Positions 1-64,000 of a stretch of DNA of 64,000 nucleotides are shown piece by piece; positions within the stretch are counted from its first letter, which is position 1, and the number at the start of each line of letters is the position of its first letter. Position numbers and translations under genes: made by a program. Under the pieces are notes generated by a model. It had not been told where the DNA came from, ran no database searches, and saw nothing but the letters and a program-made list of their open reading frames with translations. The stretch lies in NCBI GenBank assembly GCA_002280565.1, contig NCEF01000006.1:1-64000 (forward strand). Reading direction: 5' to 3'. Source of the DNA: Sphingomonas sp. 32-66-10 (lineage in GTDB: Bacteria > Pseudomonadota > Alphaproteobacteria > Sphingomonadales > Sphingomonadaceae).

Positions 1-117
1 ATCCTGAAGCCCTTCGGCTTCCTCGGTCGCAGTCGGAGCGGCAGGGGCCTCCTGCGCCAGCGCGGCAGAAGCATTGGCAACGAGGATCGCGGTCCCCGCG
101 AGAAGCAATTTTTTCAT
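1..117 (-). CDS. Secreted or outer-membrane protein, N-terminal fragment
   Basis: Only the first 39 codons lie in the window; the gene runs off the left edge. The protein begins MKKLLLAGTAILVANASAALAQ, a clean Sec signal peptide with a likely cleavage after ALA. An Ala/Pro/Glu-rich stretch follows (EAPAAPTATEEAEG). That layout is common just before the plug domain of TonB-dependent receptors, but no diagnostic domain is visible. A good ribosome site (GGGAGGG) sits just upstream of the ATG on the minus strand. It is divergent from the LysR gene that starts at 236, so the two may share a control region. Confidence 0.6.
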   Translation of the reverse strand, partial: MKKLLLAGTAILVANASAALAQEAPAAPTATEEAEGLQD

Positions 118-235
118 CAGACAACCCTCCCATGGGCGCCGCTTCGGTGAGCGCGCCTCCGCATTGAGGATGGTCAAAGCCGATCAATTATCATAACGAT
201 TTGTTTCTATGATTTCGCACAAATGGAATTGATGG

Positions 236-1144
236 ATGCGGCTCGATCAATTCGATCTCAACCTGTTGATTGCATTCGATGTCCTGATCGAGGAACGCAG
301 CGTTACCCGCGCCGCGCAGCGTCTGAACCTCACCCAATCGGCGATGAGCGCGGCGCTGAAACGGTTGCGCGAGTCATTCTCGGACGAGATTTTGGTGCAG
401 CATGGCAAGCGCATGGTGCCGACCGCCGCCGCGCTGTCGCTTGCCCCCGACGTCTCCGCCGCGTTGCTTAACATGCGCGCCATCCTTGCGAGCGGCATGC
501 GGTTCGACCCGGCCAGTTCACAGCGCAAGTTCCGCATCGTCGCGTCGGACTATATCACGACCGTATTGCTCGGCCCGGCGCTGCGGATGCTCCACAAGGA
601 AGCGCCACAGATCCAGATCGAGATCACCCTGCCGCGCTCGGACATTCTGGAAATGCTCGACGATGGCGAGATCGACCTGCTGATCTCGCCCGAACAATTT
701 CTTAGTCCCGATCACCCCCGCGAATTGCTGTTCGAGGAACGGCATGTCGTGGTCGGTTGTGCGACCAATCCCATCATGCAGCGGCCGCTTGACGTCGAAA
801 GCTATTATGCCAGCGGCCATGTCGCGACCAGCGTGTCGCGCGACGGCACGTTTATCGACAATTATCTGCGCGGACAGGGCGAGCAGCGCCGCGTCGATGT
901 GATCTGTGCCGCATTCTCCCAGGTCCCGTGGATCTTGCCGGGAACCTCCCGGCTGGCACTGATGCATGAGCGGCTTGCCAAGGAACTCGCCCCGGTTCTC
1001 GGGCTCGTCATTCGGGAGCCGCCTTTCCCGCTGCCGGTGATGCGCGAAATGATGCAGTATCATAGCGCGCGCAGCATGGATCGGGGATTATCGTGGCTGT
1101 GTGCCCGGCTGAAGGCCGTCGGGGCGACACCGGCGACCGCCTGA
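236..1144 (+). CDS. LysR-family transcriptional regulator, NodD/NahR-like
   Basis: 302 aa, the usual size for LysR regulators. The N-terminal winged helix-turn-helix is clear: FDLNLLIAFDVLIEERSVTRAA, then QSAMSAALKRLRE as recognition helix (about residues 5-50). The effector-binding domain follows from about residue 90. The opening phrase LDQFDLNLLIAFD and the short linker resemble the NodD/NahR branch, which responds to aromatic or flavonoid-like inducers. The inducer here is not known. It is divergent from the partial secreted-protein gene, and LysR regulators often control such a neighbour. The start at 236 is preferred because the HTH begins within a few residues of it. Confidence 0.9.
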   Translation: MRLDQFDLNLLIAFDVLIEERSVTRAAQRLNLTQSAMSAALKRLRESFSDEILVQHGKRMVPTAAALSLAPDVSAALLNMRAILASGMRFDPASSQRKFRIVASDYITTVLLGPALRMLHKEAPQIQIEITLPRSDILEMLDDGEIDLLISPEQFLSPDHPRELLFEERHVVVGCATNPIMQRPLDVESYYASGHVATSVSRDGTFIDNYLRGQGEQRRVDVICAAFSQVPWILPGTSRLALMHERLAKELAPVLGLVIREPPFPLPVMREMMQYHSARSMDRGLSWLCARLKAVGATPATA

Positions 1145-1165
1145 CCCTGTGGGGTGCCCGGCGTG

Positions 1166-2185
1166 TTACCCCGGCGTCGGGCGAAAGCTCAGTGTCGCGA
1201 TCGCGCCCCCGCCCTCGCGCGGTGACAGGTCGAAACTGCCGCCAAGCTGTTCGGCCAGTGTGCGGATGATGCGCAGCCCCAGGCTGGTCGCTGCCGCGGT
1301 CGAATGGCCGGGCGACGGTCCTGCCCCGTCATCGGCGATCGTCAGCGTAACGGCGGCCGCGCTGGCGCGCATCTGCACGTCGATGCGTCCGGCGTCGCGA
1401 TCGGCAAAGCCATGCTCGACGGCGTTGGCGATCGTCTCCGCCACGATCAATGCAATCGGGATCAGCGCATCCGGCGGAAGCATAATGCCCAAATCGACAT
1501 CCACCGACGCCGTCACGCCCGGCTTGCCGGCCGTGGAGATCACGTCGTGCACCAGATCGGGGAGCATCCGCTCCAGCGTCTGGCGATCGCCGCTCGGGTT
1601 GTAGAGCTGGCGCTGGATCCGGCCGATCGTCTGCAATTTATTCGACGCGTCGCTCAGTGCCTGGCGCGCCGCCGGGTCGCTGACGCTGCGCTGCTGCAAG
1701 GCCAGCACCGCACCGACCATCTGCAGGTTATTCGACACCCGGTGCTGCAATTCGCTGAACAGCAACTGGCTGTGCTCGGCGAGCTTCTCGCTCCGCTCGC
1801 GCTCCAGCCGCAGCTGCGCGGTGCCGCGCTGCATCCAGTCGATCAGCAACAGATCGACCGCGACCACGCCGACATAAAAGCCCAAGGCAAGCCCCGCGCC
1901 GGGTGCCAGCGCAAGGGTCATCACGGGTGGAATGAAGAAATACCAGGCAAGCAGCCCGCACAGCACCGCAGCAAGGATGCCCGGACCACGCCCGAACAGA
2001 AAGCCCGACAGCACCACTGCGGGGAAGAAGGTGAGAAACGGGAATCCCGGCGGGAAGGCATCGCCCAGCGCCCAACGCGTGAGCAGTGCGAGCAGCGACA
2101 GCGCCAACGCCGCAGCATAGCCCTGCCAGCGATGTGCGCGGGCGAGCGGAAGTCGTTCCAGCAATCTGCCCGTATGCCCGTCCAC
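1166..2185 (-). CDS. Membrane sensor histidine kinase, HisKA_2/HWE type with DUF4118-like sensor
   Basis: About 339 aa. Four closely spaced hydrophobic segments in the first 120 residues resemble the DUF4118 membrane module found at the N-terminus of KdpD-like kinases. The phospho-acceptor box is SELQHRVSNNLQ, typical of HisKA_2/HWE kinases. The ATPase part has an N box (ETIANAVEHGF), a G1 box (DDGAGPS) and the G2 region (SLGLRIIRTL). Such kinases commonly feed general-stress or light responses, but no response-regulator gene is adjacent. I chose a GTG start at 2185 because GGGGGAAG lies just upstream. A TTG at 2209 would add eight residues and has no ribosome site. Confidence 0.85.
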   Translation of the reverse strand: MDGHTGRLLERLPLARAHRWQGYAAALALSLLALLTRWALGDAFPPGFPFLTFFPAVVLSGFLFGRGPGILAAVLCGLLAWYFFIPPVMTLALAPGAGLALGFYVGVVAVDLLLIDWMQRGTAQLRLERERSEKLAEHSQLLFSELQHRVSNNLQMVGAVLALQQRSVSDPAARQALSDASNKLQTIGRIQRQLYNPSGDRQTLERMLPDLVHDVISTAGKPGVTASVDVDLGIMLPPDALIPIALIVAETIANAVEHGFADRDAGRIDVQMRASAAAVTLTIADDGAGPSPGHSTAAATSLGLRIIRTLAEQLGGSFDLSPREGGGAIATLSFRPTPG

Positions 2186-2230
2186 GTCTGCTTCCCCCGG
2201 TCCCGCCAAAGCGGGGCGCCATCTTGGATG

Positions 2231-2264
2231 GAAAAAGCCTCCGAAGCCAGCGGCTCCGGAGGCT
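2231..2264 (-). terminator. Rho-independent terminator after the SWIB gene
   Basis: On the minus strand an 8-bp stem AGCCTCCG/CGGAGGCT (2257-2264 with 2236-2243) is followed directly by TTTTTCC. It begins about 35 nt after the stop codon of the SWIB-domain gene. Confidence 0.85.
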
Positions 2265-2300
2265 CTCGCTGTCCGATCCGGATTGATCCGGAACGTGAAC

Positions 2301-2570
2301 TTACTTGACGTGCTTCGCGATGTGCTTGTTCATCTCGAACATCGTGACCTTGTCCGCGCCGAAAATGGGCTTCAGCTTGTCGTCGGCCAGAATCTCGCGC
2401 TTGTTGGCGGGGTTCTGAAGATCGTTCTTCTTGATGTACTCCCACATCTTGCTGACGATCTCGCTGCGCGGCAGCTCTGCGGTGCCGACGATCGCGGCGA
2501 GCTCGGGCGAGGGGGTGACGGGCTTGGCGATCCCGCCACGGGCGCCGCCAGATGCCTTCTTTTCGGCCAT
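2301..2570 (-). CDS. SWIB/MDM2 domain protein
   Basis: 89 aa from the ATG at 2570, which follows the ribosome site GAGGAGAA. The C-terminal 65 residues form a SWIB domain: LPRSEIVSKMWEYIKKNDLQ, then REILADDKLKPIFG and the closing helix MFEMNKHIAKHV. The first 20 residues are Ala/Gly/Lys-rich and probably disordered. Stand-alone SWIB proteins occur in chlamydiae and many alphaproteobacteria. In eukaryotes the fold belongs to chromatin remodelling factors; the bacterial role is not established, and DNA or topoisomerase association has been suggested. It has its own terminator, so it is likely a single-gene unit. Confidence 0.9.
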   Translation of the reverse strand: MAEKKASGGARGGIAKPVTPSPELAAIVGTAELPRSEIVSKMWEYIKKNDLQNPANKREILADDKLKPIFGADKVTMFEMNKHIAKHVK

Positions 2571-2916
2571 TCTATTCTTCTCCTCTGCGGGCCGGCAACG
2601 CCGCCGGACCGTGATCTTGGTCAGCGCCGGGGGCTCGGGCATTGCCCCGAACCCGGTGTCGCTGCGCCGGATGTAATCCGGTCCGCCGCACGATGCACGT
2701 ATTTGATGCGCTTCCAAGGGGGTTTGACATGTTTGTTTGTGGAGAACTCGTCACTTTGCCGCTCCAATGGGGCGATCCGTCGCCGTTGGGCGGCGTTTCG
2801 GGCGGTTCGATCACCCGATGCGGCGCAAAACGCCCAAGAAAATGGGGCGCGCCCGGTGTCCCGAACGCGCCCCGATTTTCGCAGGACCGGATCGCCCGGC
2901 CCCGATCAGACCCTGA
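2571..2916. other. Intergenic stretch between SWIB and TonB-receptor genes
   Basis: No convincing gene here. Short open frames lack ribosome sites and recognisable motifs. The left part must hold the SWIB promoter (minus strand) and the right part holds the receptor-gene terminator. I see nothing else. Confidence 0.6.
2836..2880 (-). terminator. Terminator downstream of the TonB-dependent receptor gene
   Basis: On the minus strand GGGGCGCG (2866-2873) pairs with CGCGCCCC (2844-2851) across a 14-nt loop, followed by ATTTTCTT. It begins about 40 nt after the stop codon of the receptor gene. Confidence 0.8.
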
Positions 2917-5628
2917 TTAGAAGCCGACCTTAGCCTTGACGCCAAAGAAGCGCGGCAGGCCCGGATAGGCGGCATAGTTGCCGGTCTGCTCCGGCACCGC
3001 AAAGCCGGTGATGTGGTAATATTGGTTGGTCAGGTTCTCGACGAAGAACTCCAGGCTCTTCTTGCCGTCATTCGTCTGCACGCCGACACGGGCACCCAGC
3101 AGCGCATAGCCCGGGTTGAACAGCGCGGTCCGACCGGTGGTCGGGTTCGGGTTATTCGACGGGATATTCACTTCACTGTTGTAGCGCATGTCGACATGCA
3201 CCAGCCCGCGGATGCCGCTGGTGATCTGCGGCGTCCAGGTCGTTGCGATCGTCACCGTGTGCTTGGGCTGGTTGCTGACCTGAAGGCCTTCCTGGCCCTG
3301 CAACGGCGTGCCGACGAAATTGTTGTCGGCATCATATTGCGCGTCGATATAGCTGTAGCCCATGCGGAAGGTGAGGTTGCGCACCGGCTGGATGATCGAT
3401 TCAACCTCGATGCCCTTGCTGGTCGTGCTGTCGACATTCTGGACGACAAAGTTGTTCCCGCTGAACACCAGCGACTGGAGATCGCTGAACTTCTGGTAGA
3501 AGCCGGCGATGTTGAGGGTGAAGGCGCGGCCCCACTGGGTCTTCACGCCGATTTCATAGGCATCGACCGATTCCGAACCGAACGCCAGGTCGCTGGCCTG
3601 CGGACCGTTGCCGCCGAGCAGAACGCTGTCGAACGTCGCCTGGTCCATATTGTAGCCGCCCGACTTGTAGCCGCGGTCATAGCCACCATAGACCAGGATG
3701 TCCGAATTGACCTTGTACGCCAGCTTGGCGGTGCCGGTGATCTTGCTCTCGTCCTGATCGTGCGCGTAGCTGCCGTTGAACTCGGAGTTGATCGCCGGGT
3801 TGCAGGCCAGCAGATAGAGGTTGTTGAACAGGCCGAGCTGGCGCAGCAGCGTGGCATATTGCACCGCCGCCGTGTTGCCCGCGCGCACCTGGTTGAAGAA
3901 GGTGCAGCTGCCGGTGTTGTTGCTGACGGTCGCGGTGAAGTCCTTCTTTTCGTAGTTCCAGCGCGCACCCAGCGTCAGCGACAGCTTGTCGCTGATGTTG
4001 ATGATGTTGTGCGTGAACAGCGCGAAGGCGTTGGTCTTGACGCGATAGTCGTTGTTGTTGCCCTGACCGGCGCTGACGCCGGGCAGCGGGCCGGCGGCGA
4101 GGGCGGCGAGACCGGCCACCGGCGCGCCTGAATAGCCGAGCGCGTTGCAGGTCGCGACCGGCACGGTGCCCGACGGCGCGGTTCCGGCGGCGGTGCGGAA
4201 GCAGCCGACCAGCGGTGCCAGCGACGCCCCATAAACCGCCTGATAGGCAGCGAGCGAGTTCGGCACCGCCGGGTTCAGCAGCACTGCGCCAGGCGTCGGA
4301 GCCGTACCAAGCGATCCGAAGAACTGCGTCGATCCGCCGAACGACGGGCCGGCCAGCGCGTTGAAGATCGAATCGACATAACGATTGCCGTCATTGCCGA
4401 CGCGGACGGTGTCGTGGACCTTGTTGGTTTCGTTGAGATAGAAGCCGCCGACGAGCCAGTCGAGCGCGCCGCCGAACGCCGAACCCTGGAAGCGCAGCTC
4501 CTGGGTGAAGTCGGTCAGCTCGTTGCGATAGCCGTCGCGATAGGCGCGGTCGATGCCCGAGAAGTCGACATCCTGGTTCCGCAGCGCGCGCCAGTCGCGA
4601 TAGGCGGTGATCGAGGTCAGCTTGATGTCGCCCAGCTCGGCGTTGATTTCCGCCGACAGGCCATAATCGCGCACCCGCTCGCTAAAGTCGCGATTGGGCG
4701 ATGCCGCCATGCGGCGCTGCTCGGGGTCGACCGTGGTCGGCACGCCGTTCACGGTGCGCTGCGTGCCGGTATACAGGCCGTCCAGGCCCTGCGCTCCGGC
4801 AATCCCCTCGATCAGCGGCGCGAACGCCCCGCGCACGACCGAAATCGCGCCACAGCATTGCTCGTCGGTCTCATAATAGTCGGCGATCAGGCGGAGCGAG
4901 AAGGTCGAGGTGTCGTACAGCGCCTGGCCGCGCGCATACCAGCGATCGACATTGTTGAACGCGCGGTCGGAATTGACGTCCTCGATATAGCCGTCGCGCT
5001 TGCGATAGCCGCCATCGAGGCGCAGCGCGAGCTGGTCGGTCACCGGGCCGGTCACCGCGCCCTTCAGCTCGAACGCGTTATAATTGCCGTAGCTGCCCTC
5101 GAGATAGCCGCCGAGCTCGAACGCCGGCTGGGCGGTGAAGATCGACAGCGCGCCGGCCGAGGTGTTGCGGCCGAACAGCGTGCCCTGCGGACCACGCAGC
5201 ACTTCGACGCGCTCAAGCTGGGGCAGCTCGGAGATGGCGACACCGGCACGCGCGCGGAACACGCCGTCGATGAACACGCCGACCGCTGGCTCGAAGCCGG
5301 GATTGTCGCCTGCGGTGGTGATGCCGCGGATATACAAAGTGGTGCCGGTCGCCGACGACTGGCCGGTCGAGCTCTGCAGCGACGGCGCGAGCTGCTCCAG
5401 CCCGCGAATATCTTCGATGCCCGCATTTTCGAGCAGCGCTGCCGGGACCGCGGTCACCGCGATCGGCACGTCCTGCACGGTTTCGTTACGGCGGGTCGCG
5501 GTGATCACGACCTCGTTGCCCGAAGCTTCTTCTTCCTGCGCGGCAGGGGCGGAGGCATCCTGGGCAATGGCGGGGGGGGCCGCGATCAGCGCGAGCGCGG
5601 ATGCGGAAAACAGCTGGAGTGTGCGCAT
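2917..5628 (-). CDS. TonB-dependent outer-membrane receptor
   Basis: 903 aa. The signal peptide is MRTLQLFSASALALIAAPPAIAQ. The TonB box region is NEVVITATRRNETVQDVPIAVTAV, written here in part: EVVITATRR, with the plug domain following (EDIRGLEQLAPSLQ, TLYIRGITT, FIDGVFRAR, LPQLERVEVLRGPQGTLFGRNTSAGA). The rest is a 22-strand-type barrel ending in aromatic residue F (VKAKVGF), as needed for BAM-dependent insertion. The substrate cannot be read from sequence. Sphingomonad receptors of this oar/iron-dicitrate-like subgroup often take up complex organic molecules rather than siderophores. A MerR-type palindrome about 90 bp upstream of the start (5720-5735) hints at shared control with acyl-CoA genes elsewhere in the window. 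Monocistronic, with its own terminator. Confidence 0.93.
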   Translation of the reverse strand: MRTLQLFSASALALIAAPPAIAQDASAPAAQEEEASGNEVVITATRRNETVQDVPIAVTAVPAALLENAGIEDIRGLEQLAPSLQSSTGQSSATGTTLYIRGITTAGDNPGFEPAVGVFIDGVFRARAGVAISELPQLERVEVLRGPQGTLFGRNTSAGALSIFTAQPAFELGGYLEGSYGNYNAFELKGAVTGPVTDQLALRLDGGYRKRDGYIEDVNSDRAFNNVDRWYARGQALYDTSTFSLRLIADYYETDEQCCGAISVVRGAFAPLIEGIAGAQGLDGLYTGTQRTVNGVPTTVDPEQRRMAASPNRDFSERVRDYGLSAEINAELGDIKLTSITAYRDWRALRNQDVDFSGIDRAYRDGYRNELTDFTQELRFQGSAFGGALDWLVGGFYLNETNKVHDTVRVGNDGNRYVDSIFNALAGPSFGGSTQFFGSLGTAPTPGAVLLNPAVPNSLAAYQAVYGASLAPLVGCFRTAAGTAPSGTVPVATCNALGYSGAPVAGLAALAAGPLPGVSAGQGNNNDYRVKTNAFALFTHNIINISDKLSLTLGARWNYEKKDFTATVSNNTGSCTFFNQVRAGNTAAVQYATLLRQLGLFNNLYLLACNPAINSEFNGSYAHDQDESKITGTAKLAYKVNSDILVYGGYDRGYKSGGYNMDQATFDSVLLGGNGPQASDLAFGSESVDAYEIGVKTQWGRAFTLNIAGFYQKFSDLQSLVFSGNNFVVQNVDSTTSKGIEVESIIQPVRNLTFRMGYSYIDAQYDADNNFVGTPLQGQEGLQVSNQPKHTVTIATTWTPQITSGIRGLVHVDMRYNSEVNIPSNNPNPTTGRTALFNPGYALLGARVGVQTNDGKKSLEFFVENLTNQYYHITGFAVPEQTGNYAAYPGLPRFFGVKAKVGF

Positions 5629-5719
5629 GGGTCTCTCCTCTCTGGGTCCGCCGGGGGTGTTTCCCTCCGGGACCGGTCTTCTTGTTGTTGTTGGGTCGCA
5701 CGCTACCGTCGCTCGAATC

Positions 5720-5735
5720 CTTACGTCAACGTCAA
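5720..5735 (-). promoter_or_regulatory. Candidate operator, TTGACGTT-type palindrome upstream of the receptor gene
   Basis: Minus-strand sequence TTGACGTTGACGTAAG matches 13 of 16 positions of the perfect palindrome at 27251-27266. It lies about 90 bp upstream of the receptor start codon. Confidence 0.45.
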
Positions 5736-5858
5736 ATCACGCTAGGAATCCGGCGGAAATGCTTGCTATTTCCCGTTACGACACCGTTTGTTGCGCCAGG
5801 GCAACACAGCGGCTCCGCTTGCCGTAGCGTCACGCGATAGAATAGGGCTTTGACCAAT

Positions 5859-6433
5859 ATGAGTTGCCATCACGACGAAGACCCCGCCGATGGCGACCTC
5901 GCCGCGCCGACGCCAAAGATTCCGGTGCCCGATGAGGTTGCCGATGCCGTCCGCACGCTGCTGCGCTGGGCCGGCGACGACCCGAGTCGCGAAGGGCTGA
6001 TCGACACGCCGCTGCGCGTTGCGCGGGCGTGGAAGGAATATTGCCAGGGCTATGGCGAGGATCCCGCCTATCATCTCAGCCGGGTGTTCGAGGAAGTTGG
6101 CGGCTATGACGACATCGTCCTGCTCAAGGACATCCCGTTCCAGTCGCATTGCGAACATCATCTGGCACCGATCATCGGCAAGGCGTCGATCGCCTATCTG
6201 CCGGGAAAGCATGTGGTCGGGATCTCGAAGCTCGCCCGAGTGCTGCACGCCTATGCTCGCCGGCTCCAGGTGCAGGAGCGGCTGACCGCGCAGGTCGCCG
6301 ATTGCATCTGGGATCATCTGAAGCCGCGCGGCGTCGCGGTGGTGATCGACGCCAGCCATGCCTGCATGACCGCGCGCCGTTCCGTGAGGATGATCGCAGC
6401 CGCAAGGAAGTCCTCGCGCTGATGGGCTATTGA
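5859..6433 (+). pseudogene. folE: GTP cyclohydrolase I with internal deletion and frameshift
   Basis: FolE converts GTP to dihydroneopterin triphosphate, the first step of folate synthesis. Most of the enzyme is intact: [34 protein letters not shown] holds the zinc Cys and the HH pair (CEHHLAP), then [21 protein letters not shown] and the second zinc Cys in SHACMT. Right after SHACMT (about 6372-6380) the expected catalytic segment, of the type RGV...TSxxxG, is missing. The frame then shifts and stops at 6422. The other frame gives the correct family C-terminus [17 protein letters not shown], ending in TGA at 6431-6433, which overlaps the next ATG (TGATG). So about 50-60 nt, not a multiple of three, seem lost. 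An upstream TTG at 5850 is an alternative start. Assembly error in a GC-rich stretch is possible. Confidence 0.8.
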
Positions 6434-7182
6434 TGCGGGTTCTGGTTACCGGCGGCGCACGGCGGATCGGAGCGGCAATCGTGCGCCGCCTCGTCGCCGA
6501 CGGCCATGCCGTGGCGGTGCATCACCATGATTCACATGACGAGGCCGATGCCTTGGCACGCGAACTCGGCGTGGCGTTGGTGACCGCTGACCTTGCCGAT
6601 GCTGCAGACACAAGCCAGTTGATTGCCACCGCCGCCGATGCGCTGGGCGGGCCGGTGGAGGGGTTGGTCAACAATGCCTCGCGCTTTGCCTGGGACGCGA
6701 TCCCCCTCGCCGACTACAGCGGGCTCGACCGCCACATGCACATCAATCTCGGCGCGCCGCTGCTGCTTGCCTCGGCGCTGGCGGCACAGGTCGGGCTGGG
6801 GCAGGGGGCGATCGTCAACCTGCTCGACCAGAAGCTCGCAAATCCCAATCCCGACTTCCTGACCTATACGTTGAGCAAGGCGGCGCTGGCCGAGGCAACG
6901 ACCCTGCTCGCGATGCAGCTCGCCCCGCGGATCCGCGTCAACGCCGTCTCGCCCGGCCTGACGCTCCCCAGCCTCGATCAGACGCCGGAGGAATTCGCTG
7001 CGGTCGCCAGCGCCAACCTGCTCGAACGCCCGGTCGACCTGTCCGATCTTGCCGCGACCGTCGGCTATCTGCTCACCACACGCAGCATCACTGGCCAGAA
7101 TGTCTTCGTCGATTGCGGCCAGCGCCTGGTGAAGCGCGACGGCGACGTGATGTTCGCCGAAAGAGGCCGCCCGCATGGCTGA
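6433..7182 (+). CDS. Short-chain dehydrogenase, pteridine reductase-like (FolM type)
   Basis: 249 aa. It has the SDR cofactor motif as TGGARRIG. An Arg in this glycine loop is typical of NADPH-dependent pteridine reductases and FolM. The active site is YTLSK (Tyr-x3-Lys). NNAS stands for the NNAG motif. The gene lies between folE and folB and overlaps both, through TGATG with the original folE stop and by 8 bp with folB. Reduction of dihydromonapterin or dihydrofolate is therefore the likely role. That assignment is inferred from context plus the ARR motif. Confidence 0.82.
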   Translation: MRVLVTGGARRIGAAIVRRLVADGHAVAVHHHDSHDEADALARELGVALVTADLADAADTSQLIATAADALGGPVEGLVNNASRFAWDAIPLADYSGLDRHMHINLGAPLLLASALAAQVGLGQGAIVNLLDQKLANPNPDFLTYTLSKAALAEATTLLAMQLAPRIRVNAVSPGLTLPSLDQTPEEFAAVASANLLERPVDLSDLAATVGYLLTTRSITGQNVFVDCGQRLVKRDGDVMFAERGRPHG

Positions 7183-7534
7183 ATATACGATCCATCTCGA
7201 CGGGCTGGTGGTCCAGATCGGCCTTGGCATCCACGATCATGAACGCGCTGCGCCCCAGCGGGTCGAGCTCAACGTCGCGATGCGCTGCATCTATCCCGAG
7301 GTGCCGCAGGACCGGATCGATGCGGTCGTCGATTACGATTATCTGCGCACCGGCATCCACGCACTGGCAGCGCAGGGGCATATCGAGCTTCAGGAAACGC
7401 TGTGCGACGCCGTCGCCGCGCTCGCCCTGCGCGCCGACCCGCGTGTTGCCGAAGTCCGCGTCCGATCGATGAAGCTCGACGTCTATCCCGACGCCCGCGT
7501 GGGGTGTGAGGTGGTGCGGGTGAGGCCGGGGTGA
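7175..7534 (+). CDS. folB: Dihydroneopterin aldolase
   Basis: 119 aa, normal length. It cleaves 7,8-dihydroneopterin to 6-hydroxymethyl-dihydropterin and glycolaldehyde in folate synthesis. Visible family features are the opening LDGLVVQIGLGIHDHER, VVDYDYLRTGIH, the Glu of LQETL that binds the pterin, and the catalytic Lys in SMKLDVYPDA. The start overlaps the SDR gene by 8 bp and the stop overlaps the next gene (GTGA), so it sits in a translationally coupled operon. Confidence 0.92.
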   Translation: MAEYTIHLDGLVVQIGLGIHDHERAAPQRVELNVAMRCIYPEVPQDRIDAVVDYDYLRTGIHALAAQGHIELQETLCDAVAALALRADPRVAEVRVRSMKLDVYPDARVGCEVVRVRPG

Positions 7535-8016
7535 CCTGGCTAGGCCAATCGCCGCGGGATCGCGCAGGGGGCGCATCCGCTCGGTCCGACACGATCCGTG
7601 CGGCGATCCTCATATGCGCTGCGGTCGCACTGGCCCTCGGCGGGCTATGGATCATGGCCGGGCAGGGCGAGGTTGCCGTTCGCGCACCGTCGCCGGACCT
7701 CAGCCTCGCCAATCGCCCGGCCACCCCCATCGGTAACCCTGCTGCCTGGGTGACGCCCGACGATTATCCCCAGGACGCGCTGCATCGCGGGGGACAGGGC
7801 ACTGTCGCGGTCGCGTTCATGGTCGATGCTCAGGGCACGGCCACCCAATGCCGCGTGACCAGCACATCCGGCTTCAGGTCGCTCGACGTTGCGACGTGTG
7901 CGCTGATCGAACGCCGCGCCCGCTACAGCCCCGCACGCGACGGACAGGGACGCGCGATCGAAAGCACCCAGATGCTGCGCTTCCGCTGGGAGATCGACCC
8001 AAGCCTTAAGCCGTAG
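7531..8016 (+). CDS. TonB C-terminal domain protein
   Basis: 161 aa with a GTG start overlapping the folB stop. One transmembrane segment (about residues 22-42, AAILICAAVALALGGLWIM) is followed by a short Pro-rich periplasmic linker and a TonB_C-like domain: YPQDALHRGGQGTVAVAFMVDAQG, CRVTSTSGFRSLDVATCALIERRARY. It lacks the long Pro-Lys arm of classical TonB, so energy transduction to receptors is doubtful. Many sphingomonad genomes carry such short proteins. Two Cys in the domain could form a disulfide. Function beyond the fold is unknown. Confidence 0.8.
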   Translation: MTWLGQSPRDRAGGASARSDTIRAAILICAAVALALGGLWIMAGQGEVAVRAPSPDLSLANRPATPIGNPAAWVTPDDYPQDALHRGGQGTVAVAFMVDAQGTATQCRVTSTSGFRSLDVATCALIERRARYSPARDGQGRAIESTQMLRFRWEIDPSLKP

Positions 8017-8072
8017 CCATCGGCGGACGGCGGCGCCCACTTTTGGACTTGGAGTCGGTCGCCCCAACCCCT

Positions 8073-8402
8073 ATGTCCGCACGGTCCGTCGTTCAGCGGC
8101 GGGCAACAAGGGGCCGTTTAACGGGTTTTCGCGTGCAATTGCTGCTGTTTCTCTCTGCGCTCCTCGCGAGCCTCACCGGTGCGATTGCCGGTGACCGCGA
8201 CCTGCGCGGGTTTCAGCAGCGCAGCGACACCGCCATCTCCCGCACCGCCGAAACCGCCGCTGAAGCGGTGGCGAGCGTTGCGGGCGCTGTGGTTAGCCGT
8301 CCCCTTGCCACCCGCGAAGCGCCCGTTGCGGCGCCCTTTGCGATCCATGCCGCTCCGGCCGGGCGTCCCGCCCGCCTGACCAGCGAACGTCGGCTCGAAT
8401 AG
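8073..8402 (+). CDS. Small membrane or secreted protein just upstream of secA
   Basis: About 109 aa from the ATG at 8073; a TTG at 8043 is possible and neither has a clear ribosome site. A basic N-terminus (VVQRRATRGRLTGFR) leads into one hydrophobic helix (VQLLLFLSALLASLTGAIAG). An Ala-rich amphipathic stretch and a Pro/Ala/Arg-rich tail (REAPVAAPFAIHAAPAGRPARL) follow. No family is recognised. It ends 107 bp before secA on the same strand. Signal-like N-terminus, Pro-rich C-terminus and this position recall SecM, the secretion monitor upstream of secA in enterobacteria, but no sequence similarity is claimed. Confidence 0.5.
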   Translation: MSARSVVQRRATRGRLTGFRVQLLLFLSALLASLTGAIAGDRDLRGFQQRSDTAISRTAETAAEAVASVAGAVVSRPLATREAPVAAPFAIHAAPAGRPARLTSERRLE

Positions 8403-8509
8403 CCGCGCGCGCCGCCGCTGAACTGCGGCAGGCATCCATTTCGCATTCGAATCGTTGGCGCTCGTAAATCGGGCGCGCACCCCGCAATTTCATACGACTG
8501 GAAATCATC

Positions 8510-11251
8510 ATGTTCGGCGGCTTGGCCAAGTCCCTGTTCGGTTCGTCCAACGACCGGTATGTTCGTTCGCTCAACCCCATTCTCGCCAAGATCGCGGGCT
8601 TCGAACCCGCGCTCAAGGCAATGTCCGACGACGAATTGGCGGCACAGACCGTCAAGTTCCGCGAGCGGCTTGAAAATGGCGAAAAGCTCGATTCGATCCT
8701 GCCCGAAGCGTTCGCCACGGTGCGAGAGGCTGGCGTCCGCGTGCTCGGCATGCGCCATTTCGACGTGCAGATGGTCGGCGGCATCGTCCTTCACCGCGGC
8801 GAAATCGCCGAAATGCGCACCGGTGAGGGCAAGACCCTGGTGGCGACGCTCGCTACCTATCTGAACGCGCTGCCGGGCAAGGGCGTGCACGTCATTACCG
8901 TGAACGACTATCTCGCGCGCCGCGACTCCGAATGGATGGGCCAGATCTACCGCTTCCTCGGCCTCAGCGTCGGCGTGATCGTCCCCAACCTCGCCGACCA
9001 TCAGCGGCGCGAAGCCTATGCATCGGACATTACCTACGGCACGAACAACGAATTCGGCTTCGACTATCTGCGCGACAATATGAAATATGACCGCGCGTCG
9101 ATGGTTCAGCGCCCCTTCGCCATGGCGATCGTCGACGAGGTCGACTCGGTGCTGATCGACGAAGCGCGCACCCCGCTGATCATCTCCGGCCCGACCGACG
9201 ACAAGAGCGAGCTCTATATGGGCGTCGACGCGATCGTGAAGCAGCTGTCCCCTGAGCTGTACGAAAAGGACGAGAAGCAGAAGAGCATCGTCCTGACCGA
9301 AGATGGCATGGAAAGCGTCGAGCGGATGCTGGAGGATGCCGGCCTGCTCAAGGGCGCCAACCTCTATGATTTCGAAAATACCCAGGTGGTCCACCACCTC
9401 AACCAGTCGCTGCGCGCGAACGTCATGTACAAGCGCGACATCGACTATATCGTCAAGGACGGCAAGGTCGTCATCATCGACGAATTCACCGGCCGCATGA
9501 TGGACGGCCGCCGCTGGTCCGACGGCCTGCACCAGGCGGTCGAGGCGAAGGAAGGCGTGACGATCGAGCCGGAGAACCAGACGCTCGCGTCGATCACCTT
9601 CCAGAATTATTTCCGCATGTACCCGAAACTGTCGGGCATGACCGGCACGGCCGCGACCGAGGCGCCGGAATTCTTCGACATCTACAAGATGAACGTCGTG
9701 TCGATCCCGACCAACGTCCCGGTCAAGCGCATCGATCAGGACGATGAGTTCTACAAGACGATGCAGGACAAGTTCATCGCCATCGCGCGGACGATCCGAG
9801 AGCATTCGGCGAAGGGCCAGCCGGTGCTGGTCGGCACCGTGTCGATCGAAAAGTCCGAACTGCTCAGCGAATATCTGACCAAGGAAGGCGTCGACCACTC
9901 GGTCCTCAACGCCCGCTTCCACGAACAGGAAGCGCATATCGTGGCGCAGGCCGGCCGGCTCGGCGCGGTGACCATCGCCACCAACATGGCCGGTCGCGGC
10001 ACCGACATTCAGCTGGGCGGCAATTTGGAGTTCCGCATCGAGGCCGAACTCGCCGAAATGCCCGAAGGGCCGGAGCGCGACGCCGCGATCGCGCAGATCA
10101 AGGCCGAGATCGCCGCCGAGAAGCAGCGCGTGCTGGCGGCCGGCGGCCTGTTCGTGCTCGGCACCGAACGCCATGAAAGCCGCCGCATCGACAACCAGCT
10201 GCGCGGCCGTTCGGGCCGTCAGGGCGACCCGGGTCTCAGCCGCTTCTACCTCAGCCTCGACGACGATCTGCTGCGCATCTTCGGCCCCGACACGCTGTTC
10301 GCCAAGATGATGCGCAACAACATCGCCGATGGTGAGGCAATCGGCAGCAAGTGGCTGACCAAGGCGATCGAAACCGCGCAGAAGAAGGTCGAGGCGCGCA
10401 ACTACGACATCCGCAAGCAGGTCGTCGAATATGACGACGTGATGAACGATCAGCGCAAGGTTATCTACGAACAGCGCGCCGACATCATGGACGCCGACAC
10501 CGTCGGCGACGTGGTCGAGGATATGCGCGCGGAGACGGTCAACGATCTGGTCGGCACTGCCTGCCCGCCCGAAACCTATCCCGAACAATGGGATATCGAG
10601 GGGCTGAAGGCCCGCGTGCAGGATACGCTGGGCATCGAGGCACCGGTCGAACAATGGATCGCCGAGACCGACGGGATCGAGCCCGAGGATGTCGAAACCC
10701 GCATCCGCGAACTGGCCAGCGCGCGCGTCACCGCCAAGTCGGACGAGCTTGACCCGGAAACCTGGACCTCGATCGAAAAGTCGATCCTGCTCCAGAATCT
10801 CGATCATCACTGGAAGGAGCATCTCGCGATGCTCGACGCGCTGCGTCAGGTCGTCCACCTGCGCGCCTATGCGCAAAAGACGCCGATCAACGAATATAAG
10901 CAGGAAGCGTTCGCGATGTTCGAACGCATGCTGGGCGCAATCCGCGAGGATGTGACCCGCACCCTCGCTTGGGCCGAATTCCAGTTCCAGGCGCCCCCGG
11001 GCCTTCCTGAACTGCCCGATTTCCTGACGACGCATATCGACCCGCTGACCGGCCTCGATAACAGCGCCGACTGGGATGCGGGCAGCGCCGGGCTGATTTC
11101 GAACGAGCTGCCGGCGATGCAGATCCCGCGCCCGACCGGCGAAGCGCTGGGTGACGATCCGGCATCGTGGGAAGGCCGCGTCAACCGCAACGCGCCGTGT
11201 CCGTGCGGCTCGGGTCGCAAATACAAGCAATGCCACGGCGCGGTGGTGTGA
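8510..11251 (+). CDS. secA: Preprotein translocase ATPase SecA
   Basis: 913 aa, full length. SecA is the motor that pushes unfolded preproteins through SecYEG. Walker A is [11 protein letters not shown] (residues 102-112) and Walker B lies in [15 protein letters not shown]. The second nucleotide-binding domain shows [14 protein letters not shown] and [13 protein letters not shown]. The helical scaffold ([12 protein letters not shown]) is present. The C-terminal zinc finger [13 protein letters not shown] (897-909) is the SEC-C motif used for SecB contact. The ATG follows a weak GGAAATC site. A strong terminator lies just downstream, so secA closes its unit. Confidence 0.98.
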
Positions 11252-11277
11252 CCGCCGCCCGTCGCTGACACGAAAAA

Positions 11278-11311
11278 GGGCCGCCCGAGACGATCGGGCG
11301 GCCCATTTTTT
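11278..11311 (+). terminator. Rho-independent terminator after secA
   Basis: An 11-bp perfect stem GGGCCGCCCGA/TCGGGCGGCCC with a 5-nt loop is followed by ATTTTTT. AAAAA precedes the stem, so it could also stop the convergent lipoprotein transcript. Confidence 0.92.
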
Positions 11312-11313
11312 GG

Positions 11314-11343
11314 TCAATCCTCCCCTTTGCGGAGGAGGATTGA
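11314..11343. repeat. Short palindrome, TCAATCCTCC type
   Basis: TCAATCCTCC (11314-11323) pairs with GGAGGATTGA (11334-11343) across 10 nt, between two convergent genes. It looks like a short relative of the larger CCTCCCCC palindromic elements in this window. Confidence 0.6.
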
Positions 11344-11349
11344 ACTACC

Positions 11350-11937
11350 TCACCGCGGGCGCGGCGGGGCGATCGACGTGCCGAGATTCTCCAGCACCTC
11401 GCGCGCGTTGAACGCGCGGACATTGTCGGGCTTGCGGCCCTTGCCGATCACGATTTCGGCGCTCGCTTCATAGCGCTCGACCGTGCGGATATCGACGTCG
11501 CGGTCCCAGAAGGGATCGCCGCCCCACGGGCTCCAGCTGCGCCAGCCCCAGCGCGGGCCGTAGTAGCGCCATGACGGGCCCCAGCCGCCCCATGGGCCGC
11601 CGGCAAACGGGCTGCTGGTCGCATAGGTGCGCGACTTCTTCTCGGTATCGCGGTCGGACAGGATGAAATGGTCGCCGCCGCGCTCAACCGTCAGCTGCGC
11701 CGCGCGATAGAGCAGATAGCGCTCGACCGTCTCGCGCGACGTCATGCTGTTGCCGGCAAAGGTGACGCGGAAGCGGTCGGATTCGATCTGCTCGTCCCAA
11801 TAACCCGTGCGATACGAACCGCTGCCGGTCGCGGGCTGATACGGGGTCGGGGTCGAGCAGGATGCAAGCACGCTCGCGCTGGCCAGCGCAAGCGCGACCG
11901 CCGCGATACGCGAGCGGCGGGCGGGGACGGTGGACAT
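11350..11937 (-). CDS. Lipoprotein of the CC0125/CC1285 type
   Basis: 195 aa from the ATG at 11937, which has a strong AGGAGG site. The signal peptide ends in the lipobox LASC (ASVLASCSTPTPYQP), so the mature protein is lipid-anchored. The next domain (GYWDEQIESDRFRVTFAGN, TVERYLLYRAAQLTVERGGDHFIL) is found in small alphaproteobacterial lipoproteins named CC0125/CC1285. A Trp/Gly-rich segment (GGPWGGWGPSWRYYGPRWGW) sits in the middle. Function is unknown. It is convergent with secA. Confidence 0.82.
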   Translation of the reverse strand: MSTVPARRSRIAAVALALASASVLASCSTPTPYQPATGSGSYRTGYWDEQIESDRFRVTFAGNSMTSRETVERYLLYRAAQLTVERGGDHFILSDRDTEKKSRTYATSSPFAGGPWGGWGPSWRYYGPRWGWRSWSPWGGDPFWDRDVDIRTVERYEASAEIVIGKGRKPDNVRAFNAREVLENLGTSIAPPRPR

Positions 11938-12098
11938 GATTTTCCTCCTAAGCATCTCGTATTGCGGCGAATCGTGCCGATGCTGCGGCGATAACGTTCA
12001 GCACAGGCCAAATGTCCCTATGCTGAACGAAACGACAGAAACCCGCGCGGCGCAAGGCCTGCGGCTGGTGTTGTGCCATCGCTGTTCGGAAATGTCGT

Positions 12099-12173
12099 TG
12101 GCTCCCTGAGTAGGATTCGAACCTACGGCCGCTCGATTAACAGTCGAGAGCTCTACCGCTGAGCTATCAGGGA
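12099..12173 (-). tRNA. tRNA-Asn (GTT)
   Basis: The minus strand folds as a complete cloverleaf: acceptor TCCCTGA/TCAGGGA, D arm GCTC-AGCGGTA-GAGC, anticodon arm CTCGA-CTGTTAA-TCGAG with anticodon GTT, and T arm GTAGG-TTCGAAT-CCTAC. The CCA end is encoded (12099-12101). No integrase or duplicated 3' end is seen nearby. Confidence 0.97.
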
Positions 12174-12265
12174 ACACCAGCGAGGGCGCGCCTATACGAA
12201 GGGGTGCCGGGCAATGCAAGCGGGGAAAGGGGGATTTTTGTGCGGCATCGGCCTGCTTCCTTATC

Positions 12266-12396
12266 TTCCTCCCCCGGAGGGGGAGGGGGACCGCCGAAGG
12301 CGGTGGAGGGGGAGCTCTCCTCTTGGCGTCGCCGCTTGCCGAAACTACCCCTCCGTCACCGCTGCGCGGTGCCACCTCCCCCTCCGGGGGAGGAGT
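12266..12396. repeat. Large palindromic element, copy A
   Basis: The left arm begins TTCCTCCCCCGGAGGGGGAG and continues with an ACCGCCGAAGGCGGT sub-hairpin. The right arm is its imperfect complement, ending CCTCCGGGGGAGGAG. It fills the gap between tRNA-Asn and the end of nadK, finishing 5 bp before the nadK stop codon. It shares termini and core with the copies at 26595-26756 and 32431-32601. Confidence 0.8.
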
Positions 12397-12401
12397 TCGC
12401 G

Positions 12402-13175
12402 TCACGCAATAAACTGTTCCATCGTGATCCGCTCATCCAGCGCATGCTCGGGGTCGAACAGCAACGTCAGGTCGCGGTTGCGGTCGATCGCGATGTCGAC
12501 CTGTGCCACGTCGCGCACCTCGCGCTGGTCGGCGACCGCGCTCACCGGGCGCTTGCCGGGGTCGAGCACGCGCAGCGAGATGCGCGTTTTTTCCGGCAGG
12601 ATCGCGCCGCGCCAGCGGCGTGGGCGGAACGGGCTGATCGGGGTCAGCGCCAGCAGCCGCGATCCCAGCGGCAGGATTGGGCCATGCGCCGACAGATTAT
12701 ACGCGGTCGACCCCGCCGGAGTTGCGACGAGAATGCCGTCGCATACCAGTTCGGGCAGCACGACGCGGTCGTTGACGCGCACCTCCAGCTTGGCGGTCTG
12801 GCGCGTCTCGCGCAGCAGCGACACTTCGTTGATCGCGGGCAGGACGTGGCGCTCGCCATCCATCGTGGTCGCGGTCATCACCAGCGGCGACACCTTGAAC
12901 GGCCGCGCCCGCGCCAGTCGTTCCTCCAGCCCCTCGGGCTGCCAGTCGTTCATCAGGAAACCGATGGTGCCCAGGTTCATGCCGAACACCGGCACGATCC
13001 GCCGCCGCTCCAGCATCGCGTGCAGTGTCTGGAGCATGAACCCGTCGCCGCCCAGCGCGACGACCATCTCGGCATCCTCGACCGGCACCCAATCGCGCCC
13101 GGCGAGCAGTTCCGCCGCAGCGGTTTCCGCCGGCGTGGTGGGAGAGGCGGCAAGCGCCCGGCGCACGCTGCTCAT
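12402..13175 (-). CDS. nadK: NAD kinase
   Basis: 257 aa. It phosphorylates NAD to NADP. The diagnostic GGDG motif appears in VVALGGDGFMLQTLH. The NE/D-type loop is in NLGTIGFLMNDW, and GSTAYNLSAHGPILP is the conserved nucleotide-binding segment. The start codon overlaps the moaA stop (ATGA), so it is translated after moaA. Its stop codon lies 5 bp from palindromic element A. Confidence 0.95.
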   Translation of the reverse strand: MSSVRRALAASPTTPAETAAAELLAGRDWVPVEDAEMVVALGGDGFMLQTLHAMLERRRIVPVFGMNLGTIGFLMNDWQPEGLEERLARARPFKVSPLVMTATTMDGERHVLPAINEVSLLRETRQTAKLEVRVNDRVVLPELVCDGILVATPAGSTAYNLSAHGPILPLGSRLLALTPISPFRPRRWRGAILPEKTRISLRVLDPGKRPVSAVADQREVRDVAQVDIAIDRNRDLTLLFDPEHALDERITMEQFIA

Positions 13176-14176
13176 CCGCCGGTCACGCTCATATGCCGCG
13201 TCACTGCCGGTGCGGCGCCCGGTGCCACATCGAAATCGTGCCGCGCCGGCTTGCTCGCCAGCGCCGCATCGATCGCGGCATCGACCGCCGTCAGCCCGCC
13301 GCCGCGGATCGCGGCCTTCAGATCGACCTGGTCGTCATGGCCCAGACAGGTGAACAGCTTACCCTCCGTAGTCAGCCGCACGCGGTTGCAGCTGTCGCAG
13401 AAATTACCCGTTAGCGGGGAAATCAGGCCCAGCCGCGCGCCGGTCCCGCCGACCCGCCAGTACCGCGCCGGGCCGCCGCTGTCATGGGCATCGCGGGTCA
13501 GGTCGAACCGCGCCGACAAATCGTCGAACACCGCCGTCAGCGGCACGAAGCGGTCGGCGCGATCCTCGTCGATCCGCCCCAGCGGCATCGTCTCGATCAG
13601 CGTCAGGTCCATGCCCTGCGCGCTGGTCCACTCCAGCATCGCCGGAATCTCGGTGTGGTTCAGCCCCTTGAGCGCGACCATGTTGATCTTGACGGCGAGG
13701 CCAGCCGCGCGCGCCGCCGCAATACCGTCCAGCACCTGTGCGACATCGCCATGCCGGGTGATATGCCGGAACATCTCGGGATCGCGGCTGTCCACGCTGA
13801 CATTGATCCGCCGCACGCCCGCCTGCGCCAGCGCCGCCGCATGCGCCGCCAGCCGTGTGCCGTTGGTGGTCAGCGTCAGTTCGTCGAGGCCTGCACCCAC
13901 GCTGCGGCCCAGCCGCCGCACCAGCTCCAGCGCGTCGCGCCGCACCAGCGGTTCGCCGCCGGTCAGCCGAATCTTGGTCACGCCGCGCGCGACAAACCGC
14001 TCCGCGATCAGCGCGATTTCCTCCAGCGCCAGCACTTCGCTGCGCGGCAGGAACGTCATGTCCTCGGCCATGCAATAGCGACAGCGCAGGTCACACCGGT
14101 CGGTGACCGATACCCGCAGGTAACGGATCGCGCGGCCGTGCCGGTCCACCAGAGGCCGATCGCTCGCCATGGGCAT
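13172..14176 (-). CDS. moaA: GTP 3',8-cyclase, molybdenum cofactor synthesis
   Basis: 334 aa radical-SAM enzyme that converts GTP to 3',8-cyclo-dihydro-GTP. The SAM cluster motif CDLRCRYC is at residues 28-35. LTGGEPLVRRDA is the SAM-contact motif. The C-terminal cluster has CDSCNRVRLTTEGKLFTCLG. The protein ends in Gly-Gly, the conserved tail that enters the active site. The start is ATG at 14176; MASD two codons later is an alternative. It is coupled to nadK downstream. No other moa gene is in the window. Confidence 0.96.
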   Translation of the reverse strand: MPMASDRPLVDRHGRAIRYLRVSVTDRCDLRCRYCMAEDMTFLPRSEVLALEEIALIAERFVARGVTKIRLTGGEPLVRRDALELVRRLGRSVGAGLDELTLTTNGTRLAAHAAALAQAGVRRINVSVDSRDPEMFRHITRHGDVAQVLDGIAAARAAGLAVKINMVALKGLNHTEIPAMLEWTSAQGMDLTLIETMPLGRIDEDRADRFVPLTAVFDDLSARFDLTRDAHDSGGPARYWRVGGTGARLGLISPLTGNFCDSCNRVRLTTEGKLFTCLGHDDQVDLKAAIRGGGLTAVDAAIDAALASKPARHDFDVAPGAAPAVTRHMSVTGG

Positions 14177-14230
14177 AGGAGCTAAGCTGTTCGTAGCGCC
14201 GGGACAAGGCTTGCGTTAGGAAGACCTGCA

Positions 14231-16204
14231 ATGACCGACGCCGCGCCCGCCTCTGCCACACCAATGACCGGGCGCGACCGGCCACTGTTCCTGCTGTCCT
14301 TCCGCCAGCGCGACGAACTCGCGGCGCAGGCGGCGCGGGCCGGCTGGCGCGTGGTCGCGGCGCGGCGCGGGGAGGGGGCGGATCACCGTTTCCTCGCCAG
14401 CGGCGCGGCGGTGGCCGTGGTCGATGCGCGCGGTTCGGTGGCAGAGGGGCTGGCCGCGACCCGCGCGCTGGCACCCGTCACCAGCGCGCATGGGGCGGCG
14501 CTGCTCGCGCTCGTCTCACGCGACGACACCGGTCGGCTCGGCGAATTCTACGACGCCGGTGCCACCCACTTCCTCGCCAGCCCGATGCGCGAGGTGGAAT
14601 TTGTTCAGGCGCTGCGCTTCGCCGCGCGCCATGCCCAGCGCATTGGCAGCGATGCGCACCGCGCGACCGGGGAGCCGCTTGGCTGGCGCTACGATCCCGC
14701 GCTGCGCTCGCTTCAGCTGACACCGGCGCTGGCAGCGATGCTGGGGCTCAGCGCCGCGCCCTCGCTGCGCACCATGTTGCGCCATGTCGAGGCGGCGGAT
14801 CGCGGTGCAATGCGCGGCGCATTGGCGCGACTGCGCGACGGGATTCAGGCAACCGCCTTCGCCCACGACCTGCCCGGCGCGGGGCGGGTGGTCGAGCATC
14901 TTCAGCGCGACGCCCGCACCGGCCGCATCCACGCGCTGATCGAACGGCTGGGCGAGGTGGACGCGAGCGCCGTCGTCCGCGACGTCCTCACCGGCGTGCG
15001 CGATGACGCCGGAATGCGCCGCTGGCTCACCCGCCGCCTTGAGGATGCGCAGCCGGTCGGCGTCGCCCTGATCGCGCTCGGCCGGTTCGACATGGTCAAC
15101 ACCGCCTATGGCCGCGACGCCGGCGATTCGGTCCTGCGCGCCGCATCGACGCGCATCGCCGATGCCGTGCGCGCCGTGCTCGGTCGCCGCGCAACGCTCG
15201 CGCGGATGGGCGGGGCTGAGTTCCTCGTCGCGGCGGAGGGTGCCGACGTCGAGGCGCTAACCGCCGCTGCCAAGGCGATCGAGGAGGCGCTGACCCGCCC
15301 CTTCGTCATCGGCGACGTCATTGCCCCGGTCGGCGCGCGCATCGCCACCGCCACCGCACGGCCCGGCGACGATGCGGCGGCGTTGCTCCGGCGCGCCAGC
15401 GAGGCATTGGCGGGCGAGGACGACGACAGTCGCGCCATCCCGCTCGATGCGCTCGCGGTCGATCTGCGCCGCGCAATGGAGGCGGGAGAAATCGAATTGC
15501 GCATGCAGCCCCAGGTCGCGGTCGCCACCGGCGCGATCGTCGGGGTCGAGGCATTGGCGCGCTGGCGTCACCCGCAGCATGGTGAGGTCGGTGCGGAAAC
15601 CTTGTTCGCCGCCGCCACCCGCGCCGAGCTGGAGGTCGCGCTCTCCGAACATGTCCAGCGCCTCGCGCTGGCCCAGGCGGCGCGCTGGCCGGCATCGCTC
15701 CGCCAGCTGCGCCTGTCGGTCAACGTCACCGCCGCCGATGTCGCGCGCTCCGGGTTCGCCGACCTGTTCCTCGACTGGGTCGACAGCAGCGGCTTCCCGC
15801 GGTCGCGCCTGACGGTCGAAATCACCGAAGGCGGGCTGATCGACGATCTCGGCGAAGCCTCCCGCCTGCTCAGCGAGCTGCGCGCCGCCGGCTGCCGCGT
15901 CGCGATCGACGATTTCGGCACCGGCTATTCCAGCCTCGCCTATCTGAAAGCCCTCCCGCTCGATTACCTCAAGGTCGACCGCCGCCTGACTCAGGACATT
16001 ACCGGCAGCGCGCGCGACCGTATCGTCGTGCGTGGCGTGATCGACATGGCCCGCTCGCTTGGGCTCACCGTCATCGCCGAAGGGGTCGAAACCCCCGAAC
16101 AGCTCGATCTGCTGGCCAAAGAGGGGTGCCAATATTATCAGGGCTATCTCTGCGCCGAGCCGCTGACCCTGCCCGAACTCCTTGCCCTGGTGGACTCTGT
16201 ATGA
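14231..16204 (+). CDS. Cyclic-di-GMP protein with receiver-like, degenerate GGDEF and EAL domains
   Basis: 657 aa. Residues 1-135 look like a degenerate response-regulator receiver (AGATHFLASPMREVEFVQALR). A PAS-like segment follows (LGWRYDPALRSLQLTPALAAML). The cyclase domain carries GGAEF at 327-331 instead of GGDEF, so cyclase activity is probably lost. The EAL domain keeps its motifs: EAL at 440-442, NVTAADVARS, EITEGGLIDD, DDFGTGYSSLAYLKALPLDYLKVD (part of this run) and EGVETPEQ. It is therefore likely a c-di-GMP phosphodiesterase, with the GGAEF domain perhaps as a GTP sensor. Its stop overlaps the next gene's ATG. Confidence 0.92.
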   Translation: MTDAAPASATPMTGRDRPLFLLSFRQRDELAAQAARAGWRVVAARRGEGADHRFLASGAAVAVVDARGSVAEGLAATRALAPVTSAHGAALLALVSRDDTGRLGEFYDAGATHFLASPMREVEFVQALRFAARHAQRIGSDAHRATGEPLGWRYDPALRSLQLTPALAAMLGLSAAPSLRTMLRHVEAADRGAMRGALARLRDGIQATAFAHDLPGAGRVVEHLQRDARTGRIHALIERLGEVDASAVVRDVLTGVRDDAGMRRWLTRRLEDAQPVGVALIALGRFDMVNTAYGRDAGDSVLRAASTRIADAVRAVLGRRATLARMGGAEFLVAAEGADVEALTAAAKAIEEALTRPFVIGDVIAPVGARIATATARPGDDAAALLRRASEALAGEDDDSRAIPLDALAVDLRRAMEAGEIELRMQPQVAVATGAIVGVEALARWRHPQHGEVGAETLFAAATRAELEVALSEHVQRLALAQAARWPASLRQLRLSVNVTAADVARSGFADLFLDWVDSSGFPRSRLTVEITEGGLIDDLGEASRLLSELRAAGCRVAIDDFGTGYSSLAYLKALPLDYLKVDRRLTQDITGSARDRIVVRGVIDMARSLGLTVIAEGVETPEQLDLLAKEGCQYYQGYLCAEPLTLPELLALVDSV

Positions 16205-16638
16205 ACGACCCCCGCGACGCGACCGGCGTCTGGTATGGCCGCTACTTCGCGACCGGCTGGGACGTACCCGAAAACAGCTTCATCGCGCATCTTGAGGAAT
16301 TTGGCGGCGCGGTCGAGGGCACGATCACCGAACCCGATGACACCGGCCTGTCCGAAATCCGCCGTGCCTTCGTTTCCGGCAGCCGCAGCCTCGACACGCT
16401 CACTTTCACCAAACAATATGACCCATCCGGCCCGCTCGCGCACAGCGTCGCCTATTCGGGCCGGATCAGCGAGGACGGGACGCAAGTCACCGGCGACTGG
16501 CGCTTCTCCGGCTATCACGGCAGCTTCGTGATGAACCGCGAGATTTTCAGCGCCGAGGAACTGGACGAAGAGGCGGCGGTGGACGAAGAATTGCTGATCG
16601 AATTGGGGGACCCGGCGCCGCCCGCATGGCGCCTGTGA
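16201..16638 (+). CDS. Hypothetical protein coupled to the EAL gene
   Basis: 145 aa from the ATG at 16201, which overlaps the upstream stop (ATGA). It is soluble and has no signal peptide. Visible features are WYGRYFATGWDVPENSFIAHLEEFGGAVEGTITEPD and a very acidic C-terminus (EELDEEAAVDEELLIELGD). The pattern of alternating strands suggests a small beta-barrel. No family is recognised. The tight coupling suggests work with, or the same control as, the EAL protein. Confidence 0.75.
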   Translation: MNDPRDATGVWYGRYFATGWDVPENSFIAHLEEFGGAVEGTITEPDDTGLSEIRRAFVSGSRSLDTLTFTKQYDPSGPLAHSVAYSGRISEDGTQVTGDWRFSGYHGSFVMNREIFSAEELDEEAAVDEELLIELGDPAPPAWRL

Positions 16639-16654
16639 CTTGGGAGGGATTGAG

Positions 16655-17545
16655 ATGATGAACCGCCGCGGCCTGTTCGCGACACTGGCGATGCTGCTGA
16701 CCGCAGCGTTGCTCCCCACGCCCGCCGCGGCCAAGGGCTTCACGTCCGACCGCATCGCCGTGACCGTGGAGGGGAAGGGCGCCGACGTCATCCTGATCCC
16801 CGGCCTTTCCTCCAGCCCGCGCGTCTGGGCGGAGATGACCGCCGCGCTGCCCGGCTATCGTTACCACAAGGTTCAGGTGCGCGGCTTCGGCGGGCTCGAC
16901 AAGGGCGGCAACACCGACGGCAATGTCGCCGCCCCGGTGACCGAGGAAATCGCGCGCTACATCGCCGAACACAAGCTCGGCAAGGTCGCGGTGATCGGCC
17001 ATTCGATGGGCGGCACGATGGCGATGATGCTCGCCGCGCGCCACCCCGATCAGGTCGGCAAGCTGATGGTGGTCGACATGCTGCCCTTCCTCGGCGCGAT
17101 GTTCGGCGGCCCGCAGGCAACGCCGGAGACGCTCAAGCCGATCGCCGACCAGATCATGGCCGGCATGCGCAACAGCCCGCAGGACGCCTATGCCAAGCAG
17201 CTTGAAGGCACGATCGCATCGATGGTCGCGACCGAAAGCATGCGCGCGCCCGCGCTGGACGACGCGATGAAGTCCGACCGCGACGTCTCGGCCCGCGCCT
17301 ATGGCGAACTCGTCGTCACCAACCTGATGCCGGAACTCAGCAAGGTCACCGCGCCGACCACGGTCCTCTATGTGACGCCGAAGGGCGCACCGGTCACCGA
17401 CGCGCAGATGGACGGCTTCTACCAGGCGTCCTACGCTCCGATCAAAGGCGCAAAGCTGGTGCGCGTCCCCGCGTCGGCGCACTTCATCATGTGGGACAAC
17501 GCGCCCTTCTTCCAGGCTCAGGTAAAGGCGTTCCTCGCAGTATGA
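16655..17545 (+). CDS. Exported alpha/beta hydrolase
   Basis: About 296 aa. The ATG at 16655 (or 16658) follows GGGAGGG. A signal peptide (RRGLFATLAMLLTAALLPTPAAA) directs export. The alpha/beta-hydrolase fold is shown by VILIPGLSSSPRVW (oxyanion region), the nucleophile elbow GHSMGG, and a late His in SAHFIMWD. The acid residue is likely in the VTPKGAPVTDAQMD region. The substrate is unknown. The FKBP gene is coupled at its stop codon (ATGA). Confidence 0.88.
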   Translation: MMNRRGLFATLAMLLTAALLPTPAAAKGFTSDRIAVTVEGKGADVILIPGLSSSPRVWAEMTAALPGYRYHKVQVRGFGGLDKGGNTDGNVAAPVTEEIARYIAEHKLGKVAVIGHSMGGTMAMMLAARHPDQVGKLMVVDMLPFLGAMFGGPQATPETLKPIADQIMAGMRNSPQDAYAKQLEGTIASMVATESMRAPALDDAMKSDRDVSARAYGELVVTNLMPELSKVTAPTTVLYVTPKGAPVTDAQMDGFYQASYAPIKGAKLVRVPASAHFIMWDNAPFFQAQVKAFLAV

Positions 17546-18030
17546 AGCCCACCATCGCACTCGCCGCCGCGCTGATCGCGCTCCCCGCCGCCGCACAGGA
17601 TGCCCCCGACCGCTCACAGGACGTCGCGTGGCATAATCAGCAATCGCTCGCGCTGGCACAGCGTCACGGCGGCGCCGGCTGGAACGTGACCAGGAGCGGC
17701 CTGCGCTGGCGATTGGTCGCGGGGAACGGCTCCGGCCAGCGCCCCGGCCCGACCGACCGCGTGACCGTCCATTATGTCGGCACCTTCACCGACGGCGCCG
17801 AATTCGACAGCTCGGTCAAGCGCGGCCAGCCCGCCACCTTCCCGCTAAACCGCGTCATCCGCGGCTGGACCGAGGGCGTCCAGCTGATGGGTGTGGGCGA
17901 CACGGTCGAATTCGCGATTCCCTCCGAGATCGCCTACGGCCCCAACGGCCGCGGCCCGATCCCGGGCGGCGCGACGCTGCTGTTCACGGTGGAACTGCTG
18001 GGGATTGAGGGGGCGGGGACCGCCGAGTAA
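17542..18030 (+). CDS. FKBP-type peptidyl-prolyl isomerase, exported
   Basis: 162 aa from the ATG at 17542, overlapping the hydrolase stop. The signal peptide is MKPTIALAAALIALPAAAQ. The FKBP core is clear: DRVTVHYVGTFTDGAEFDSS, FPLNRVIRGWTEGVQLM, GDTVEFAIPSEIAYG and PGGATLLFTVELLG. A role in periplasmic folding is likely. The palindromic repeat downstream separates it from the convergent SDR gene. Confidence 0.93.
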   Translation: MKPTIALAAALIALPAAAQDAPDRSQDVAWHNQQSLALAQRHGGAGWNVTRSGLRWRLVAGNGSGQRPGPTDRVTVHYVGTFTDGAEFDSSVKRGQPATFPLNRVIRGWTEGVQLMGVGDTVEFAIPSEIAYGPNGRGPIPGGATLLFTVELLGIEGAGTAE

Positions 18031-18041
18031 CCGCAACACCC

Positions 18042-18142
18042 ATCGTCGCCCCGGGCTTGACCCGGGGCAGGGCTGCCTTGGTGTGTGCGTGCAGAGTAGA
18101 AGAGCTAGAAGCCCCGCCCCAGGTCAAGCCCGGGGTGACGAT
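18042..18142. repeat. Inverted repeat of the CCCGGGCTTGACCCGGG family
   Basis: Arms 18042-18067 and 18117-18142 are complementary at 24 of 26 positions. The core CCCCGGGCTTGACC is a sequence widespread as dispersed palindromes in sphingomonads and related bacteria. It lies between two convergent genes and may help end both transcripts. Confidence 0.85.
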
Positions 18143-18152
18143 AAGGGAGGGA

Positions 18153-18863
18153 TCACCCCAACGCCTCGAACGCCCCCGTCTCGAAATCCTCGCCCAGCAT
18201 CGCGACGATCCGCGCCGCCACCTCTTCCGGCGGCTTGACGCTCTCGGGTGCCTCGCCCGGATAGGCGCGTGCGCGCATCTTGGTCCGGGTCGCGCCCGGA
18301 TCGAGCAGAGCCACGCGAACCTTGGTCAGGTTGCGCACCTCGTCGGCATAGCTCAGCAGCAAATTCTCGAACGCCGCCTTGGTCGCACCGTACAGGCCCC
18401 AATAGGCGCGCGGCTGACGCCCGACCTTCGACGTCACGCCGATTACCCGCGCCGCGTCCGACTTGCGCAGCAACCCGTCGAATGCGCCGATCAGCGCCGC
18501 CTGCGCGCTGACGTTGAGCGCCAGCACCTTGGCCACTTCCTTGGGGTCGAACGCCGAAACCTGAGACAAGGTGCCGAGCGCGGCGGCATTCAGTACCAGG
18601 ATGTCGAGCTTGCCCCAGCGCTCCGCCACGGCGGCGGCGAGGCGCGGGATCGAATCCGTCTCGATCAGATCCATCGGCGCGATCGTCGCCGATCCGCCCG
18701 CTGCGAAGATCGCTTCCTCGACCTCTTCAAGGCCCCCGGCGGTGCGCGCGGTCAGCACGACATGCGCGCCCTGTGCCGCCAGTGCGATCGCCGTCGCCGC
18801 GCCAATCCCGCGGCTCGCGCCGGTGACGAGCGCGATGCGCCCGGCAAGTGCCTGTTCGGTCAT
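18153..18863 (-). CDS. Short-chain dehydrogenase/reductase
   Basis: 236 aa from MTEQALAGR at 18863. Rossmann motif TGASRGIG, NAA for NNAG, and catalytic YGATK (Tyr-x3-Lys) are all present, with Ser in VTSKVG. It is a classical SDR of unknown substrate. It starts 4 bp after the purF stop, so it is probably co-transcribed with purF. Its C-terminus (KPPEEVAARIVAML) is typical of the family. Confidence 0.88.
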   Translation of the reverse strand: MTEQALAGRIALVTGASRGIGAATAIALAAQGAHVVLTARTAGGLEEVEEAIFAAGGSATIAPMDLIETDSIPRLAAAVAERWGKLDILVLNAAALGTLSQVSAFDPKEVAKVLALNVSAQAALIGAFDGLLRKSDAARVIGVTSKVGRQPRAYWGLYGATKAAFENLLLSYADEVRNLTKVRVALLDPGATRTKMRARAYPGEAPESVKPPEEVAARIVAMLGEDFETGAFEALG

Positions 18864-18867
18864 GCGA

Positions 18868-20319
18868 TCAACGCTTTTCGTCGAGCAGAGCGAGCTGGCC
18901 GACCGCCTGCTCGTCATGGTCGGTCAATTGGGTCGGATATTCGCCGGTGAAGCACGCGTCGCAATAACGTGGCAGCACGTCGCCGCGCTGCGCCTCGCCC
19001 AGCGCGCGATACAGGCCGTCGATCGACACGAACGCCAGGCTGTCGGCCTTGATGAACTTGGCCATCCCGGCCACGTCATGCTGCGCGGCGAGCAGCTTGG
19101 AGCGCTCGGGCGTGTCGACGCCATAGAAACAGCTGTGCGTCGTCGGCGGGCTGGCTATGCGCATATGCACTTCCGCCGCGCCCGCTTCGCGCATCATCTC
19201 GACGATCTTCAGGCTGGTCGTCCCGCGCACGATCGAATCGTCGATCAGCACGACACGCTTGCCCTTGATCAGCGCGCGATTGGCATTGTGCTTGAGCTTG
19301 ACGCCCAGCCGCCGCACTTCCGCGCTCGGCTGGATGAAGGTGCGGCCAACATAGTGCGAGCGGATGATGCCAAGCTCGAACGGAATGCCCGATTGCTGGG
19401 CATAGCCGATCGCGGCGGGCACGCCCGAATCCGGCACCGGGATCACCAGATCGGCATCGACCGGCGATTCGATCGCCAGCTCGGCGCCGATGCCCTTGCG
19501 CACGGTATAGACCGACCGGTCCTGTGCGATCGAATCCGGGCGGCTGAAATAGACCCACTCGAAAATGCACGGGCGCGGCGCAATCGCGGTGAACGGGCGG
19601 ATCGATCGCATCGCGCCGTCCTGCACGATCACCAGCTCGCCCGGCTCGACATCGCGGACATAGGTCGCACCGACCACGTCGAGCGCCACCGTCTCGGACG
19701 CAAAGATAAAGCTGTCGCCCAGCCGTCCCATCACCAGCGGCCGGATGCCCAGCGGGTCGCGGCACGCGATCATCCCCGCCGGCGTCATGCAGATCAGCGA
19801 ATAGGCACCCTCGACCTGCTTGAGCGCATCGATGAACCGGTCGAGCAGATCCTTGTAGCCACTGGTCGCGACCAGATGGATGATGGTTTCGGTATCCGAC
19901 GTCGACTGGAAGATCGAACCGCGCCGGATCAGCTCGCGGCGCAGATGCATCGCGTTGGAGATGTTGCCGTTATGCGCCACCGCAAATCCGCCGCTCGCCA
20001 ATTCGGCATAGAGCGGCTGGACGTTGCGCAGCGCGGTCTCACCCGTGGTCGAATAGCGGACATGGCCGCACGCCACGGTCCCGGCCAGCGCGCGGATCAC
20101 CTCGTCGCGGTCGAAATTGCCCGCGACATGGCCCATCGCGCGGTGCGTGTGGAAGTTCGCCCCGTCAAAGCTGGTGATGCCGGCGGCCTCCTGCCCGCGA
20201 TGCTGGAGTGCGTGCAGGCCCAGCGCAACGAGCGCAGCCGCGCCCTCCGCACCGGAAACACCGAATACGCCGCACTCTTCGCGCAGCTTGTCGTCGTCAA
20301 ATGGATGTGTGGTCAGCAT
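18868..20319 (-). CDS. purF: Amidophosphoribosyltransferase
   Basis: 483 aa from MLTTHPFDD at 20319. It makes phosphoribosylamine, the first step of purine synthesis. A 15-residue propeptide ends before Cys16 in REECGVFGV, the nucleophile freed by processing. Glutaminase residues follow (HVRYSTTGE, VAHNGNISNA). The PRPP loop is VVLIDDSIVRGTTS. The HSCFYGVDTP and YCDACFTGEYP motifs match the iron-sulfur, Bacillus-type enzyme. The start is placed at the propeptide ATG; longer readings have no support. Confidence 0.96.
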   Translation of the reverse strand: MLTTHPFDDDKLREECGVFGVSGAEGAAALVALGLHALQHRGQEAAGITSFDGANFHTHRAMGHVAGNFDRDEVIRALAGTVACGHVRYSTTGETALRNVQPLYAELASGGFAVAHNGNISNAMHLRRELIRRGSIFQSTSDTETIIHLVATSGYKDLLDRFIDALKQVEGAYSLICMTPAGMIACRDPLGIRPLVMGRLGDSFIFASETVALDVVGATYVRDVEPGELVIVQDGAMRSIRPFTAIAPRPCIFEWVYFSRPDSIAQDRSVYTVRKGIGAELAIESPVDADLVIPVPDSGVPAAIGYAQQSGIPFELGIIRSHYVGRTFIQPSAEVRRLGVKLKHNANRALIKGKRVVLIDDSIVRGTTSLKIVEMMREAGAAEVHMRIASPPTTHSCFYGVDTPERSKLLAAQHDVAGMAKFIKADSLAFVSIDGLYRALGEAQRGDVLPRYCDACFTGEYPTQLTDHDEQAVGQLALLDEKR

Positions 20320-20452
20320 CGGCCCTTCGGGGGAGTCGTTGGTCGATGGCCGCGCATATAGGGGGCCGATCCGGCTTTGTCGCCTGTTTGTCACATCAAA
20401 TCGGGGATCATTGTGTTTCTCCGTAGGTTGGTGGGGTGAAAGGAGACCGGCC

Positions 20453-20701
20453 ATGGCCAAGGATCACGGACCCCAGATCAAGGACGACACGCTCTACGAA
20501 GACCTGCGCAAGGACGGCGCCTCGAAGGAGAAAGCTGCGCGCATCGCCAACGCCAAGGCGGAAGGCTCGCTCGATCACAAGGGCACACGGCTCGAGGATC
20601 GGACGAAAGAAGAGCTGTATGACGAGGCGAAGGAAATCGGCATCGAAGGCCGCTCGGACATGACCAAGGGCGAGCTGATCGACGCGATCCGGCCTCACTG
20701 A
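20453..20701 (+). CDS. Small Rho-N/SAP-like domain protein
   Basis: 82 aa from the ATG at 20453, preceded by AAAGGAGA. The N-terminal half (DDTLYEDLRKDGASKEKAARIANAKAEG) is a helix-rich segment seen in many small proteobacterial proteins. The C-terminal half (RTKEELYDEAKEIGIEGRSDMTKGELIDAIR) resembles the Rho-N/SAP helix-extended-loop-helix, which binds nucleic acids. It is highly charged. Function is unknown. It is divergent from purF. Confidence 0.85.
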   Translation: MAKDHGPQIKDDTLYEDLRKDGASKEKAARIANAKAEGSLDHKGTRLEDRTKEELYDEAKEIGIEGRSDMTKGELIDAIRPH

Positions 20702-20808
20702 ATTCCGACTCTGTTCGGCTCAATCGATGACTGAACGATGACATAATCGATTTCCTCACTCGCACTGACCGGTTTATCCCGTTTCCTACCCGCGCTGCGC
20801 TCCGATAG

Positions 20809-23049
<2,241 letters not shown>

Positions 23050-23063
23050 AGCCCCCTTCTTCC

Positions 23064-23085
23064 CCCCTCCCGCTTGCGGGAGGGG
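23064..23085. repeat. CCCCTCCCGC hairpin repeat after katG
   Basis: A 10-bp perfect stem CCCCTCCCGC/GCGGGAGGGG with a 2-nt loop begins about 15 bp after the katG stop. It is followed by GGGGGAGGGCCTGTC. There is no T-run, so it is more likely a dispersed repeat than a standard terminator. Confidence 0.65.
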
Positions 23086-23200
23086 CCGGGGGAGGGCCTG
23101 TCCACGCACGAAACGGCCGCGCCGGGACACCCCGCCGCGGCTGTTCTTGCGCTCTTGGTTTCGACAAATGGCCGCCGGTAGCCCGTTGCATCGAGTGATG

Positions 23201-24085
23201 TCAGTCAGCGACCATGCACGGCTTGAGGAGTTTGATGATCCAGTCGCGCACTATTTCAATGCGCAGGGGCAGATGCTTGCGGCTCGAGTACAGGATCGTC
23301 ATCTGCGACGTTGACGGTGGATAATCGGGCAGCACCTCGACCAGATCACCCGACTTCAAATGTTGCAGGGCGTCAAACCGCGGCAGACTGATCATGCCGA
23401 GGCCGGACAGGCCGGCCTGGATATATCCTTCGGTTGAATCCACGGCCACGCTCACGCGCATCCGCACTGGCGCGTCGCCGAACTCCAGCGTTGCCCACCC
23501 CCCTGCTTCGGGCTGTCCGTAGGAAATTGCGCGATGCGTCCGAAGGTCGGCGGGCGTTTCGGGAATGCCATTCCGGCGGAGATATTCGCGCGACGCGCAG
23601 TTCACGAACGACAGGTCGCACAATCGCCGACAAACCAGACTTGAATGGTCCAACGCGCCAACCCGAAGAACAAAGTCCAGCCCTTCCGATACGATGTCGA
23701 GACGCTCGTCAGAAATGCGCAGGTCGATCATCAGATCGGGATGATCATTCAGGAACTGCGATAGTGCCGGAATCACGATGTGATGCGCGATCCGTCCCGG
23801 CATGCTTATTCGCACGCGGCCGGACACCCCCTTGCTGAACATCGTTTCCAACATCTGCGCTTCGTCGATCACGCTGCGCGCGCGTTCGGTGAGGCGAAGC
23901 CCTTCTTCGGTCGGGGATACCACGCGCGTCGTACGATGAAGCAGACGCGCGCCAATGCGGTTTTCCAGTCCGGAGATTATGGTGGACAGAGTGGACCGCG
24001 GTACCCCCAACCGTTCGGCTGCCGAGGTAAAATTTCCCGCGTCGATCACTGCGATCAGCGCTCGATACTCGCGTAATTGGTCCAT
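23201..24085 (-). CDS. LysR-family transcriptional regulator
   Basis: 294 aa. The N-terminal wHTH (LREYRALIAVIDAGNFTSAAERLGVPRSTLSTIISGLENRIG, given here as one region around residues 4-46) fits the LysR group close to AaeR/DsdC-like regulators with a short helix 1. The effector domain starts near residue 90. It is divergent from an SDR gene at 24191, with 105 bp between the starts and a palindrome in that gap. Control of the SDR is likely. Confidence 0.9.
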   Translation of the reverse strand: MDQLREYRALIAVIDAGNFTSAAERLGVPRSTLSTIISGLENRIGARLLHRTTRVVSPTEEGLRLTERARSVIDEAQMLETMFSKGVSGRVRISMPGRIAHHIVIPALSQFLNDHPDLMIDLRISDERLDIVSEGLDFVLRVGALDHSSLVCRRLCDLSFVNCASREYLRRNGIPETPADLRTHRAISYGQPEAGGWATLEFGDAPVRMRVSVAVDSTEGYIQAGLSGLGMISLPRFDALQHLKSGDLVEVLPDYPPSTSQMTILYSSRKHLPLRIEIVRDWIIKLLKPCMVAD

Positions 24086-24107
24086 TCATGTGCTATTGTT
24101 CGCAATT

Positions 24108-24121
24108 ATTGACAAGTCAAT
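24108..24121. promoter_or_regulatory. Candidate LysR operator in the divergent gap
   Basis: ATTGAC-AA-GTCAAT is an inverted repeat with perfect 6-bp arms, in an AT-rich gap between a LysR gene and the divergent SDR it may control. This is the usual site of LysR binding. Confidence 0.5.
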
Positions 24122-24190
24122 TCACGTGTTGGCCCATTATCTGCGGATTTGGAATCGCTAGATCGGGTGTGACAAACAAGGAGTCGTGAC

Positions 24191-24964
24191 ATGACCGATC
24201 ATTCGATAGCCGGAAAAACCGCCCTCATCGCAGGCGGTGGTAAGAATCTTGGTGGGCTGATCGCGCGCGAACTGGCGGCTGCCGGTGCAAGGGCCATTGC
24301 GATCCATTACAATGGCGACAGGACCAAAGCGGCTGCCGAAGAGACGGCGGAAGCCGTGCGGGCGTTGGGCGCGCAGGCCGCGATTTTCCAGGCGGATCTG
24401 ACCACGGCGGCCGCCAACGCGCAGCTCTTTGCCGACGCGGAACGCGCCCTCGGTAAGATCAACATTGCGATCAATACGGTTGGCATGGTGCTGAAAAAGC
24501 CGATCGTCGAGATATCCGAAGATGAGTATGATGTCATGGCGGCGGTCAACTCAAAGTCCGCCTTCTTCTTTCTCAAGGAAGCGGGAAAGAACATCAGCGA
24601 CCATGGCAAGGTGCTCACCATCGTCACGTCATTGCTTGGGGCGTTCACGCCATTCTATTCGGTCTATGAAGGATTGAAGGCGCCGGTCGAGCATTTCACC
24701 CGCGCAGCGTCCAAGGAATTTGGAGCGCGGGGGATTTCGGTGAATGCTATCGGACCCGGGCCGATGGATACCCCGTTCTTCTACGGTCAGGAGAGCGCGG
24801 ATGCCCAAGCATACCACAAGGGCGCGGCGTCGCTCTCGGCCTATTCCAGGACAGGCCTGACCGACATTGAAGACATTGTGCCTTGGGTAAAGTTGCTCGT
24901 GTCCAGTGGATGGTGGATGACTGGTCAGACCATCCTCGTAAATGGAGGTTACACAACGAAATGA
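24191..24964 (+). CDS. Short-chain dehydrogenase/reductase
   Basis: 257 aa. The start at 24191 follows ACAAGGAG. Rossmann motif is AGGGKNLGG (a G-rich loop close to the SDR pattern). Catalytic residues are Ser in TSLLGAF and YEGLK (Tyr-x3-Lys). The NAG-type motif is NTVGM. C-terminal NGGYTT is standard. The substrate is unknown. It is probably controlled by the divergent LysR protein. Confidence 0.88.
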   Translation: MTDHSIAGKTALIAGGGKNLGGLIARELAAAGARAIAIHYNGDRTKAAAEETAEAVRALGAQAAIFQADLTTAAANAQLFADAERALGKINIAINTVGMVLKKPIVEISEDEYDVMAAVNSKSAFFFLKEAGKNISDHGKVLTIVTSLLGAFTPFYSVYEGLKAPVEHFTRAASKEFGARGISVNAIGPGPMDTPFFYGQESADAQAYHKGAASLSAYSRTGLTDIEDIVPWVKLLVSSGWWMTGQTILVNGGYTTK

Positions 24965-25009
24965 CCGGAGTATCCCGACATTAGAAAGTAAGCGACCGCG
25001 GGGGGAACA

Positions 25010-26178
25010 ATGACCATGACGAAACTCATCGCCATCGTGGCCCCCCGCGATCCGGAGCAAGGCCACCGCGCGGCCACTCCTCTCGAACTGCTGTTCGATC
25101 TGGCTACGGTCATCGCCATCGCGGCGGCTGCAGCCGGCCTTCACCACGCGATTGCCGAGGCGCATGCGGGGGAGGGGATACCCAAATTCCTGCTCGCCTT
25201 CTTCGCAATCTGGTGGGCTTGGATGAACTACACCTGGTTTGCCTCGGCCTATGACAATGGCGACGCGGTGTTCCGTTTGGCTACCTTCACGATCATCGGC
25301 GGTGCGTTGACGATGGCGGCAGGGATCGCGCCGCTGTTCGATGCGGTCGATTTGTCGCTCGTCATCATCGGCTATGTCATCATGGCCTTGCCCAGGCGTT
25401 TCTGTGGTTGCGCGCGGCACGTGGCGACCCGCAACGGCGATCGGCCAATCTGGCCTATGCGATCGGTCTTGTGATGGTGCAGGCCTATTGGTTGGCGTTC
25501 ATTGTGTTCCCCGTGCTGCGCGAGGCATATGTCGTGCCGTTCATCGTGATCGGCGTGCTCGCCGAACTGCTGGTGCCAGTGATTGCAGAGCGCATGGCCA
25601 ACACGCCCTGGCATCGCGCGCATATTGAGGAGCGCTACGGCCTGCTCACCATCATCGTGCTGGGCGAAGTGCTGCTCGCGGCGATGCTGGCGCTGCGCAC
25701 CGCCTATACCGGCGAATATAACATCGCCTTCGTCCACACCGCGATGTCGGCGGTGGTCGTGACCGGGGCGATGTGGTGGCTCTATTTCCCTGGCGGCAAG
25801 CATCTGCACAGCACGCAGCTGTCGGACGCGCTGCTATGGGGCTATGGCCACTTCCTGATCTTCGGATCGGTCGCCGCCGTTGGTGCGGGCTTTGCCGTGC
25901 TGGTCGATATCATCGCAGGCAAGGCCGCGGTCGGGATCGTTGTCGGCGACTATGCGGTCGGTATCCCGCTCGCGCTGTATTTGTTCGGCCTCTGGCTCGT
26001 GCGCGACCGGCATGTGTTGACCGGGTGGGGCCGTCACGTCCTGCTTGTGTTCGCCGTCGCGACCCTCGCTTCGCTGGCGATTCCGATCGTGCTCGAAGGG
26101 CTGGCGGCGTTGGCAGTCGGCGCTGTTGTCGCGCGGGAATTGGTGGTGCGCGTGAGCGTTGGCCGCCCGACGGGGTGA
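25010..26178 (+). pseudogene. LtrA-family membrane protein, single-base frameshift
   Basis: LtrA (low temperature requirement A) proteins have about ten membrane helices and unknown biochemical role. The first part (25010-25474) has the family start RAATPLELLFDLATVIAIAAAAAG, FFAIWWAWMNYTWF and ends the frame at VIMALPRRF. The second part (open from 25408) continues the family pattern in another frame: QAFLWLRAARGDPQRR, ERYGLLTIIVLGEVLLA, then six helices. Joining the frames between 25390 and 25393 needs one added base, making TTG-GCC-CAG. It is either a real inactivating deletion or a sequencing error. A GGGGGG ribosome site precedes the start. Confidence 0.82.
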
Positions 26179-26217
26179 CCGCTTTGCAGGTTCGCACGGC
26201 GGCGCTAACACCGCCGC

Positions 26218-26577
26218 ATGACCGACCCCCGCGATTCCACGCTCGAGCTGAACCCGAATTACGATGCCAACGGCCTGATCACCGCCGTCGCCACCCACGT
26301 TGTGACCGGCGAGCTGCTGATGCTCGCGCATATGAACGCCGATGCGCTGGCCAAAACGCTCGACACCGGCGAGGCGTGGTTCTGGTCGCGCAGCCGCCAG
26401 CGGCTGTGGAAAAAGGGTGAGAGCAGCGGCCACGTCCTGCGCGTGGTCGAGGCGCGGATCGACTGCGATCAGGACGCGCTGTGGCTGAAGGTCGACCCCG
26501 CCGGCCCCGCCTGCCACACCGGCGAACCCAGCTGCTTCTTCCGCCGCATCGAAAACGGCAAGCTGGTGCGCGGGTGA
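26218..26577 (+). CDS. hisI: Phosphoribosyl-AMP cyclohydrolase
   Basis: 119 aa, stand-alone HisI without the HisE domain, as in most alphaproteobacteria. It performs the third step of histidine synthesis. Visible motifs are [34 protein letters not shown], and the zinc/magnesium site [11 protein letters not shown] with Cys in [13 protein letters not shown]. The stop codon overlaps the GTG of the next gene (GTGA). Other his genes are not in the window. Confidence 0.94.
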
Positions 26578-27254
26578 GTGCAGGGGCGAGCCTCATTCCT
26601 CCCCCAGCTTGCTGGGGGAGGGGGACCGCCGCCGAAGGCGGTGGTGGAGGGGCCTCCCCGCAGAGGGCGGTCAGCATCTCGGCAAAATTCCGCCGTCTTC
26701 GCGGCGGCCCCTCTGTCAGCGCTACGCGCTGCCACCTCCCCCGTCGGGGGAGGAATTCCGCGATCCTCGCCACCCTCCTCCTCGCCGCTTGCTCCGGCAG
26801 CGGGCCGCAGCCCGGCGCATCCCCCACGCCCCCCAGCCTCGAATCCGCCGCGATCGAACGCGGCCTTGTCCGCGATCCCAAGGCGAGCGACGTCACCGGC
26901 CTCTACGCCCGCGACACCGACCGGCTGTGCGTCGTGCCCGACGGCACCGCCTATCGCGTCGGCGCGTTCGTCGATTATGGCGACAAGGTCAGCTGCACCG
27001 GCCGCGGCACCGCTGCCCGCTCCGGCTCGACCCTCGCGATCGAGTTGAAGGGGCGGAACGGCGAGACCTGCAGCTTCGACGCCAAGTTCGACGGCGACCG
27101 CATTACCTTCCCCGCCACCGTCCCCGATTCCTGCGCCAAACTCTGCGGCCCCCGCGCCAGCTTCGCCGCACTCGAAGTCGAGCGCCTCAGCGAATCCGCC
27201 GCCGAAGCCGAAGCGCTCAGAAGTGCCGAGGGAGTCCGGCTCTGCGGTAGTTGA
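26574..27254 (+). CDS. Lipoprotein gene with a palindromic element in frame near its start
   Basis: The open frame from GTG 26574 (overlapping the hisI stop) encodes about 226 aa. Its native part begins near [16 protein letters not shown], a lipoprotein signal ending in lipobox LAAC, and continues with two Cys pairs in a small domain ([44 protein letters not shown]). Between the GTG and this signal lies element B (26595-26756), read in frame as a Gly-rich segment. No ATG, GTG or TTG exists in this frame between the GTG and the lipobox. Export may thus be impaired, or another start is used. Function of the mature protein is unknown. Confidence 0.6.
26595..26756. repeat. Large palindromic element, copy B
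   Basis: Bounded by ATTCCTCCCCC and GGGGGAGGAAT. Inner parts include GACCGCCGCCGAAGGCGGT and a second hairpin region around TTCCGCCGTCTTCGCGGCGG. With these ends it is 162 bp, a multiple of three, and it stays open in the reading frame of the lipoprotein gene. Confidence 0.8.
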
Positions 27255-27266
27255 CGTTAACGTCAA
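27251..27266. promoter_or_regulatory. Perfect 16-bp palindrome, candidate MerR operator
   Basis: TTGACGTTAACGTCAA is a perfect palindrome, 20 bp upstream of the MerR-type gene start. The placement suggests autoregulation and control of the downstream acyl-CoA dehydrogenase. Similar sites are at 42578-42593 and 5720-5735. Confidence 0.75.
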
Positions 27267-27286
27267 CCGGGCGTAAATCGACTCGC

Positions 27287-27718
27287 ATGGCAACGAAACT
27301 GAAAGCCGTCGCCAGCTTCGCCCCGATCGAGGCGCGGCCGGACAAGGAGAGCTTCTCGATCTCGGACCTGTGCGCCGAGTTCGAGGTCACCGCACGCGCG
27401 CTGCGCTTCTACGAAGATGAAGGGCTGATCAGCCCAGAGCGCCGCGGCCTGCAGCGCATCTACTCGCACCGCGACCGCGCCCGGCTCGCCTGGATCCTGC
27501 GCGGCAAGCGCGTCGGCTTCAGCCTGGCCGAGATCCGCGAGATGATCGACCTCTACGACGTCGGCGACGACCGCCGCACCCAGCATCAGGTCACGCTCGA
27601 CAAATGCCGCGCGCGCATCGAGCTGCTGGAGCGGCAAAAGGTCGACATCGACGCCGCCATTGCCGAACTCGACGATTTCATCGCGGTCCTCGAAGGCCGC
27701 GCCGCACCGATCAAATAG
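27287..27718 (+). CDS. MerR-family regulator, likely of acyl-CoA metabolism
   Basis: 143 aa from the ATG at 27287. The N-terminal MerR wHTH is FSISDLCAEFEVTARALRFYE, then DEGLISPERRGLQRIYSHRD and LAWILRGKRVGFSLAEIREM. A coiled-coil dimer helix and a short C-terminus (KVDIDAAIAELDDFIAVLEG) follow. There is no Cys-based metal site, which argues against CueR/SoxR types. MerR proteins next to acyl-CoA dehydrogenases are often LiuR-like regulators of fatty-acid or branched-chain amino-acid breakdown. That is an inference from context. A perfect palindrome sits just upstream. Confidence 0.87.
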   Translation: MATKLKAVASFAPIEARPDKESFSISDLCAEFEVTARALRFYEDEGLISPERRGLQRIYSHRDRARLAWILRGKRVGFSLAEIREMIDLYDVGDDRRTQHQVTLDKCRARIELLERQKVDIDAAIAELDDFIAVLEGRAAPIK

Positions 27719-27732
27719 AACAGGATAGAGAG

Positions 27733-29532
27733 ATGCCCCGCTACAATCCCCCCGTCCGCGACACCCGTTTCGTCCTCGACCGCGTGCTCAAGATCGACCG
27801 CTACGCCGACCTGCCCGGGTTCGCCAACGCGACCCCCGACACCGTCACCGCGGTCCTCGAAGAGGGCGGCAAGTTCGTCGCCGAAGTCCTCTTCCCGATC
27901 AACCATAGCGGCGACCAACAGGGCTGCACCCGCCACCCGGACGGCTCGGTAACCACGCCCGACGGCTACAAGGAAGCCTATAACCAGTTCGTCGAATCCG
28001 GCTGGGGCACGCTGAGCGCGCCGGAGCAGTTCGGCGGCCAGGGCATGCCGCACGTCGTCTCGACCGCGTTCCAGGAATATATGATCTCGGCCAACATGGC
28101 CTTCGCCATGTATCCCGGCCTCACCCACGGCGCGATCGAGGCGCTGCTCGCCAAGGGCAGCCCGGAGCAGCAGGAGAAATACGTCCCCCGCATGGTCTCG
28201 GGCGAATGGGGCGGCACGATGAACCTGACCGAACCGCATTGCGGCACCGATCTCGGCCTCATCAAGACCCGCGCCACCCCCAATGCCGATGGCAGCTGGT
28301 CGATCACGGGGACGAAGATCTTCATCTCCTCCGGCGAGCATGACCTCACCAGCAACATCATCCACCTCGTCCTCGCCAAGACGCCGGGCGCGCCGGAGAG
28401 CAGCAAGGGCATCTCCCTGTTCGTCGTCCCCAAATTCATGGTCAACGACGACGGCAGCCTCGGCGACCGCAACGCCGTCTCCTGCGGCTCGATCGAGCAC
28501 AAGATGGGCATCCATGCCAACTCGACCTGCGTCATGAACTATGACGGCGCGACCGGCTGGCTGGTCGGCGAAGAGATGAAGGGCCTCGCCGCCATGTTCA
28601 TCATGATGAACGCCGCCCGCCTCGGCGTCGGGCTTCAGGGCCTCGGCATCGGCGAGGTCGCCTATCAGAACGCCGTGCAATACGCCCACGACCGGCGTCA
28701 GGGCCGCGCGCTCACCGGCGCCGCCGAGCCACAGGAAAAGGCCGACACCCTCTTCGTCCACCCCGATGTCCGCCGCATGCTGATGGAGGCCAAGGCGATG
28801 ACCGAGGGGTTGCGCGCCCTGTGCCTGTGGGGCGGCCTCCAGGTCGACCTGTCGCACAAGGCGGCGAGCGAGGAGGAGCGTCAGCTCGCCGACGACCTGA
28901 TCGGCCTGCTCACCCCCGTGATAAAGGGCGTCGGCACCGACGCCGGCTACCGCATCGCGACCGACAGCCAGCAGGTTTATGGCGGCCATGGCTACATCGC
29001 CGAATGGGGCATGGAGCAATATGTCCGCGATGCCCGCATCGCGATGATCTATGAAGGCACCAACGGCGTGCAGGCGATGGACCTGGTCGGCCGCAAGCTG
29101 GCGCAAAATGGCGGCCGCGCGGTCCAGACCCTGTTCCGCATCGTCGCGGAAGAGGTCGCCGCCGCCAAGGCCAAGCCCGAACTAACCCATCTCGCCGAAG
29201 CGCTCGAAAAGGCCAATGGCCAGCTTCAGGCCGCGACCATGTGGTTCATGGCCAACGGCATGAAGGACCCCAACCAGGTCGGCGCCGGCGCATATAGCTA
29301 TATGGAGCTGATGGGCACCGTTGCGATCGGCCTGATGTGGCTCCGCATGGCCGACGCGGCCGTCGCGGCACTGGCCGAAGGCGACGACGACAAGGCGTTC
29401 TACGAAGCCAAGCTGGTCACCGCCCGCTTCTACGCCGACCGCATCATGCCCAACGCCGGCGCGCTGCGCCGCAAGATCGAAAGCGGCGCGGAGACGATCA
29501 TGGCGCTGCCGGTGGAGGCGTTTGGGGTTTGA
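27733..29532 (+). CDS. Acyl-CoA dehydrogenase, DmdC-like long form
   Basis: 599 aa from the ATG at 27733, 14 bp after the MerR gene. The length and the N-terminal extension (YNPPVRDTRFVLDRVLKID) fit the roughly 600-aa acyl-CoA dehydrogenase group that includes 3-methylmercaptopropionyl-CoA dehydrogenase (DmdC). FAD-binding motifs are MNLTEPHCGTDLG and ITGTKIFISSGEHD. The catalytic Glu is in IYEGTNGVQAMD. QVYGGHGYIAEW is also conserved. The substrate is unknown; the coupling to a MerR regulator suggests a fatty-acid or branched-chain role. Confidence 0.92.
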   Translation: MPRYNPPVRDTRFVLDRVLKIDRYADLPGFANATPDTVTAVLEEGGKFVAEVLFPINHSGDQQGCTRHPDGSVTTPDGYKEAYNQFVESGWGTLSAPEQFGGQGMPHVVSTAFQEYMISANMAFAMYPGLTHGAIEALLAKGSPEQQEKYVPRMVSGEWGGTMNLTEPHCGTDLGLIKTRATPNADGSWSITGTKIFISSGEHDLTSNIIHLVLAKTPGAPESSKGISLFVVPKFMVNDDGSLGDRNAVSCGSIEHKMGIHANSTCVMNYDGATGWLVGEEMKGLAAMFIMMNAARLGVGLQGLGIGEVAYQNAVQYAHDRRQGRALTGAAEPQEKADTLFVHPDVRRMLMEAKAMTEGLRALCLWGGLQVDLSHKAASEEERQLADDLIGLLTPVIKGVGTDAGYRIATDSQQVYGGHGYIAEWGMEQYVRDARIAMIYEGTNGVQAMDLVGRKLAQNGGRAVQTLFRIVAEEVAAAKAKPELTHLAEALEKANGQLQAATMWFMANGMKDPNQVGAGAYSYMELMGTVAIGLMWLRMADAAVAALAEGDDDKAFYEAKLVTARFYADRIMPNAGALRRKIESGAETIMALPVEAFGV

Positions 29533-29553
29533 GGGAGAGGGGGCAACGTCGAC

Positions 29554-30168
29554 CTACGGCCCCTTGGTGATATCTTCGGTCACAACTTTTATGGTCGTCA
29601 GATATCTTTGAATATTTGATACAGGAAAGAGGTTTGTAGTGAGTAAAAAGTACCCGAGCTGTATATTGCGATCTTGCCCATACTGAGCCCTAACCCACTT
29701 CATGTATTTTTCCCGTGAGCTCGAGTTTTTGTGAGCGGCATGATGTCGAACTTCGAATATTTCGGCTATTTGTTGGCCGAAGTGCCGGCATGTTTGTAGG
29801 TAATGACACGTAGGGTCCAGCACTCCCTTGACCGACTCCCCTATGAAAGCCGCCTTCGTCCACTTGAGGAATTCTTTTGGGTTGGCTCTTGCGCCCCCTT
29901 CATGGCGCATAGCTGTGCGTGCGCCCTGTAGAGAGCGAGCGGCAACTAGAACCCTGTCGCCTGCTCCCGTTGGGAATGTCGCGCCGCAGGCAATTTTATA
30001 AGCCATTGCCGCTAGCGCGCTTTCGAAGACGGCCGCAGCCCGTATCAGAACGATTTCTGATAGCGCGTAGCGAGACGCAGCGGTGGCTGGCATGTCGTCC
30101 AGTATTTGGCTCAACCGGGCCAGCTGACCGTTAACTTCTCGCTGCGTAGCAGGCAGCGAGAAGCTCAT
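29554..30168 (-). CDS. HEPN-domain protein, probable RNase effector
   Basis: 204 aa, all-helical. The HEPN ribonuclease motif Rx4H is visible as R141-HHAA-H146 (EVRHHAAHKN). An upstream helix (LSEIVLIRAAAVFESALAAMA) is typical of MAE_28990/MAE_18760-type HEPN proteins. The ATG at 30168 directly follows the TAG stop of the DUF262 gene, so the two are co-translated. The gene is visibly AT-richer than its neighbours. HEPN proteins of this kind commonly act in antiviral or toxin systems by cutting RNA. Activity here is inferred. Confidence 0.72.
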   Translation of the reverse strand: MSFSLPATQREVNGQLARLSQILDDMPATAASRYALSEIVLIRAAAVFESALAAMAYKIACGATFPTGAGDRVLVAARSLQGARTAMRHEGGARANPKEFLKWTKAAFIGESVKGVLDPTCHYLQTCRHFGQQIAEIFEVRHHAAHKNSSSREKYMKWVRAQYGQDRNIQLGYFLLTTNLFPVSNIQRYLTTIKVVTEDITKGP

Positions 30169-31155
30169 CTAAAGATGCTTCTTTATGAAAGCGTCGCGAA
30201 TCCTGCGTGATGATATTCGCTGCGTCGTCGAAGCAACTGCGCTGCGGAATGCCTCAATCTCATTGCTCTTAAGAGCTTCATCTTTGAACTGGGCATCCAT
30301 CTTGAAAAGACTGTCCTGAAGCTTTTGCGTTGTGATATTTTTTCCGTCGAGCGCCAACATTAGAGAAAAAATCAGAGGTTGCCTCTGGAATATCGTATCA
30401 ACAATAGACCGCTTATCTAATGAGAAAATTTTCTCGAAGATATAATTTAAGCGATCTGAAATTTCCTTTTGCCGTGGGAATTCATCGTCGTTTTCCTCGT
30501 AAATTCTATCCAACGATGCCGGCGTGAAATCGGAAAGTCCATTCATCATATTCAATATGATATCAGACACGAACTGAACTTCGTTCATACGTGCGATATC
30601 ATTCGCCGTAAAAATATTGAAATTTCGCCAGAAATTTAAGCGACTGGCTGACTCGTGAATGACGAATTGCTTAAACTCACCGCTGAAGCGGGCGTTTCTT
30701 TTTTCTTGGGCATTGAGAGTCTTGCTGACTGAGTTAATGCGGGCGAATATGTCTATAACATCTTTGTCTGTTGCACCTAGCAGGAACCCAACAGAAATAG
30801 GCGTCAACAGAAACTTCTCCCTCTCGGTCGGCGTCATCTGTAAGAAACTTTTCCGCTCGCTCAATATTCCGGTTCTAGCGGTAAACTCGTCATCACAAAA
30901 TTCGATGATCGTACGCGCACGCTGCTGACCATCGACGACCTCTTTTATGCTCTTTCCTTTATCCATGTCTATTGAATGGCGAACATAGATAGCGGGAATC
31001 GGCTTACGTTCTAGAATTGTATTTATCAAATAAGCCTTTTGCGGCCGGGTCCATACGGAACGACGTTGATACCAAGGATTTAGATCCAACTTGTCGTCAC
31101 GATAGTCGTTGACGAGATCTTGAACAATCATCGACTGGTAATCAACGCGATCCAT
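30169..31155 (-). CDS. DUF262 (ParB/Srx-like) protein, partner of the HEPN gene
   Basis: 328 aa. DUF262 motifs are clear: NPWYQRRSVW (residues 26-35), IPAIYV, the ParB-like active motif VVDGQQRART (73-82), and IFARINSVSKTLNAQE (136-151). The C-terminal half is helical. The HNH DUF1524 domain found in GmrSD restriction enzymes is absent, so this is the short form. In GmrSD the DUF262 part uses nucleotide hydrolysis for regulation. Codon use (AAA, ATA, TTA-rich) and low G+C mark it as acquired. Flanking genes are ordinary chromosome. Confidence 0.85.
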   Translation of the reverse strand: MDRVDYQSMIVQDLVNDYRDDKLDLNPWYQRRSVWTRPQKAYLINTILERKPIPAIYVRHSIDMDKGKSIKEVVDGQQRARTIIEFCDDEFTARTGILSERKSFLQMTPTEREKFLLTPISVGFLLGATDKDVIDIFARINSVSKTLNAQEKRNARFSGEFKQFVIHESASRLNFWRNFNIFTANDIARMNEVQFVSDIILNMMNGLSDFTPASLDRIYEENDDEFPRQKEISDRLNYIFEKIFSLDKRSIVDTIFQRQPLIFSLMLALDGKNITTQKLQDSLFKMDAQFKDEALKSNEIEAFRSAVASTTQRISSRRIRDAFIKKHL

Positions 31156-31305
31156 GTTTTCTCTTCCGCCTGTCGGTGCCGCTGTACCCGCCCCATGGTT
31201 AAGGGACGGTCCAGTGATAACTCATTGGCGCTCTCACGCAATGAGCACCTAGCGGTACGGAACAAAAATAGAACTTTCCTACAGCCCCTGTTCCGGCATA
31301 CCTAA

Positions 31306-31338
31306 CCGGTCCTCTGCATCACATCAGCAAAGGACCGG
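31306..31338. promoter_or_regulatory. Inverted repeat before the HTH-protein gene
   Basis: CCGGTCCT (31306-31313) and AGGACCGG (31331-31338) form perfect 8-bp arms across 17 nt, ending 5 bp before the start codon at 31344. It could be an operator or an mRNA hairpin that hides the ribosome site AAAGGA. Confidence 0.4.
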
Positions 31339-31343
31339 CAGAC

Positions 31344-32603
31344 ATGAACGCTTTCACCACGCCAGAACCGGCGCCATACGACGTCTCGACCTTCAACCAC
31401 GCCGCCTTCCACGAACTCGAACCCGGCGTGCCCGATGCCCAGCGTTACGACGGCTGGACCCCCGAAAAGCAGAAACGCTTCCTCACCGCCCTCGCGCGTG
31501 GACATAACGTCACCAAGGCGTGCGCCATCGTCGGCATGTCGCGCCAGACCGCCTATGCCCTGCGCGACAGCGCACGCGGCGCGGCGTTCGCGCTGGGGTG
31601 GAAGGCGGCTCAGCTGCGCAGCCGCGATTGCCTCGCCGACGAACTGATGGACCGCGCCTTCAACGGCGTGCGTGAATCTGTCACCGGCGACGATGGCCGC
31701 ATCACCACGCGGCATCGCCACGATAACCAGCTGGCGTGGAAGATGCTCAACCGGCTCGACAAGCGCGCCGACGCCGCCTGCACCGATGCCGACGCCGCCG
31801 CCGTCCGGCTCGCCGCGGCGGACTTCGAACAATATCTCGATCTGGTCGAACAATCGGCGGCACCGGGCCGCGCCGGCCTGTTCCTCGCCGCGCGCTTCGG
31901 CGCGGCGGGGGTGGCGAGCGAGGACGACCTCGCCCCGATCCGCGCGCTCGCCCGCGCCGATCGCTGGCTGCGCACCCATGTCGACGCCGGCGCCGCCGTC
32001 CCCGCCACCGACCTCGACCCCGCCGACCGCGCCACCTGGACCGACGAACAATGGCGCCGCGCCGAAGCCATCGGCCTCGTCGCGCTCGCCTCCGAAGCCC
32101 CGCCGGAGGAGGAGGCTGACAGTTCGTCGGACACACGCGATTCTTGTCAGGATCGTCCGGACAGTGACGATGACTATCACGGTTCGGTCTGGTGGTCCGA
32201 CGAGCATCGCAGTTGGCGCACCGATTTCCCGCCACCCCCCGGCTTCGATGGCTTCGAGGAGGGTGACCCCCTCGCCGACGACTATCAACGCGAACTGACC
32301 GAGGAAGAGGAAGCCGCTGTCACGGCCGCCGACGCCCTCGAACGCGCCGAGCTGATCGCCGCCGGCCACGCCGCCCGCGAAGCCTGGCTCGCCAAAACCC
32401 GCGCGGCGGCGGGGGAGGAGGCAACTCCCAATTCCTCCCCCGAGCTTGTCTCGGGGAGGGGGACCGCCGCCGCAGGCGGTGGTGGAGGGGCCGCCCTCGC
32501 AGAGGGCGGAATTTTGTCGAGCCGTTCACGGCCGTCTGCGCGGCCGCCCCTCCACCAGCCTGCGGCTGGTCCCCCTCCCCGAGACAAGCTCGGGGAGGAA
32601 TAG
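31344..32603 (+). CDS. HTH-domain protein with palindromic-element C-terminus
   Basis: 419 aa. Residues 35-80 form a helix-turn-helix (KQKRFLTALARGHNVTKACAIVGMSRQTAYALRD), like phage terminase small subunits and related chromosomal proteins of sphingomonads. The rest is charged and disordered-looking. The last 57 codons are read from element C (32431-32601): the frame passes through the whole palindrome and the stop TAG uses its final AAT plus two more bases. The native C-terminus is thus replaced or extended. No capsid, portal or large terminase gene is near, so this is not prophage. Function is unknown. Confidence 0.72.
   Translation: MNAFTTPEPAPYDVSTFNHAAFHELEPGVPDAQRYDGWTPEKQKRFLTALARGHNVTKACAIVGMSRQTAYALRDSARGAAFALGWKAAQLRSRDCLADELMDRAFNGVRESVTGDDGRITTRHRHDNQLAWKMLNRLDKRADAACTDADAAAVRLAAADFEQYLDLVEQSAAPGRAGLFLAARFGAAGVASEDDLAPIRALARADRWLRTHVDAGAAVPATDLDPADRATWTDEQWRRAEAIGLVALASEAPPEEEADSSSDTRDSCQDRPDSDDDYHGSVWWSDEHRSWRTDFPPPPGFDGFEEGDPLADDYQRELTEEEEAAVTAADALERAELIAAGHAAREAWLAKTRAAAGEEATPNSSPELVSGRGTAAAGGGGGAALAEGGILSSRSRPSARPPLHQPAAGPPPRDKLGEE
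32431..32601. repeat. Large palindromic element, copy C
   Basis: Bounded by ATTCCTCCCC and GGGGAGGAAT. The outer arms are about 34 bp and complementary except for one extra C: ATTCCTCCCCCGAGCTTGTC with its complement at the right end. The inner part repeats GGACCGCCGCCGCAGGCGGT. Length with these ends is 171 bp, a multiple of three, and it is open in frame with the HTH-protein gene. Confidence 0.85.
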
Positions 32604-32650
32604 TCGCGCCAACCCCTTGAGCCTTTCTCCCCCCCCGCCATAACGGAGGA

Positions 32651-33136
32651 ATGCTACTCCCGGACACGCCGCTAAACCCGCTCGAACATGGCCAGCTCAA
32701 GGCGATGCGCCTGTCCGCCGCCGTCTTCTGGACGATCGCCACGCTCGTCTCAATCGGGCCGGGCTTCGCGCTTAGCCGGGCCATCGACTGGTTCCCGATC
32801 TGGCTGCTCGCCGCCGTTATCGCGCCGATTGGCCTGTGGTCGGTGCTGATCGCGACCCCGGCGCGCTGGCGACGCTGGGGCTGGGCGTGGACGGGGAAGG
32901 AACTGCACGTCGCCTCCGGCTGGCTCGCCCGCCGCCACACCATCGTCCCCGCCGCGCGCGTCCAGCATATCGACGTGACACAGGGGCCGGTCGAGCGGAT
33001 GTTCGGCGTCGCCACTTTGGTGCTGCACACCGCCGGAACCGCGAACAGTGAAGTCGACCTGCCCGGCATCACCCGCGAAACGGCGGAGGAGATCCGCGAC
33101 GCCATCCGCGACCAGCTGACGGTCGACCCATGGTGA
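32651..33136 (+). CDS. bPH2 membrane protein, YdbS-like
   Basis: 161 aa. Two membrane helices in the first 75 residues (AVFWTIATLVSIGPGFALS, WLLAAVIAPIGLWSVLIA) are followed by one bacterial PH-like domain: TGKELHVASGWLARRHTIVPAARVQHIDVTQGPVERMFGVATLVLHTAG. This is the YdbS pattern. Its stop overlaps the start of the YdbT-like gene. The YdbS-YdbT pair in Bacillus is tied to membrane stress and bacteriocin resistance. Confidence 0.88.
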   Translation: MLLPDTPLNPLEHGQLKAMRLSAAVFWTIATLVSIGPGFALSRAIDWFPIWLLAAVIAPIGLWSVLIATPARWRRWGWAWTGKELHVASGWLARRHTIVPAARVQHIDVTQGPVERMFGVATLVLHTAGTANSEVDLPGITRETAEEIRDAIRDQLTVDPW

Positions 33137-34596
33137 GCGAGGAGGTGCCCGAAGATCTGGAGGACCACGGCCCGCGCCGCGTCCACCCGCTGACCGTCGT
33201 CATCTGGTTCCTCAAAAAGGCGCCACAGAATGTCCTCGGCCTGCCCGCGATCATCGGCATCACCTCCGGCCGGGGCCTCGGCTGGATCGCCCTGGCGGCG
33301 GTGGGGATCGGTGTCGTCAGCCTGGTGTGGACGTGGATCAACTGGCGGCGCTTCACCTATGAAGTGACCGACAGCGAATTGGTGATCGAACGCGGCCTGT
33401 TGAACCGCACCCGTCGCTCGATTCCCTTGGAGCGCATCCAGGACGTCGGCATCGAACAGGGCCCGCTGTCCCGCATCTTCGGCCTCGCCGAAGTCCGCGT
33501 CGAAACCGGCGGCGGCGACAAGGACGAAGCGGTGCTGGACAGCGTCACCCTGTCCGAAGCCGCCAGACTGCGCGGCGCCCTGCGCGGGGCGCCGGTCAAG
33601 CGGGCCAGCGTCGGCCTCGATCAGCCGGTCGAGGACTCGCTGACCGAAGTGTTCGCAATGACACCCGGCCGGGTGTTGCTGCTGGGCCTGTTCAGCTTCT
33701 CGCTGGTCTGGATCGCTGCCTTGGCCACCGGCATCCAGTTCCTCGGCGATGCGATTGGTTATGGTTGGGACGAAATCGCCGATCTGGCGGAAACGGCCCA
33801 GGGCGAAGTGCAGAGCCGGTTGACCTACTCCACCGGTTTCGGCCTGTTCGGACTGGTGGTGCTGCTGGGGGTGGTGACCGGCGTGGCCCGGACGGTGCTG
33901 CGCGAATGGAATTTCAAGCTGCGCGCCGGGATCGGCCGCTTCCGCCGGACCCGCGGCCTGCTGACCCGCAGCGAAGTGGTCGTGGCGATGCGCCGCATCC
34001 AGCTGGCGCTGATCCAGCGCGGCCCGTTCCGCGGCCTGCTCGGCTGGAATGAACTGAGTGTTCAAACACTTGGCGGCAGCAACGACCCCAGCGGCCGCCA
34101 GGTCCTCGCCCCCCTGGCCCGCGATTATGAAGTGGCCGGCATCGTCGAGAAAGCGGGCCTACCCCCCTTCGAACGTTTGCCGCTCCGCCCCGTAGCCCCG
34201 GCCCACATCCTCCGGGCCCTGGTGTTGGCGATCCCCCTGCCATTGCTGGTCATCGCCGCCGCGCTGCTGCTGACCCCCTTCGCCTGGCTAGGCCTGATCC
34301 TGACCCTCCCGCCAGTCGTCACCGCCCTGCTGCAACGCAAATTCCACCGTTACGCCCTCCGCAGCGCCAGCCTGCAAGTGATGCGAGGGGTGCTAGCCCA
34401 GCGCGACTGGATCGTTCCGGTCGAAAACGTTCAGGTCGTGACCCTGCGTCAGGGCCTGATCCAGCGCTGGCTCGGCCTCGTCACCATCGACATCGACACC
34501 GCCGGGGCGAGCCTCACCAGCACCCCAGCCGTTGTCGATGTCGTTCTTGAGGACGGCGCGACCCTGGCCCGCGACCTCGCCGCCGGGATCAGTTAG
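33130..34596 (+). CDS. bPH2 membrane protein, YdbT-like
   Basis: 488 aa. Three bPH2 units are seen: one with YEVTDSELVIERGLLNRTRRSIPLERIQDVGIEQGPLSRIFGLAEVRVETGG, a second with LRAGIGRFRRTRGLLTRSEVVVAMRRIQL, and a third near AQRDWIVPVENVQVVTLRQGL. Pairs of membrane helices separate them. It overlaps the YdbS-like gene by 7 bp and the convergent hydrolase gene by 8 bp at the 3' end. Confidence 0.87.
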   Translation: MVSEEVPEDLEDHGPRRVHPLTVVIWFLKKAPQNVLGLPAIIGITSGRGLGWIALAAVGIGVVSLVWTWINWRRFTYEVTDSELVIERGLLNRTRRSIPLERIQDVGIEQGPLSRIFGLAEVRVETGGGDKDEAVLDSVTLSEAARLRGALRGAPVKRASVGLDQPVEDSLTEVFAMTPGRVLLLGLFSFSLVWIAALATGIQFLGDAIGYGWDEIADLAETAQGEVQSRLTYSTGFGLFGLVVLLGVVTGVARTVLREWNFKLRAGIGRFRRTRGLLTRSEVVVAMRRIQLALIQRGPFRGLLGWNELSVQTLGGSNDPSGRQVLAPLARDYEVAGIVEKAGLPPFERLPLRPVAPAHILRALVLAIPLPLLVIAAALLLTPFAWLGLILTLPPVVTALLQRKFHRYALRSASLQVMRGVLAQRDWIVPVENVQVVTLRQGLIQRWLGLVTIDIDTAGASLTSTPAVVDVVLEDGATLARDLAAGIS

Positions 34597-35911
34597 CGGC
34601 GGGAGTGGGGGACGGTGTCGGCGTCGGAGCCGCCTTGCGCCGCACCCCGCTCAGCACCTCCGGCGTTGCCGACGGAACCGGCGCCGGGGCAGCCGCAGCA
34701 GAAACCGGCGTCCGCCGCATGCATTGGATCGGACTGGGCCGCTTGAACTCCCCACAATTCCACAGTGCCTTGCCGAACCCCTGTTCCTTGTCCCGGAGGT
34801 AGCTGAACGACATCGCCTCGATCTGCGCCGGGGTCAGCGCCGCGCCGACCGCCGGCACCTTGGTCCGGTCGGTCCAACCGAGGAACTTGCAATAGGGCCG
34901 CTCGCCGCACGTCCGGATCGCCAGCGCCGCAAAGGCATCCGCGCCCAGCGCCTTGTCCAGAACGACATGGAAATTGTCGCCACCCGCCGCCACCGGCTTT
35001 GGCACTGCCGACTCCGGAATGGTGTCGGGGTCCAGCATCGCCGCCGGATCGACCACTCCGGCCAGCGCGACCTCGGTGCTGCTGTGGAAGGGCGACAGCG
35101 CCGCCATCTTCGCTACTACCGGCTCGGCACCGGCATAGCCCCGCCGGAAGGCGGGCGGGGTGCCCCACCAGCCGGTCCAGCGGAAGAAGAGGTGGGTGTT
35201 CACCTCTGCCACCTTGTCCAGGCTGGAACTCCAATAGGGCACCACCCAGTCGGTATGGTAATGCGTCGAATGCCCGACCTTTGCAAAGACCGATCCGGTC
35301 AGCGCCTGCCGCGCAATCGTCTGTGCCCGACCCCAGGCGGCGGGGGCGGGGGTCCGCCGCATCGCACCGTCGCAGGTGAAGGTGAACTGGCAGCCGGTAC
35401 GCCGCTCCTGCCCCTGAAACACCACGCCGCAGACCGATTTGGGGAAAGCGGGGTGGCGCATACGGTTGAGCACGACCTGCGCCACCGCCCGCTGGCCGAC
35501 CGGATCGTCGCCCGCCTCATACCAGGTCGCGGCAGCGAGGCAGTCGACCGCGCGACCGAAATCTTCGGCACCAGCGTCGAGGATCAATGGGCGCGCTGCC
35601 GGATTTGGGTCGGTGGAAAAGGGGATGGCGGCGTTGAACGTCCGTGCATCGTCCATCGACAATGCAGCGAGGCGCACCGGCTCGACCTCTGGCAGTTCGG
35701 CCTTCGGCACCACGCGTTTTGGCCGCGAAATCTCGGCGAGCACTGGCACTGCCGCAGGCGGCTCCGCTATCTGCACGACGGCCAGCGGAACTGCGATGGC
35801 CGCCAGCGCAATCGCCACGAGCGCGATCCACAGGCCCAGAGCCGGGCGGGGCGTGGTTGCCAGAGCGGGAGATGAGGTCACGGGGAGCGCGCGGTCCTTC
35901 AGCGGCAACAA
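34589..35911 (-). CDS. Membrane-anchored cell-wall hydrolase, SleB/CwlJ type
   Basis: Up to 440 aa. The N-terminal membrane helix (LGLWIALVAIALAAIAVPLAVV) anchors it. The Hydrolase_2 domain at about residues 145-270 shows the conserved opening AVDCLAAATWYEAGDDPVGQRAVAQVVLNRMRHPAFP (in part AATWYEAG), with catalytic Glu in YEAG, and VCGVVFQG, CQFTFTCDG, STHYHTDWVVPYW. A Pro/Ala-rich tail follows. These enzymes cleave peptidoglycan as lytic transglycosylases. The TTG at 35911 has no ribosome site; GTG at 35881 is an alternative start. Confidence 0.85.
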   Translation of the reverse strand: MLPLKDRALPVTSSPALATTPRPALGLWIALVAIALAAIAVPLAVVQIAEPPAAVPVLAEISRPKRVVPKAELPEVEPVRLAALSMDDARTFNAAIPFSTDPNPAARPLILDAGAEDFGRAVDCLAAATWYEAGDDPVGQRAVAQVVLNRMRHPAFPKSVCGVVFQGQERRTGCQFTFTCDGAMRRTPAPAAWGRAQTIARQALTGSVFAKVGHSTHYHTDWVVPYWSSSLDKVAEVNTHLFFRWTGWWGTPPAFRRGYAGAEPVVAKMAALSPFHSSTEVALAGVVDPAAMLDPDTIPESAVPKPVAAGGDNFHVVLDKALGADAFAALAIRTCGERPYCKFLGWTDRTKVPAVGAALTPAQIEAMSFSYLRDKEQGFGKALWNCGEFKRPSPIQCMRRTPVSAAAAPAPVPSATPEVLSGVRRKAAPTPTPSPTPAAN

Positions 35912-35997
35912 ACCAGCGGCGCTGGCCGTCGCCCTTTAGCGCAAGACGCGCTGGCGGCAAACCGCGCCCTTCGTCTGCAGCGTCGGACCGCCTCAGT

Positions 35998-36321
35998 TCA
36001 GGGCCAGAAGCCCGTCGCCTCGCACAGGTCCCACTGGTCCGCCACCTTCATCCGGCAGCTGCTGTCAATCGCACTACAGCGCGCATATTCGCGCTCATAG
36101 CGTTTGAAGCAGCTTTCCAGCGCCTTTGCTTGCGGTGCCCCCGCAGGCTTGACGGCAGTCTTAACCAGCCGCGCATCGGCAGCAGTGGCACCAGACGCGG
36201 CCACGGCCGCGACCTTCGCCCCGGCTGCCCGAACGGCCGATGTCTGTTCGCTGCCGAACACCATCGGCCACGCCAAAAACATTGCCAGCATCACGCTGAC
36301 GCAAATCATTGCATTCCGCAC
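35998..36321 (-). CDS. Small exported Cys-containing protein
   Basis: 107 aa with a GTG start at 36321, preceded by CCGGGGGGAAATC, a strong site. The signal peptide is MRNAMICVSVMLAMFLAWPMVFG. The mature C-terminus has four Cys: LESCFKRYEREYARCSAIDSSCRMKVADQWDLCEATGF, with spacing CX9CX6CX10C. This suggests two disulfides in the periplasm. No family is recognised. Confidence 0.65.
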   Translation of the reverse strand: MRNAMICVSVMLAMFLAWPMVFGSEQTSAVRAAGAKVAAVAASGATAADARLVKTAVKPAGAPQAKALESCFKRYEREYARCSAIDSSCRMKVADQWDLCEATGFWP

Positions 36322-36390
36322 GATTTCCCCCCGGAATCCGTGTTCCCCGACTCAGGACAGTTTATCCGTATCGGGACAGAATGCGAGTCA

Positions 36391-37311
36391 TTACGCCTCG
36401 GGAAGAAAGTCCGGAACGCTCAGATAACGCTCACCTGTATCATAATTGAACCCTAGCACCCGCGAACCGGCCGGAAGGTCGCCCAACTTCTTCGCAATCG
36501 CCGCCAGAGTCGCGCCCGACGAGATGCCGATCAGCATCCCTTCCTCACGCGCCGCGCGGCGGGCAAACTCCTTCGCATCGGCCGCATCGACCTGAATCGC
36601 GCCGTCGATCGAGTCGGTGTGCAGGTTCTTCGGCACGAAACCCGCTCCGATGCCCTGGATCGGATGCGGCCCCGGCTGGCCGCCGGAGATGACCGGCGAC
36701 AGTTCGGGTTCGACCGCAAATACCTTGAGCGCCGGCCAGTGCTGTTTCAACGTCTCGGCAACGCCGGTAATGTGGCCGCCGGTGCCGACACCGGTGATGA
36801 TCGCATCGGGCGGGGTATCGGCGAAGTCCTTGAGAATTTCCTGCGCCGTGGTGCGGACATGGACGTCGATATTGGCCGGATTTTCGAACTGCTGCGGCAT
36901 CCATGCGCCGGGGGTCGATTCGACGATCTCCAGCGCGCGCTCGATCGCGCCTTTCATCCCCTTTTCACGCGGGGTAAGGTCGAAGCTCGCGCCATAAGCG
37001 AGCATCAGGCGGCGGCGTTCGATGCTCATGCTTTCGGGCATCACGAGAATCAGCTTGTAGCCCTTCACCGCCGCAACCATCGCGAGGCCGACGCCGGTAT
37101 TGCCGCTGGTCGGTTCGACAATCGTGCCGCCGGGCTTCAGGCTGCCATCGGCCTCCGCCGCCTCGATCATCGCCAGGGCGATGCGGTCCTTGATCGACCC
37201 GCCGGGATTGGTGCGCTCCGACTTGATCCACACCTCGGCATCGGGGAATAGCCGGGCCACGCGGATGTGCGGGGTGTTGCCAATCGTTTCGAGGATGTTG
37301 TTCGCCTTCAT
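36391..37311 (-). CDS. cysK: Cysteine synthase A
   Basis: 306 aa from [14 protein letters not shown] at 37311. It makes cysteine from O-acetylserine and sulfide. The PLP lysine is in [30 protein letters not shown] binds substrate, [15 protein letters not shown] holds the phosphate loop, and [10 protein letters not shown] is the last conserved motif. The start overlaps the MFS stop (ATGA). The open frame extends upstream without stops into the MFS region, but that longer reading has no biological support. Confidence 0.95.
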
Positions 37312-38633
37312 GCCTTGATCTCCTCTGGCGGGGGATTGTCCAACGATGCGGGCGGATCGAAGGTCCGCGCGCGCCGCAATTCGGGGAAGATACGCGCCCA
37401 CAGCGCGGTTACCAAGATGGCTGCGACGCCGCCTCCCACGGTCGCGACGACCGGACCGATCAGCGAGGCAAGAAAGCCCGAGCGTGCCTCGCCCAGCTCG
37501 TTCGAGCTGGAGATGAACAGCGTCGATACCGACCCGACCCTGCCGCGCATCGCGTCGGGCGTATGCAGCTGGATCAGCGACGAGCGGACATAGACCGAGA
37601 TCATGTCGAACCCGCCCAGCGCGATCAGGGCGACGATCGACACCAGCACTGCCGGGGCCAGTTCGCTCCCGATCATGCTCGGACCGAACCAGCGGCTCAT
37701 CAGCGGCCCGGCCCAGCCAAACACGGTGGTCGCCGCGCCGAAGCCGATGACTGCCCACAGCATCTTGACCCCGACATTGGTCTTGAGCGGACGCCAGGAC
37801 AGCACGACCGCCACCGCCACCGCACCGACCGCCGGCGCCGCGCGTAAATGGCCCAAGCCATCCGCGCCGATCATCAGCACGTCGCGGGCATAGATCGGCA
37901 GCATCGCCGTGGCCCCGCCGAGCAGCACCGCGAACATATCCAGAGAGATCGCGCCGAGGACGAGCCGGTTGCGGCGGACATAGCGCAGCCCTTCGACCAT
38001 CTGCATCAGCGGGTTGCCGATGCGCGCGATCGTGCTGCGCGCCACCGGGGTGACCAGCATCATCATCAGAAACGCGACGCCGAACAATGCGGTCGCGACC
38101 CAATAGGGGACGGCGGGACCGACGGCGTAAAGATAGCCGCCCATCGCCGGGCCGCCGATCGACCCGACCTGCCATGCCAACGCGCTCAGCGCGATCGCGG
38201 TGGGGAGCGAGGCGGCCGGGACGAGATTGGGGGCAAGTGCCTGTTGCGCCGGGCTGATGAAGGCGCGCGCGACGCCCAGCAGCGCGGCGATGCCAAACAA
38301 AGCGGGCAGGGTAATGGTGTCGGTCTGCGTCAGCCAAGCCAGAGCCGCAGCGCAGCCCAACTCCAGCGCGATCGCGGCGCGCACGATCCAGCGACGGTCG
38401 AGCCGGTCGGCAACCCAGCCGGTGACGAGGGTGAGCGCGAGCAGCGGCAGAAACTGAACCAGACCCACAAAGCCAAGCTGCAACGCCGCCTCGCGAATGC
38501 CCATCGTTTCGCGGGCAATGTCGTAGACCTGCCACCCAATGACCACGACCATCGAAAGTCCGGCCAGTGTCGATGCGAGCCGCGCGATCCAGTAGACGCG
38601 GTAATTGTGGATCGAGAAGGGATGGGCGGCCAT
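37308..38633 (-). CDS. MFS transporter, EntS/DHA3-like
   Basis: 441 aa with 12 predicted helices. It starts [33 protein letters not shown], typical of the EntS/DHA3 exporter subgroup. The loop 2-3 motif is VADRLDRR. The substrate is unknown. It is translationally coupled to cysK, though export of cysteine or its precursors is only a guess. Confidence 0.88.
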
Positions 38634-38688
38634 GCGTTCCTGTCCGGCCGTCGGTCCCGATGACCGGCGGACGAACCGGCCTTAGGGG

Positions 38689-38739
38689 GTCGCGAACGCT
38701 TCGCGCAACGAAGTTATCGTTGCGCGCGGCGTTCGCGAC
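38689..38739. repeat. Strong hairpin downstream of the PNPOx-family gene
   Basis: Outer stem GTCGCGAACGC/GCGTTCGCGAC (38689-38699 with 38729-38739), a 2x2 internal loop, and inner stem CGCGCAACGA/TCGTTGCGCG around a 5-nt loop. It lacks a T-run on either strand. It may stabilise the 3' end of the minus-strand transcript. Confidence 0.7.
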
Positions 38740-38751
38740 GGTTGGCGTGGG

Positions 38752-39243
38752 TCAGGCGAGCGAGACGTCGGCGACCTTGTCCTGATAATCCGCCTTCGGG
38801 TCCGAGCCGAGCAGCATCTTCAGACCCGCGAACAGGCTGTTTTCATTCAGCCAGATCTGTCCATGTTCGGTGTCGAGGCGGAGAAGCTGAAGCTTCGGAT
38901 CGTCCTTGCCGCCTTCATACCATGCTGCAATGAACGGGTTCCACAGCCGTTCAATGGTGGCGCGATCATGGTCGGCAACCAGATCGCCGTGGATCGTCGC
39001 CCACAGATCATGACCCTTGGACACGAAATGCGCCATGGCGCGGTTGCTCTCGCTCAGCGCGGCGACCAGACCGTTGTCCTTGGTGGTAAAGAACCAGATC
39101 GGTCCACCATTCTGCCCGTCCTCACGCAGCGCCGTCATCGGCTGCGCATGGCCGTCGCGCGCACCATCGAGGCCGAGGAAAAGGGTGCGGTCGCTGTCGA
39201 GCGCCGACCAGAATTTGTCGGCGAGTTCCTGCGGGGTCGGCAT
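38752..39243 (-). CDS. Pyridoxamine 5'-phosphate oxidase-like stress protein
   Basis: 163 aa from MPTPQELADKFW at 39243, preceded by CAGGAGC. The split-barrel flavin fold (COG3871 general-stress-protein-26 group) is seen in RTLFLGLDGARDGHAQPMTA, GPIWFFTTKDNGLVAAL, HDLWATIHGDLVADHDRATIERLWNPFIAAWYEGGKDDP. It probably binds FMN or F420-like cofactors; the substrate is unknown. Not the PdxH enzyme itself. Confidence 0.87.
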   Translation of the reverse strand: MPTPQELADKFWSALDSDRTLFLGLDGARDGHAQPMTALREDGQNGGPIWFFTTKDNGLVAALSESNRAMAHFVSKGHDLWATIHGDLVADHDRATIERLWNPFIAAWYEGGKDDPKLQLLRLDTEHGQIWLNENSLFAGLKMLLGSDPKADYQDKVADVSLA

Positions 39244-39307
39244 CGGGCTGCTCCTGAATGGTGGGATTGCAGCGGGAACGGCCGATGCCCGGACGCGGTT
39301 CCCTATG

Positions 39308-40189
39308 CTAACCCAAATCAGGCGGCGGCATGCGGCCGCGAATATAGGCCGTGCCGGGATGCTCCATCGGAAAGCCGCACAGGGCGAGCCGTCCGAGCAG
39401 CTGACGCGCGCGGTTGGCCAGCGCCGTGCGGGCCGCGATGGCTGGTGCATCGGCAACCGGATGCAGAATGGCGCCCGATCGGGTCAACAGACCGCGCGCA
39501 ACGAGCGCATCGATATTGCGGGACGTCGTCGCATAGGGCAGCCCGAGCATGCGCGCGGCGTTACTGGTGCGGATCATCGGATCGGACTTGCCATCCGGCC
39601 CGGCATCGGCACGGCGGCTATGGCCCCATTCGACCGCCAGCAGCAGGGCGAGCCGGGTGAAATTCTCCTCGCGCGGCCCATGGCTTTCCATCGCAGCGAG
39701 GATGAGGTCGAGTGCGATCCCCACCCCGGATCGCGGGTCATAGGTGATATCGGTGGCGGTTGGCGGCAACACAAGGCCGCCCTTGCCCAGATCCTCGACC
39801 AGACCGACGAGCAGATCGTGGCAGCTTTCGGTAAAGCGCGCCAGGCGCGGTTCGACAATCGCATCGGTCGTCACAGAAAGGCCGCCCGGCGCGCGGGCGA
39901 TCAGCCCGCCCTCGACCAGTGCGATGGCATGGCGGCGCGTCGTTTCGAACGGCCGGCCGATCGATGCCGCCAGCGCATTGATGCTGACCGGTCGCTTGCG
40001 CCCGGGGGACTGGTCGAACGGGCCACAGGCACGTGCCGTTGCCGCGAACACGACTGCGCTGTTGAGGCTGCCGAACATTTCCAGCGCGTGCGCCATCGCC
40101 GACACGCCAAATTCGAGGACGTGCAGATCGAATACGGGCCCCGATAGCGGCGCCGCTGCCTCAAGATCTTTGCCGGGCCTAGGCAACAT
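39308..40189 (-). CDS. Transcriptional regulator with two winged-helix segments
   Basis: About 293 aa from MLPRPGKDLE at 40189. Two wHTH-like segments are visible: PVSINALAASIGRPFETTRRHAIALVEGGLIAR (near residue 70) and PMIRTSNAARMLGLPYATTSRNIDALVARGLLTRSG (near residue 205). A helical domain joins them. No effector domain of a known family is recognised. It is a sphingomonad-type regulator whose target is unknown. Confidence 0.65.
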   Translation of the reverse strand: MLPRPGKDLEAAAPLSGPVFDLHVLEFGVSAMAHALEMFGSLNSAVVFAATARACGPFDQSPGRKRPVSINALAASIGRPFETTRRHAIALVEGGLIARAPGGLSVTTDAIVEPRLARFTESCHDLLVGLVEDLGKGGLVLPPTATDITYDPRSGVGIALDLILAAMESHGPREENFTRLALLLAVEWGHSRRADAGPDGKSDPMIRTSNAARMLGLPYATTSRNIDALVARGLLTRSGAILHPVADAPAIAARTALANRARQLLGRLALCGFPMEHPGTAYIRGRMPPPDLG

Positions 40190-40485
40190 GGCGGCGGACC
40201 AGGTCGATGCACGTGAAGTTCGCACGCAAAAAAGCCACTACTTTCCCCAAAGTGGAGCAAAGTAAGGGCGCTCTGCGGCAGCGGCGCAACGCGCCAGCTA
40301 CTCATTTTGCGCGCTGGACGGCGCTGTGGCCAACAAATCCGAGTATTTGCGACCCAAAAGCCACATCGCGGGGCGGCGCAATTGCGCGGGACGGGTCGGC
40401 GATCACGTCAAAGATACGGCCATATTGGTACAATGTGACCGCTCGAGCTGGACCGGGGCGCGGCTGACCCGCGCCCCGACCCGGG

Positions 40486-41556
40486 TCAGGCATAGGCCGC
40501 TTCGCGCATCGGCACCGGTGGCAGCCGGTCGCCAAGGGCACCGAGCGGGCCCACCACCAGCCGCCGCATCGGCTGCCAGAAGGCCGACAGGGTCAGCAGC
40601 GCCGATCCGATTACCAATGCCGTCAGTGCCGCACCCAGTTCGACCGCGCCCGCCGTCTGCAGCAGCGCATACATGGCGTAGAGGACATAGGCGAGGCTGG
40701 AGACGAGCAGCGCGCGGCGGTCTACCGCAAGGGCAACAATCGCGAAGCCGACATAGAGCAGCAACACGACGGCGGCGATCCCCGGCTGAACCGCGCCGTC
40801 GAACACGCCGAGCATATGGAACACCGGATGCGCGATCATTGGCGCGGCGGCAAGGTGCAGCCAGAAGGCGACATCGGCGCGGCGCGTCTTGCGCTCGCGG
40901 TCGGACATGTCCCAGCGCATGGCGAACAGGAACATCAGCACCCCGCCGGCCAGCACGATCGGCATGGCCCAGTCCTGCGCGGCGGGAAATGCGATCATGA
41001 TCAAGGCGATGAGCACGCCGATGACCGCCGCTGCCCCCGCCGCAACGGTGATCGGCACCATGAAGCGCCGCCAGTGCAGCCATGCCGCCGCCGCCGTGGC
41101 GAGCCCAACAGTGGCCGCGATGCCCGCCCCGACCTGACGCGCCAACATCTCATTGTCCGGATCGACATAGCGTTCGAGCCATTCCACATTGTCGGCCACC
41201 ACACCGACCAGGGTCGCGGCGATCCCCCCGACAAAGGCGAGCAACAACAGGATGCTGGGCAGCGCCATGCGGCGCACGCGGGTGAAATACTCGGCCAGCC
41301 CCCAAGCCAGTGCCGCGACCGCGAGGCCACCCAGCCATGGCTTGATCTCGCCGCCGATCCAGGCGACCGCGACGAGCATGAGCGCCGCGGCGATCGCGAC
41401 GAAAATGTCGTTGAACCCGGTCAACAGCCGGAAATGCTCCTCATCCGCGATCGGCGCAGAGCGCATCGACGCGATATGATCGCGGAATGCGGCGGCGGCC
41501 TCCGGGCTGATCGCCCCGGCCTCCACCGCGCTGTTCAGATCCACTTCGCTATACAT
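40486..41556 (-). CDS. Polytopic membrane protein, DUF2157/DUF4401-like
   Basis: 356 aa. A soluble N-terminus (LNSAVEAGAISPEAAAAFRDHI) leads into about nine membrane helices, for example FVAIAAALMLVAVAWIGG and FIVALAV-like later ones. WHWRR and PIADEEHFRLLTGFNDIFV are notable. The N-terminal helix with the Ile-Ser-Pro-Glu turn is usual in DUF2157 proteins. Function is unknown. The gap downstream (40190-40485) has no gene that I can support. Confidence 0.72.
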   Translation of the reverse strand: MYSEVDLNSAVEAGAISPEAAAAFRDHIASMRSAPIADEEHFRLLTGFNDIFVAIAAALMLVAVAWIGGEIKPWLGGLAVAALAWGLAEYFTRVRRMALPSILLLLAFVGGIAATLVGVVADNVEWLERYVDPDNEMLARQVGAGIAATVGLATAAAAWLHWRRFMVPITVAAGAAAVIGVLIALIMIAFPAAQDWAMPIVLAGGVLMFLFAMRWDMSDRERKTRRADVAFWLHLAAAPMIAHPVFHMLGVFDGAVQPGIAAVVLLLYVGFAIVALAVDRRALLVSSLAYVLYAMYALLQTAGAVELGAALTALVIGSALLTLSAFWQPMRRLVVGPLGALGDRLPPVPMREAAYA

Positions 41557-41667
41557 GGCAGTCCCTCCTGTGCCGGAGAGACTGCCACAAGTGTGTTAGT
41601 GATGCAATACGCCGTGGTGCTGGTCTGTGCTCAGCTTACACTGGGCCCGTGCCGCCTCACCGAGACT

Positions 41668-42564
41668 TCACCCTTGCAGCTTGGCCATGATCGTCATCGC
41701 CTGCTCGCCGCCCGATTTGGGCACGATTTCGCCAGTGCGATCGGTAATCTGTGCCCAATGCGCGGCGACACCCTCGGGGCTCATCTCGTCGCCGGTCAGT
41801 CGCACACCCTGAGTCAGCGTTACATAAGCGGCCTGGAACACACCGGCACCTGCGCCGACGATCGCGTTGGTCGGCGCATCGTCGCTGACCAGGAACAGCG
41901 CAGCGGGCGCAACGCTTTCAGGGGTGAATGCCTTGAATGCGGCTTCCGGAAAAATATCCTCGGTCATGCGCGTGCCCGCGGTGGGGGCGAGGGTGTTGAC
42001 GCGGATGTTGTATTTCGCACCCTCCAGGTAGAGCGTCTTGGTCAGCCCGGCGAGGCCGAGCTTGGCCGCACCGTAATTCGCCTGGCCGAAATTGCCGTAA
42101 AGGCCGCTGGAAGATGCGGTCATCAGGATGCGACCGTAATTCTGATCGCGCATCGTCGCCCACACCGCCTTGGTCGCATTGGCCGATCCGTTGAGATGCA
42201 CATCGATGACGAAGCGGAAATCCTCCGGCTCCATATTCGCAAAGCTCTTGTCGCGCAGCACGCCGGCATTGTTGATCAGGATGTGGACGCCGCCCCATTT
42301 CTCCTGAGCCTGCGCGACCATTTCCAGCATCTGGGCATAATCGGTAACGCTGCCGCCATTGGCGATTGCCTCGCCGCCCGCAGCTTCGATCTCGGCGACC
42401 ACCCGCTCGGCGGCATCCGATGCACCGCTGCCATCGCGCGATCCGCCCAGATCGTTCACCACGACCCGTGCACCGCGCCGTGCGAGTTCCAGCGCATAGG
42501 CGCGACCGAGACCACCGCCGGCGCCGGTTACGATCGCGACACGACCTGCAAAACTGATGCTCAT
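41668..42564 (-). CDS. SDR, (3R)-hydroxyacyl-CoA dehydrogenase-like
   Basis: 298 aa. It is close in pattern to the dehydrogenase domain of peroxisomal multifunctional enzyme 2: GRVAIVTGAGGGLGRAYALELARRGARVVVNDLGGSRDGSG, NNAGVLRDKSFANM, catalytic YGAAKLG, and IRVNTLAPTAGTRMTE. These enzymes oxidise 3-hydroxyacyl-CoA in beta-oxidation-like routes. The promoter carries a TTGACGTT-type palindrome like the one at the MerR/acyl-CoA dehydrogenase operon, which supports a role in fatty-acid breakdown. Confidence 0.88.
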   Translation of the reverse strand: MSISFAGRVAIVTGAGGGLGRAYALELARRGARVVVNDLGGSRDGSGASDAAERVVAEIEAAGGEAIANGGSVTDYAQMLEMVAQAQEKWGGVHILINNAGVLRDKSFANMEPEDFRFVIDVHLNGSANATKAVWATMRDQNYGRILMTASSSGLYGNFGQANYGAAKLGLAGLTKTLYLEGAKYNIRVNTLAPTAGTRMTEDIFPEAAFKAFTPESVAPAALFLVSDDAPTNAIVGAGAGVFQAAYVTLTQGVRLTGDEMSPEGVAAHWAQITDRTGEIVPKSGGEQAMTIMAKLQG

Positions 42565-42577
42565 AACCCTCTCCGCA

Positions 42578-42593
42578 TTGACGTTTCCGTCAA
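42578..42593. promoter_or_regulatory. Candidate MerR operator upstream of the SDR gene
   Basis: TTGACGTTTCCGTCAA matches 14 of 16 positions of the palindrome at 27251-27266, with both 6-bp arms kept. It sits 14 bp upstream of the start codon at 42564. Confidence 0.62.
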
Positions 42594-42661
42594 GCTATGC
42601 GGCGCGCATGCGCGGCTGGCAAGCGGGGAGGTGGGGCGGGGTAGCACCCGCCCCACGGGGG

Positions 42662-42961
42662 TCATCCGCCGCGCTGGCGGCAATTGTCATACTGGCCCTT
42701 CTTACAGATCGGATATTCGCCAAGCGGGGCGGGGGCCGGGAAAGCGACGTCCGGTGCAGGTGCCTGCTGGAACACCACCGTCGCACCCGGCGCTGGCGGC
42801 GCCGTCATTGGCGGCGTTGCAGGCTGGTAGCCGCCAATCGGATCTTCGGTCGTCGCGGGGGTTGTGGTGGTTTCAGGCGCGGCGGGGGCAGGGGCCGCCA
42901 TGTCCTGCGCAGCAGCGGTCCCGGCCACCGCCAGCGCTGCGGCGAGTGCGATCAGCTTCAT
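42662..42961 (-). CDS. Small exported Pro/Ala-rich protein
   Basis: 99 aa. Signal peptide MKLIALAAALAVAGTAAAQ; the mature part is Ala/Pro/Thr-rich and disordered, ending in a short Cys pair (YPICKKGQYDNCRQRGG). An upstream AGGAGAACGAAG ribosome site supports the ATG. No family is recognised; similar Cys-ended exported proteins are common in sphingomonads. Confidence 0.7.
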   Translation of the reverse strand: MKLIALAAALAVAGTAAAQDMAAPAPAAPETTTTPATTEDPIGGYQPATPPMTAPPAPGATVVFQQAPAPDVAFPAPAPLGEYPICKKGQYDNCRQRGG

Positions 42962-43056
42962 CTTCGTTCTCCTGACATTGTTACGCTTCGGAGCGAATTG
43001 CTCGTCGCGCCAACGCGTCAGGATGGGAATCTTTCCGATCTACCCGAGCGGCGCTG

Positions 43057-43749
43057 TTACTGCCCGGCGTCGAGCGAATAGCCGGCAGAGCGCACGGTAC
43101 GGATAATGTCCGGGCGGTTGCCGATGTTGATCGCCTTGCGCAGCCGCCGGATATGCACATCGACCGTGCGGCTTTCGATGTCGCTGTCATGGCCCCACAC
43201 CGCGTCGAGCAGCCGTTCGCGCGAAAAGACCCAGCCCGGATGCTCCAGGAAATGCTTGAGCAGGCGGAATTCGGTCGGGCCGAGCGGGACGACTTCGCCG
43301 CCGCGCCGCACCTTGTGGCCGACCGTGTCCATCTCGATATCGGCATAGGTCAGCGCCTCACCCGCCAGCGCCGGGCGCACGCGGCGCAGCACCGCGCCGA
43401 CGCGCGCGACCAGCTCCCGCGGGGAGAAGGGCTTGGTGACATAGTCGTCCGCCCCGGTCTCGAGACCGCGTACGCGATCCTCTTCCTCGCCGCGCGCAGT
43501 GAGCATGATGATCGGCACATTCGCCGTCTCGCTCATCCGGCGCAGGCGGCGGCACACCTCGATCCCCGACAGGCTTTCGACCATCCAGTCGAGCAGGACG
43601 ATGTCCGGCGGCGATTCCTGGGCAAGCAACAGGGCTTCCTCGCCATCGGGAGTGTGGCGAACCTCGAAATCCTCGCGGCGGAAATGATAGGTGAGGAGTT
43701 CAGCGAGTGCCGCATCATCCTCGACCAGCAGCATGCGGGCGCGGCTCAT
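43057..43749 (-). CDS. phoB: Phosphate regulon response regulator
   Basis: 230 aa from MSRARMLLVEDD. The receiver has the acidic pair EDD, phospho-acceptor Asp in IVLLDWMVESLSG, and the Lys in VTKPFSPRELVARV. The OmpR-type winged helix follows (LGPTEFRLLKHFLEHPGWVFSRERLLDAVWG, VDVHIRRLRKAIN). It is the last gene of the pho-pst block and lies 1 bp after phoU. It would bind Pho boxes such as that before pstS. Confidence 0.96.
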   Translation of the reverse strand: MSRARMLLVEDDAALAELLTYHFRREDFEVRHTPDGEEALLLAQESPPDIVLLDWMVESLSGIEVCRRLRRMSETANVPIIMLTARGEEEDRVRGLETGADDYVTKPFSPRELVARVGAVLRRVRPALAGEALTYADIEMDTVGHKVRRGGEVVPLGPTEFRLLKHFLEHPGWVFSRERLLDAVWGHDSDIESRTVDVHIRRLRKAINIGNRPDIIRTVRSAGYSLDAGQ

Positions 43750-43750
43750 C

Positions 43751-44455
43751 TCAGGCCTCCGGAACCTCGACCGTGTCACGTTCGGCCATGTAGCTGCCGG
43801 TCGCGGCAAAATAGACCATTTCGGCAACGTTGGTCGCATGGTCGCCGATGCGCTCGATATTCTTGGCGACGAACAGCAGATGCGCGACTTCGCTCACCGT
43901 CCGCGGATTTTCGACCATATAGGTCACCAGCGTGCGGAAGATGCTGTCGTAGAAATCGTCGAGCCGGTTGTCGCGCTCGACCACCCGGATCGCAGCCTCG
44001 GCATCGCGGGCGGAAAAGGCGTCGAGCACGTCATGCACCATCTCGCTCGCCATCTGTGCCATGGCGGGCAGGATCGAAATCGCTTCGATCCGGTCGGCAC
44101 CGGGGGTGTGGACAAGGGGCACGCGCTTGGCGATGTTCTTGGCATAATCGCCGATCCGTTCCACGACCGCAGCGATCTTGAGCGCCGCGACCACTTCGCG
44201 CAGATCGTCGGCCATCGGCGCGCGCAGCGCGATGACTCGGACCGCGAGCTTTTCGACTTCAGCTTCGATCGCGTCGATTGCCTTGTCCTTGGTGCGGACA
44301 TCCTTGGCCAGTGTGGTGTCGTTGCGAGTCAGTGCCAGCATCGCATCGGCAATCGCTTGTTCGGCAAGGCCACCCATCTGCGAGATCAGCGCGCGCAGAT
44401 GCTTGATGTCCTCATCGAACGCCTTGACCGTATGTTCGTGGCCCGTCGCCATCAT
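43751..44455 (-). CDS. phoU: Phosphate-signalling protein PhoU
   Basis: 234 aa. Two homologous three-helix bundles with the repeat E/DxxxD motifs, seen in [16 protein letters not shown] and [16 protein letters not shown]. PhoU links the Pst transporter to PhoR and holds the regulon off when phosphate is high. Two ATGs in tandem (44455, 44452) overlap the pstB stop. Confidence 0.96.
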
Positions 44456-45273
44456 CCGTACCTTCCGGTGATATAGTCTTTGGTCCGCTCTTGGCGGGGC
44501 GCGGTAAATATCTGGTCCGTCTCGCCATATTCGACAAGCGTGCCGAGGTGGAAAAAGGCGGTGCGCTGGCTGACGCGCGCGGCCTGTTGCATGTTGTGGG
44601 TGACGATCACGATCGCATATTTGCCGCGCAGCTCGTGGATCAGCTCCTCGATCTTCGCGGTCGCGATCGGATCCAGCGCCGAGCAGGGCTCGTCCATCAG
44701 GATAACTTCGGGATCGACCGCGATGGCGCGCGCGATGCAAAGCCGTTGTTGCTGGCCGCCCGACAGCGCGGTGCCGCTGTCCTGCAGCCGGTCCTTGACC
44801 TCTTCCCACAGCCCGGCGCGCTTGAGCGAGCGTTCGACGATCGTGTCCATCTCGTTGCGCGAGCGGGCAAGGCCGTGGATGCGGGGGCCATAGGCGACGT
44901 TTTCGTAGATCGACTTGGGGAAGGGGTTCGGCTTCTGGAACACCATGCCGACGCGCGCGCGCAGCTGCACCACATCCATGGTGCGGTCATAGATATCCTC
45001 GCCGTCCAGCGTGATCTTGCCATCGACCCGCGCGCTGGCGACCGTGTCGTTCATGCGGTTGAGCGTGCGCAGGAAGGTCGACTTGCCACAGCCCGAAGGA
45101 CCGATGAACGCGGTCACATTCTCCATGTCGACATCGATCGACACGTCGCGGATCGCCTGTTTTTCGCCATAGAAGACGTTGACGCCGCGCGCCGACATCT
45201 TGGGTACAGCTCCGGCCTGGGCGGGCGCGGCGCTGTCGACGGCGGTGCTTGCATAATCGGTTTGGGTCATCAC
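44452..45273 (-). CDS. pstB: Phosphate ABC transporter ATPase
   Basis: 273 aa. Walker A is [12 protein letters not shown], the Q-loop is in [22 protein letters not shown], the signature is [16 protein letters not shown], and Walker B is [13 protein letters not shown], followed by the H-loop in [32 protein letters not shown] is PstB-typical. It overlaps pstA by 4 bp. Confidence 0.97.
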
Positions 45274-46571
45274 CAGCGGGTCTCGAAGCGGTTGCGGAGG
45301 TAGATGGCGATGGCGTTCATCGCGAGCAGGAAGATCAGCAGGACGATGATAGCGGCGCTCGTCTTCTCGACAAAGCCGCGGCTCACCTGGTCTGACCAGA
45401 GGAAGATCTGCACCGGCAGCACTGTCGCCGGATCGAACACGCCGCCCGGCGGCGTGACGATGAAGGCGCGCATACCGATCAGCAGCAACGGCGCCGTTTC
45501 ACCCAGCGCGCGGGCCATGCCGATGATCGTGCCGGTCAGGATGCCCGGCAACGCCAGCGGCAGGACGTGGTGGAACACCACCTGAATGCGGCTTGCGCCG
45601 ATGCCGAGCGCAGCGTCGCGGATCGACGGCGGCACCGCCTTGATCGCGTTGCGACCAGCGATGACGATCACCGGCATGATCATCAGCGCCAGCGTCAGCC
45701 CCCCGACCAGCGGCGCGGAACGCGGCAGGTGCAGAAAGTTGAGGAACACGGCGAGCCCGAGCAGGCCGAAGATGATCGACGGCACCGCCGCCAAATTGTT
45801 GATCGACACTTCAATAAGGTCGGTCCAGCGGTTCCGCGGCGCATATTCTTCCAGATAGACGGCGGAGCAGACGCCGATCGGGAAGGCGATCAGCAAGGTC
45901 ACCAGCATCGTCAGCAGCGAGCCCTTGAGCGCCCCCCAGATGCCGACCCCGGTCGGATCGGTGGCGTCGGAACCCATCAGGAAGTCGATGTTGAACCCCT
46001 GGGTCAGCGTCCCCTGATCGCGCAGCCGGGTCGCCACCTTGATCACTTCGGGGTCGCTGCCATCGCCCTTGGCGGCAAGCGCGATCGGCGACGAGGCGGG
46101 GACGTCGATCGACGCGCGCCCCTGCAACAACTCGGGCCGCGCCTTCAGTTCGTCGCGCACGGTGACCCATGCACTTTCGGAGATATAGTCGGCGCCCTCC
46201 GGGCCGAAGGCGGCGACGGCGGCATTGGCGACGACATCGTTCAGCCCCGCGCTGGCCAGCGCCAGATCGGCACCCTTGCCGCGCAGCTGTTCCGGCGTGA
46301 CCTCCAGTGCCGCAGCCTTGAAGTCGATCGGCAGTGCGATCTCGGCGCGCTGGAACCCGCCAATGCCCTGCCACAGCATCGTGACGAGCAGGAAGGCGAG
46401 GAAGCTCGCCGAGCCGACGACCGCCGCCAGCCCCCACATGCGGAAGCGACGTTCCTTGGCATAGCGGGCACGGATGCGCTTTTGCATCGCGTCGGTTTTC
46501 CAGCCGGTCGGGGCCGCGCGTGCGGGCTCTTCGTTACCGGTCGGCAGCTGCGGGATGAGGCTCTCACTCAT
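45270..46571 (-). CDS. pstA: Phosphate ABC transporter permease PstA
   Basis: 433 aa, longer than E. coli PstA because of an N-terminal DUF3333-like periplasmic extension (about residues 70-210) as in other alphaproteobacteria. The permease core has the EAA loop ([31 protein letters not shown]). It overlaps pstC by 8 bp. Confidence 0.94.
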
Positions 46572-47943
46572 AAGCTTCGCGATACTTTTTGACGACGCGC
46601 AGCGCGACGATGTTGAGGAGGAAGGTGATCATGAACAGCGTCAGGCCCAGCGCGAACGCGGCGAGGGTCTTGGGGCTGTCGAACGCGGTTTCGCCGGTCA
46701 GCAGGTCGACGATCTGCTTGGTCACGGTGGTCGCGCCATCGAACGGGTTAAGCGTGATGTTGGCAGCGCCCGATGCCGCCATCACCACGATCATCGTCTC
46801 GCCAATCGCGCGGCTGACCGCCAGCAGGATGCCGGCAACCACGCCCGGCAGTGCGGCGGGGATCAGCACGCGCTTGATCGTCTCGCTAGTCGTCGCGCCC
46901 ATGGCGAGCGACCCGTCGCGCATCGCGGTGGGAACCGCGGCGATCGAGTCATCGGCCATCGACGACACGAACGGGATGATCATGATGCCCATCACCAGAC
47001 CCGCCGAGAGCGCGCTTTCGGCCGAAGCGAACTGAAAGCCCAGCATTACGGCGAAATCGCGGATCAGCGGGCCGACGGTCAGCGCGGCGAAATAGCCGTA
47101 AACGACGGTCGGCACACCCGCCAGGATCTCAAGGATCGGCTTCATCCACGCGCGGAAGCTGCGCGGGGCATATTGGGTGAGGTAGATCGCGCTCATCAGG
47201 CCGAACGGGATCGCGATGATCATCGCAATGACGGCGCCGATGAAGAATGTGCCCCAGAACAGCGGCAGCGCGCCCAGATTTGCGCCGGGATCGTCGGCGC
47301 GGATGACCTGGGGGCTCCAGTTCAGTCCGAACAGGAAGTCGGTGATCGGCACGATCGAAAAGAAGCGCACGCTTTCAAAGATCAGCGACAGGAAGATGCC
47401 CAACGTCGTCAGGATCGCGATCAGCGACGCGACCAGCAACAGCATCATCACCGCCCGCTCGAACTTCGTCCGTGCGCGGAAATCCGGTTTGACCTTGGTG
47501 AAGGCGAAGGCGCCAAAGGCAAAGGCCAGGATCAGTGCCAGCGCGGTGCCGATCCAGTCATAGCGGTTCAGTGCGGCGGCATAGGCCGGCGCAAGCTGTT
47601 CGGCGAGGGGGTAGAAGGCGCCTTGGCTGCTGCCCTGTGCAAGGCTGCGCGCCTCGTTGAGGATCGTCTCCCGCTCGAACCCGAATGCCGGAAGCTGGGC
47701 GGCCGCCGGGGTGGAGAGCACCGTTTCGGTGACCAGCCCGGGGCTGATGTTGACCCAGAAGACCAGGAAGATCAGCGCCGGGACGACCGCCCAGGTCGCG
47801 ACATACCAACCGTGCTGACTCGGCAGGCTGTGCAGCCGCTTGGCGGGCAGCCCGCGAGCCATGCGCGCCGCACGCGCACGCGCCGTCAGCCAGCCAATCA
47901 GGCCCAGGCCGAGGATCAGGAACAGGAGTGCGAAAACATTCAC
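46564..47943 (-). CDS. pstC: Phosphate ABC transporter permease PstC
   Basis: 459 aa, long form with an N-terminal extension beyond the 300-residue core. The start is GTG. The EAA loop is MRDGSLAMGATTSETIKRVLIPAALPGVVAG. Segments LFGLNWSPQ and FGLMSAIYLTQYAP are typical of PstC. The N-terminal LTARARAARMARGLPAKRLHSLPSQ part lies outside the core. It begins 45 bp after pstS. Confidence 0.93.
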   Translation of the reverse strand: MNVFALLFLILGLGLIGWLTARARAARMARGLPAKRLHSLPSQHGWYVATWAVVPALIFLVFWVNISPGLVTETVLSTPAAAQLPAFGFERETILNEARSLAQGSSQGAFYPLAEQLAPAYAAALNRYDWIGTALALILAFAFGAFAFTKVKPDFRARTKFERAVMMLLLVASLIAILTTLGIFLSLIFESVRFFSIVPITDFLFGLNWSPQVIRADDPGANLGALPLFWGTFFIGAVIAMIIAIPFGLMSAIYLTQYAPRSFRAWMKPILEILAGVPTVVYGYFAALTVGPLIRDFAVMLGFQFASAESALSAGLVMGIMIIPFVSSMADDSIAAVPTAMRDGSLAMGATTSETIKRVLIPAALPGVVAGILLAVSRAIGETMIVVMAASGAANITLNPFDGATTVTKQIVDLLTGETAFDSPKTLAAFALGLTLFMITFLLNIVALRVVKKYREAYE

Positions 47944-47988
47944 CGGTCGAAGCCGCCTATCTGGGAACGATGTTGGTATCGGTTCGGA

Positions 47989-49020
47989 TTAATTCAGATC
48001 GCTGCGTTGCATCGTGAGGCCCTTGGCGATGGTATCGCTCGCCTTGCTGCGGTCCGCGTCAGACGAGGCGATCATGCCGCGCTTGGCCAGCGGACCCCCG
48101 GGCCCCCACATCCGGGTATATTGGGCCAGGAATTCATTGATCCCCGGCACCGCCTTCAGATGCTGTTTCTTGACATAGATGAACATGGCGCGCGCACCCG
48201 GATACTGGCCCGACGAGATCGCCGCATAGCTGGGCTCGACCCCGTTGACCGGCACGCCCTTAAGCCGCGATGCGTTTTCCTCAAGGTAGGAATAGCCGAA
48301 CACGCCAATGGCGTTGGGATTGGCGCTGAGCTTCTGGACGATCAGATTGTCGTTCTCGCCCGAATCGACATAGACGCCGTCCTCGCGCACCCGGGTGCAC
48401 AGCTCGGTCGCCTTGTCCTTGTCGGTCTTCTCGATTTCCTTGACCTGCGGATAAGCCTCTTCGCAGCCCGGATGCATGATCAGCTCGTGCAGTGAATCGC
48501 GCGTACCGCTGGTCGCCGGCGGACCCATCACCGAAATCGGCACCGCCGGCAGCGACGGGTTGATGTCCGACCACAGCTTCGACGTATTGGGTTGGCCCAT
48601 CGGACTTTCGGCGAGCGCGCGATACGCTTCGGCCAGCGTCAGCCGGATCTTGGGGCCATTGACCGATTCGGCAAAGGCGATGCCGTCCATGCCCACCTGA
48701 ACCTCGAGAATGCCGGTGACGCCATTGCGCTGACACAGGTCGAATTCCGACGCGGTCATCCGGCGCGACGCGTTGGTCATGTCGGGGTGCTGCGGGCCGA
48801 CGCCTGCGCAGAACAGCTTCATGCCGCCGCCGGTGCCGGTCGATTCGATCACCGGAGCCTTGAAGCTGCCCGAATTGACGAATTGTTCGGCGACCATGGT
48901 GGTGAAGGGGTAAACGGTTGAAGAACCGACGATCTTGATCTGATCGCGCGACGCCTGACCCCCGCCGCCACAGGCAGACAAGGTCAGCGCCGAAAGCGCG
49001 ATCAGCGAAAAACTGCGCAT
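47989..49020 (-). CDS. pstS: Phosphate-binding protein PstS
   Basis: 343 aa. The signal ends in lipobox LSAC (ALTLSACGGGG), so it is a lipoprotein form. Phosphate-binding motifs are KIVGSSTVYPFTTMVAEQF, STGTGGGMKLFCAG and ATSGTRDSLHEL. A GGGGGG ribosome site precedes the ATG. A candidate Pho box is about 80 bp upstream. It probably is the most expressed gene of the block in phosphate starvation. Confidence 0.94.
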   Translation of the reverse strand: MRSFSLIALSALTLSACGGGGQASRDQIKIVGSSTVYPFTTMVAEQFVNSGSFKAPVIESTGTGGGMKLFCAGVGPQHPDMTNASRRMTASEFDLCQRNGVTGILEVQVGMDGIAFAESVNGPKIRLTLAEAYRALAESPMGQPNTSKLWSDINPSLPAVPISVMGPPATSGTRDSLHELIMHPGCEEAYPQVKEIEKTDKDKATELCTRVREDGVYVDSGENDNLIVQKLSANPNAIGVFGYSYLEENASRLKGVPVNGVEPSYAAISSGQYPGARAMFIYVKKQHLKAVPGINEFLAQYTRMWGPGGPLAKRGMIASSDADRSKASDTIAKGLTMQRSDLN

Positions 49021-49097
49021 CGTGATTCCCCCCGGCCATCTTGCGAGTCGCGAAACGGGGGCCGGTCCCGCCCGCGCTGGCCGTCTGTTGCAGTTGC

Positions 49098-49115
49098 GTG
49101 ACGCTATGATGACAC
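49098..49115 (-). promoter_or_regulatory. Candidate Pho box before pstS
   Basis: Minus strand GTGTCATCATAGCGTCAC fits the Pho-box pattern of two CTGTCAT-type 7-mers 4 nt apart (GTGTCAT, CATA, GCGTCAC). It is about 78-95 bp upstream of the pstS start and overlaps the end of phoR. Confidence 0.62.
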
Positions 49116-50321
49116 GGCCCCCGGAATCGGCGCGACAGGCAGCAGAATAGTGACCGACGTACCCTGACCGACCACACTGGTGATGTCGAGACGACCGCGA
49201 TGCCGCTCGACGATATGCTTGACGATCGCCAGGCCGAGGCCGGTTCCGCCCGCCGCGCGGCTGCGGCTCGAATCGACCCGATAGAATCGCTCGGTCAGGC
49301 GCGGCAGGTGCTCGGGCGCAATGCCTTCGCTCTCGTCGCGCACGGTCAGGCGGACCATCGCCGAATCGGTCGCGTCGAGCGCAACGGTCACCGGCGTCCC
49401 GGCTCGGCCATATTTCATCGCATTGCCGATGATATTGTGCAGCAGCTGCGAGAGTTGCACCCGGTCGCCGCGCACGCCAGGCAGCGCCTCGACGCTCAGC
49501 GCGATGTCGGCGGCCCGCGCCGGAGCGAGGGAGGCCATCTCGTCGCGGACCTGCGCGAGCAGCGCAGCGAGATCGACGACATCGTCGGGCGCGCGATATT
49601 TCTCCGCCTCGATCCGCGACAGCGAGATGAGATCGTCAATCAGTCGCCGCATGCGCCGCGCCTCATTATCCATGACCTTGAGGAACCGCGCACGGGTTTC
49701 GGGATCGTCCGCGGCATCCTCGAGCGTCTCGATAAAGCCAAGGATCGAAGCGAGCGGGGTGCGCAGCTCATGGCTGGCATTGGCCACGAAATCGACCCGC
49801 ATCCGGTCCGCCGCATGCGCGCCGGTGCGATCGCTCAAATGGACGACCCGCGCCCCGCCGGGCAGCGCGCGCACGCGCATCTCCCAGCGTTGGTCGCGGG
49901 TCCCCAGACCCACCAGATGGATCGGGCCGCCCGGCGCGCCCTCGACCGGATTGAGCAGCCGTTCGGCGGCGGCCGGGTGCCGGATCGCAACGCGGACATC
50001 CTCGCCAAGAATATGCTCGCCGAGCAGCGCGCGCGCGGCGCGATTGGCCGCTTCAACCCGCTGCGCCTCGACCAGCAACATCGGTTCGAACACCGCCTCG
50101 ATCGCTTCGGCCACGCCGGCGGGGGCAGTGCTGACCGGGTCGGGGCCGGGGATTTCATGGGCCGGTTCTTCGGGCGGGGGCGAAGCGATCAGCGCCGCCA
50201 GCGTCGCGCCGACCAGTGCGATCCCGCTCGCCTGTGGTCCGGCGGTGATCCACGCGACGATCGCGGTGACGAGGACAGCGATCAGCGCGGCGAAGGTGCG
50301 GGGGTTGGTCAGGCTGGGCAT
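49104..50321 (-). CDS. phoR: Phosphate regulon sensor kinase
   Basis: 405 aa. One or two N-terminal membrane segments (FAALIAVLVTAIVAWITAG) are followed by a PAS-like region (FEPMLLVEAQRVEAANRAARALLGE), the H box NASHELRTPLASILGF, N box NIIGNAMKYG, G1-type DESEGIAPE and G2 GTGLGLAIVKHIVERH. Order phoR-pstS-pstC-pstA-pstB-phoU-phoB on one strand identifies it as PhoR. Its 3' end holds the Pho box of pstS. Confidence 0.95.
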   Translation of the reverse strand: MPSLTNPRTFAALIAVLVTAIVAWITAGPQASGIALVGATLAALIASPPPEEPAHEIPGPDPVSTAPAGVAEAIEAVFEPMLLVEAQRVEAANRAARALLGEHILGEDVRVAIRHPAAAERLLNPVEGAPGGPIHLVGLGTRDQRWEMRVRALPGGARVVHLSDRTGAHAADRMRVDFVANASHELRTPLASILGFIETLEDAADDPETRARFLKVMDNEARRMRRLIDDLISLSRIEAEKYRAPDDVVDLAALLAQVRDEMASLAPARAADIALSVEALPGVRGDRVQLSQLLHNIIGNAMKYGRAGTPVTVALDATDSAMVRLTVRDESEGIAPEHLPRLTERFYRVDSSRSRAAGGTGLGLAIVKHIVERHRGRLDITSVVGQGTSVTILLPVAPIPGAVSS

Positions 50322-50392
50322 GATTTCATGCCTAACCGATCAGGCGCGCGATTCACACTTGTGAAAGGCCATTGTGCGAGGGAAGAACGGAT

Positions 50393-50794
50393 ATGGCCGA
50401 CACGACGCCCCCCAAGGACGGATCGCCGAAACGCCCGAGCAGGCGCGCGCTGATGCTGGGTGCCGCAAGCGCATCGGCGATCGTGTCGATCAAGCCGGCG
50501 CTGGCCCAGACCGCCGGATCGGTGCTGAATTGCGAGATTCCGGTCCCCGATGCGGGACGCGCGGGCAATTATATCGCCGCCGATGGATCGTTGGTGCCGG
50601 CCGGGACGCAGGGCGCGTTTCCGCCGGCCGGACGAAATTTCAAGGGCGAAGAGGTCAAGCAGGCGCTGAACGGCGCGAACCTGCCCGGCACGACCTATGA
50701 ACAGAGCCGCGCCTATACCAACTATATCCGCCGGCTGCAGCGCGGCACGAGCGGCTTTACCTGTTTCGCATCGCTTCAGATGCCGCGCGGGTAA
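50393..50794 (+). CDS. Tat-signal small protein, possible substrate of the kinase cassette
   Basis: 133 aa from the ATG at 50393, preceded by GAGGGAAGAACGG. The N-terminus carries a twin-arginine signal (SRRALMLGAASASAIVSIKPALA; Arg17-Arg18), so the folded protein is likely exported. The mature part has only two Cys (47 and 124) and several Ser/Thr (GTTYEQSRAYTN, QRGTSGFTC). No family is recognised. It is the first gene of the unit with the PqqD-like, HprK-like and nucleotidyltransferase genes, 6 bp upstream of the PqqD-like one, so it is the natural candidate substrate. Confidence 0.72.
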   Translation: MADTTPPKDGSPKRPSRRALMLGAASASAIVSIKPALAQTAGSVLNCEIPVPDAGRAGNYIAADGSLVPAGTQGAFPPAGRNFKGEEVKQALNGANLPGTTYEQSRAYTNYIRRLQRGTSGFTCFASLQMPRG

Positions 50795-50800
50795 CGCCGC

Positions 50801-51067
50801 GTGATTCGGTATCGCGCCGCGCCCGCCGCGACGCTGCGGATCGAACCGCTCGATGCGCTGACGCTGATCTATCACCGTGCGTCGGGGATCACGCATCTGG
50901 TGGATTCGCCGGTGCCCGAGCTGATCGAGTTGCTGGCCGAGCCGTTGACGGTTGATCAGGCGCTGGCGGCGCTTAGCGAGCGGTTCGATCTGGTCGATCC
51001 TGACCGCGATGCACTCGCCGCGCGGATCGACGAGTTGGTCGCGTCCGGCCTGGTGGAGCGGCTGTGA
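50801..51067 (+). CDS. PqqD-like peptide-binding protein (HPr-rel-A type)
   Basis: 88 aa with a GTG start. The fold is that of PqqD: a beta-hairpin (LRIEPLDALTLIYHRASGITHLVDSP) and three helices (PELIELLAEPLTVDQALAAL, ALAARIDELVASGLVERL). PqqD-type domains bind leader peptides in RiPP pathways. This short version beside an HprK-like kinase matches the set annotated as HPr-rel-A. The stop overlaps the kinase start (TGATG). Confidence 0.82.
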   Translation: MIRYRAAPAATLRIEPLDALTLIYHRASGITHLVDSPVPELIELLAEPLTVDQALAALSERFDLVDPDRDALAARIDELVASGLVERL

Positions 51068-51930
51068 TGCGGCACGCGACCATGCTCCGCATCGGCCCGG
51101 TAGGGTTCCGAATCGGCAGCGACTGGCGCGTGCCGGTTGCTGCGCTGGACGATCTCTACCGCGACTATCCGCAGCCGCAGGACGGCATCCCCGATTTCAC
51201 CGTGCGGCTGTTCGCTGCGCGTCCGTGGCGGCGCTGGATCCGCCCTGCGGTGCATCTGGGCGGCGATTTCGTGATTCCGGAGGCCGCGCCGTTGCCGCTG
51301 GCACTGGGGGTGCTGGCGGCGGAAATGGCGATGAATTTGCAAATGGCGCTGGGGCAACGGCGCTATCTGCTGCTCCACGCCTCGGCGGTCGAGAAGGATG
51401 GTCGCGCACTGCTGATTACCGGGGAGAGCGGGGCGGGCAAGTCAACGCTCGCCGCATTGCTGATGGCGCGCGGGTGGCGGCTGATGGGCGATGAGTTCGC
51501 CCTGCTCGATCCGGCGACGGGGATGCTCCACGGCTTTCCGCGGCTGATCAGCCTGAAGAATGACGCAATCGGGGTGATGGAGTCAGCGCTGCGCGATGCG
51601 CGCTGGGGTCCGTTGCTCAAGGGCACGCCCAAGGGCGATATCCGCCACCTCGTCCCCGATGCCCGCGCGATTGCCGCGATGGATGCGCCTGCGCGGCCTG
51701 CCTTGATCCTGTTCCCCGCCTTTGGCCACGCCGTTGCCGAGCGGGCGGTGGAGCCGAGCGAGTGTTTCGTGCGGCTGACGCAAGCATCGACCAACTATGT
51801 CGCGCTGGGCGAGGCCGGGTTCGATGCGCTGACGGGACTGGTGCGCGGGGTGCCGGCGCGGGCGATCGACTATCCCGACACCGATGGCGCGATTGCGCTG
51901 GTCGAGCGACTCTGGGGGGAGCTGGGGTGA
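51067..51930 (+). CDS. HprK-related kinase A
   Basis: 287 aa from the ATG at 51067; a GTG at 51064 is an alternative. The P-loop GESGAGKST is at 119-127, preceded by LLLHASAVEKDGRALLI as in HPr kinase/phosphorylase. GDEFALLD (141-148) matches the acidic motif. No HPr substrate or PTS gene is nearby. HprK-like kinases that act on RiPP precursors (PadeK, ThcoK) are known to phosphorylate a Ser. The stop overlaps the next gene (GTGA). Confidence 0.88.
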   Translation: MRHATMLRIGPVGFRIGSDWRVPVAALDDLYRDYPQPQDGIPDFTVRLFAARPWRRWIRPAVHLGGDFVIPEAAPLPLALGVLAAEMAMNLQMALGQRRYLLLHASAVEKDGRALLITGESGAGKSTLAALLMARGWRLMGDEFALLDPATGMLHGFPRLISLKNDAIGVMESALRDARWGPLLKGTPKGDIRHLVPDARAIAAMDAPARPALILFPAFGHAVAERAVEPSECFVRLTQASTNYVALGEAGFDALTGLVRGVPARAIDYPDTDGAIALVERLWGELG

Positions 51931-52970
51931 GCGGCGCGCTGGTCGCCCGCGCGCTCCGCGACCCGGCGTCGGTGTTGACGCTGGATGCGGCAGGCTGGAC
52001 CGCTTTGCTATGCGCGGCGCGGGCGGAGACGCTGATCGGCAGCCTGGCGCACCGCGTCGAGGGGCTGGCAATCCCGGCAGCGGCGGCGCGGGTGCTGGCA
52101 GATGCGCGCGCGGCGGCGGAGCAGGGGCGGATGGCGGCGTTGTGGGAGGCGGACATGGCGCGGCGCGCACTCGCGCCTAGCGGCATGCCGGTTGTGCTGC
52201 TCAAGGGCACTGCGTTCGTCGCGAGTGGGCTTGCGGCGGGGCAGGGGCGGCAGATCGGCGATCTCGACATCCTCGTGCCGCGGGACCGGATCGACGAGGC
52301 CGAGGCGCTGCTGCTCGCTGCCGGATGGGAGTGGGTGAAGCCCGACCCCTATGACGACGCCTATTACCGCCGCTGGATGCACGAACTGCCGCCGCTGATC
52401 CACCGAGAGCGCGACCGGATGATCGACGTGCACCACACGATCCTGCCGCTGACGGCGCGACCCAGGCCCGACGCCGACATGCTGATCGCGCGCAGTGAGC
52501 CGCTCGAAAACGGACTGCGGGTGTTGGCCCCGGAAGATATTGTAATTCACGCTGCGGCGCATCTGATGGCCGATGGAGATTTGCAGGGGGGGCTACGCAA
52601 CCTTTGGGATATCGACCGGCTGTGCAGAGAGTTTGCCGAGCGGCAGGAGGGCTTCTATCTTTCGCTTTTTGAGGAAGCGCATTGCCATGGGCTGCTCCAC
52701 GCAGTCACGCGCGCGCTCCGCCTGTCGCATCAGCTGTTCGAGACACCGGTAGTCGGCTACATTGATCCGGTCCGCGTCGCCCTGAATCCGCGTCCGAGCG
52801 ATGCGCTGTTCCGCCATCGCCTGCTCGCCCGCGACGGCTGGGGCCAGCGCACCCGCAAGCTGACCGAATTCGCCTTCTACCTGCGCGGCCATTTCCTCCG
52901 CATGCCACCGCTCATGCTGGCGCGGCACCTGTGGACGAAGTGGCGGAAAGGCTATCGCCCAGCCGGATGA
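51927..52970 (+). CDS. Nucleotidyltransferase of the NTP_transf_5 type
   Basis: 347 aa with a GTG start overlapping the kinase stop. The active site is seen as LLKGTAF (91-97) and RQIGDLDILVPRD (108-120), with the Asp pair for metal. IDVHHTIL holds a likely third acidic residue. The C-terminal half is helical. In pseudomycoidin-type lasso clusters a nucleotidyltransferase follows an HprK-like kinase and helps decorate the phosphate. It overlaps the convergent gph gene by 59 bp. Confidence 0.85.
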   Translation: MSGALVARALRDPASVLTLDAAGWTALLCAARAETLIGSLAHRVEGLAIPAAAARVLADARAAAEQGRMAALWEADMARRALAPSGMPVVLLKGTAFVASGLAAGQGRQIGDLDILVPRDRIDEAEALLLAAGWEWVKPDPYDDAYYRRWMHELPPLIHRERDRMIDVHHTILPLTARPRPDADMLIARSEPLENGLRVLAPEDIVIHAAAHLMADGDLQGGLRNLWDIDRLCREFAERQEGFYLSLFEEAHCHGLLHAVTRALRLSHQLFETPVVGYIDPVRVALNPRPSDALFRHRLLARDGWGQRTRKLTEFAFYLRGHFLRMPPLMLARHLWTKWRKGYRPAG

Positions 52971-53625
52971 GCGTCGGCACCAGTTCGTCATAGCCGTCGA
53001 TCACCGCGTCCGCGCCGAGTTCCGCGACCGGCTGCATCAGGAACCCGAAGCTGACCGCCACGCTCGGGATGCCGGCATTCTTCGCGGCGAGGATGTCGTA
53101 GATCGAATCGCCGACAAACGCCGCGCGGCCGCCGCCACAGCGCGCGATCATCTCATGGATTGGCGCTGCAGAGGGCTTGGCATTGCCGCGCCCCATCGTG
53201 TCGCCGCCGATGACGCATGCAAAACGGTGGTCGATACCGACTTCGCGCACCAGCCGGGTTGCGAACCGCTCGAACTTGTTGGTGACGATGGCGAGTTTCA
53301 CCCCGCGCGCCGCGAGTTCGTCCAGCGCTTGGCTTAGCCCGGCGAAGGGCACTGTGCCGTGCGAGAGATTGTCGCCATAAAACTCCAGCAGCGCCGGATA
53401 GGCCCGACGCATGACGTCTTCGTCATAGCCGCCCGATTCCTCCAGCCCCTGTTTGAGCATATTCTTTGCCCCGCCGCCGATCATCGTCCTGATCCGGTCG
53501 GGCGCGAGGGTCGGGCGGCCCACCAGCGCGAGCGCATGATTGGTTGCGGCGAGCAGGTCGGCGCTGGTGTCGAGCAGCGTGCCGTCGAGGTCAAACCCGA
53601 CGATATCGAACGGAAAATCGGTCAT
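52912..53625 (-). CDS. gph: Phosphoglycolate phosphatase-like HAD hydrolase
   Basis: 237 aa from MTDFPFDIVGFDLDGTLLD. HAD motif I is DLDGTLLD, motif II is VTNKFERF, the Lys is in NAKPSAAPI, and motif III is FVGDSIYDILAA. It removes phosphate from phosphoglycolate formed in DNA repair. The 3' end overlaps the nucleotidyltransferase gene on the other strand. Confidence 0.9.
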   Translation of the reverse strand: MTDFPFDIVGFDLDGTLLDTSADLLAATNHALALVGRPTLAPDRIRTMIGGGAKNMLKQGLEESGGYDEDVMRRAYPALLEFYGDNLSHGTVPFAGLSQALDELAARGVKLAIVTNKFERFATRLVREVGIDHRFACVIGGDTMGRGNAKPSAAPIHEMIARCGGGRAAFVGDSIYDILAAKNAGIPSVAVSFGFLMQPVAELGADAVIDGYDELVPTLIRLGDSLSATSSTGAAPA

Positions 53626-53702
53626 CGCGCCAAATGCCTGCGCCGCTATGGAAATTGCAACATGATCGTGGCAGTGCGCCCGGCAAGGGGAGCTATCGAC
53701 CA

Positions 53703-55055
53703 ATGACCAAGCCGATCGCCGCGATCATCCTTGCCGCCGGAAGCGGGACGCGGATGAAGTCCGATACCCACAAGGTGCTGCATCATATCGCAGGCAAGCC
53801 GATGCTCTTGCATCTGACCGATGCCTTTGCGGCGGCGGGCGCGGCGGAGAAGGTGGTGGTGGTCGGCGCGCGGCGTGAACAGGTCGAGGCGGCGGTCGCA
53901 CCGCTCGGCGTCAAGATCGCGCATCAGGCCGAGCAACTCGGCACCGCGCACGCCGCACTGATGGCGCGCGAATCGCTGGCGGGATTTGACGGAACCGTCA
54001 TCGTTGCATTCGGTGACACACCCTTCCTGTCGGCACAGACGATTGCGGCGATGGCAGCGCGGCTCGACGCGGCGGATGCGCCGCGCGTCGCGGTGCTCGG
54101 CTTCCGCCCCGACGATGCCAAGGCCTATGGCCGGATCATCGCCGATGCCGATGGCGCGATTGCCAAGATGGTCGAGTATAAGGACGCGACCCCCGAGGAG
54201 CGCGCGGTCGATCTGTGCAATTCGGGCGTAACGGCCGTGCGCGCCGCCGATTTGTGGCCGCTGCTCGACCGGGTCGGCAACGACAATGCGGCGGGCGAAT
54301 ATTACCTCCCCGACATCGTCATGCTCGCGCTGGCCGATGGCGACCGCGCGGTGGTGGTCGAAACCGATGCCGACGAGGTGATCGGGATCAACAGCCGCGC
54401 CGAACTCGCCTATGCCGAGGATCGCTGGCAGGCGGCACGGCGGGCGCAGGCGATGGCCAATGGCGCGACGCTGATTGCGCCCGAAACCGTGTGGTTCGCG
54501 CACGACACCCTTCTGGGCCGCGACGTGATAGTGGAGCCCAATGTGGTGTTCGGCCCCGGCGTGACCGTCGCGGACGGAGTCACCATCCGCGCTTTCTGTC
54601 ATATCGAGGGCGCGACGATTGCGACCGGCGCCGAAGTCGGCCCCTATGCCCGGCTGCGCCCCGGCACGGTGCTGGGCGAAAAGAGCAAGGTCGGCAATTT
54701 CGTCGAGACGAAGAAGGCCGTGCTGGGCAAGGGCGCCAAGGCCAATCACCTCACCTATCTGGGCGATGCACAGGTGGGGGAGGGCGCCAATATCGGCGCG
54801 GGCACGATCACCTGCAACTATGACGGCTTCTTCAAATATCCGACCGTGATCGGGGCGGGGGCGTTCGTCGGGTCGAACAGCGCTTTGGTTGCTCCGGTCA
54901 GCATCGGCGACGGTGCAATCGTCGGCGCGGGCAGCGTGGTGACCAAGGATGTCGAAGCCGACGCGCTCGCGCTGGTTCGCCCGGAACAGACCGGCCTGCC
55001 TGGCTGGGCGAAGCGGTTCCGCGCGGCGATGACGGCACGAAAGGCGCCGAAATGA
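53703..55055 (+). CDS. glmU: Bifunctional GlmU, UDP-N-acetylglucosamine synthesis
   Basis: 450 aa. The N-terminal uridyltransferase has LAAGSGTRMKS and GDTPFLSA. The C-terminal left-handed beta-helix carries acetyltransferase repeats (GVTIRAFCHIEGATIATGAEVGPYARLRPG, in part) and GAGTITCNYDGFFKYPT. It is divergent from gph and lies upstream of a TA pair and glmS, so amino-sugar genes cluster here. Confidence 0.96.
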   Translation: MTKPIAAIILAAGSGTRMKSDTHKVLHHIAGKPMLLHLTDAFAAAGAAEKVVVVGARREQVEAAVAPLGVKIAHQAEQLGTAHAALMARESLAGFDGTVIVAFGDTPFLSAQTIAAMAARLDAADAPRVAVLGFRPDDAKAYGRIIADADGAIAKMVEYKDATPEERAVDLCNSGVTAVRAADLWPLLDRVGNDNAAGEYYLPDIVMLALADGDRAVVVETDADEVIGINSRAELAYAEDRWQAARRAQAMANGATLIAPETVWFAHDTLLGRDVIVEPNVVFGPGVTVADGVTIRAFCHIEGATIATGAEVGPYARLRPGTVLGEKSKVGNFVETKKAVLGKGAKANHLTYLGDAQVGEGANIGAGTITCNYDGFFKYPTVIGAGAFVGSNSALVAPVSIGDGAIVGAGSVVTKDVEADALALVRPEQTGLPGWAKRFRAAMTARKAPK

Positions 55056-55363
55056 GCGATATCTATGAAGGCAAGCCGTTCCTGAAGCTGCTCGACGCCT
55101 ATGTCCTCGACGCCATCGGCGCGCTCGATGCCGACAGTGATGCGGCGCTCAAAGCACAGGAGCCGACGTTCCACGCCCTGTTCGGTGCGACCGGCGACTG
55201 GCGCAGCATCGTTGTTCAGCGGATGCAGTTTCCCGAAGGCATGGCGGGCGCAATCAATGAGGTGTGGACGAAGGGGCGCGCCAGATTCATCGCCGCGCAG
55301 GGGCATGAGCCGGATCCGGTCGAATTCGTGCGGAACTTCGTCGATAGCAAGTTCCCGCATTGA
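55052..55363 (+). CDS. Hypothetical protein coupled to glmU
   Basis: 103 aa; ATG overlaps the glmU stop (ATGA). It is soluble and acidic-helical (FLKLLDAYVLDAIGALDADSDAALKAQEP, GDWRSIVVQRMQFPEGMAGAINEVWTKG). No family is recognised. Coupling suggests it is made together with GlmU. Confidence 0.75.
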   Translation: MSDIYEGKPFLKLLDAYVLDAIGALDADSDAALKAQEPTFHALFGATGDWRSIVVQRMQFPEGMAGAINEVWTKGRARFIAAQGHEPDPVEFVRNFVDSKFPH

Positions 55364-55364
55364 C

Positions 55365-55394
55365 ATGATATCATGATATGATATCAATATATCA
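55365..55394. promoter_or_regulatory. Operator repeats before the RHH antitoxin gene
   Basis: Two TGATATCA palindromes (55366-55373, 55379-55386), 13 bp apart, plus a related ATATATCA, end right at the ATG (55395). This is an AT-rich island in GC-rich DNA, as expected for an RHH autorepressor site. Confidence 0.75.
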
Positions 55395-55757
55395 ATGACC
55401 CGCATCCTTGCCGATCTGCCCGATGAGGACATCAAGTGGCTTGACCAGCGTGCTGCCGAGTTGGGCAAGTCGCGCGCGTCGGTGCTGCGTGAAGCCGTCG
55501 CAGCCTACAAGGCCGAGGCGCCGAAGGACTGGCTGGAAATCGGGTTCGGCGCGTGGAAGGATCGCGACGATATCAGCGACGCGGTTGAGTGGCAGCGACG
55601 CGAGCGCGCTTCATCTACCCGTCCGTGGGACGATGACTATGAAGAGGTCAGGGCCGAGTTCCCCGACCTCTTCGACGCGGAAGATGATCGTCAGCGCCAA
55701 ATCTATCTCGACATGAGCAAGGGGCACTACCCCGATCCGAAGAAGCCCGCCAAGTGA
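55395..55757 (+). CDS. Ribbon-helix-helix antitoxin
   Basis: 120 aa. The N-terminus is an RHH domain: TRILADLPDEDIKWLDQRAAELGKSRASVLREAVAAY. The long acidic C-terminus (WDDDYEEVRAEFPDLFDAED) probably neutralises the PIN toxin. Overlap with the toxin gene (ATGA-type, 4 bp) and the upstream operator support a TA unit. No ribosome site is visible before the start. Confidence 0.85.
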   Translation: MTRILADLPDEDIKWLDQRAAELGKSRASVLREAVAAYKAEAPKDWLEIGFGAWKDRDDISDAVEWQRRERASSTRPWDDDYEEVRAEFPDLFDAEDDRQRQIYLDMSKGHYPDPKKPAK

Positions 55758-56134
55758 GCGGCTTCGCGTTCGATTCCAATATCCTGATCGACGCGCTCAA
55801 GGGGCTGGAGCCTGCGCGCGACGAACTGCGCCGCGCGACGTCGGGCGGCGCGCGCGCGTGGATCAGCCGCATGGTGTGGATCGAAGTGCTGTCCAAGGGA
55901 TCGGGGGAGGGCCTCCGCCGCGCTGAAATTTTGCTGTCGGGCTTTGGCATCGACGAAATGGACGTTGAGATCGCGACCCGCGCCGCCAGTCTGCGTCGAG
56001 AGCGTCAGCGTTTGCGTTCGCCCGATGCGGTCATCCTCGCCACCGCGATGCTGCGCGGTCGCGTTCTCGTTACCCGCAACACAAAGGATTTTCCGGCTAA
56101 CATGCCGGGGATCCGTGTCCCCTATACCCTCTAG
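55754..56134 (+). CDS. PIN-domain toxin, VapC type
   Basis: 126 aa with a GTG start overlapping the antitoxin stop. PIN acidic residues: Asp in FAFDSNILIDAL, Glu in VWIEVLSK, and Asp in RSPDAVILATA with a late Asp in NTKDFP. These proteins cut tRNA or other RNA. It ends 17 bp before glmS. Confidence 0.87.
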   Translation: MSGFAFDSNILIDALKGLEPARDELRRATSGGARAWISRMVWIEVLSKGSGEGLRRAEILLSGFGIDEMDVEIATRAASLRRERQRLRSPDAVILATAMLRGRVLVTRNTKDFPANMPGIRVPYTL

Positions 56135-56151
56135 AGTCGAGAGCAGACCCC

Positions 56152-57975
56152 ATGTGTGGAATCGTTGGAATCCTGGGCAATGACGCTGTTGCCGACCGGC
56201 TGCTCGACGGCCTGAAGCGGCTTGAATATCGCGGCTATGACTCGGCGGGGATCGCGACCATCGTCGATGGCCGCATCGCCCGCCGTCGCGCATCGGGCAA
56301 GCTGGTCAACCTTGGCAAGGTGCTGGCCGAGGATCCGCTGCCCGGCACTGTCGGCATCGCGCATACCCGCTGGGCCACCCATGGCGGCCCGACCACCAAC
56401 AACGCCCATCCGCACGCGACGGGCGAGGTCGCGTTGGTCCACAACGGGATCATCGAGAATTTCAAGCCGCTGCGCGAAGAACTGCTGGCGCGCGGCCGCG
56501 TGTTCGAGAGTGAGACCGATACCGAAATCGTCGCGCATTTGGTGAGCGAGCAGGTTGAGGCGGGTCTCGATCCGGTCGCGGCGGTCAAGGCGGTGCTCCC
56601 GCGCCTGCACGGTGCCTTCGCGCTGGCCATCCTGTTCCGCAGCCATCCCGACATGCTGATCGGCGCGCGGCTCGGTTCGCCGCTCGTGGTCGGCTATGGC
56701 GAGCGTGAGACCTATCTCGGCTCCGACGCGCTCGCCCTCGCCCCGCTGACCCAGCGCATCTCGTATCTGGAGGAAGGCGACTGGGTCGTCCTCACCCGCG
56801 ACGGCACGCAGGTTTATGACGTCGAGAACAACCCGGTCGAGCGCCCGATCGTCAATTCGGGCGCATCGGGCCAGCTGATCGACAAGGGCAATCACCGCCA
56901 CTTCATGGCGAAGGAAATCTACGAACAGCCGATCGTCGTCGCCCAGACGCTGCGCGGTTACCTGCAGCGGCTCGAGGAAAAGGTGACGCTGCCGATCCCC
57001 GAGTTCGACCTGTCGGCGATCCGCCGCGTCACCATCGTCGCATGCGGCACCAGCTACTACGCCGGGATGGTCGCCAAATACTGGTTCGAGCAGTTTGCGC
57101 GCGTCGCGGTCGATATCGATGTGGCATCCGAGTTCCGCTACCGCGCGCCGGTTATGGAGCCGGGCGGCCTGATGATCGTCATCAGCCAGTCGGGCGAGAC
57201 CGCCGACACGCTCGCCGCGCTGCGCCACGCCAAGGCGGAAGGCCAGACGATCGCCGCCGTGGTCAACGTGCCGACCAGCACGATGGCGCGTGAGGCTGAC
57301 CTGCTGCTCCCCACCCATGCCGGGCCGGAGATCGGCGTTGCATCGACCAAGGCGTTCACCTGCCAGCTCGCGGTCCTCGCCGCGCTCGCCGCCAACCTCG
57401 CCAAGGCGAAGGGGCGGATGACGCCGGAGGAGGAAAAGGAAATCGTCCTCCACCTCGCCGAAGCCCCCGCCGCGCTCAACGATGCGCTCAGCCGCGACGA
57501 GGCGATCGAGGCGATGGCCGGCAGCGTCGCCGGCGCGCGCGACGTGCTCTATCTTGGCCGTGGCACCGACTATCCGCTGGCGATGGAAGGGGCGCTGAAG
57601 CTCAAGGAAATCAGCTATATCCATGCCGAAGGCTATGCCGCGGGCGAGATGAAGCACGGGCCCATCGCGCTGATCGACGAAAATGTCCCCGTCATCGTCA
57701 TCGCGCCGAGCGGGCCGCTGTTCGAAAAGACCGTCAGCAACATGCAGGAAGTGCAGGCGCGCGGCGGCAAGGTCGTGCTGATCTCTGACGCGGAAGGCAT
57801 TGCTGCAGCGGGCGACAATTGTCTCGCGACGATCGAGATGCCCCGCGTCCACCCGCTGATCGCACCGATCGTCTATGCGGTGCCGGTGCAGCTGCTGGCA
57901 TACCATGTGGCGGTGGCCAAGGGGACGGATGTGGACCAGCCGCGCAACCTCGCCAAGTCGGTCACGGTGGAGTGA
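56152..57975 (+). CDS. glmS: Glutamine-fructose-6-phosphate aminotransferase
   Basis: 607 aa. Catalytic Cys2 in MCGIVGILGND; glutaminase motifs HTRWATHGGP and HNGIIENF; the SIS domains show ACGTSYYAG and SQSGETADTLAAL; C-terminal NLAKSVTVE. It makes glucosamine-6-phosphate for peptidoglycan and LPS. No glmS ribozyme is seen before it, as expected outside Firmicutes. Confidence 0.97.
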   Translation: MCGIVGILGNDAVADRLLDGLKRLEYRGYDSAGIATIVDGRIARRRASGKLVNLGKVLAEDPLPGTVGIAHTRWATHGGPTTNNAHPHATGEVALVHNGIIENFKPLREELLARGRVFESETDTEIVAHLVSEQVEAGLDPVAAVKAVLPRLHGAFALAILFRSHPDMLIGARLGSPLVVGYGERETYLGSDALALAPLTQRISYLEEGDWVVLTRDGTQVYDVENNPVERPIVNSGASGQLIDKGNHRHFMAKEIYEQPIVVAQTLRGYLQRLEEKVTLPIPEFDLSAIRRVTIVACGTSYYAGMVAKYWFEQFARVAVDIDVASEFRYRAPVMEPGGLMIVISQSGETADTLAALRHAKAEGQTIAAVVNVPTSTMAREADLLLPTHAGPEIGVASTKAFTCQLAVLAALAANLAKAKGRMTPEEEKEIVLHLAEAPAALNDALSRDEAIEAMAGSVAGARDVLYLGRGTDYPLAMEGALKLKEISYIHAEGYAAGEMKHGPIALIDENVPVIVIAPSGPLFEKTVSNMQEVQARGGKVVLISDAEGIAAAGDNCLATIEMPRVHPLIAPIVYAVPVQLLAYHVAVAKGTDVDQPRNLAKSVTVE

Positions 57976-57991
57976 AGATGTAGCGAGTAGC

Positions 57992-58065
57992 TGGAGCGGG
58001 TGAAGGGAATCGAACCCTCGTCGTGAGCTTGGGAAGCTCCTGCTCTACCATTGAGCTACACCCGC
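57992..58065 (-). tRNA. tRNA-Gly (CCC)
   Basis: The minus strand folds with acceptor GCGGGTG/CACCCGC, D arm GCTC-AATGGTA-GAGC, anticodon loop TTCCCAA (anticodon CCC) and T arm GAGGG-TTCGATT-CCCTT (one G-T pair). The CCA end is encoded (57992-57994). Confidence 0.95.
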
Positions 58066-58281
58066 GAGGCGCGCCGAAATCGGGGGTTTGCGCGACGTTG
58101 TCAAGCCGGATCGCGTGTATTCGCTGCAGCGGTGGCGTTGGCCGCATGGCTAATCCAGAGTTAGCCAGTGTTGGTGACGCTTGGCTAGCAACGTTGTGGG
58201 TAGGCCTGCAGCTGGGAGCCATAGGGCCGGAGCTGGAGCGGCGAGCACTCTTTCTTCGGTGAACGTCTGCTCGCGGGAGCA

Positions 58282-58926
58282 ATGCCCGTGAATGTCGATC
58301 ATGCGTCGGAAGCGACGCTGCAACCCGACGATGATCGCCGCGCTGACGACCGGACGACGACCCTGTTCCAGGTCGCACGACTGCTTACCGAAGCGGGGAC
58401 GCAGCATCTCTGCCTGATCCGCAATATCGGGGCGGGCGGCATGATGGTCGAAATCTACGCGCCGCTCGAACCGGGGACGCGGGTGCGTATCGAACCCAAG
58501 GTGTGCGATCCCGTCGCCGGGGTGGCGCGCTGGGCACAGGCGGGGCAGGCGGGGATCGCCTTTGACGATCCCATCGACGTTCACGCCTATCTCCACACCC
58601 ACAATGTGCTGCTGCCCGATCAGCTGCCGCGTTGCCCGCGCGTGACGACGACCTTGCGGGCACGGCTACGGATCGGTGCCGTCTGGCACCTCGTCCCGCT
58701 GATCGACCTGTCGCAGGGCGGGGCGAAGGTCGAAACCGACCTGCCCGTCGAACTGGGGCAGGGGGTCGAGATCGATATTGCCGGCATCGGAACCCTGGGC
58801 GCGCATGTCCGCTGGGTGCGGGGCGAGCGGATCGGGCTGATCTTTACCAGCGCATTGCGGCTGGCGCGCGTCGCCCAATGGATCGCGACCCATGGCGCGG
58901 AACAGGGCAATGTCCGCGCCGCATGA
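58282..58926 (+). CDS. Tandem PilZ-domain protein
   Basis: 214 aa. Two PilZ-like repeats: RRADDRTTT with NIGAGGMMVE, then PRCPRVTTTLRARL with the better motif DLSQGGAKVE. A full RxxxR plus D/NxSxxG set is seen best in the second. It may bind c-di-GMP, tying in with the GGDEF/EAL protein in the window. Ribosome site GGGAGC. Confidence 0.82.
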   Translation: MPVNVDHASEATLQPDDDRRADDRTTTLFQVARLLTEAGTQHLCLIRNIGAGGMMVEIYAPLEPGTRVRIEPKVCDPVAGVARWAQAGQAGIAFDDPIDVHAYLHTHNVLLPDQLPRCPRVTTTLRARLRIGAVWHLVPLIDLSQGGAKVETDLPVELGQGVEIDIAGIGTLGAHVRWVRGERIGLIFTSALRLARVAQWIATHGAEQGNVRAA

Positions 58927-58932
58927 TCGCGC

Positions 58933-60270
58933 TCAGTCGATCGTGCGCCCGAGCTCGCGGTTGAGCCAAAGCGCCACCAGCGTGCCGATTGCGCCGGACA
59001 GCAGATAGGCACCCGCCGCGAGCAGGCCGAACTCCGCCGACAGCCACAGCGCCGCCAGTGGCGCGAAACCGGCCCCGAACAGCCAGGCAAGGTCGGAGGT
59101 CAGCGCGGAGCCGGTATAGCGATGGCGCTGCTGGAAGCTCGCCGAGAGCGCGCCGGATGACTGGCCGAAGGTGAGGCCGAGCAGGACGAAGCCGAGCAGC
59201 ATGAATGCGGCCTCGCCCGCTTCGCCCATCTCGAGCAATTGTGGCGCGAAGCCGCTGAACGCCGCGATGGCGGCGGCGGTGGCGGCGAGCACGGTGCGGC
59301 GGCCCACGCGGTCGGCAAGATAGCCCGACGCGATGATCGCGCCAACGCCGAGCGCGGCCGCGACCGCCTCGATTGCCAGGAAGCGGACCGGCGATTCCTC
59401 GGTGTAGAGGAACACCCAGGACAGCGGGAACACGGTGACCATGTGGAACATGGCAAAGCTCGCCAGCGGGGCGAATGCGCCAAGGATGATCGTGCGCCAT
59501 TCCGACCGGATCGTCTCGGTCATCGGCGCGGGCTGAAGCTCGCGTCGCTCGAACAGGGTGGCGTATTCGGGCGTCACCACGATACGCAGCCGTGCGAACA
59601 GCGCGACGACGTTGATCGCGAACGCGACGAAGAACGGGTAGCGCCAGCCCCAGTCGAGGAAATCCTGCGCGGGCAGGGCGGCGATCAGGAACATGAAGAG
59701 CAGGCTGGCGACGATCAGGCCGAGCGGCGCGCCCAGCTGCGGGATCATCGCATACCAGCCGCGCTTGCCCTCCGGCGCGTTGAGTGCGAGCAGCGAGGCG
59801 AGGCCGTCCCACGATCCGCCCAGAGCGACGCCCTGACCCATGCGGAACAGCGCGAGCAGCAAGGCCGATCCGACGCCGATCGAGGCATAGCCGGGGAGGA
59901 AGGCGATAGCGGCGGTCGATCCGCCGAGCAGGAACAGCGCGATGGTCAGCTTGGCGCCCCGACCATAAGCGCGGTCGATCGCGGTGAAGATCATCGTGCC
60001 GACCGGCCGCGCAACAAAGGCGAGCGCGAAGATCGCGAACGACCAAAGCGTTCCTTGCAGCGGATCGAGATGCGGGAAGACCAGCGACGGGAACACCAGC
60101 ACCGAGGCGATGGCATAGACGAAGAAGTCGAAGAACTCGGACGTGCGCCCGATCACCACGCCGATCGCGATCTCGCCCGGGGCGATCTTGTGCCCATCCC
60201 GCGGGCCGTCGGAATTGACCGCGCGCGCATCGCGCTCGGCTTCGGTCGTGGGGACGGTTTCGGCGCTCAT
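58933..60270 (-). CDS. MFS transporter, metabolite:H+ symporter-like
   Basis: 445 aa from MSAETVPTTEAE at 60270. Opening VIGRTSEFFDFFVYAIASVLVFP matches the MHS/ProP-like subfamily (usually GxxxEWYDF). Motif GQGVALGGSWDG stands for the conserved G-rich helix, and VADRVGRR-like loop is ADRVGRRTV. The acidic Glu in TSEFFDFF and the length agree with a proton symporter for a small acid; the substrate is unknown. It is divergent from cyoA. Confidence 0.87.
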   Translation of the reverse strand: MSAETVPTTEAERDARAVNSDGPRDGHKIAPGEIAIGVVIGRTSEFFDFFVYAIASVLVFPSLVFPHLDPLQGTLWSFAIFALAFVARPVGTMIFTAIDRAYGRGAKLTIALFLLGGSTAAIAFLPGYASIGVGSALLLALFRMGQGVALGGSWDGLASLLALNAPEGKRGWYAMIPQLGAPLGLIVASLLFMFLIAALPAQDFLDWGWRYPFFVAFAINVVALFARLRIVVTPEYATLFERRELQPAPMTETIRSEWRTIILGAFAPLASFAMFHMVTVFPLSWVFLYTEESPVRFLAIEAVAAALGVGAIIASGYLADRVGRRTVLAATAAAIAAFSGFAPQLLEMGEAGEAAFMLLGFVLLGLTFGQSSGALSASFQQRHRYTGSALTSDLAWLFGAGFAPLAALWLSAEFGLLAAGAYLLSGAIGTLVALWLNRELGRTID

Positions 60271-60429
60271 TCCAGTCTTCCCGGCTTGCCCCGCTGACGC
60301 GGCGCGACTCACTCATGCGGGCCAGTGTCGGCTTCCCGCAGCGGAAACGCACTGCTGCATTGATGGGCATCAAGGGATTGGACAAAATGTCCTATGTGCG
60401 CGCCGGGGGCACAGGCGTAGGCGCCGAAC

Positions 60430-61620
60430 ATGGCCCAGAACCCTGTCCGATTCCGCCATCGCCTTCGGCCCCTGCTCGCGCTTGCGGCCCTGCCGCTGCT
60501 GTCCGGCTGCGGGCTGATCGTCCTCGACCCCGCCGGTGAAGTGGCGCGGCAACAGGGCAATCTGGTGATGATCTCCACCGCGCTGATGCTGTTGATCATC
60601 GTGCCGGTGATGGCGCTGACCGTGTTCTTCGCGTTCAAATATCGCGCGGCGAACCAGGACGCGACCTATGATCCCGACTGGGACCATTCGACCCAGCTGG
60701 AACTGGTGATCTGGGCGGCGCCGCTGCTGATCATCATCTGCCTTGGCGCGCTGACCTGGGTCGGCACGCATCTGCTCGACCCGTATCGCCCGCTCGCGGC
60801 CGCTGAAGCCAAAGGGCCGGGCGCGCCGGAGACCGACCGCGAAAAGCCGCTGGAGGTGCAGGTCGTCGCGCTCGATTGGAAGTGGCTGTTCATCTATCCC
60901 GAACTGGGGATCGCGACGGTCAACGAGTTTGCCGCGCCAGTGGATCGCCCGATCCGCTTCCGTATCGCGTCGTCGACCGTGATGAATAGCTTCTACATCC
61001 CGGCGCTGGCAGGCCAGATCTATGCGATGCCGGGCATGGAGACCAAGCTGCACGGCATCTTTAACGAGACCGGCAATTTCGTCGGCTTCTCCGCCAACTA
61101 TTCCGGCGTCGGCTTCTCCAACATGCGCTTCGCCGCGAAGAGCATGGAGCGCGGCAAGTTCGACGCCTGGGTGGCGCAGGTGAAGGGGACGGCGACGCCG
61201 CTCGACCGCGCCACCTATCTCAAGCTCGAACGCCCGAGCGAGAAGGAGCCGGTGCGCCGCTTTGCGCAGGTCGAGCCGAACCTGTTCGACCGCGTCGTCA
61301 ACCTCTGCGTCGAGCCGGGCAAGATGTGCTTGCACGACATGATGGCGATCGACGCCCGCGGCGGGCTGGGCCTCGCCGGCACGTACAACGTCCGCGACCT
61401 TGCCTATGACAAGTTCGCTGCGCGCGGCACGTTGCCGACGCTCAACACCCGCTATGTCGCCGCCGTTTGCACCACGCCGATGGTGCCGATGACGGGTCCC
61501 GATCCCAAGCCGGTGGACAGCACCCCGCTGACCGGCGCCGGCCTGTCGCGCATGCGCCAGCCGACCCCGCCGATCGCGCGTACCGCGATGACTGACATTC
61601 CCGTCCTTCCGGAAAGCTGA
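60430..61620 (+). CDS. cyoA: Cytochrome bo quinol oxidase subunit II
   Basis: 396 aa. Lipoprotein signal with LLSGC. Two membrane helices follow ([34 protein letters not shown]). The periplasmic cupredoxin domain lacks CuA Cys ligands, which marks a quinol rather than cytochrome c oxidase ([18 protein letters not shown]). A C-terminal extension with Cys residues ([26 protein letters not shown]) goes beyond the E. coli form. Confidence 0.93.
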
Positions 61621-61628
61621 GCAAGCCC

Positions 61629-63647
61629 GTGTCCGATCCCATTGCGCATCCCGCCCCGTCGGTCGATCCGATCTTCGGCCGTCTGTCGCTCGACTCGATC
61701 CCGCTGCACGAACCGATCCTGATCGTCACCTTTGCGGTGGTCGCGATCGGCGGCATGGCGGTGATCGCGCTGCTGACCAAATATCGCCTCTGGGGTTATC
61801 TGTGGAAGGAGTGGTTCACGAGTGTGGACCACAAGAAGATCGGGATCATGTACATGATCCTGGGCCTCATCATGTTCCTGCGCGGCTTTGCCGATGCGAT
61901 CATGATGCGGTTGCAGCAGGCGATGGCGTTCGGTGGAAACGAAGGCTATCTCAACGCGCATCACTACGACCAGATCTTCACCGCGCATGGCGTGATCATG
62001 ATCTTCTTCGTGGCGATGCCGTTCATCACGGGCCTCATGAACTATGTCGTCCCGCTGCAGATCGGTGCGCGCGACGTCAGTTTCCCGTTCCTCAACAATT
62101 TCAGCTTCTGGATGACCGCGGCGGGTGCGGCGCTGACGATGGTGTCGCTGTTCGTCGGTGAGTACGCCCAGACCGGCTGGCTCGCCTATCCGCCGCTGTC
62201 GGGGATTACCTACAGCCCCAATGTCGGCGTCGATTACTACATATGGTCGCTACAGATAGCGGGCGTCGGGACGACATTGTCCGGCATCAACCTGATCGTC
62301 ACCATCCTGAAGCTGCGCGCGCCGGGCATGGGCCTGATGAAGATGCCGGTGTTCACCTGGACGTCGCTGTGCGCCAACATCCTGATCGTCGCCAGCTTTC
62401 CGGTGCTGACCGCGGTGCTCGCGCTGCTCGGACTCGACCGCTATGCGGGGACCAACTTCTTCACGAACGACTTCGGCGGATCGTCGATGATGTACGTGAA
62501 CCTGATCTGGATCTGGGGCCATCCTGAGGTCTATATCCTGATCCTGCCGCTGTTCGGCGTGTTCAGCGAAGTGACCTCGACCTTCTCGGGCAAGCGGCTC
62601 TTTGGCTATACCTCGATGGTCTATGCGACGGTGGTCATCACCATCCTGTCCTACGTCGTGTGGCTCCACCACTTCTTCACCATGGGGTCGGGGGCGAGCG
62701 TCAACAGCTTCTTCGGCATCACCACCATGGTGATCTCGATCCCGACAGGTGCAAAGCTCTTCAACTGGCTGTTCACCATGTATCGCGGGCGCATCCGGTT
62801 CGAGCTGCCCATGATGTGGACGATCGCGTTCATGCTGACCTTCACCATCGGCGGCATGACCGGCGTGCTGCTCGCGGTGCCGCCGGCCGACTTCGTGCTG
62901 CACAATTCGCTGTTCCTGATCGCGCACTTCCACAATGTGATCATCGGCGGCGTGCTGTTCGGCCTGTTCGCGGCGATCAATTACTGGTGGCCCAAGGCGT
63001 TCGGGTTCAAGCTCGACAAGAAGTGGGGCCTGGTGTCCTTCTGGTGCTGGGTCGTGGGCTTCTGGCTCGCCTTTGCGCCGCTCTATGTCCTTGGCCTGAT
63101 GGGCGTGACGCGGCGGATGCGGGTGTTCGACGACCCGTCCTACCAGATCTGGTTCATCATCGCCGGCATCGGCGCGGCGACGATCGCGGTCGGCATCTTC
63201 GCGATGCTGGTCCAGTTCGCGGTGAGCATCTGGAAGCGCGAGGAGCTGAAGGTCGATGGCGACCCGTGGAATGGTCGCACGCTGGAATGGGCGACCAGCT
63301 CGCCCCCGCCGGAGTACAACTTCGCCTTCACCCCGCGCATCCATGACCTCGACGCCTGGTACGATATGAAGAAGCGCAACGCCGTGCGCCCGGTCGACGG
63401 GTTCCGCGACATCCATATGCCGCGCCCGACCGGGGCCGGGATCATCCTGTCGGGGATCAGCCTGGTGCTGGGCTTTGCGCTGGTGTGGCATATCTGGTGG
63501 CTGGTGATCGCGGCGTTCGTCGCGCTGCTCGGCGCCGCGATCATCCACACCTTCAACTATAACCGCGACTTCCACATCCCGGCGGCGACCGTCGCCGCGG
63601 TGGAGGATGCGCGCACCCGCCAGCTGGCCGCCGGAGCCGCCGCATGA
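61629..63647 (+). CDS. cyoB: Cytochrome bo quinol oxidase subunit I
   Basis: 672 aa with a GTG start. The heme-copper core shows [22 protein letters not shown] (CuB His and the cross-linked Tyr), [10 protein letters not shown] (CuB His pair) and HFHNVIIGG (heme His ligands). DHKKIGIMY is the usual opening. It oxidises ubiquinol and pumps protons. It follows cyoA by 8 bp. Confidence 0.97.
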
Positions 63648-64000
63648 CCGCCGTGACCGCAGACCCCAACACGCCCCCCGTCTTCTACGAGCTGGAGGAG
63701 CATCCGCACCCTGAGGGGCACAGCACGATGCTGGGCTTCTGGATCTATCTGATGAGCGACTGCCTCATCTTTGCGATCCTGTTCGCCTGTTACGCGGTGC
63801 TGGGCGGCAATTACGCCGCCGGGCCGGGGCCAAAGGACCTGTTCGACCTCAAGCTGATCGCGCTCAACACCGCGATGCTGCTGTTCTCGTCGATCACCTA
63901 TGGCTTTGCGATGCTGTCGATGCAGCTGGGCAAGGTCCGCGCGACACAGGGCTGGCTCGCCGTCACCGGCCTGTTCGGCGCGGCGTTCCTGGCGATCGAG
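63644..64000 (+). CDS. cyoC: Cytochrome bo quinol oxidase subunit III, partial
   Basis: 119 codons to the window end. ATG overlaps the cyoB stop (ATGA). [27 protein letters not shown] matches the first CyoC helices, with [10 protein letters not shown] later. The rest of the gene and any cyoD lie beyond the window. Confidence 0.95.

Follow-up and report, generated by a model that had tools for sequence, protein, structure and literature searches.

A four-gene cassette at positions 50393-52970 of a Sphingomonas contig (the window, 64,000 nucleotides in full) is best read as a RiPP-like, Tat-coupled protein phospho-tailoring system, a putative cousin of the linear polyphosphorylated peptide (LPP) and paeninodin systems, in which the Tat-signal protein encoded by the first gene is the likely substrate of the HPr-rel-A enzymes. 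Judged from sequence, the enzyme set, which many bacteria have, seems made for marking a single conserved serine of a small protein that is afterwards exported in folded form. A named but substrate-less enzyme system would thereby gain a specific candidate substrate and a predicted acceptor residue. The cassette and its immediate surroundings comprise the following features.

49104..50321, minus strand: divergent neighbour, a phoR-like histidine kinase (name assigned by eye, with the pst genes annotated next to a relative as a guide).
50322..50392, plus strand: 71-bp divergent intergenic region, with the presumed cassette promoter inside.
50393..50794, plus strand: gene 1, candidate substrate P0001, a 133-aa Tat-signal protein.
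50759..50773, plus strand: codons of the T123-C124-F125-A126-S127 motif in P0001, the last Ser being the proposed phospho-acceptor.
50801..51067, plus strand: gene 2, HPr-rel-A system PqqD family protein (TIGR04353), 88 aa, GTG start.
51067..51930, plus strand: gene 3, HprK-related kinase A (TIGR04352), 287 aa, catalytic motifs intact.
51927..52970, plus strand: gene 4, NTP_transf_5 nucleotidyltransferase-fold enzyme (PF14907), 347 aa, GTG start.

All four genes are confirmed, and they are conserved and closely spaced. Gene 2 follows gene 1 after a 6-bp gap, the kinase start overlaps the gene 2 stop by 1 bp (an alternative in-frame GTG lies upstream at 51064), and gene 4 overlaps the kinase gene by 4 bp, which is the coupled arrangement described in a first-pass annotation of this DNA. 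Its family assignments also hold in profile searches: the kinase, which carries the GESGAGKST motif, scores 237 bits against TIGR04352 of NCBIfam (cut-off 200), gene 4 scores 171 bits against Pfam PF14907, NTP_transf_5 (cut-off 31.2), and the PqqD-like protein scores 50.7 bits against TIGR04353 (cut-off 35), with a weak Pfam PqqD match of 17.2 bits, below the 23.4 cut-off. The PqqD-like protein is presumed to be an RRE on the strength of the TIGR04353 match. No family was found for P0001 in Pfam or NCBIfam. Gene 1 is coding and under constraint, with dN 0.031 and dS 0.55 relative to its counterpart at locus L034 and similar values for the kinase gene (0.044 and 0.58). The same gene order was looked for elsewhere, as the first-pass annotation had proposed: with gene 1 as sole query, the kinase gene lies downstream in 29/29 loci (own locus counted), and PqqD-like and NTP genes are detected by tblastn in 28/29, both being missed in L061, where the sequence ends 1.5 kb past the gene-1 match.

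The kinase and PqqD-like families are already named, and the proposed substrate and its Ser motif are the new candidates here. An annotated Sphingomonas relative bears the names HprK-related kinase A and "HPr-rel-A system PqqD family peptide chaperone", matching the families whose cut-offs are exceeded in the cassette; however, the NCBIfam names give no substrate, and the first gene of the relative is annotated 'hypothetical protein'. Searches of one open-access library for HPr-rel-A names, for HprK with PqqD and twin-arginine, or for HprK with exosortase returned no literature.

Residues H101, G119, G121, K122, T124, D139 and E140 of the kinase (numbering of the L123 kinase) are invariant in 25/25 sequences, and we take the His and Asp residues to be catalytic, as in HprK. 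The best sequence match to a solved structure is HprK itself (1jb1), weak at E 0.0027, with the His, Walker A and Asp regions aligned, but against the HPr kinase family the score is 28 bits, far below the 240 cut-off. A separate HPr-kinase-like gene (Hpr_kinase_C, over the Pfam cut-off) is present in the genome and fits the housekeeping HPr kinase better than the cassette kinase does.

Gene 4 encodes a protein with a predicted nucleotidyltransferase-like fold (model pLDDT 91), its best PDB matches being MenT1 and ANT(2'')-Ia at E 1.5e-3 to 5.5e-3 and probability 1.00, with no PDB match under E 0.001. The DxD residues D112 and D114 and a third Asp, D167, are invariant in 23/23 aligned enzymes, and D167 may supply the third carboxylate of the NTase site. 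Both the fold and the invariant Asp residues would also suit an enzyme that transfers AMP or another nucleotide after phosphorylation, leaving a nucleotidylated and not a sugar-decorated protein. We regard this outcome as rather unlikely: the precedent PsmN was needed for hexoses on phospho-Ser, with a nucleotide step still possible there (PMC9266682), and an LppN deletion was without effect in a foreign host (PMC13381572).

The signal in gene 1 (SRRALMLGAASA...) bears out the small twin-Arg protein that had been noted at this position. P0001 has a Tat-type signal with twin Arg R17-R18, an uncharged h-region (judged by eye) and an AxA-type cleavage region; export itself is predicted, and a TatC gene is present in the genome. 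R17, A36 and A38 are invariant in 38/38 aligned rows, the Arg pair being shifted by one in some relatives, and the same alignment shows invariant C47, C124 and Ser127, the last closing the motif TCFAS. Beyond these relatives, widely diverged small proteins share one element in an unsupervised search, [S/T]-[C/A/G]-hydrophobic-x-S. For 89 representatives below 50% identity, the EM motif search, unsupervised on a set that we assembled, reached a log-likelihood of 406 vs 118-123 in three shuffled sets, for which both restarts and rounds were fewer; the Ser stands at 0.95 and, in the commonest form, a Cys three residues before it at 0.72. The C-terminal form of the motif, written as a regex after inspection of the sequences as were the other forms, occurs in 55/89 representatives vs a shuffled mean of 2.2 and maximum of 8 (500 shuffles), and the looser pattern [STA][CAG]xxS in 82/89, with shuffled sequences also at 44.8/89. 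Eleven of the 89 fit neither motif class; L158 is without the motif and L181 fits only loosely. A first, cruder count gave 107/146 vs a shuffled mean of 17.4 and maximum of 29. The 145-protein motif set excludes Arg/Pro-rich ORFs, three named junk ORFs and, for the two distant sets, any ORF lying more than 620 bp away from where the kinase begins, and the signal pattern used for it missed the true protein in about 13/60 loci of the order, mostly near relatives of P0001. In A2, one gene was entered twice (L061, L085).

The position of the motif tracks the kinase tree, with 8 label changes vs a shuffled mean of 30.1 and 0/200 shuffles as low, and the rows of Sphaerotilaceae, Chromatiaceae and Sedimenticolaceae are each split among kinase clades and sorted by motif class. 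Joint inheritance of the operon could account for much of this congruence. The part after the Tat signal spans about 56-222 residues in the 89 representatives; the P0001 model is poor (mean pLDDT 67) and matched no fold, and is too weak to tell the fold of the small protein. The frequent Cys ahead of the Ser, together with the two invariant Cys of P0001, would fit a kinase that activates the Ser for elimination, followed by addition of the Cys to give a lanthionine-like crosslink. Such chemistry appears highly improbable, as the Cys is replaced by Ala or Gly in other motif classes with the Ser kept, and no lyase-like gene was recognised within the cassette.

Small protein and kinase also occur together. 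Of 37 same-genus genomes, 28 have the small protein and 9 do not, and the kinase shows the identical pattern (28/28 and 9/9). Within the order, 57/60 kinase loci hold the small protein by HMM, a count that is partly so by construction because these very loci supplied the 55 proteins behind the HMM, some few of which were junk translated out of frame (e.g. L075_3447, L110_3426). Counted among the 57 are L075 and L092, where the small protein lies about 4 kb and 1.6 kb away, and L105, a weak match (E 1.4e-5) at a contig end; the 60 loci are a hand-picked, non-random 60 of the 118 genomes over the cut-off. In G214, G218 and G045 the small protein is missing from the kinase locus, and each of these genomes has one copy elsewhere, which lies beside a phoR-like gene in G214 and G045 (both inspected) and in G045 is still accompanied by a PqqD-like gene. 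In G097, a fourth unlinked case, a single contig carries the small protein at 2.93 Mb and the kinase at 3.61 Mb. A single-sequence search with P0001 served as the independent test of co-occurrence. P0001 alone matches 1/24 genomes from other families of the order, 12/24 of which have the kinase over the cut-off, and the small proteins of the fetched other-family genomes were identified by position and motif.

Outside the order a Tat protein accompanies the kinase in 27/30 loci of one set and, by eye and not blind, in at least 73/76 judged loci of a second. None was found at L135, L136 and L140 of the former or at L157, L198 and L200 of the latter. The Tat protein lies upstream on the same strand in 68 of the 76 loci, is divergent in one (L156), downstream in three (L186, L209, L226) and in two reading frames in one (L190). 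The second set derives from kinase relatives encoded in at least 586 of at least 595 stretches, 80 of which were kept as named loci; four with less than 800 bp upstream (L160, L175, L213, L217) were omitted, and five of the 80 (L154, L165, L182, L184, L199) duplicate proteins that also stand in the phylum set. An NTP_transf_5-like gene is found in 57/57 and 62/63 loci. The kinase is over its cut-off in 118/297 sampled genomes of the order and 51/397 of the phylum (15 of the 51 belonging to the order). The HprK-related kinase A systems considered here are those of Pseudomonadota, plus one case each from an Acidobacteriota bin and from a Thermodesulfobacteriota genome. Chance placing of the small protein beside the kinase is argued against by the same-genus pattern and by the kinase following gene 1 at every locus found. 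The first-pass annotation had tied its substrate idea to the small protein being present next to most kinase/PqqD pairs, and it is present at most loci of all three sets; the distant peptide offered as an alternative substrate is not needed. At the genomic level, linkage counts and presence/absence match support a putative phospho-tailoring system acting on the 133-aa protein.

We consider it probable that the cassette comprises a substrate and its dedicated modifying enzymes. The PqqD-like protein would hold the N-terminal leader, which is the Tat signal, and present P0001 in the cytoplasm; HprK-related kinase A would phosphorylate the Ser that ends the motif, Ser127 in P0001; and the NTP_transf_5 enzyme would probably add a nucleotide- or sugar-derived group onto the Ser phosphate. 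Tat accepts folded proteins, and the modified protein would leave through it, with signal peptidase then cutting off the leader. The sequences themselves show the cassette, the co-occurrence, the conserved Ser motif, the intact catalytic motifs and, by eye, a Tat-type signal; we infer which protein is the substrate, where it is phosphorylated, how the steps are ordered, that a second group is added and that the product is exported. If true, RiPP-style recognition (RRE, kinase, NTase) is joined to Tat export of larger proteins.

In another reading, which draws on the genes around the cassette, the enzymes would modify a different molecule (a glycan, a lipid or an HPr-like protein); the Tat protein would then be their partner in the periplasm, regulated together with them and serving, for example, as a carrier or as an assembly factor. 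Some distant loci lie near polysaccharide genes, with a polysaccharide-export-type protein in 13/63 and a chain-length-type protein in 12/63 (named from sequence), and the Sphingomonas cassette adjoins glmU and glmS. A mere partner would, however, need no conserved Ser motif tracking the kinase clade, the PqqD-like protein belongs to a family termed peptide chaperone by NCBI, and a truer HPr kinase is encoded elsewhere in the genome; we judge this reading improbable. Returning to the small protein as substrate, we suggest tentatively, at somewhat less than even chance, that HprK-related kinase A systems throughout their range form one RiPP-like pathway with the Tat signal doubling as leader. 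Ahead of export, a hexose or nucleotide would be attached through phosphate to one Ser in the S-[C/A/G]-hydrophobic-x-S element of Tat-exported proteins that are hypervariable in other respects, and the products would be surface or periplasmic proteins with phosphodiester decoration, perhaps connected with the exopolysaccharide of the cell.

The closest worked-out system is the non-lasso LPP family of Bacillota, with the cluster lppA-K-B-S-D-N, in which LppK phosphorylates Ser3 of LppA and not its Thr or Tyr variants (PMC13381572). Shared with the cassette are a discrete RRE, an HprK-like kinase, an uncharacterised NTP transferase and, in the form of the proposed substrate, a non-lasso precursor, and the description of LPP systems within polysaccharide loci is a further likeness. 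The two differ in that LPP clusters have a SipW-like signal peptidase and an MsbA-like transporter, whereas the cassette flanks read as phoR-pst on one side and gph-glmU-glmS on the other, and in the leader, which bears YxxPxVLxHQ in LPP and is a Tat signal here; the LPP precursor motif YxxPxVLxHQxIxFETxxS (PMC13381572) was not seen by eye in P0001. The main text of the LPP paper makes no mention of Proteobacteria, Pseudomonadota, Sphingomon or Gram-negative (PMC13381572). In paeninodin and pseudomycoidin an HprK-like kinase likewise acts on a precursor Ser, and PsmK and PsmN place phosphate and hexoses on the Ser of pseudomycoidin, the NTP transferase homologue being needed for the hexoses (PMC9266682). 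These are lasso systems, whereas the proposed substrate here is a larger Tat protein and neither macrolactam cyclase nor lasso protease was seen by eye among ORFs 46000-58000 or in the annotated relative, in keeping with their absence in the first-pass annotation; a lasso cluster was rejected on this basis. The cassette, if correctly read, offers another route to what NTP_transf_5 enzymes attach to phospho-Ser, a question left open by the LPP and pseudomycoidin work (PMC13381572, PMC9266682).

A relative of the phoR-like gene is found in 47/57 loci of the order, and the phoR-pst neighbours suggested PhoB control by phosphate starvation. This was rejected: no Pho box was recognised by eye in the intergenic region 50322..50392, and a repeat preceding gene 1, TTCACA-CT-TGTGAA, is matched in 2/28 upstream regions, some of which had a misplaced start (L051, L055). 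Two weaker HprK-like genes lie on other contigs (C70 and C6) with other neighbours and were set apart from the cassette system. Both adjoin sulfotransferase-like genes, and the one on C6 also adjoins an asparagine-synthetase-like gene (names by eye).

The four genes lie head-to-tail on the forward strand, and the first-pass annotation was right to describe them as one kinase/nucleotidyltransferase cassette.

50393–50794, + strand, first of four: twin-Arg protein of 133 aa (P0001, the proposed substrate)
50801–51067, + strand, second of four: PqqD-like protein, 88 aa
51067–51930, + strand, third of four: HprK-related kinase (kinase A), 287 aa
51927–52970, + strand, fourth of four: NTP_transf_5 protein, 347 aa

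The genome carrying them comprises 83 contigs with a total of 2.68 Mb (completeness 83%). Three of the products exceed family cut-offs, i.e., TIGR04353 ("HPr-rel-A system PqqD family peptide chaperone", NCBIfam) for the second (50.7 bits, cut-off 35), TIGR04352 ("HprK-related kinase A", NCBIfam) for the third (237, cut-off 200) and PF14907 (Pfam) for the fourth (171, cut-off 31.2). The small protein matched no family in Pfam or NCBIfam, and ten Tat proteins of several kinds likewise gave no match in these databases at E 0.01. Among 72,556 plasmid records, the single matching record is a Sphingomonas parapaucimobilis replicon, with 57.7% identity for the kinase and 54.0% for the small protein, which points to a sphingomonad as the probable host; the replicon's four counterparts are annotated, in order, as hypothetical protein, HPr-rel-A system PqqD family peptide chaperone, HprK-related kinase A and nucleotidyltransferase family protein. 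The family names together with these labels establish that the cassette enzymes are already known as a system, and the kind of enzyme is thus not new; no named substrate for HPr-rel-A enzymes was found in the sources searched. What appears to be new is the coupling to Tat, with a hypervariable protein that carries a single conserved Ser motif as the predicted substrate. Assigning a substrate and predicting its acceptor residue turns an orphan enzyme system into one that can be tested. At its 3' end the fourth gene shares about 59 bp (52912–52970) with a convergent HAD hydrolase gene, and the S. parapaucimobilis relative has a comparable overlap of 41 bp.

With P0001 as sole query, 29 of 61 genomes were matched, at a single place in each; the kinase lies immediately downstream in all 29 loci, and the PqqD-like and NTP genes are found at 28. 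Within the genus (37 genomes including the present one, which are kin and do not count as 37 independent trials), the small protein occurs in 28, the kinase occurs in the identical 28, and the remaining nine lack both. Compared with the locus L034, the small gene has a dN of 0.031 and a dS of 0.55 (dN/dS about 0.06), similar to the kinase (about 0.08).

TIGR04352 exceeded its cut-off in 118 of 297 order genomes and 51 of 397 phylum genomes sampled (15 of the 51 from the order); none of the 14 control genomes reached it in either scan. The best 80 loci retained from the named-genome scan include kinase relatives from Magnetococcales, Methylococcaceae, Chromatiaceae, Oxalobacteraceae, Gallionellaceae, an Acidobacteria bin, Malonomonas and others. 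The proposal that the enzymes act on the small protein was open to refutation by its absence beside most other kinase/PqqD pairs, and it survives: the small protein is present at 57 of the 60 larger order loci drawn from the 118 genomes (counting L075 and L092, where it lies farther away, and L105, where the match is weak and sits at the end of a contig), and a Tat-signal protein at 27/30 phylum loci and at 73/76 judged loci from the best 80 named ones. In the named loci, 68 of these proteins are encoded upstream of the kinase, the remainder being divergent, downstream or frame-split. An NTP_transf_5-like gene accompanies 57/57 order loci and 62/63 named loci.

In three genomes, G045, G214 and G218, the kinase locus lacks the small protein and one copy is found elsewhere (E = 3.0e-9, 1.1e-56 and 3.2e-54, respectively); in G097 the two are likewise unlinked. 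The usual neighbours at 57 order loci are a phoR-like gene (47), glmU (43), HAD hydrolase (41), pstS (38) and glmS (36), named from cluster representatives judged by eye and the annotated S. parapaucimobilis relative. Since the G214 and G045 copies adjoin a phoR-like gene, the usual position in the order, with a PqqD-like gene still alongside in G045, the arrangement is most simply read as relocation of the kinase, with the small protein staying behind.

Some loci depart from the single-gene arrangement. L065 (3465–4873) and L118 (reverse strand, 3015–4604) encode, ahead of a single kinase, two small Tat proteins in tandem that share the motif, as though both were substrates of a single set of enzymes. 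In L186 and L209 a tandem Tat pair resembling the N-terminal-motif class described below lies downstream of the enzymes, about 2.0 and 2.8 kb past the kinase start. In L190 (4736–5642) the gene is split over two frames, a signal part and a C-terminal ...TGSCWTSLNPNVP part, and is thus broken or mis-sequenced in that endosymbiont genome.

The regions after the signal are highly dissimilar between proteins. From 145 proteins, 89 representatives below 50% identity were selected, in which unsupervised one-motif EM (width 8) recovered x-x-[S/T]-[C/G/A]-hydrophobic-x-S with Ser at 0.95; the log-likelihood was 406.3, compared with 117.7, 118.2 and 122.8 for three shuffled sets run with fewer restarts. 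The C-terminal pattern occurs in 55/89, against a mean of 2.2 and a maximum of 8 in 500 shuffles; an N-terminal S-[GA]-x-x-S occurs in 25/89 (shuffled mean 7.1, maximum 15). By class, the representatives divide into 55 C-terminal, 23 N-terminal and 11 unclassified. A looser pattern, present in 82/89, says little because its shuffled mean is already 44.8. Within the last 60 residues, Ser follows [ST][CA]-hydrophobic-x in 53 of 68 occurrences. The element in P0001 is T123-C-F-A-S127, and S127, C124, S43 and C47 are invariant in 38/38 aligned rows. Other groups have Ala or Gly in place of the motif Cys but keep the Ser, which makes the Ser, rather than the Cys, the better candidate for the residue acted on.

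A maximum-likelihood tree was built from 84 kinases; mapped onto it, the three motif classes require 8 changes (shuffled mean 30.1; 0/200 as low). One supported clade of 26 kinases, from Oxalobacteraceae, Sphaerotilaceae, Chromatiaceae, Malonomonas and an Acidobacteria bin, holds all 23 N-terminal-motif systems, three unclassified and no C-terminal ones; C-terminal motifs occur outside it in Sphaerotilaceae (L170, L216), Sedimenticola (L215) and Chromatiaceae (L219). In these few families, it is the kinase and not the taxon that predicts motif class. Joint transfer of the operon would explain this match too, but shuffling of unrelated neighbours would not yield it.

In kinase A, the His, the Walker A residues, the Asp-Glu pair and others are invariant in 25/25 aligned sequences; in a profile comparison, the best matches among solved structures are HPr kinases, though weak (1jb1, E = 0.0027). 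The predicted model of the NTP enzyme (pLDDT 91), with D112, D114 and D167 kept in 23/23 aligned sequences, resembles nucleotidyltransferases such as MenT1 and ANT(2'')-Ia (E = 1.5e-3 to 5.5e-3), with FKRP among much weaker matches (E = 0.74–1.1). There are published parallels: in the LPP system, Ser3 of the LppA precursor, but not Thr/Tyr variants, is phosphorylated by LppK (PMC13381572), and in pseudomycoidin the C-terminal Ser is phosphorylated by PsmK, while the appearance of one or two hexoses on that Ser requires PsmN (PMC9266682). By analogy, the motif Ser of the Tat protein would be phosphorylated in the cytoplasm, the protein perhaps decorated further, and the modified protein then exported via Tat. 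Modification before export makes sense, since the kinase requires cytoplasmic ATP and Tat transports folded proteins.

Polysaccharide genes, named by us, lie near some distant loci (12–13 of 63 per cluster) and glmU/glmS neighbour the cassette in the window, a hint from which a link to cell-surface glycans may be conjectured. Between glmU and glmS, two overlapping small ORFs (55395–56134) look by eye like an antitoxin of the ribbon-helix-helix type and a toxin with a PIN domain. A TT-A--ATTGTGAAAGG-like stretch some 40 bp ahead of the small gene (within 50322–50392) recurs by eye in genus loci; it forms no strict palindrome and perhaps belongs to the promoter. Elsewhere in the genome, another two HprK-like genes, on contig C70 (L233, 1069–2010, − strand) and contig C6 (L234, 1156–2115, + strand), adjoin sulfotransferase-like genes, with an asparagine-synthetase-like gene as well on C6 (names assigned by eye); both are probably lasso-type tailoring clusters separate from the cassette.
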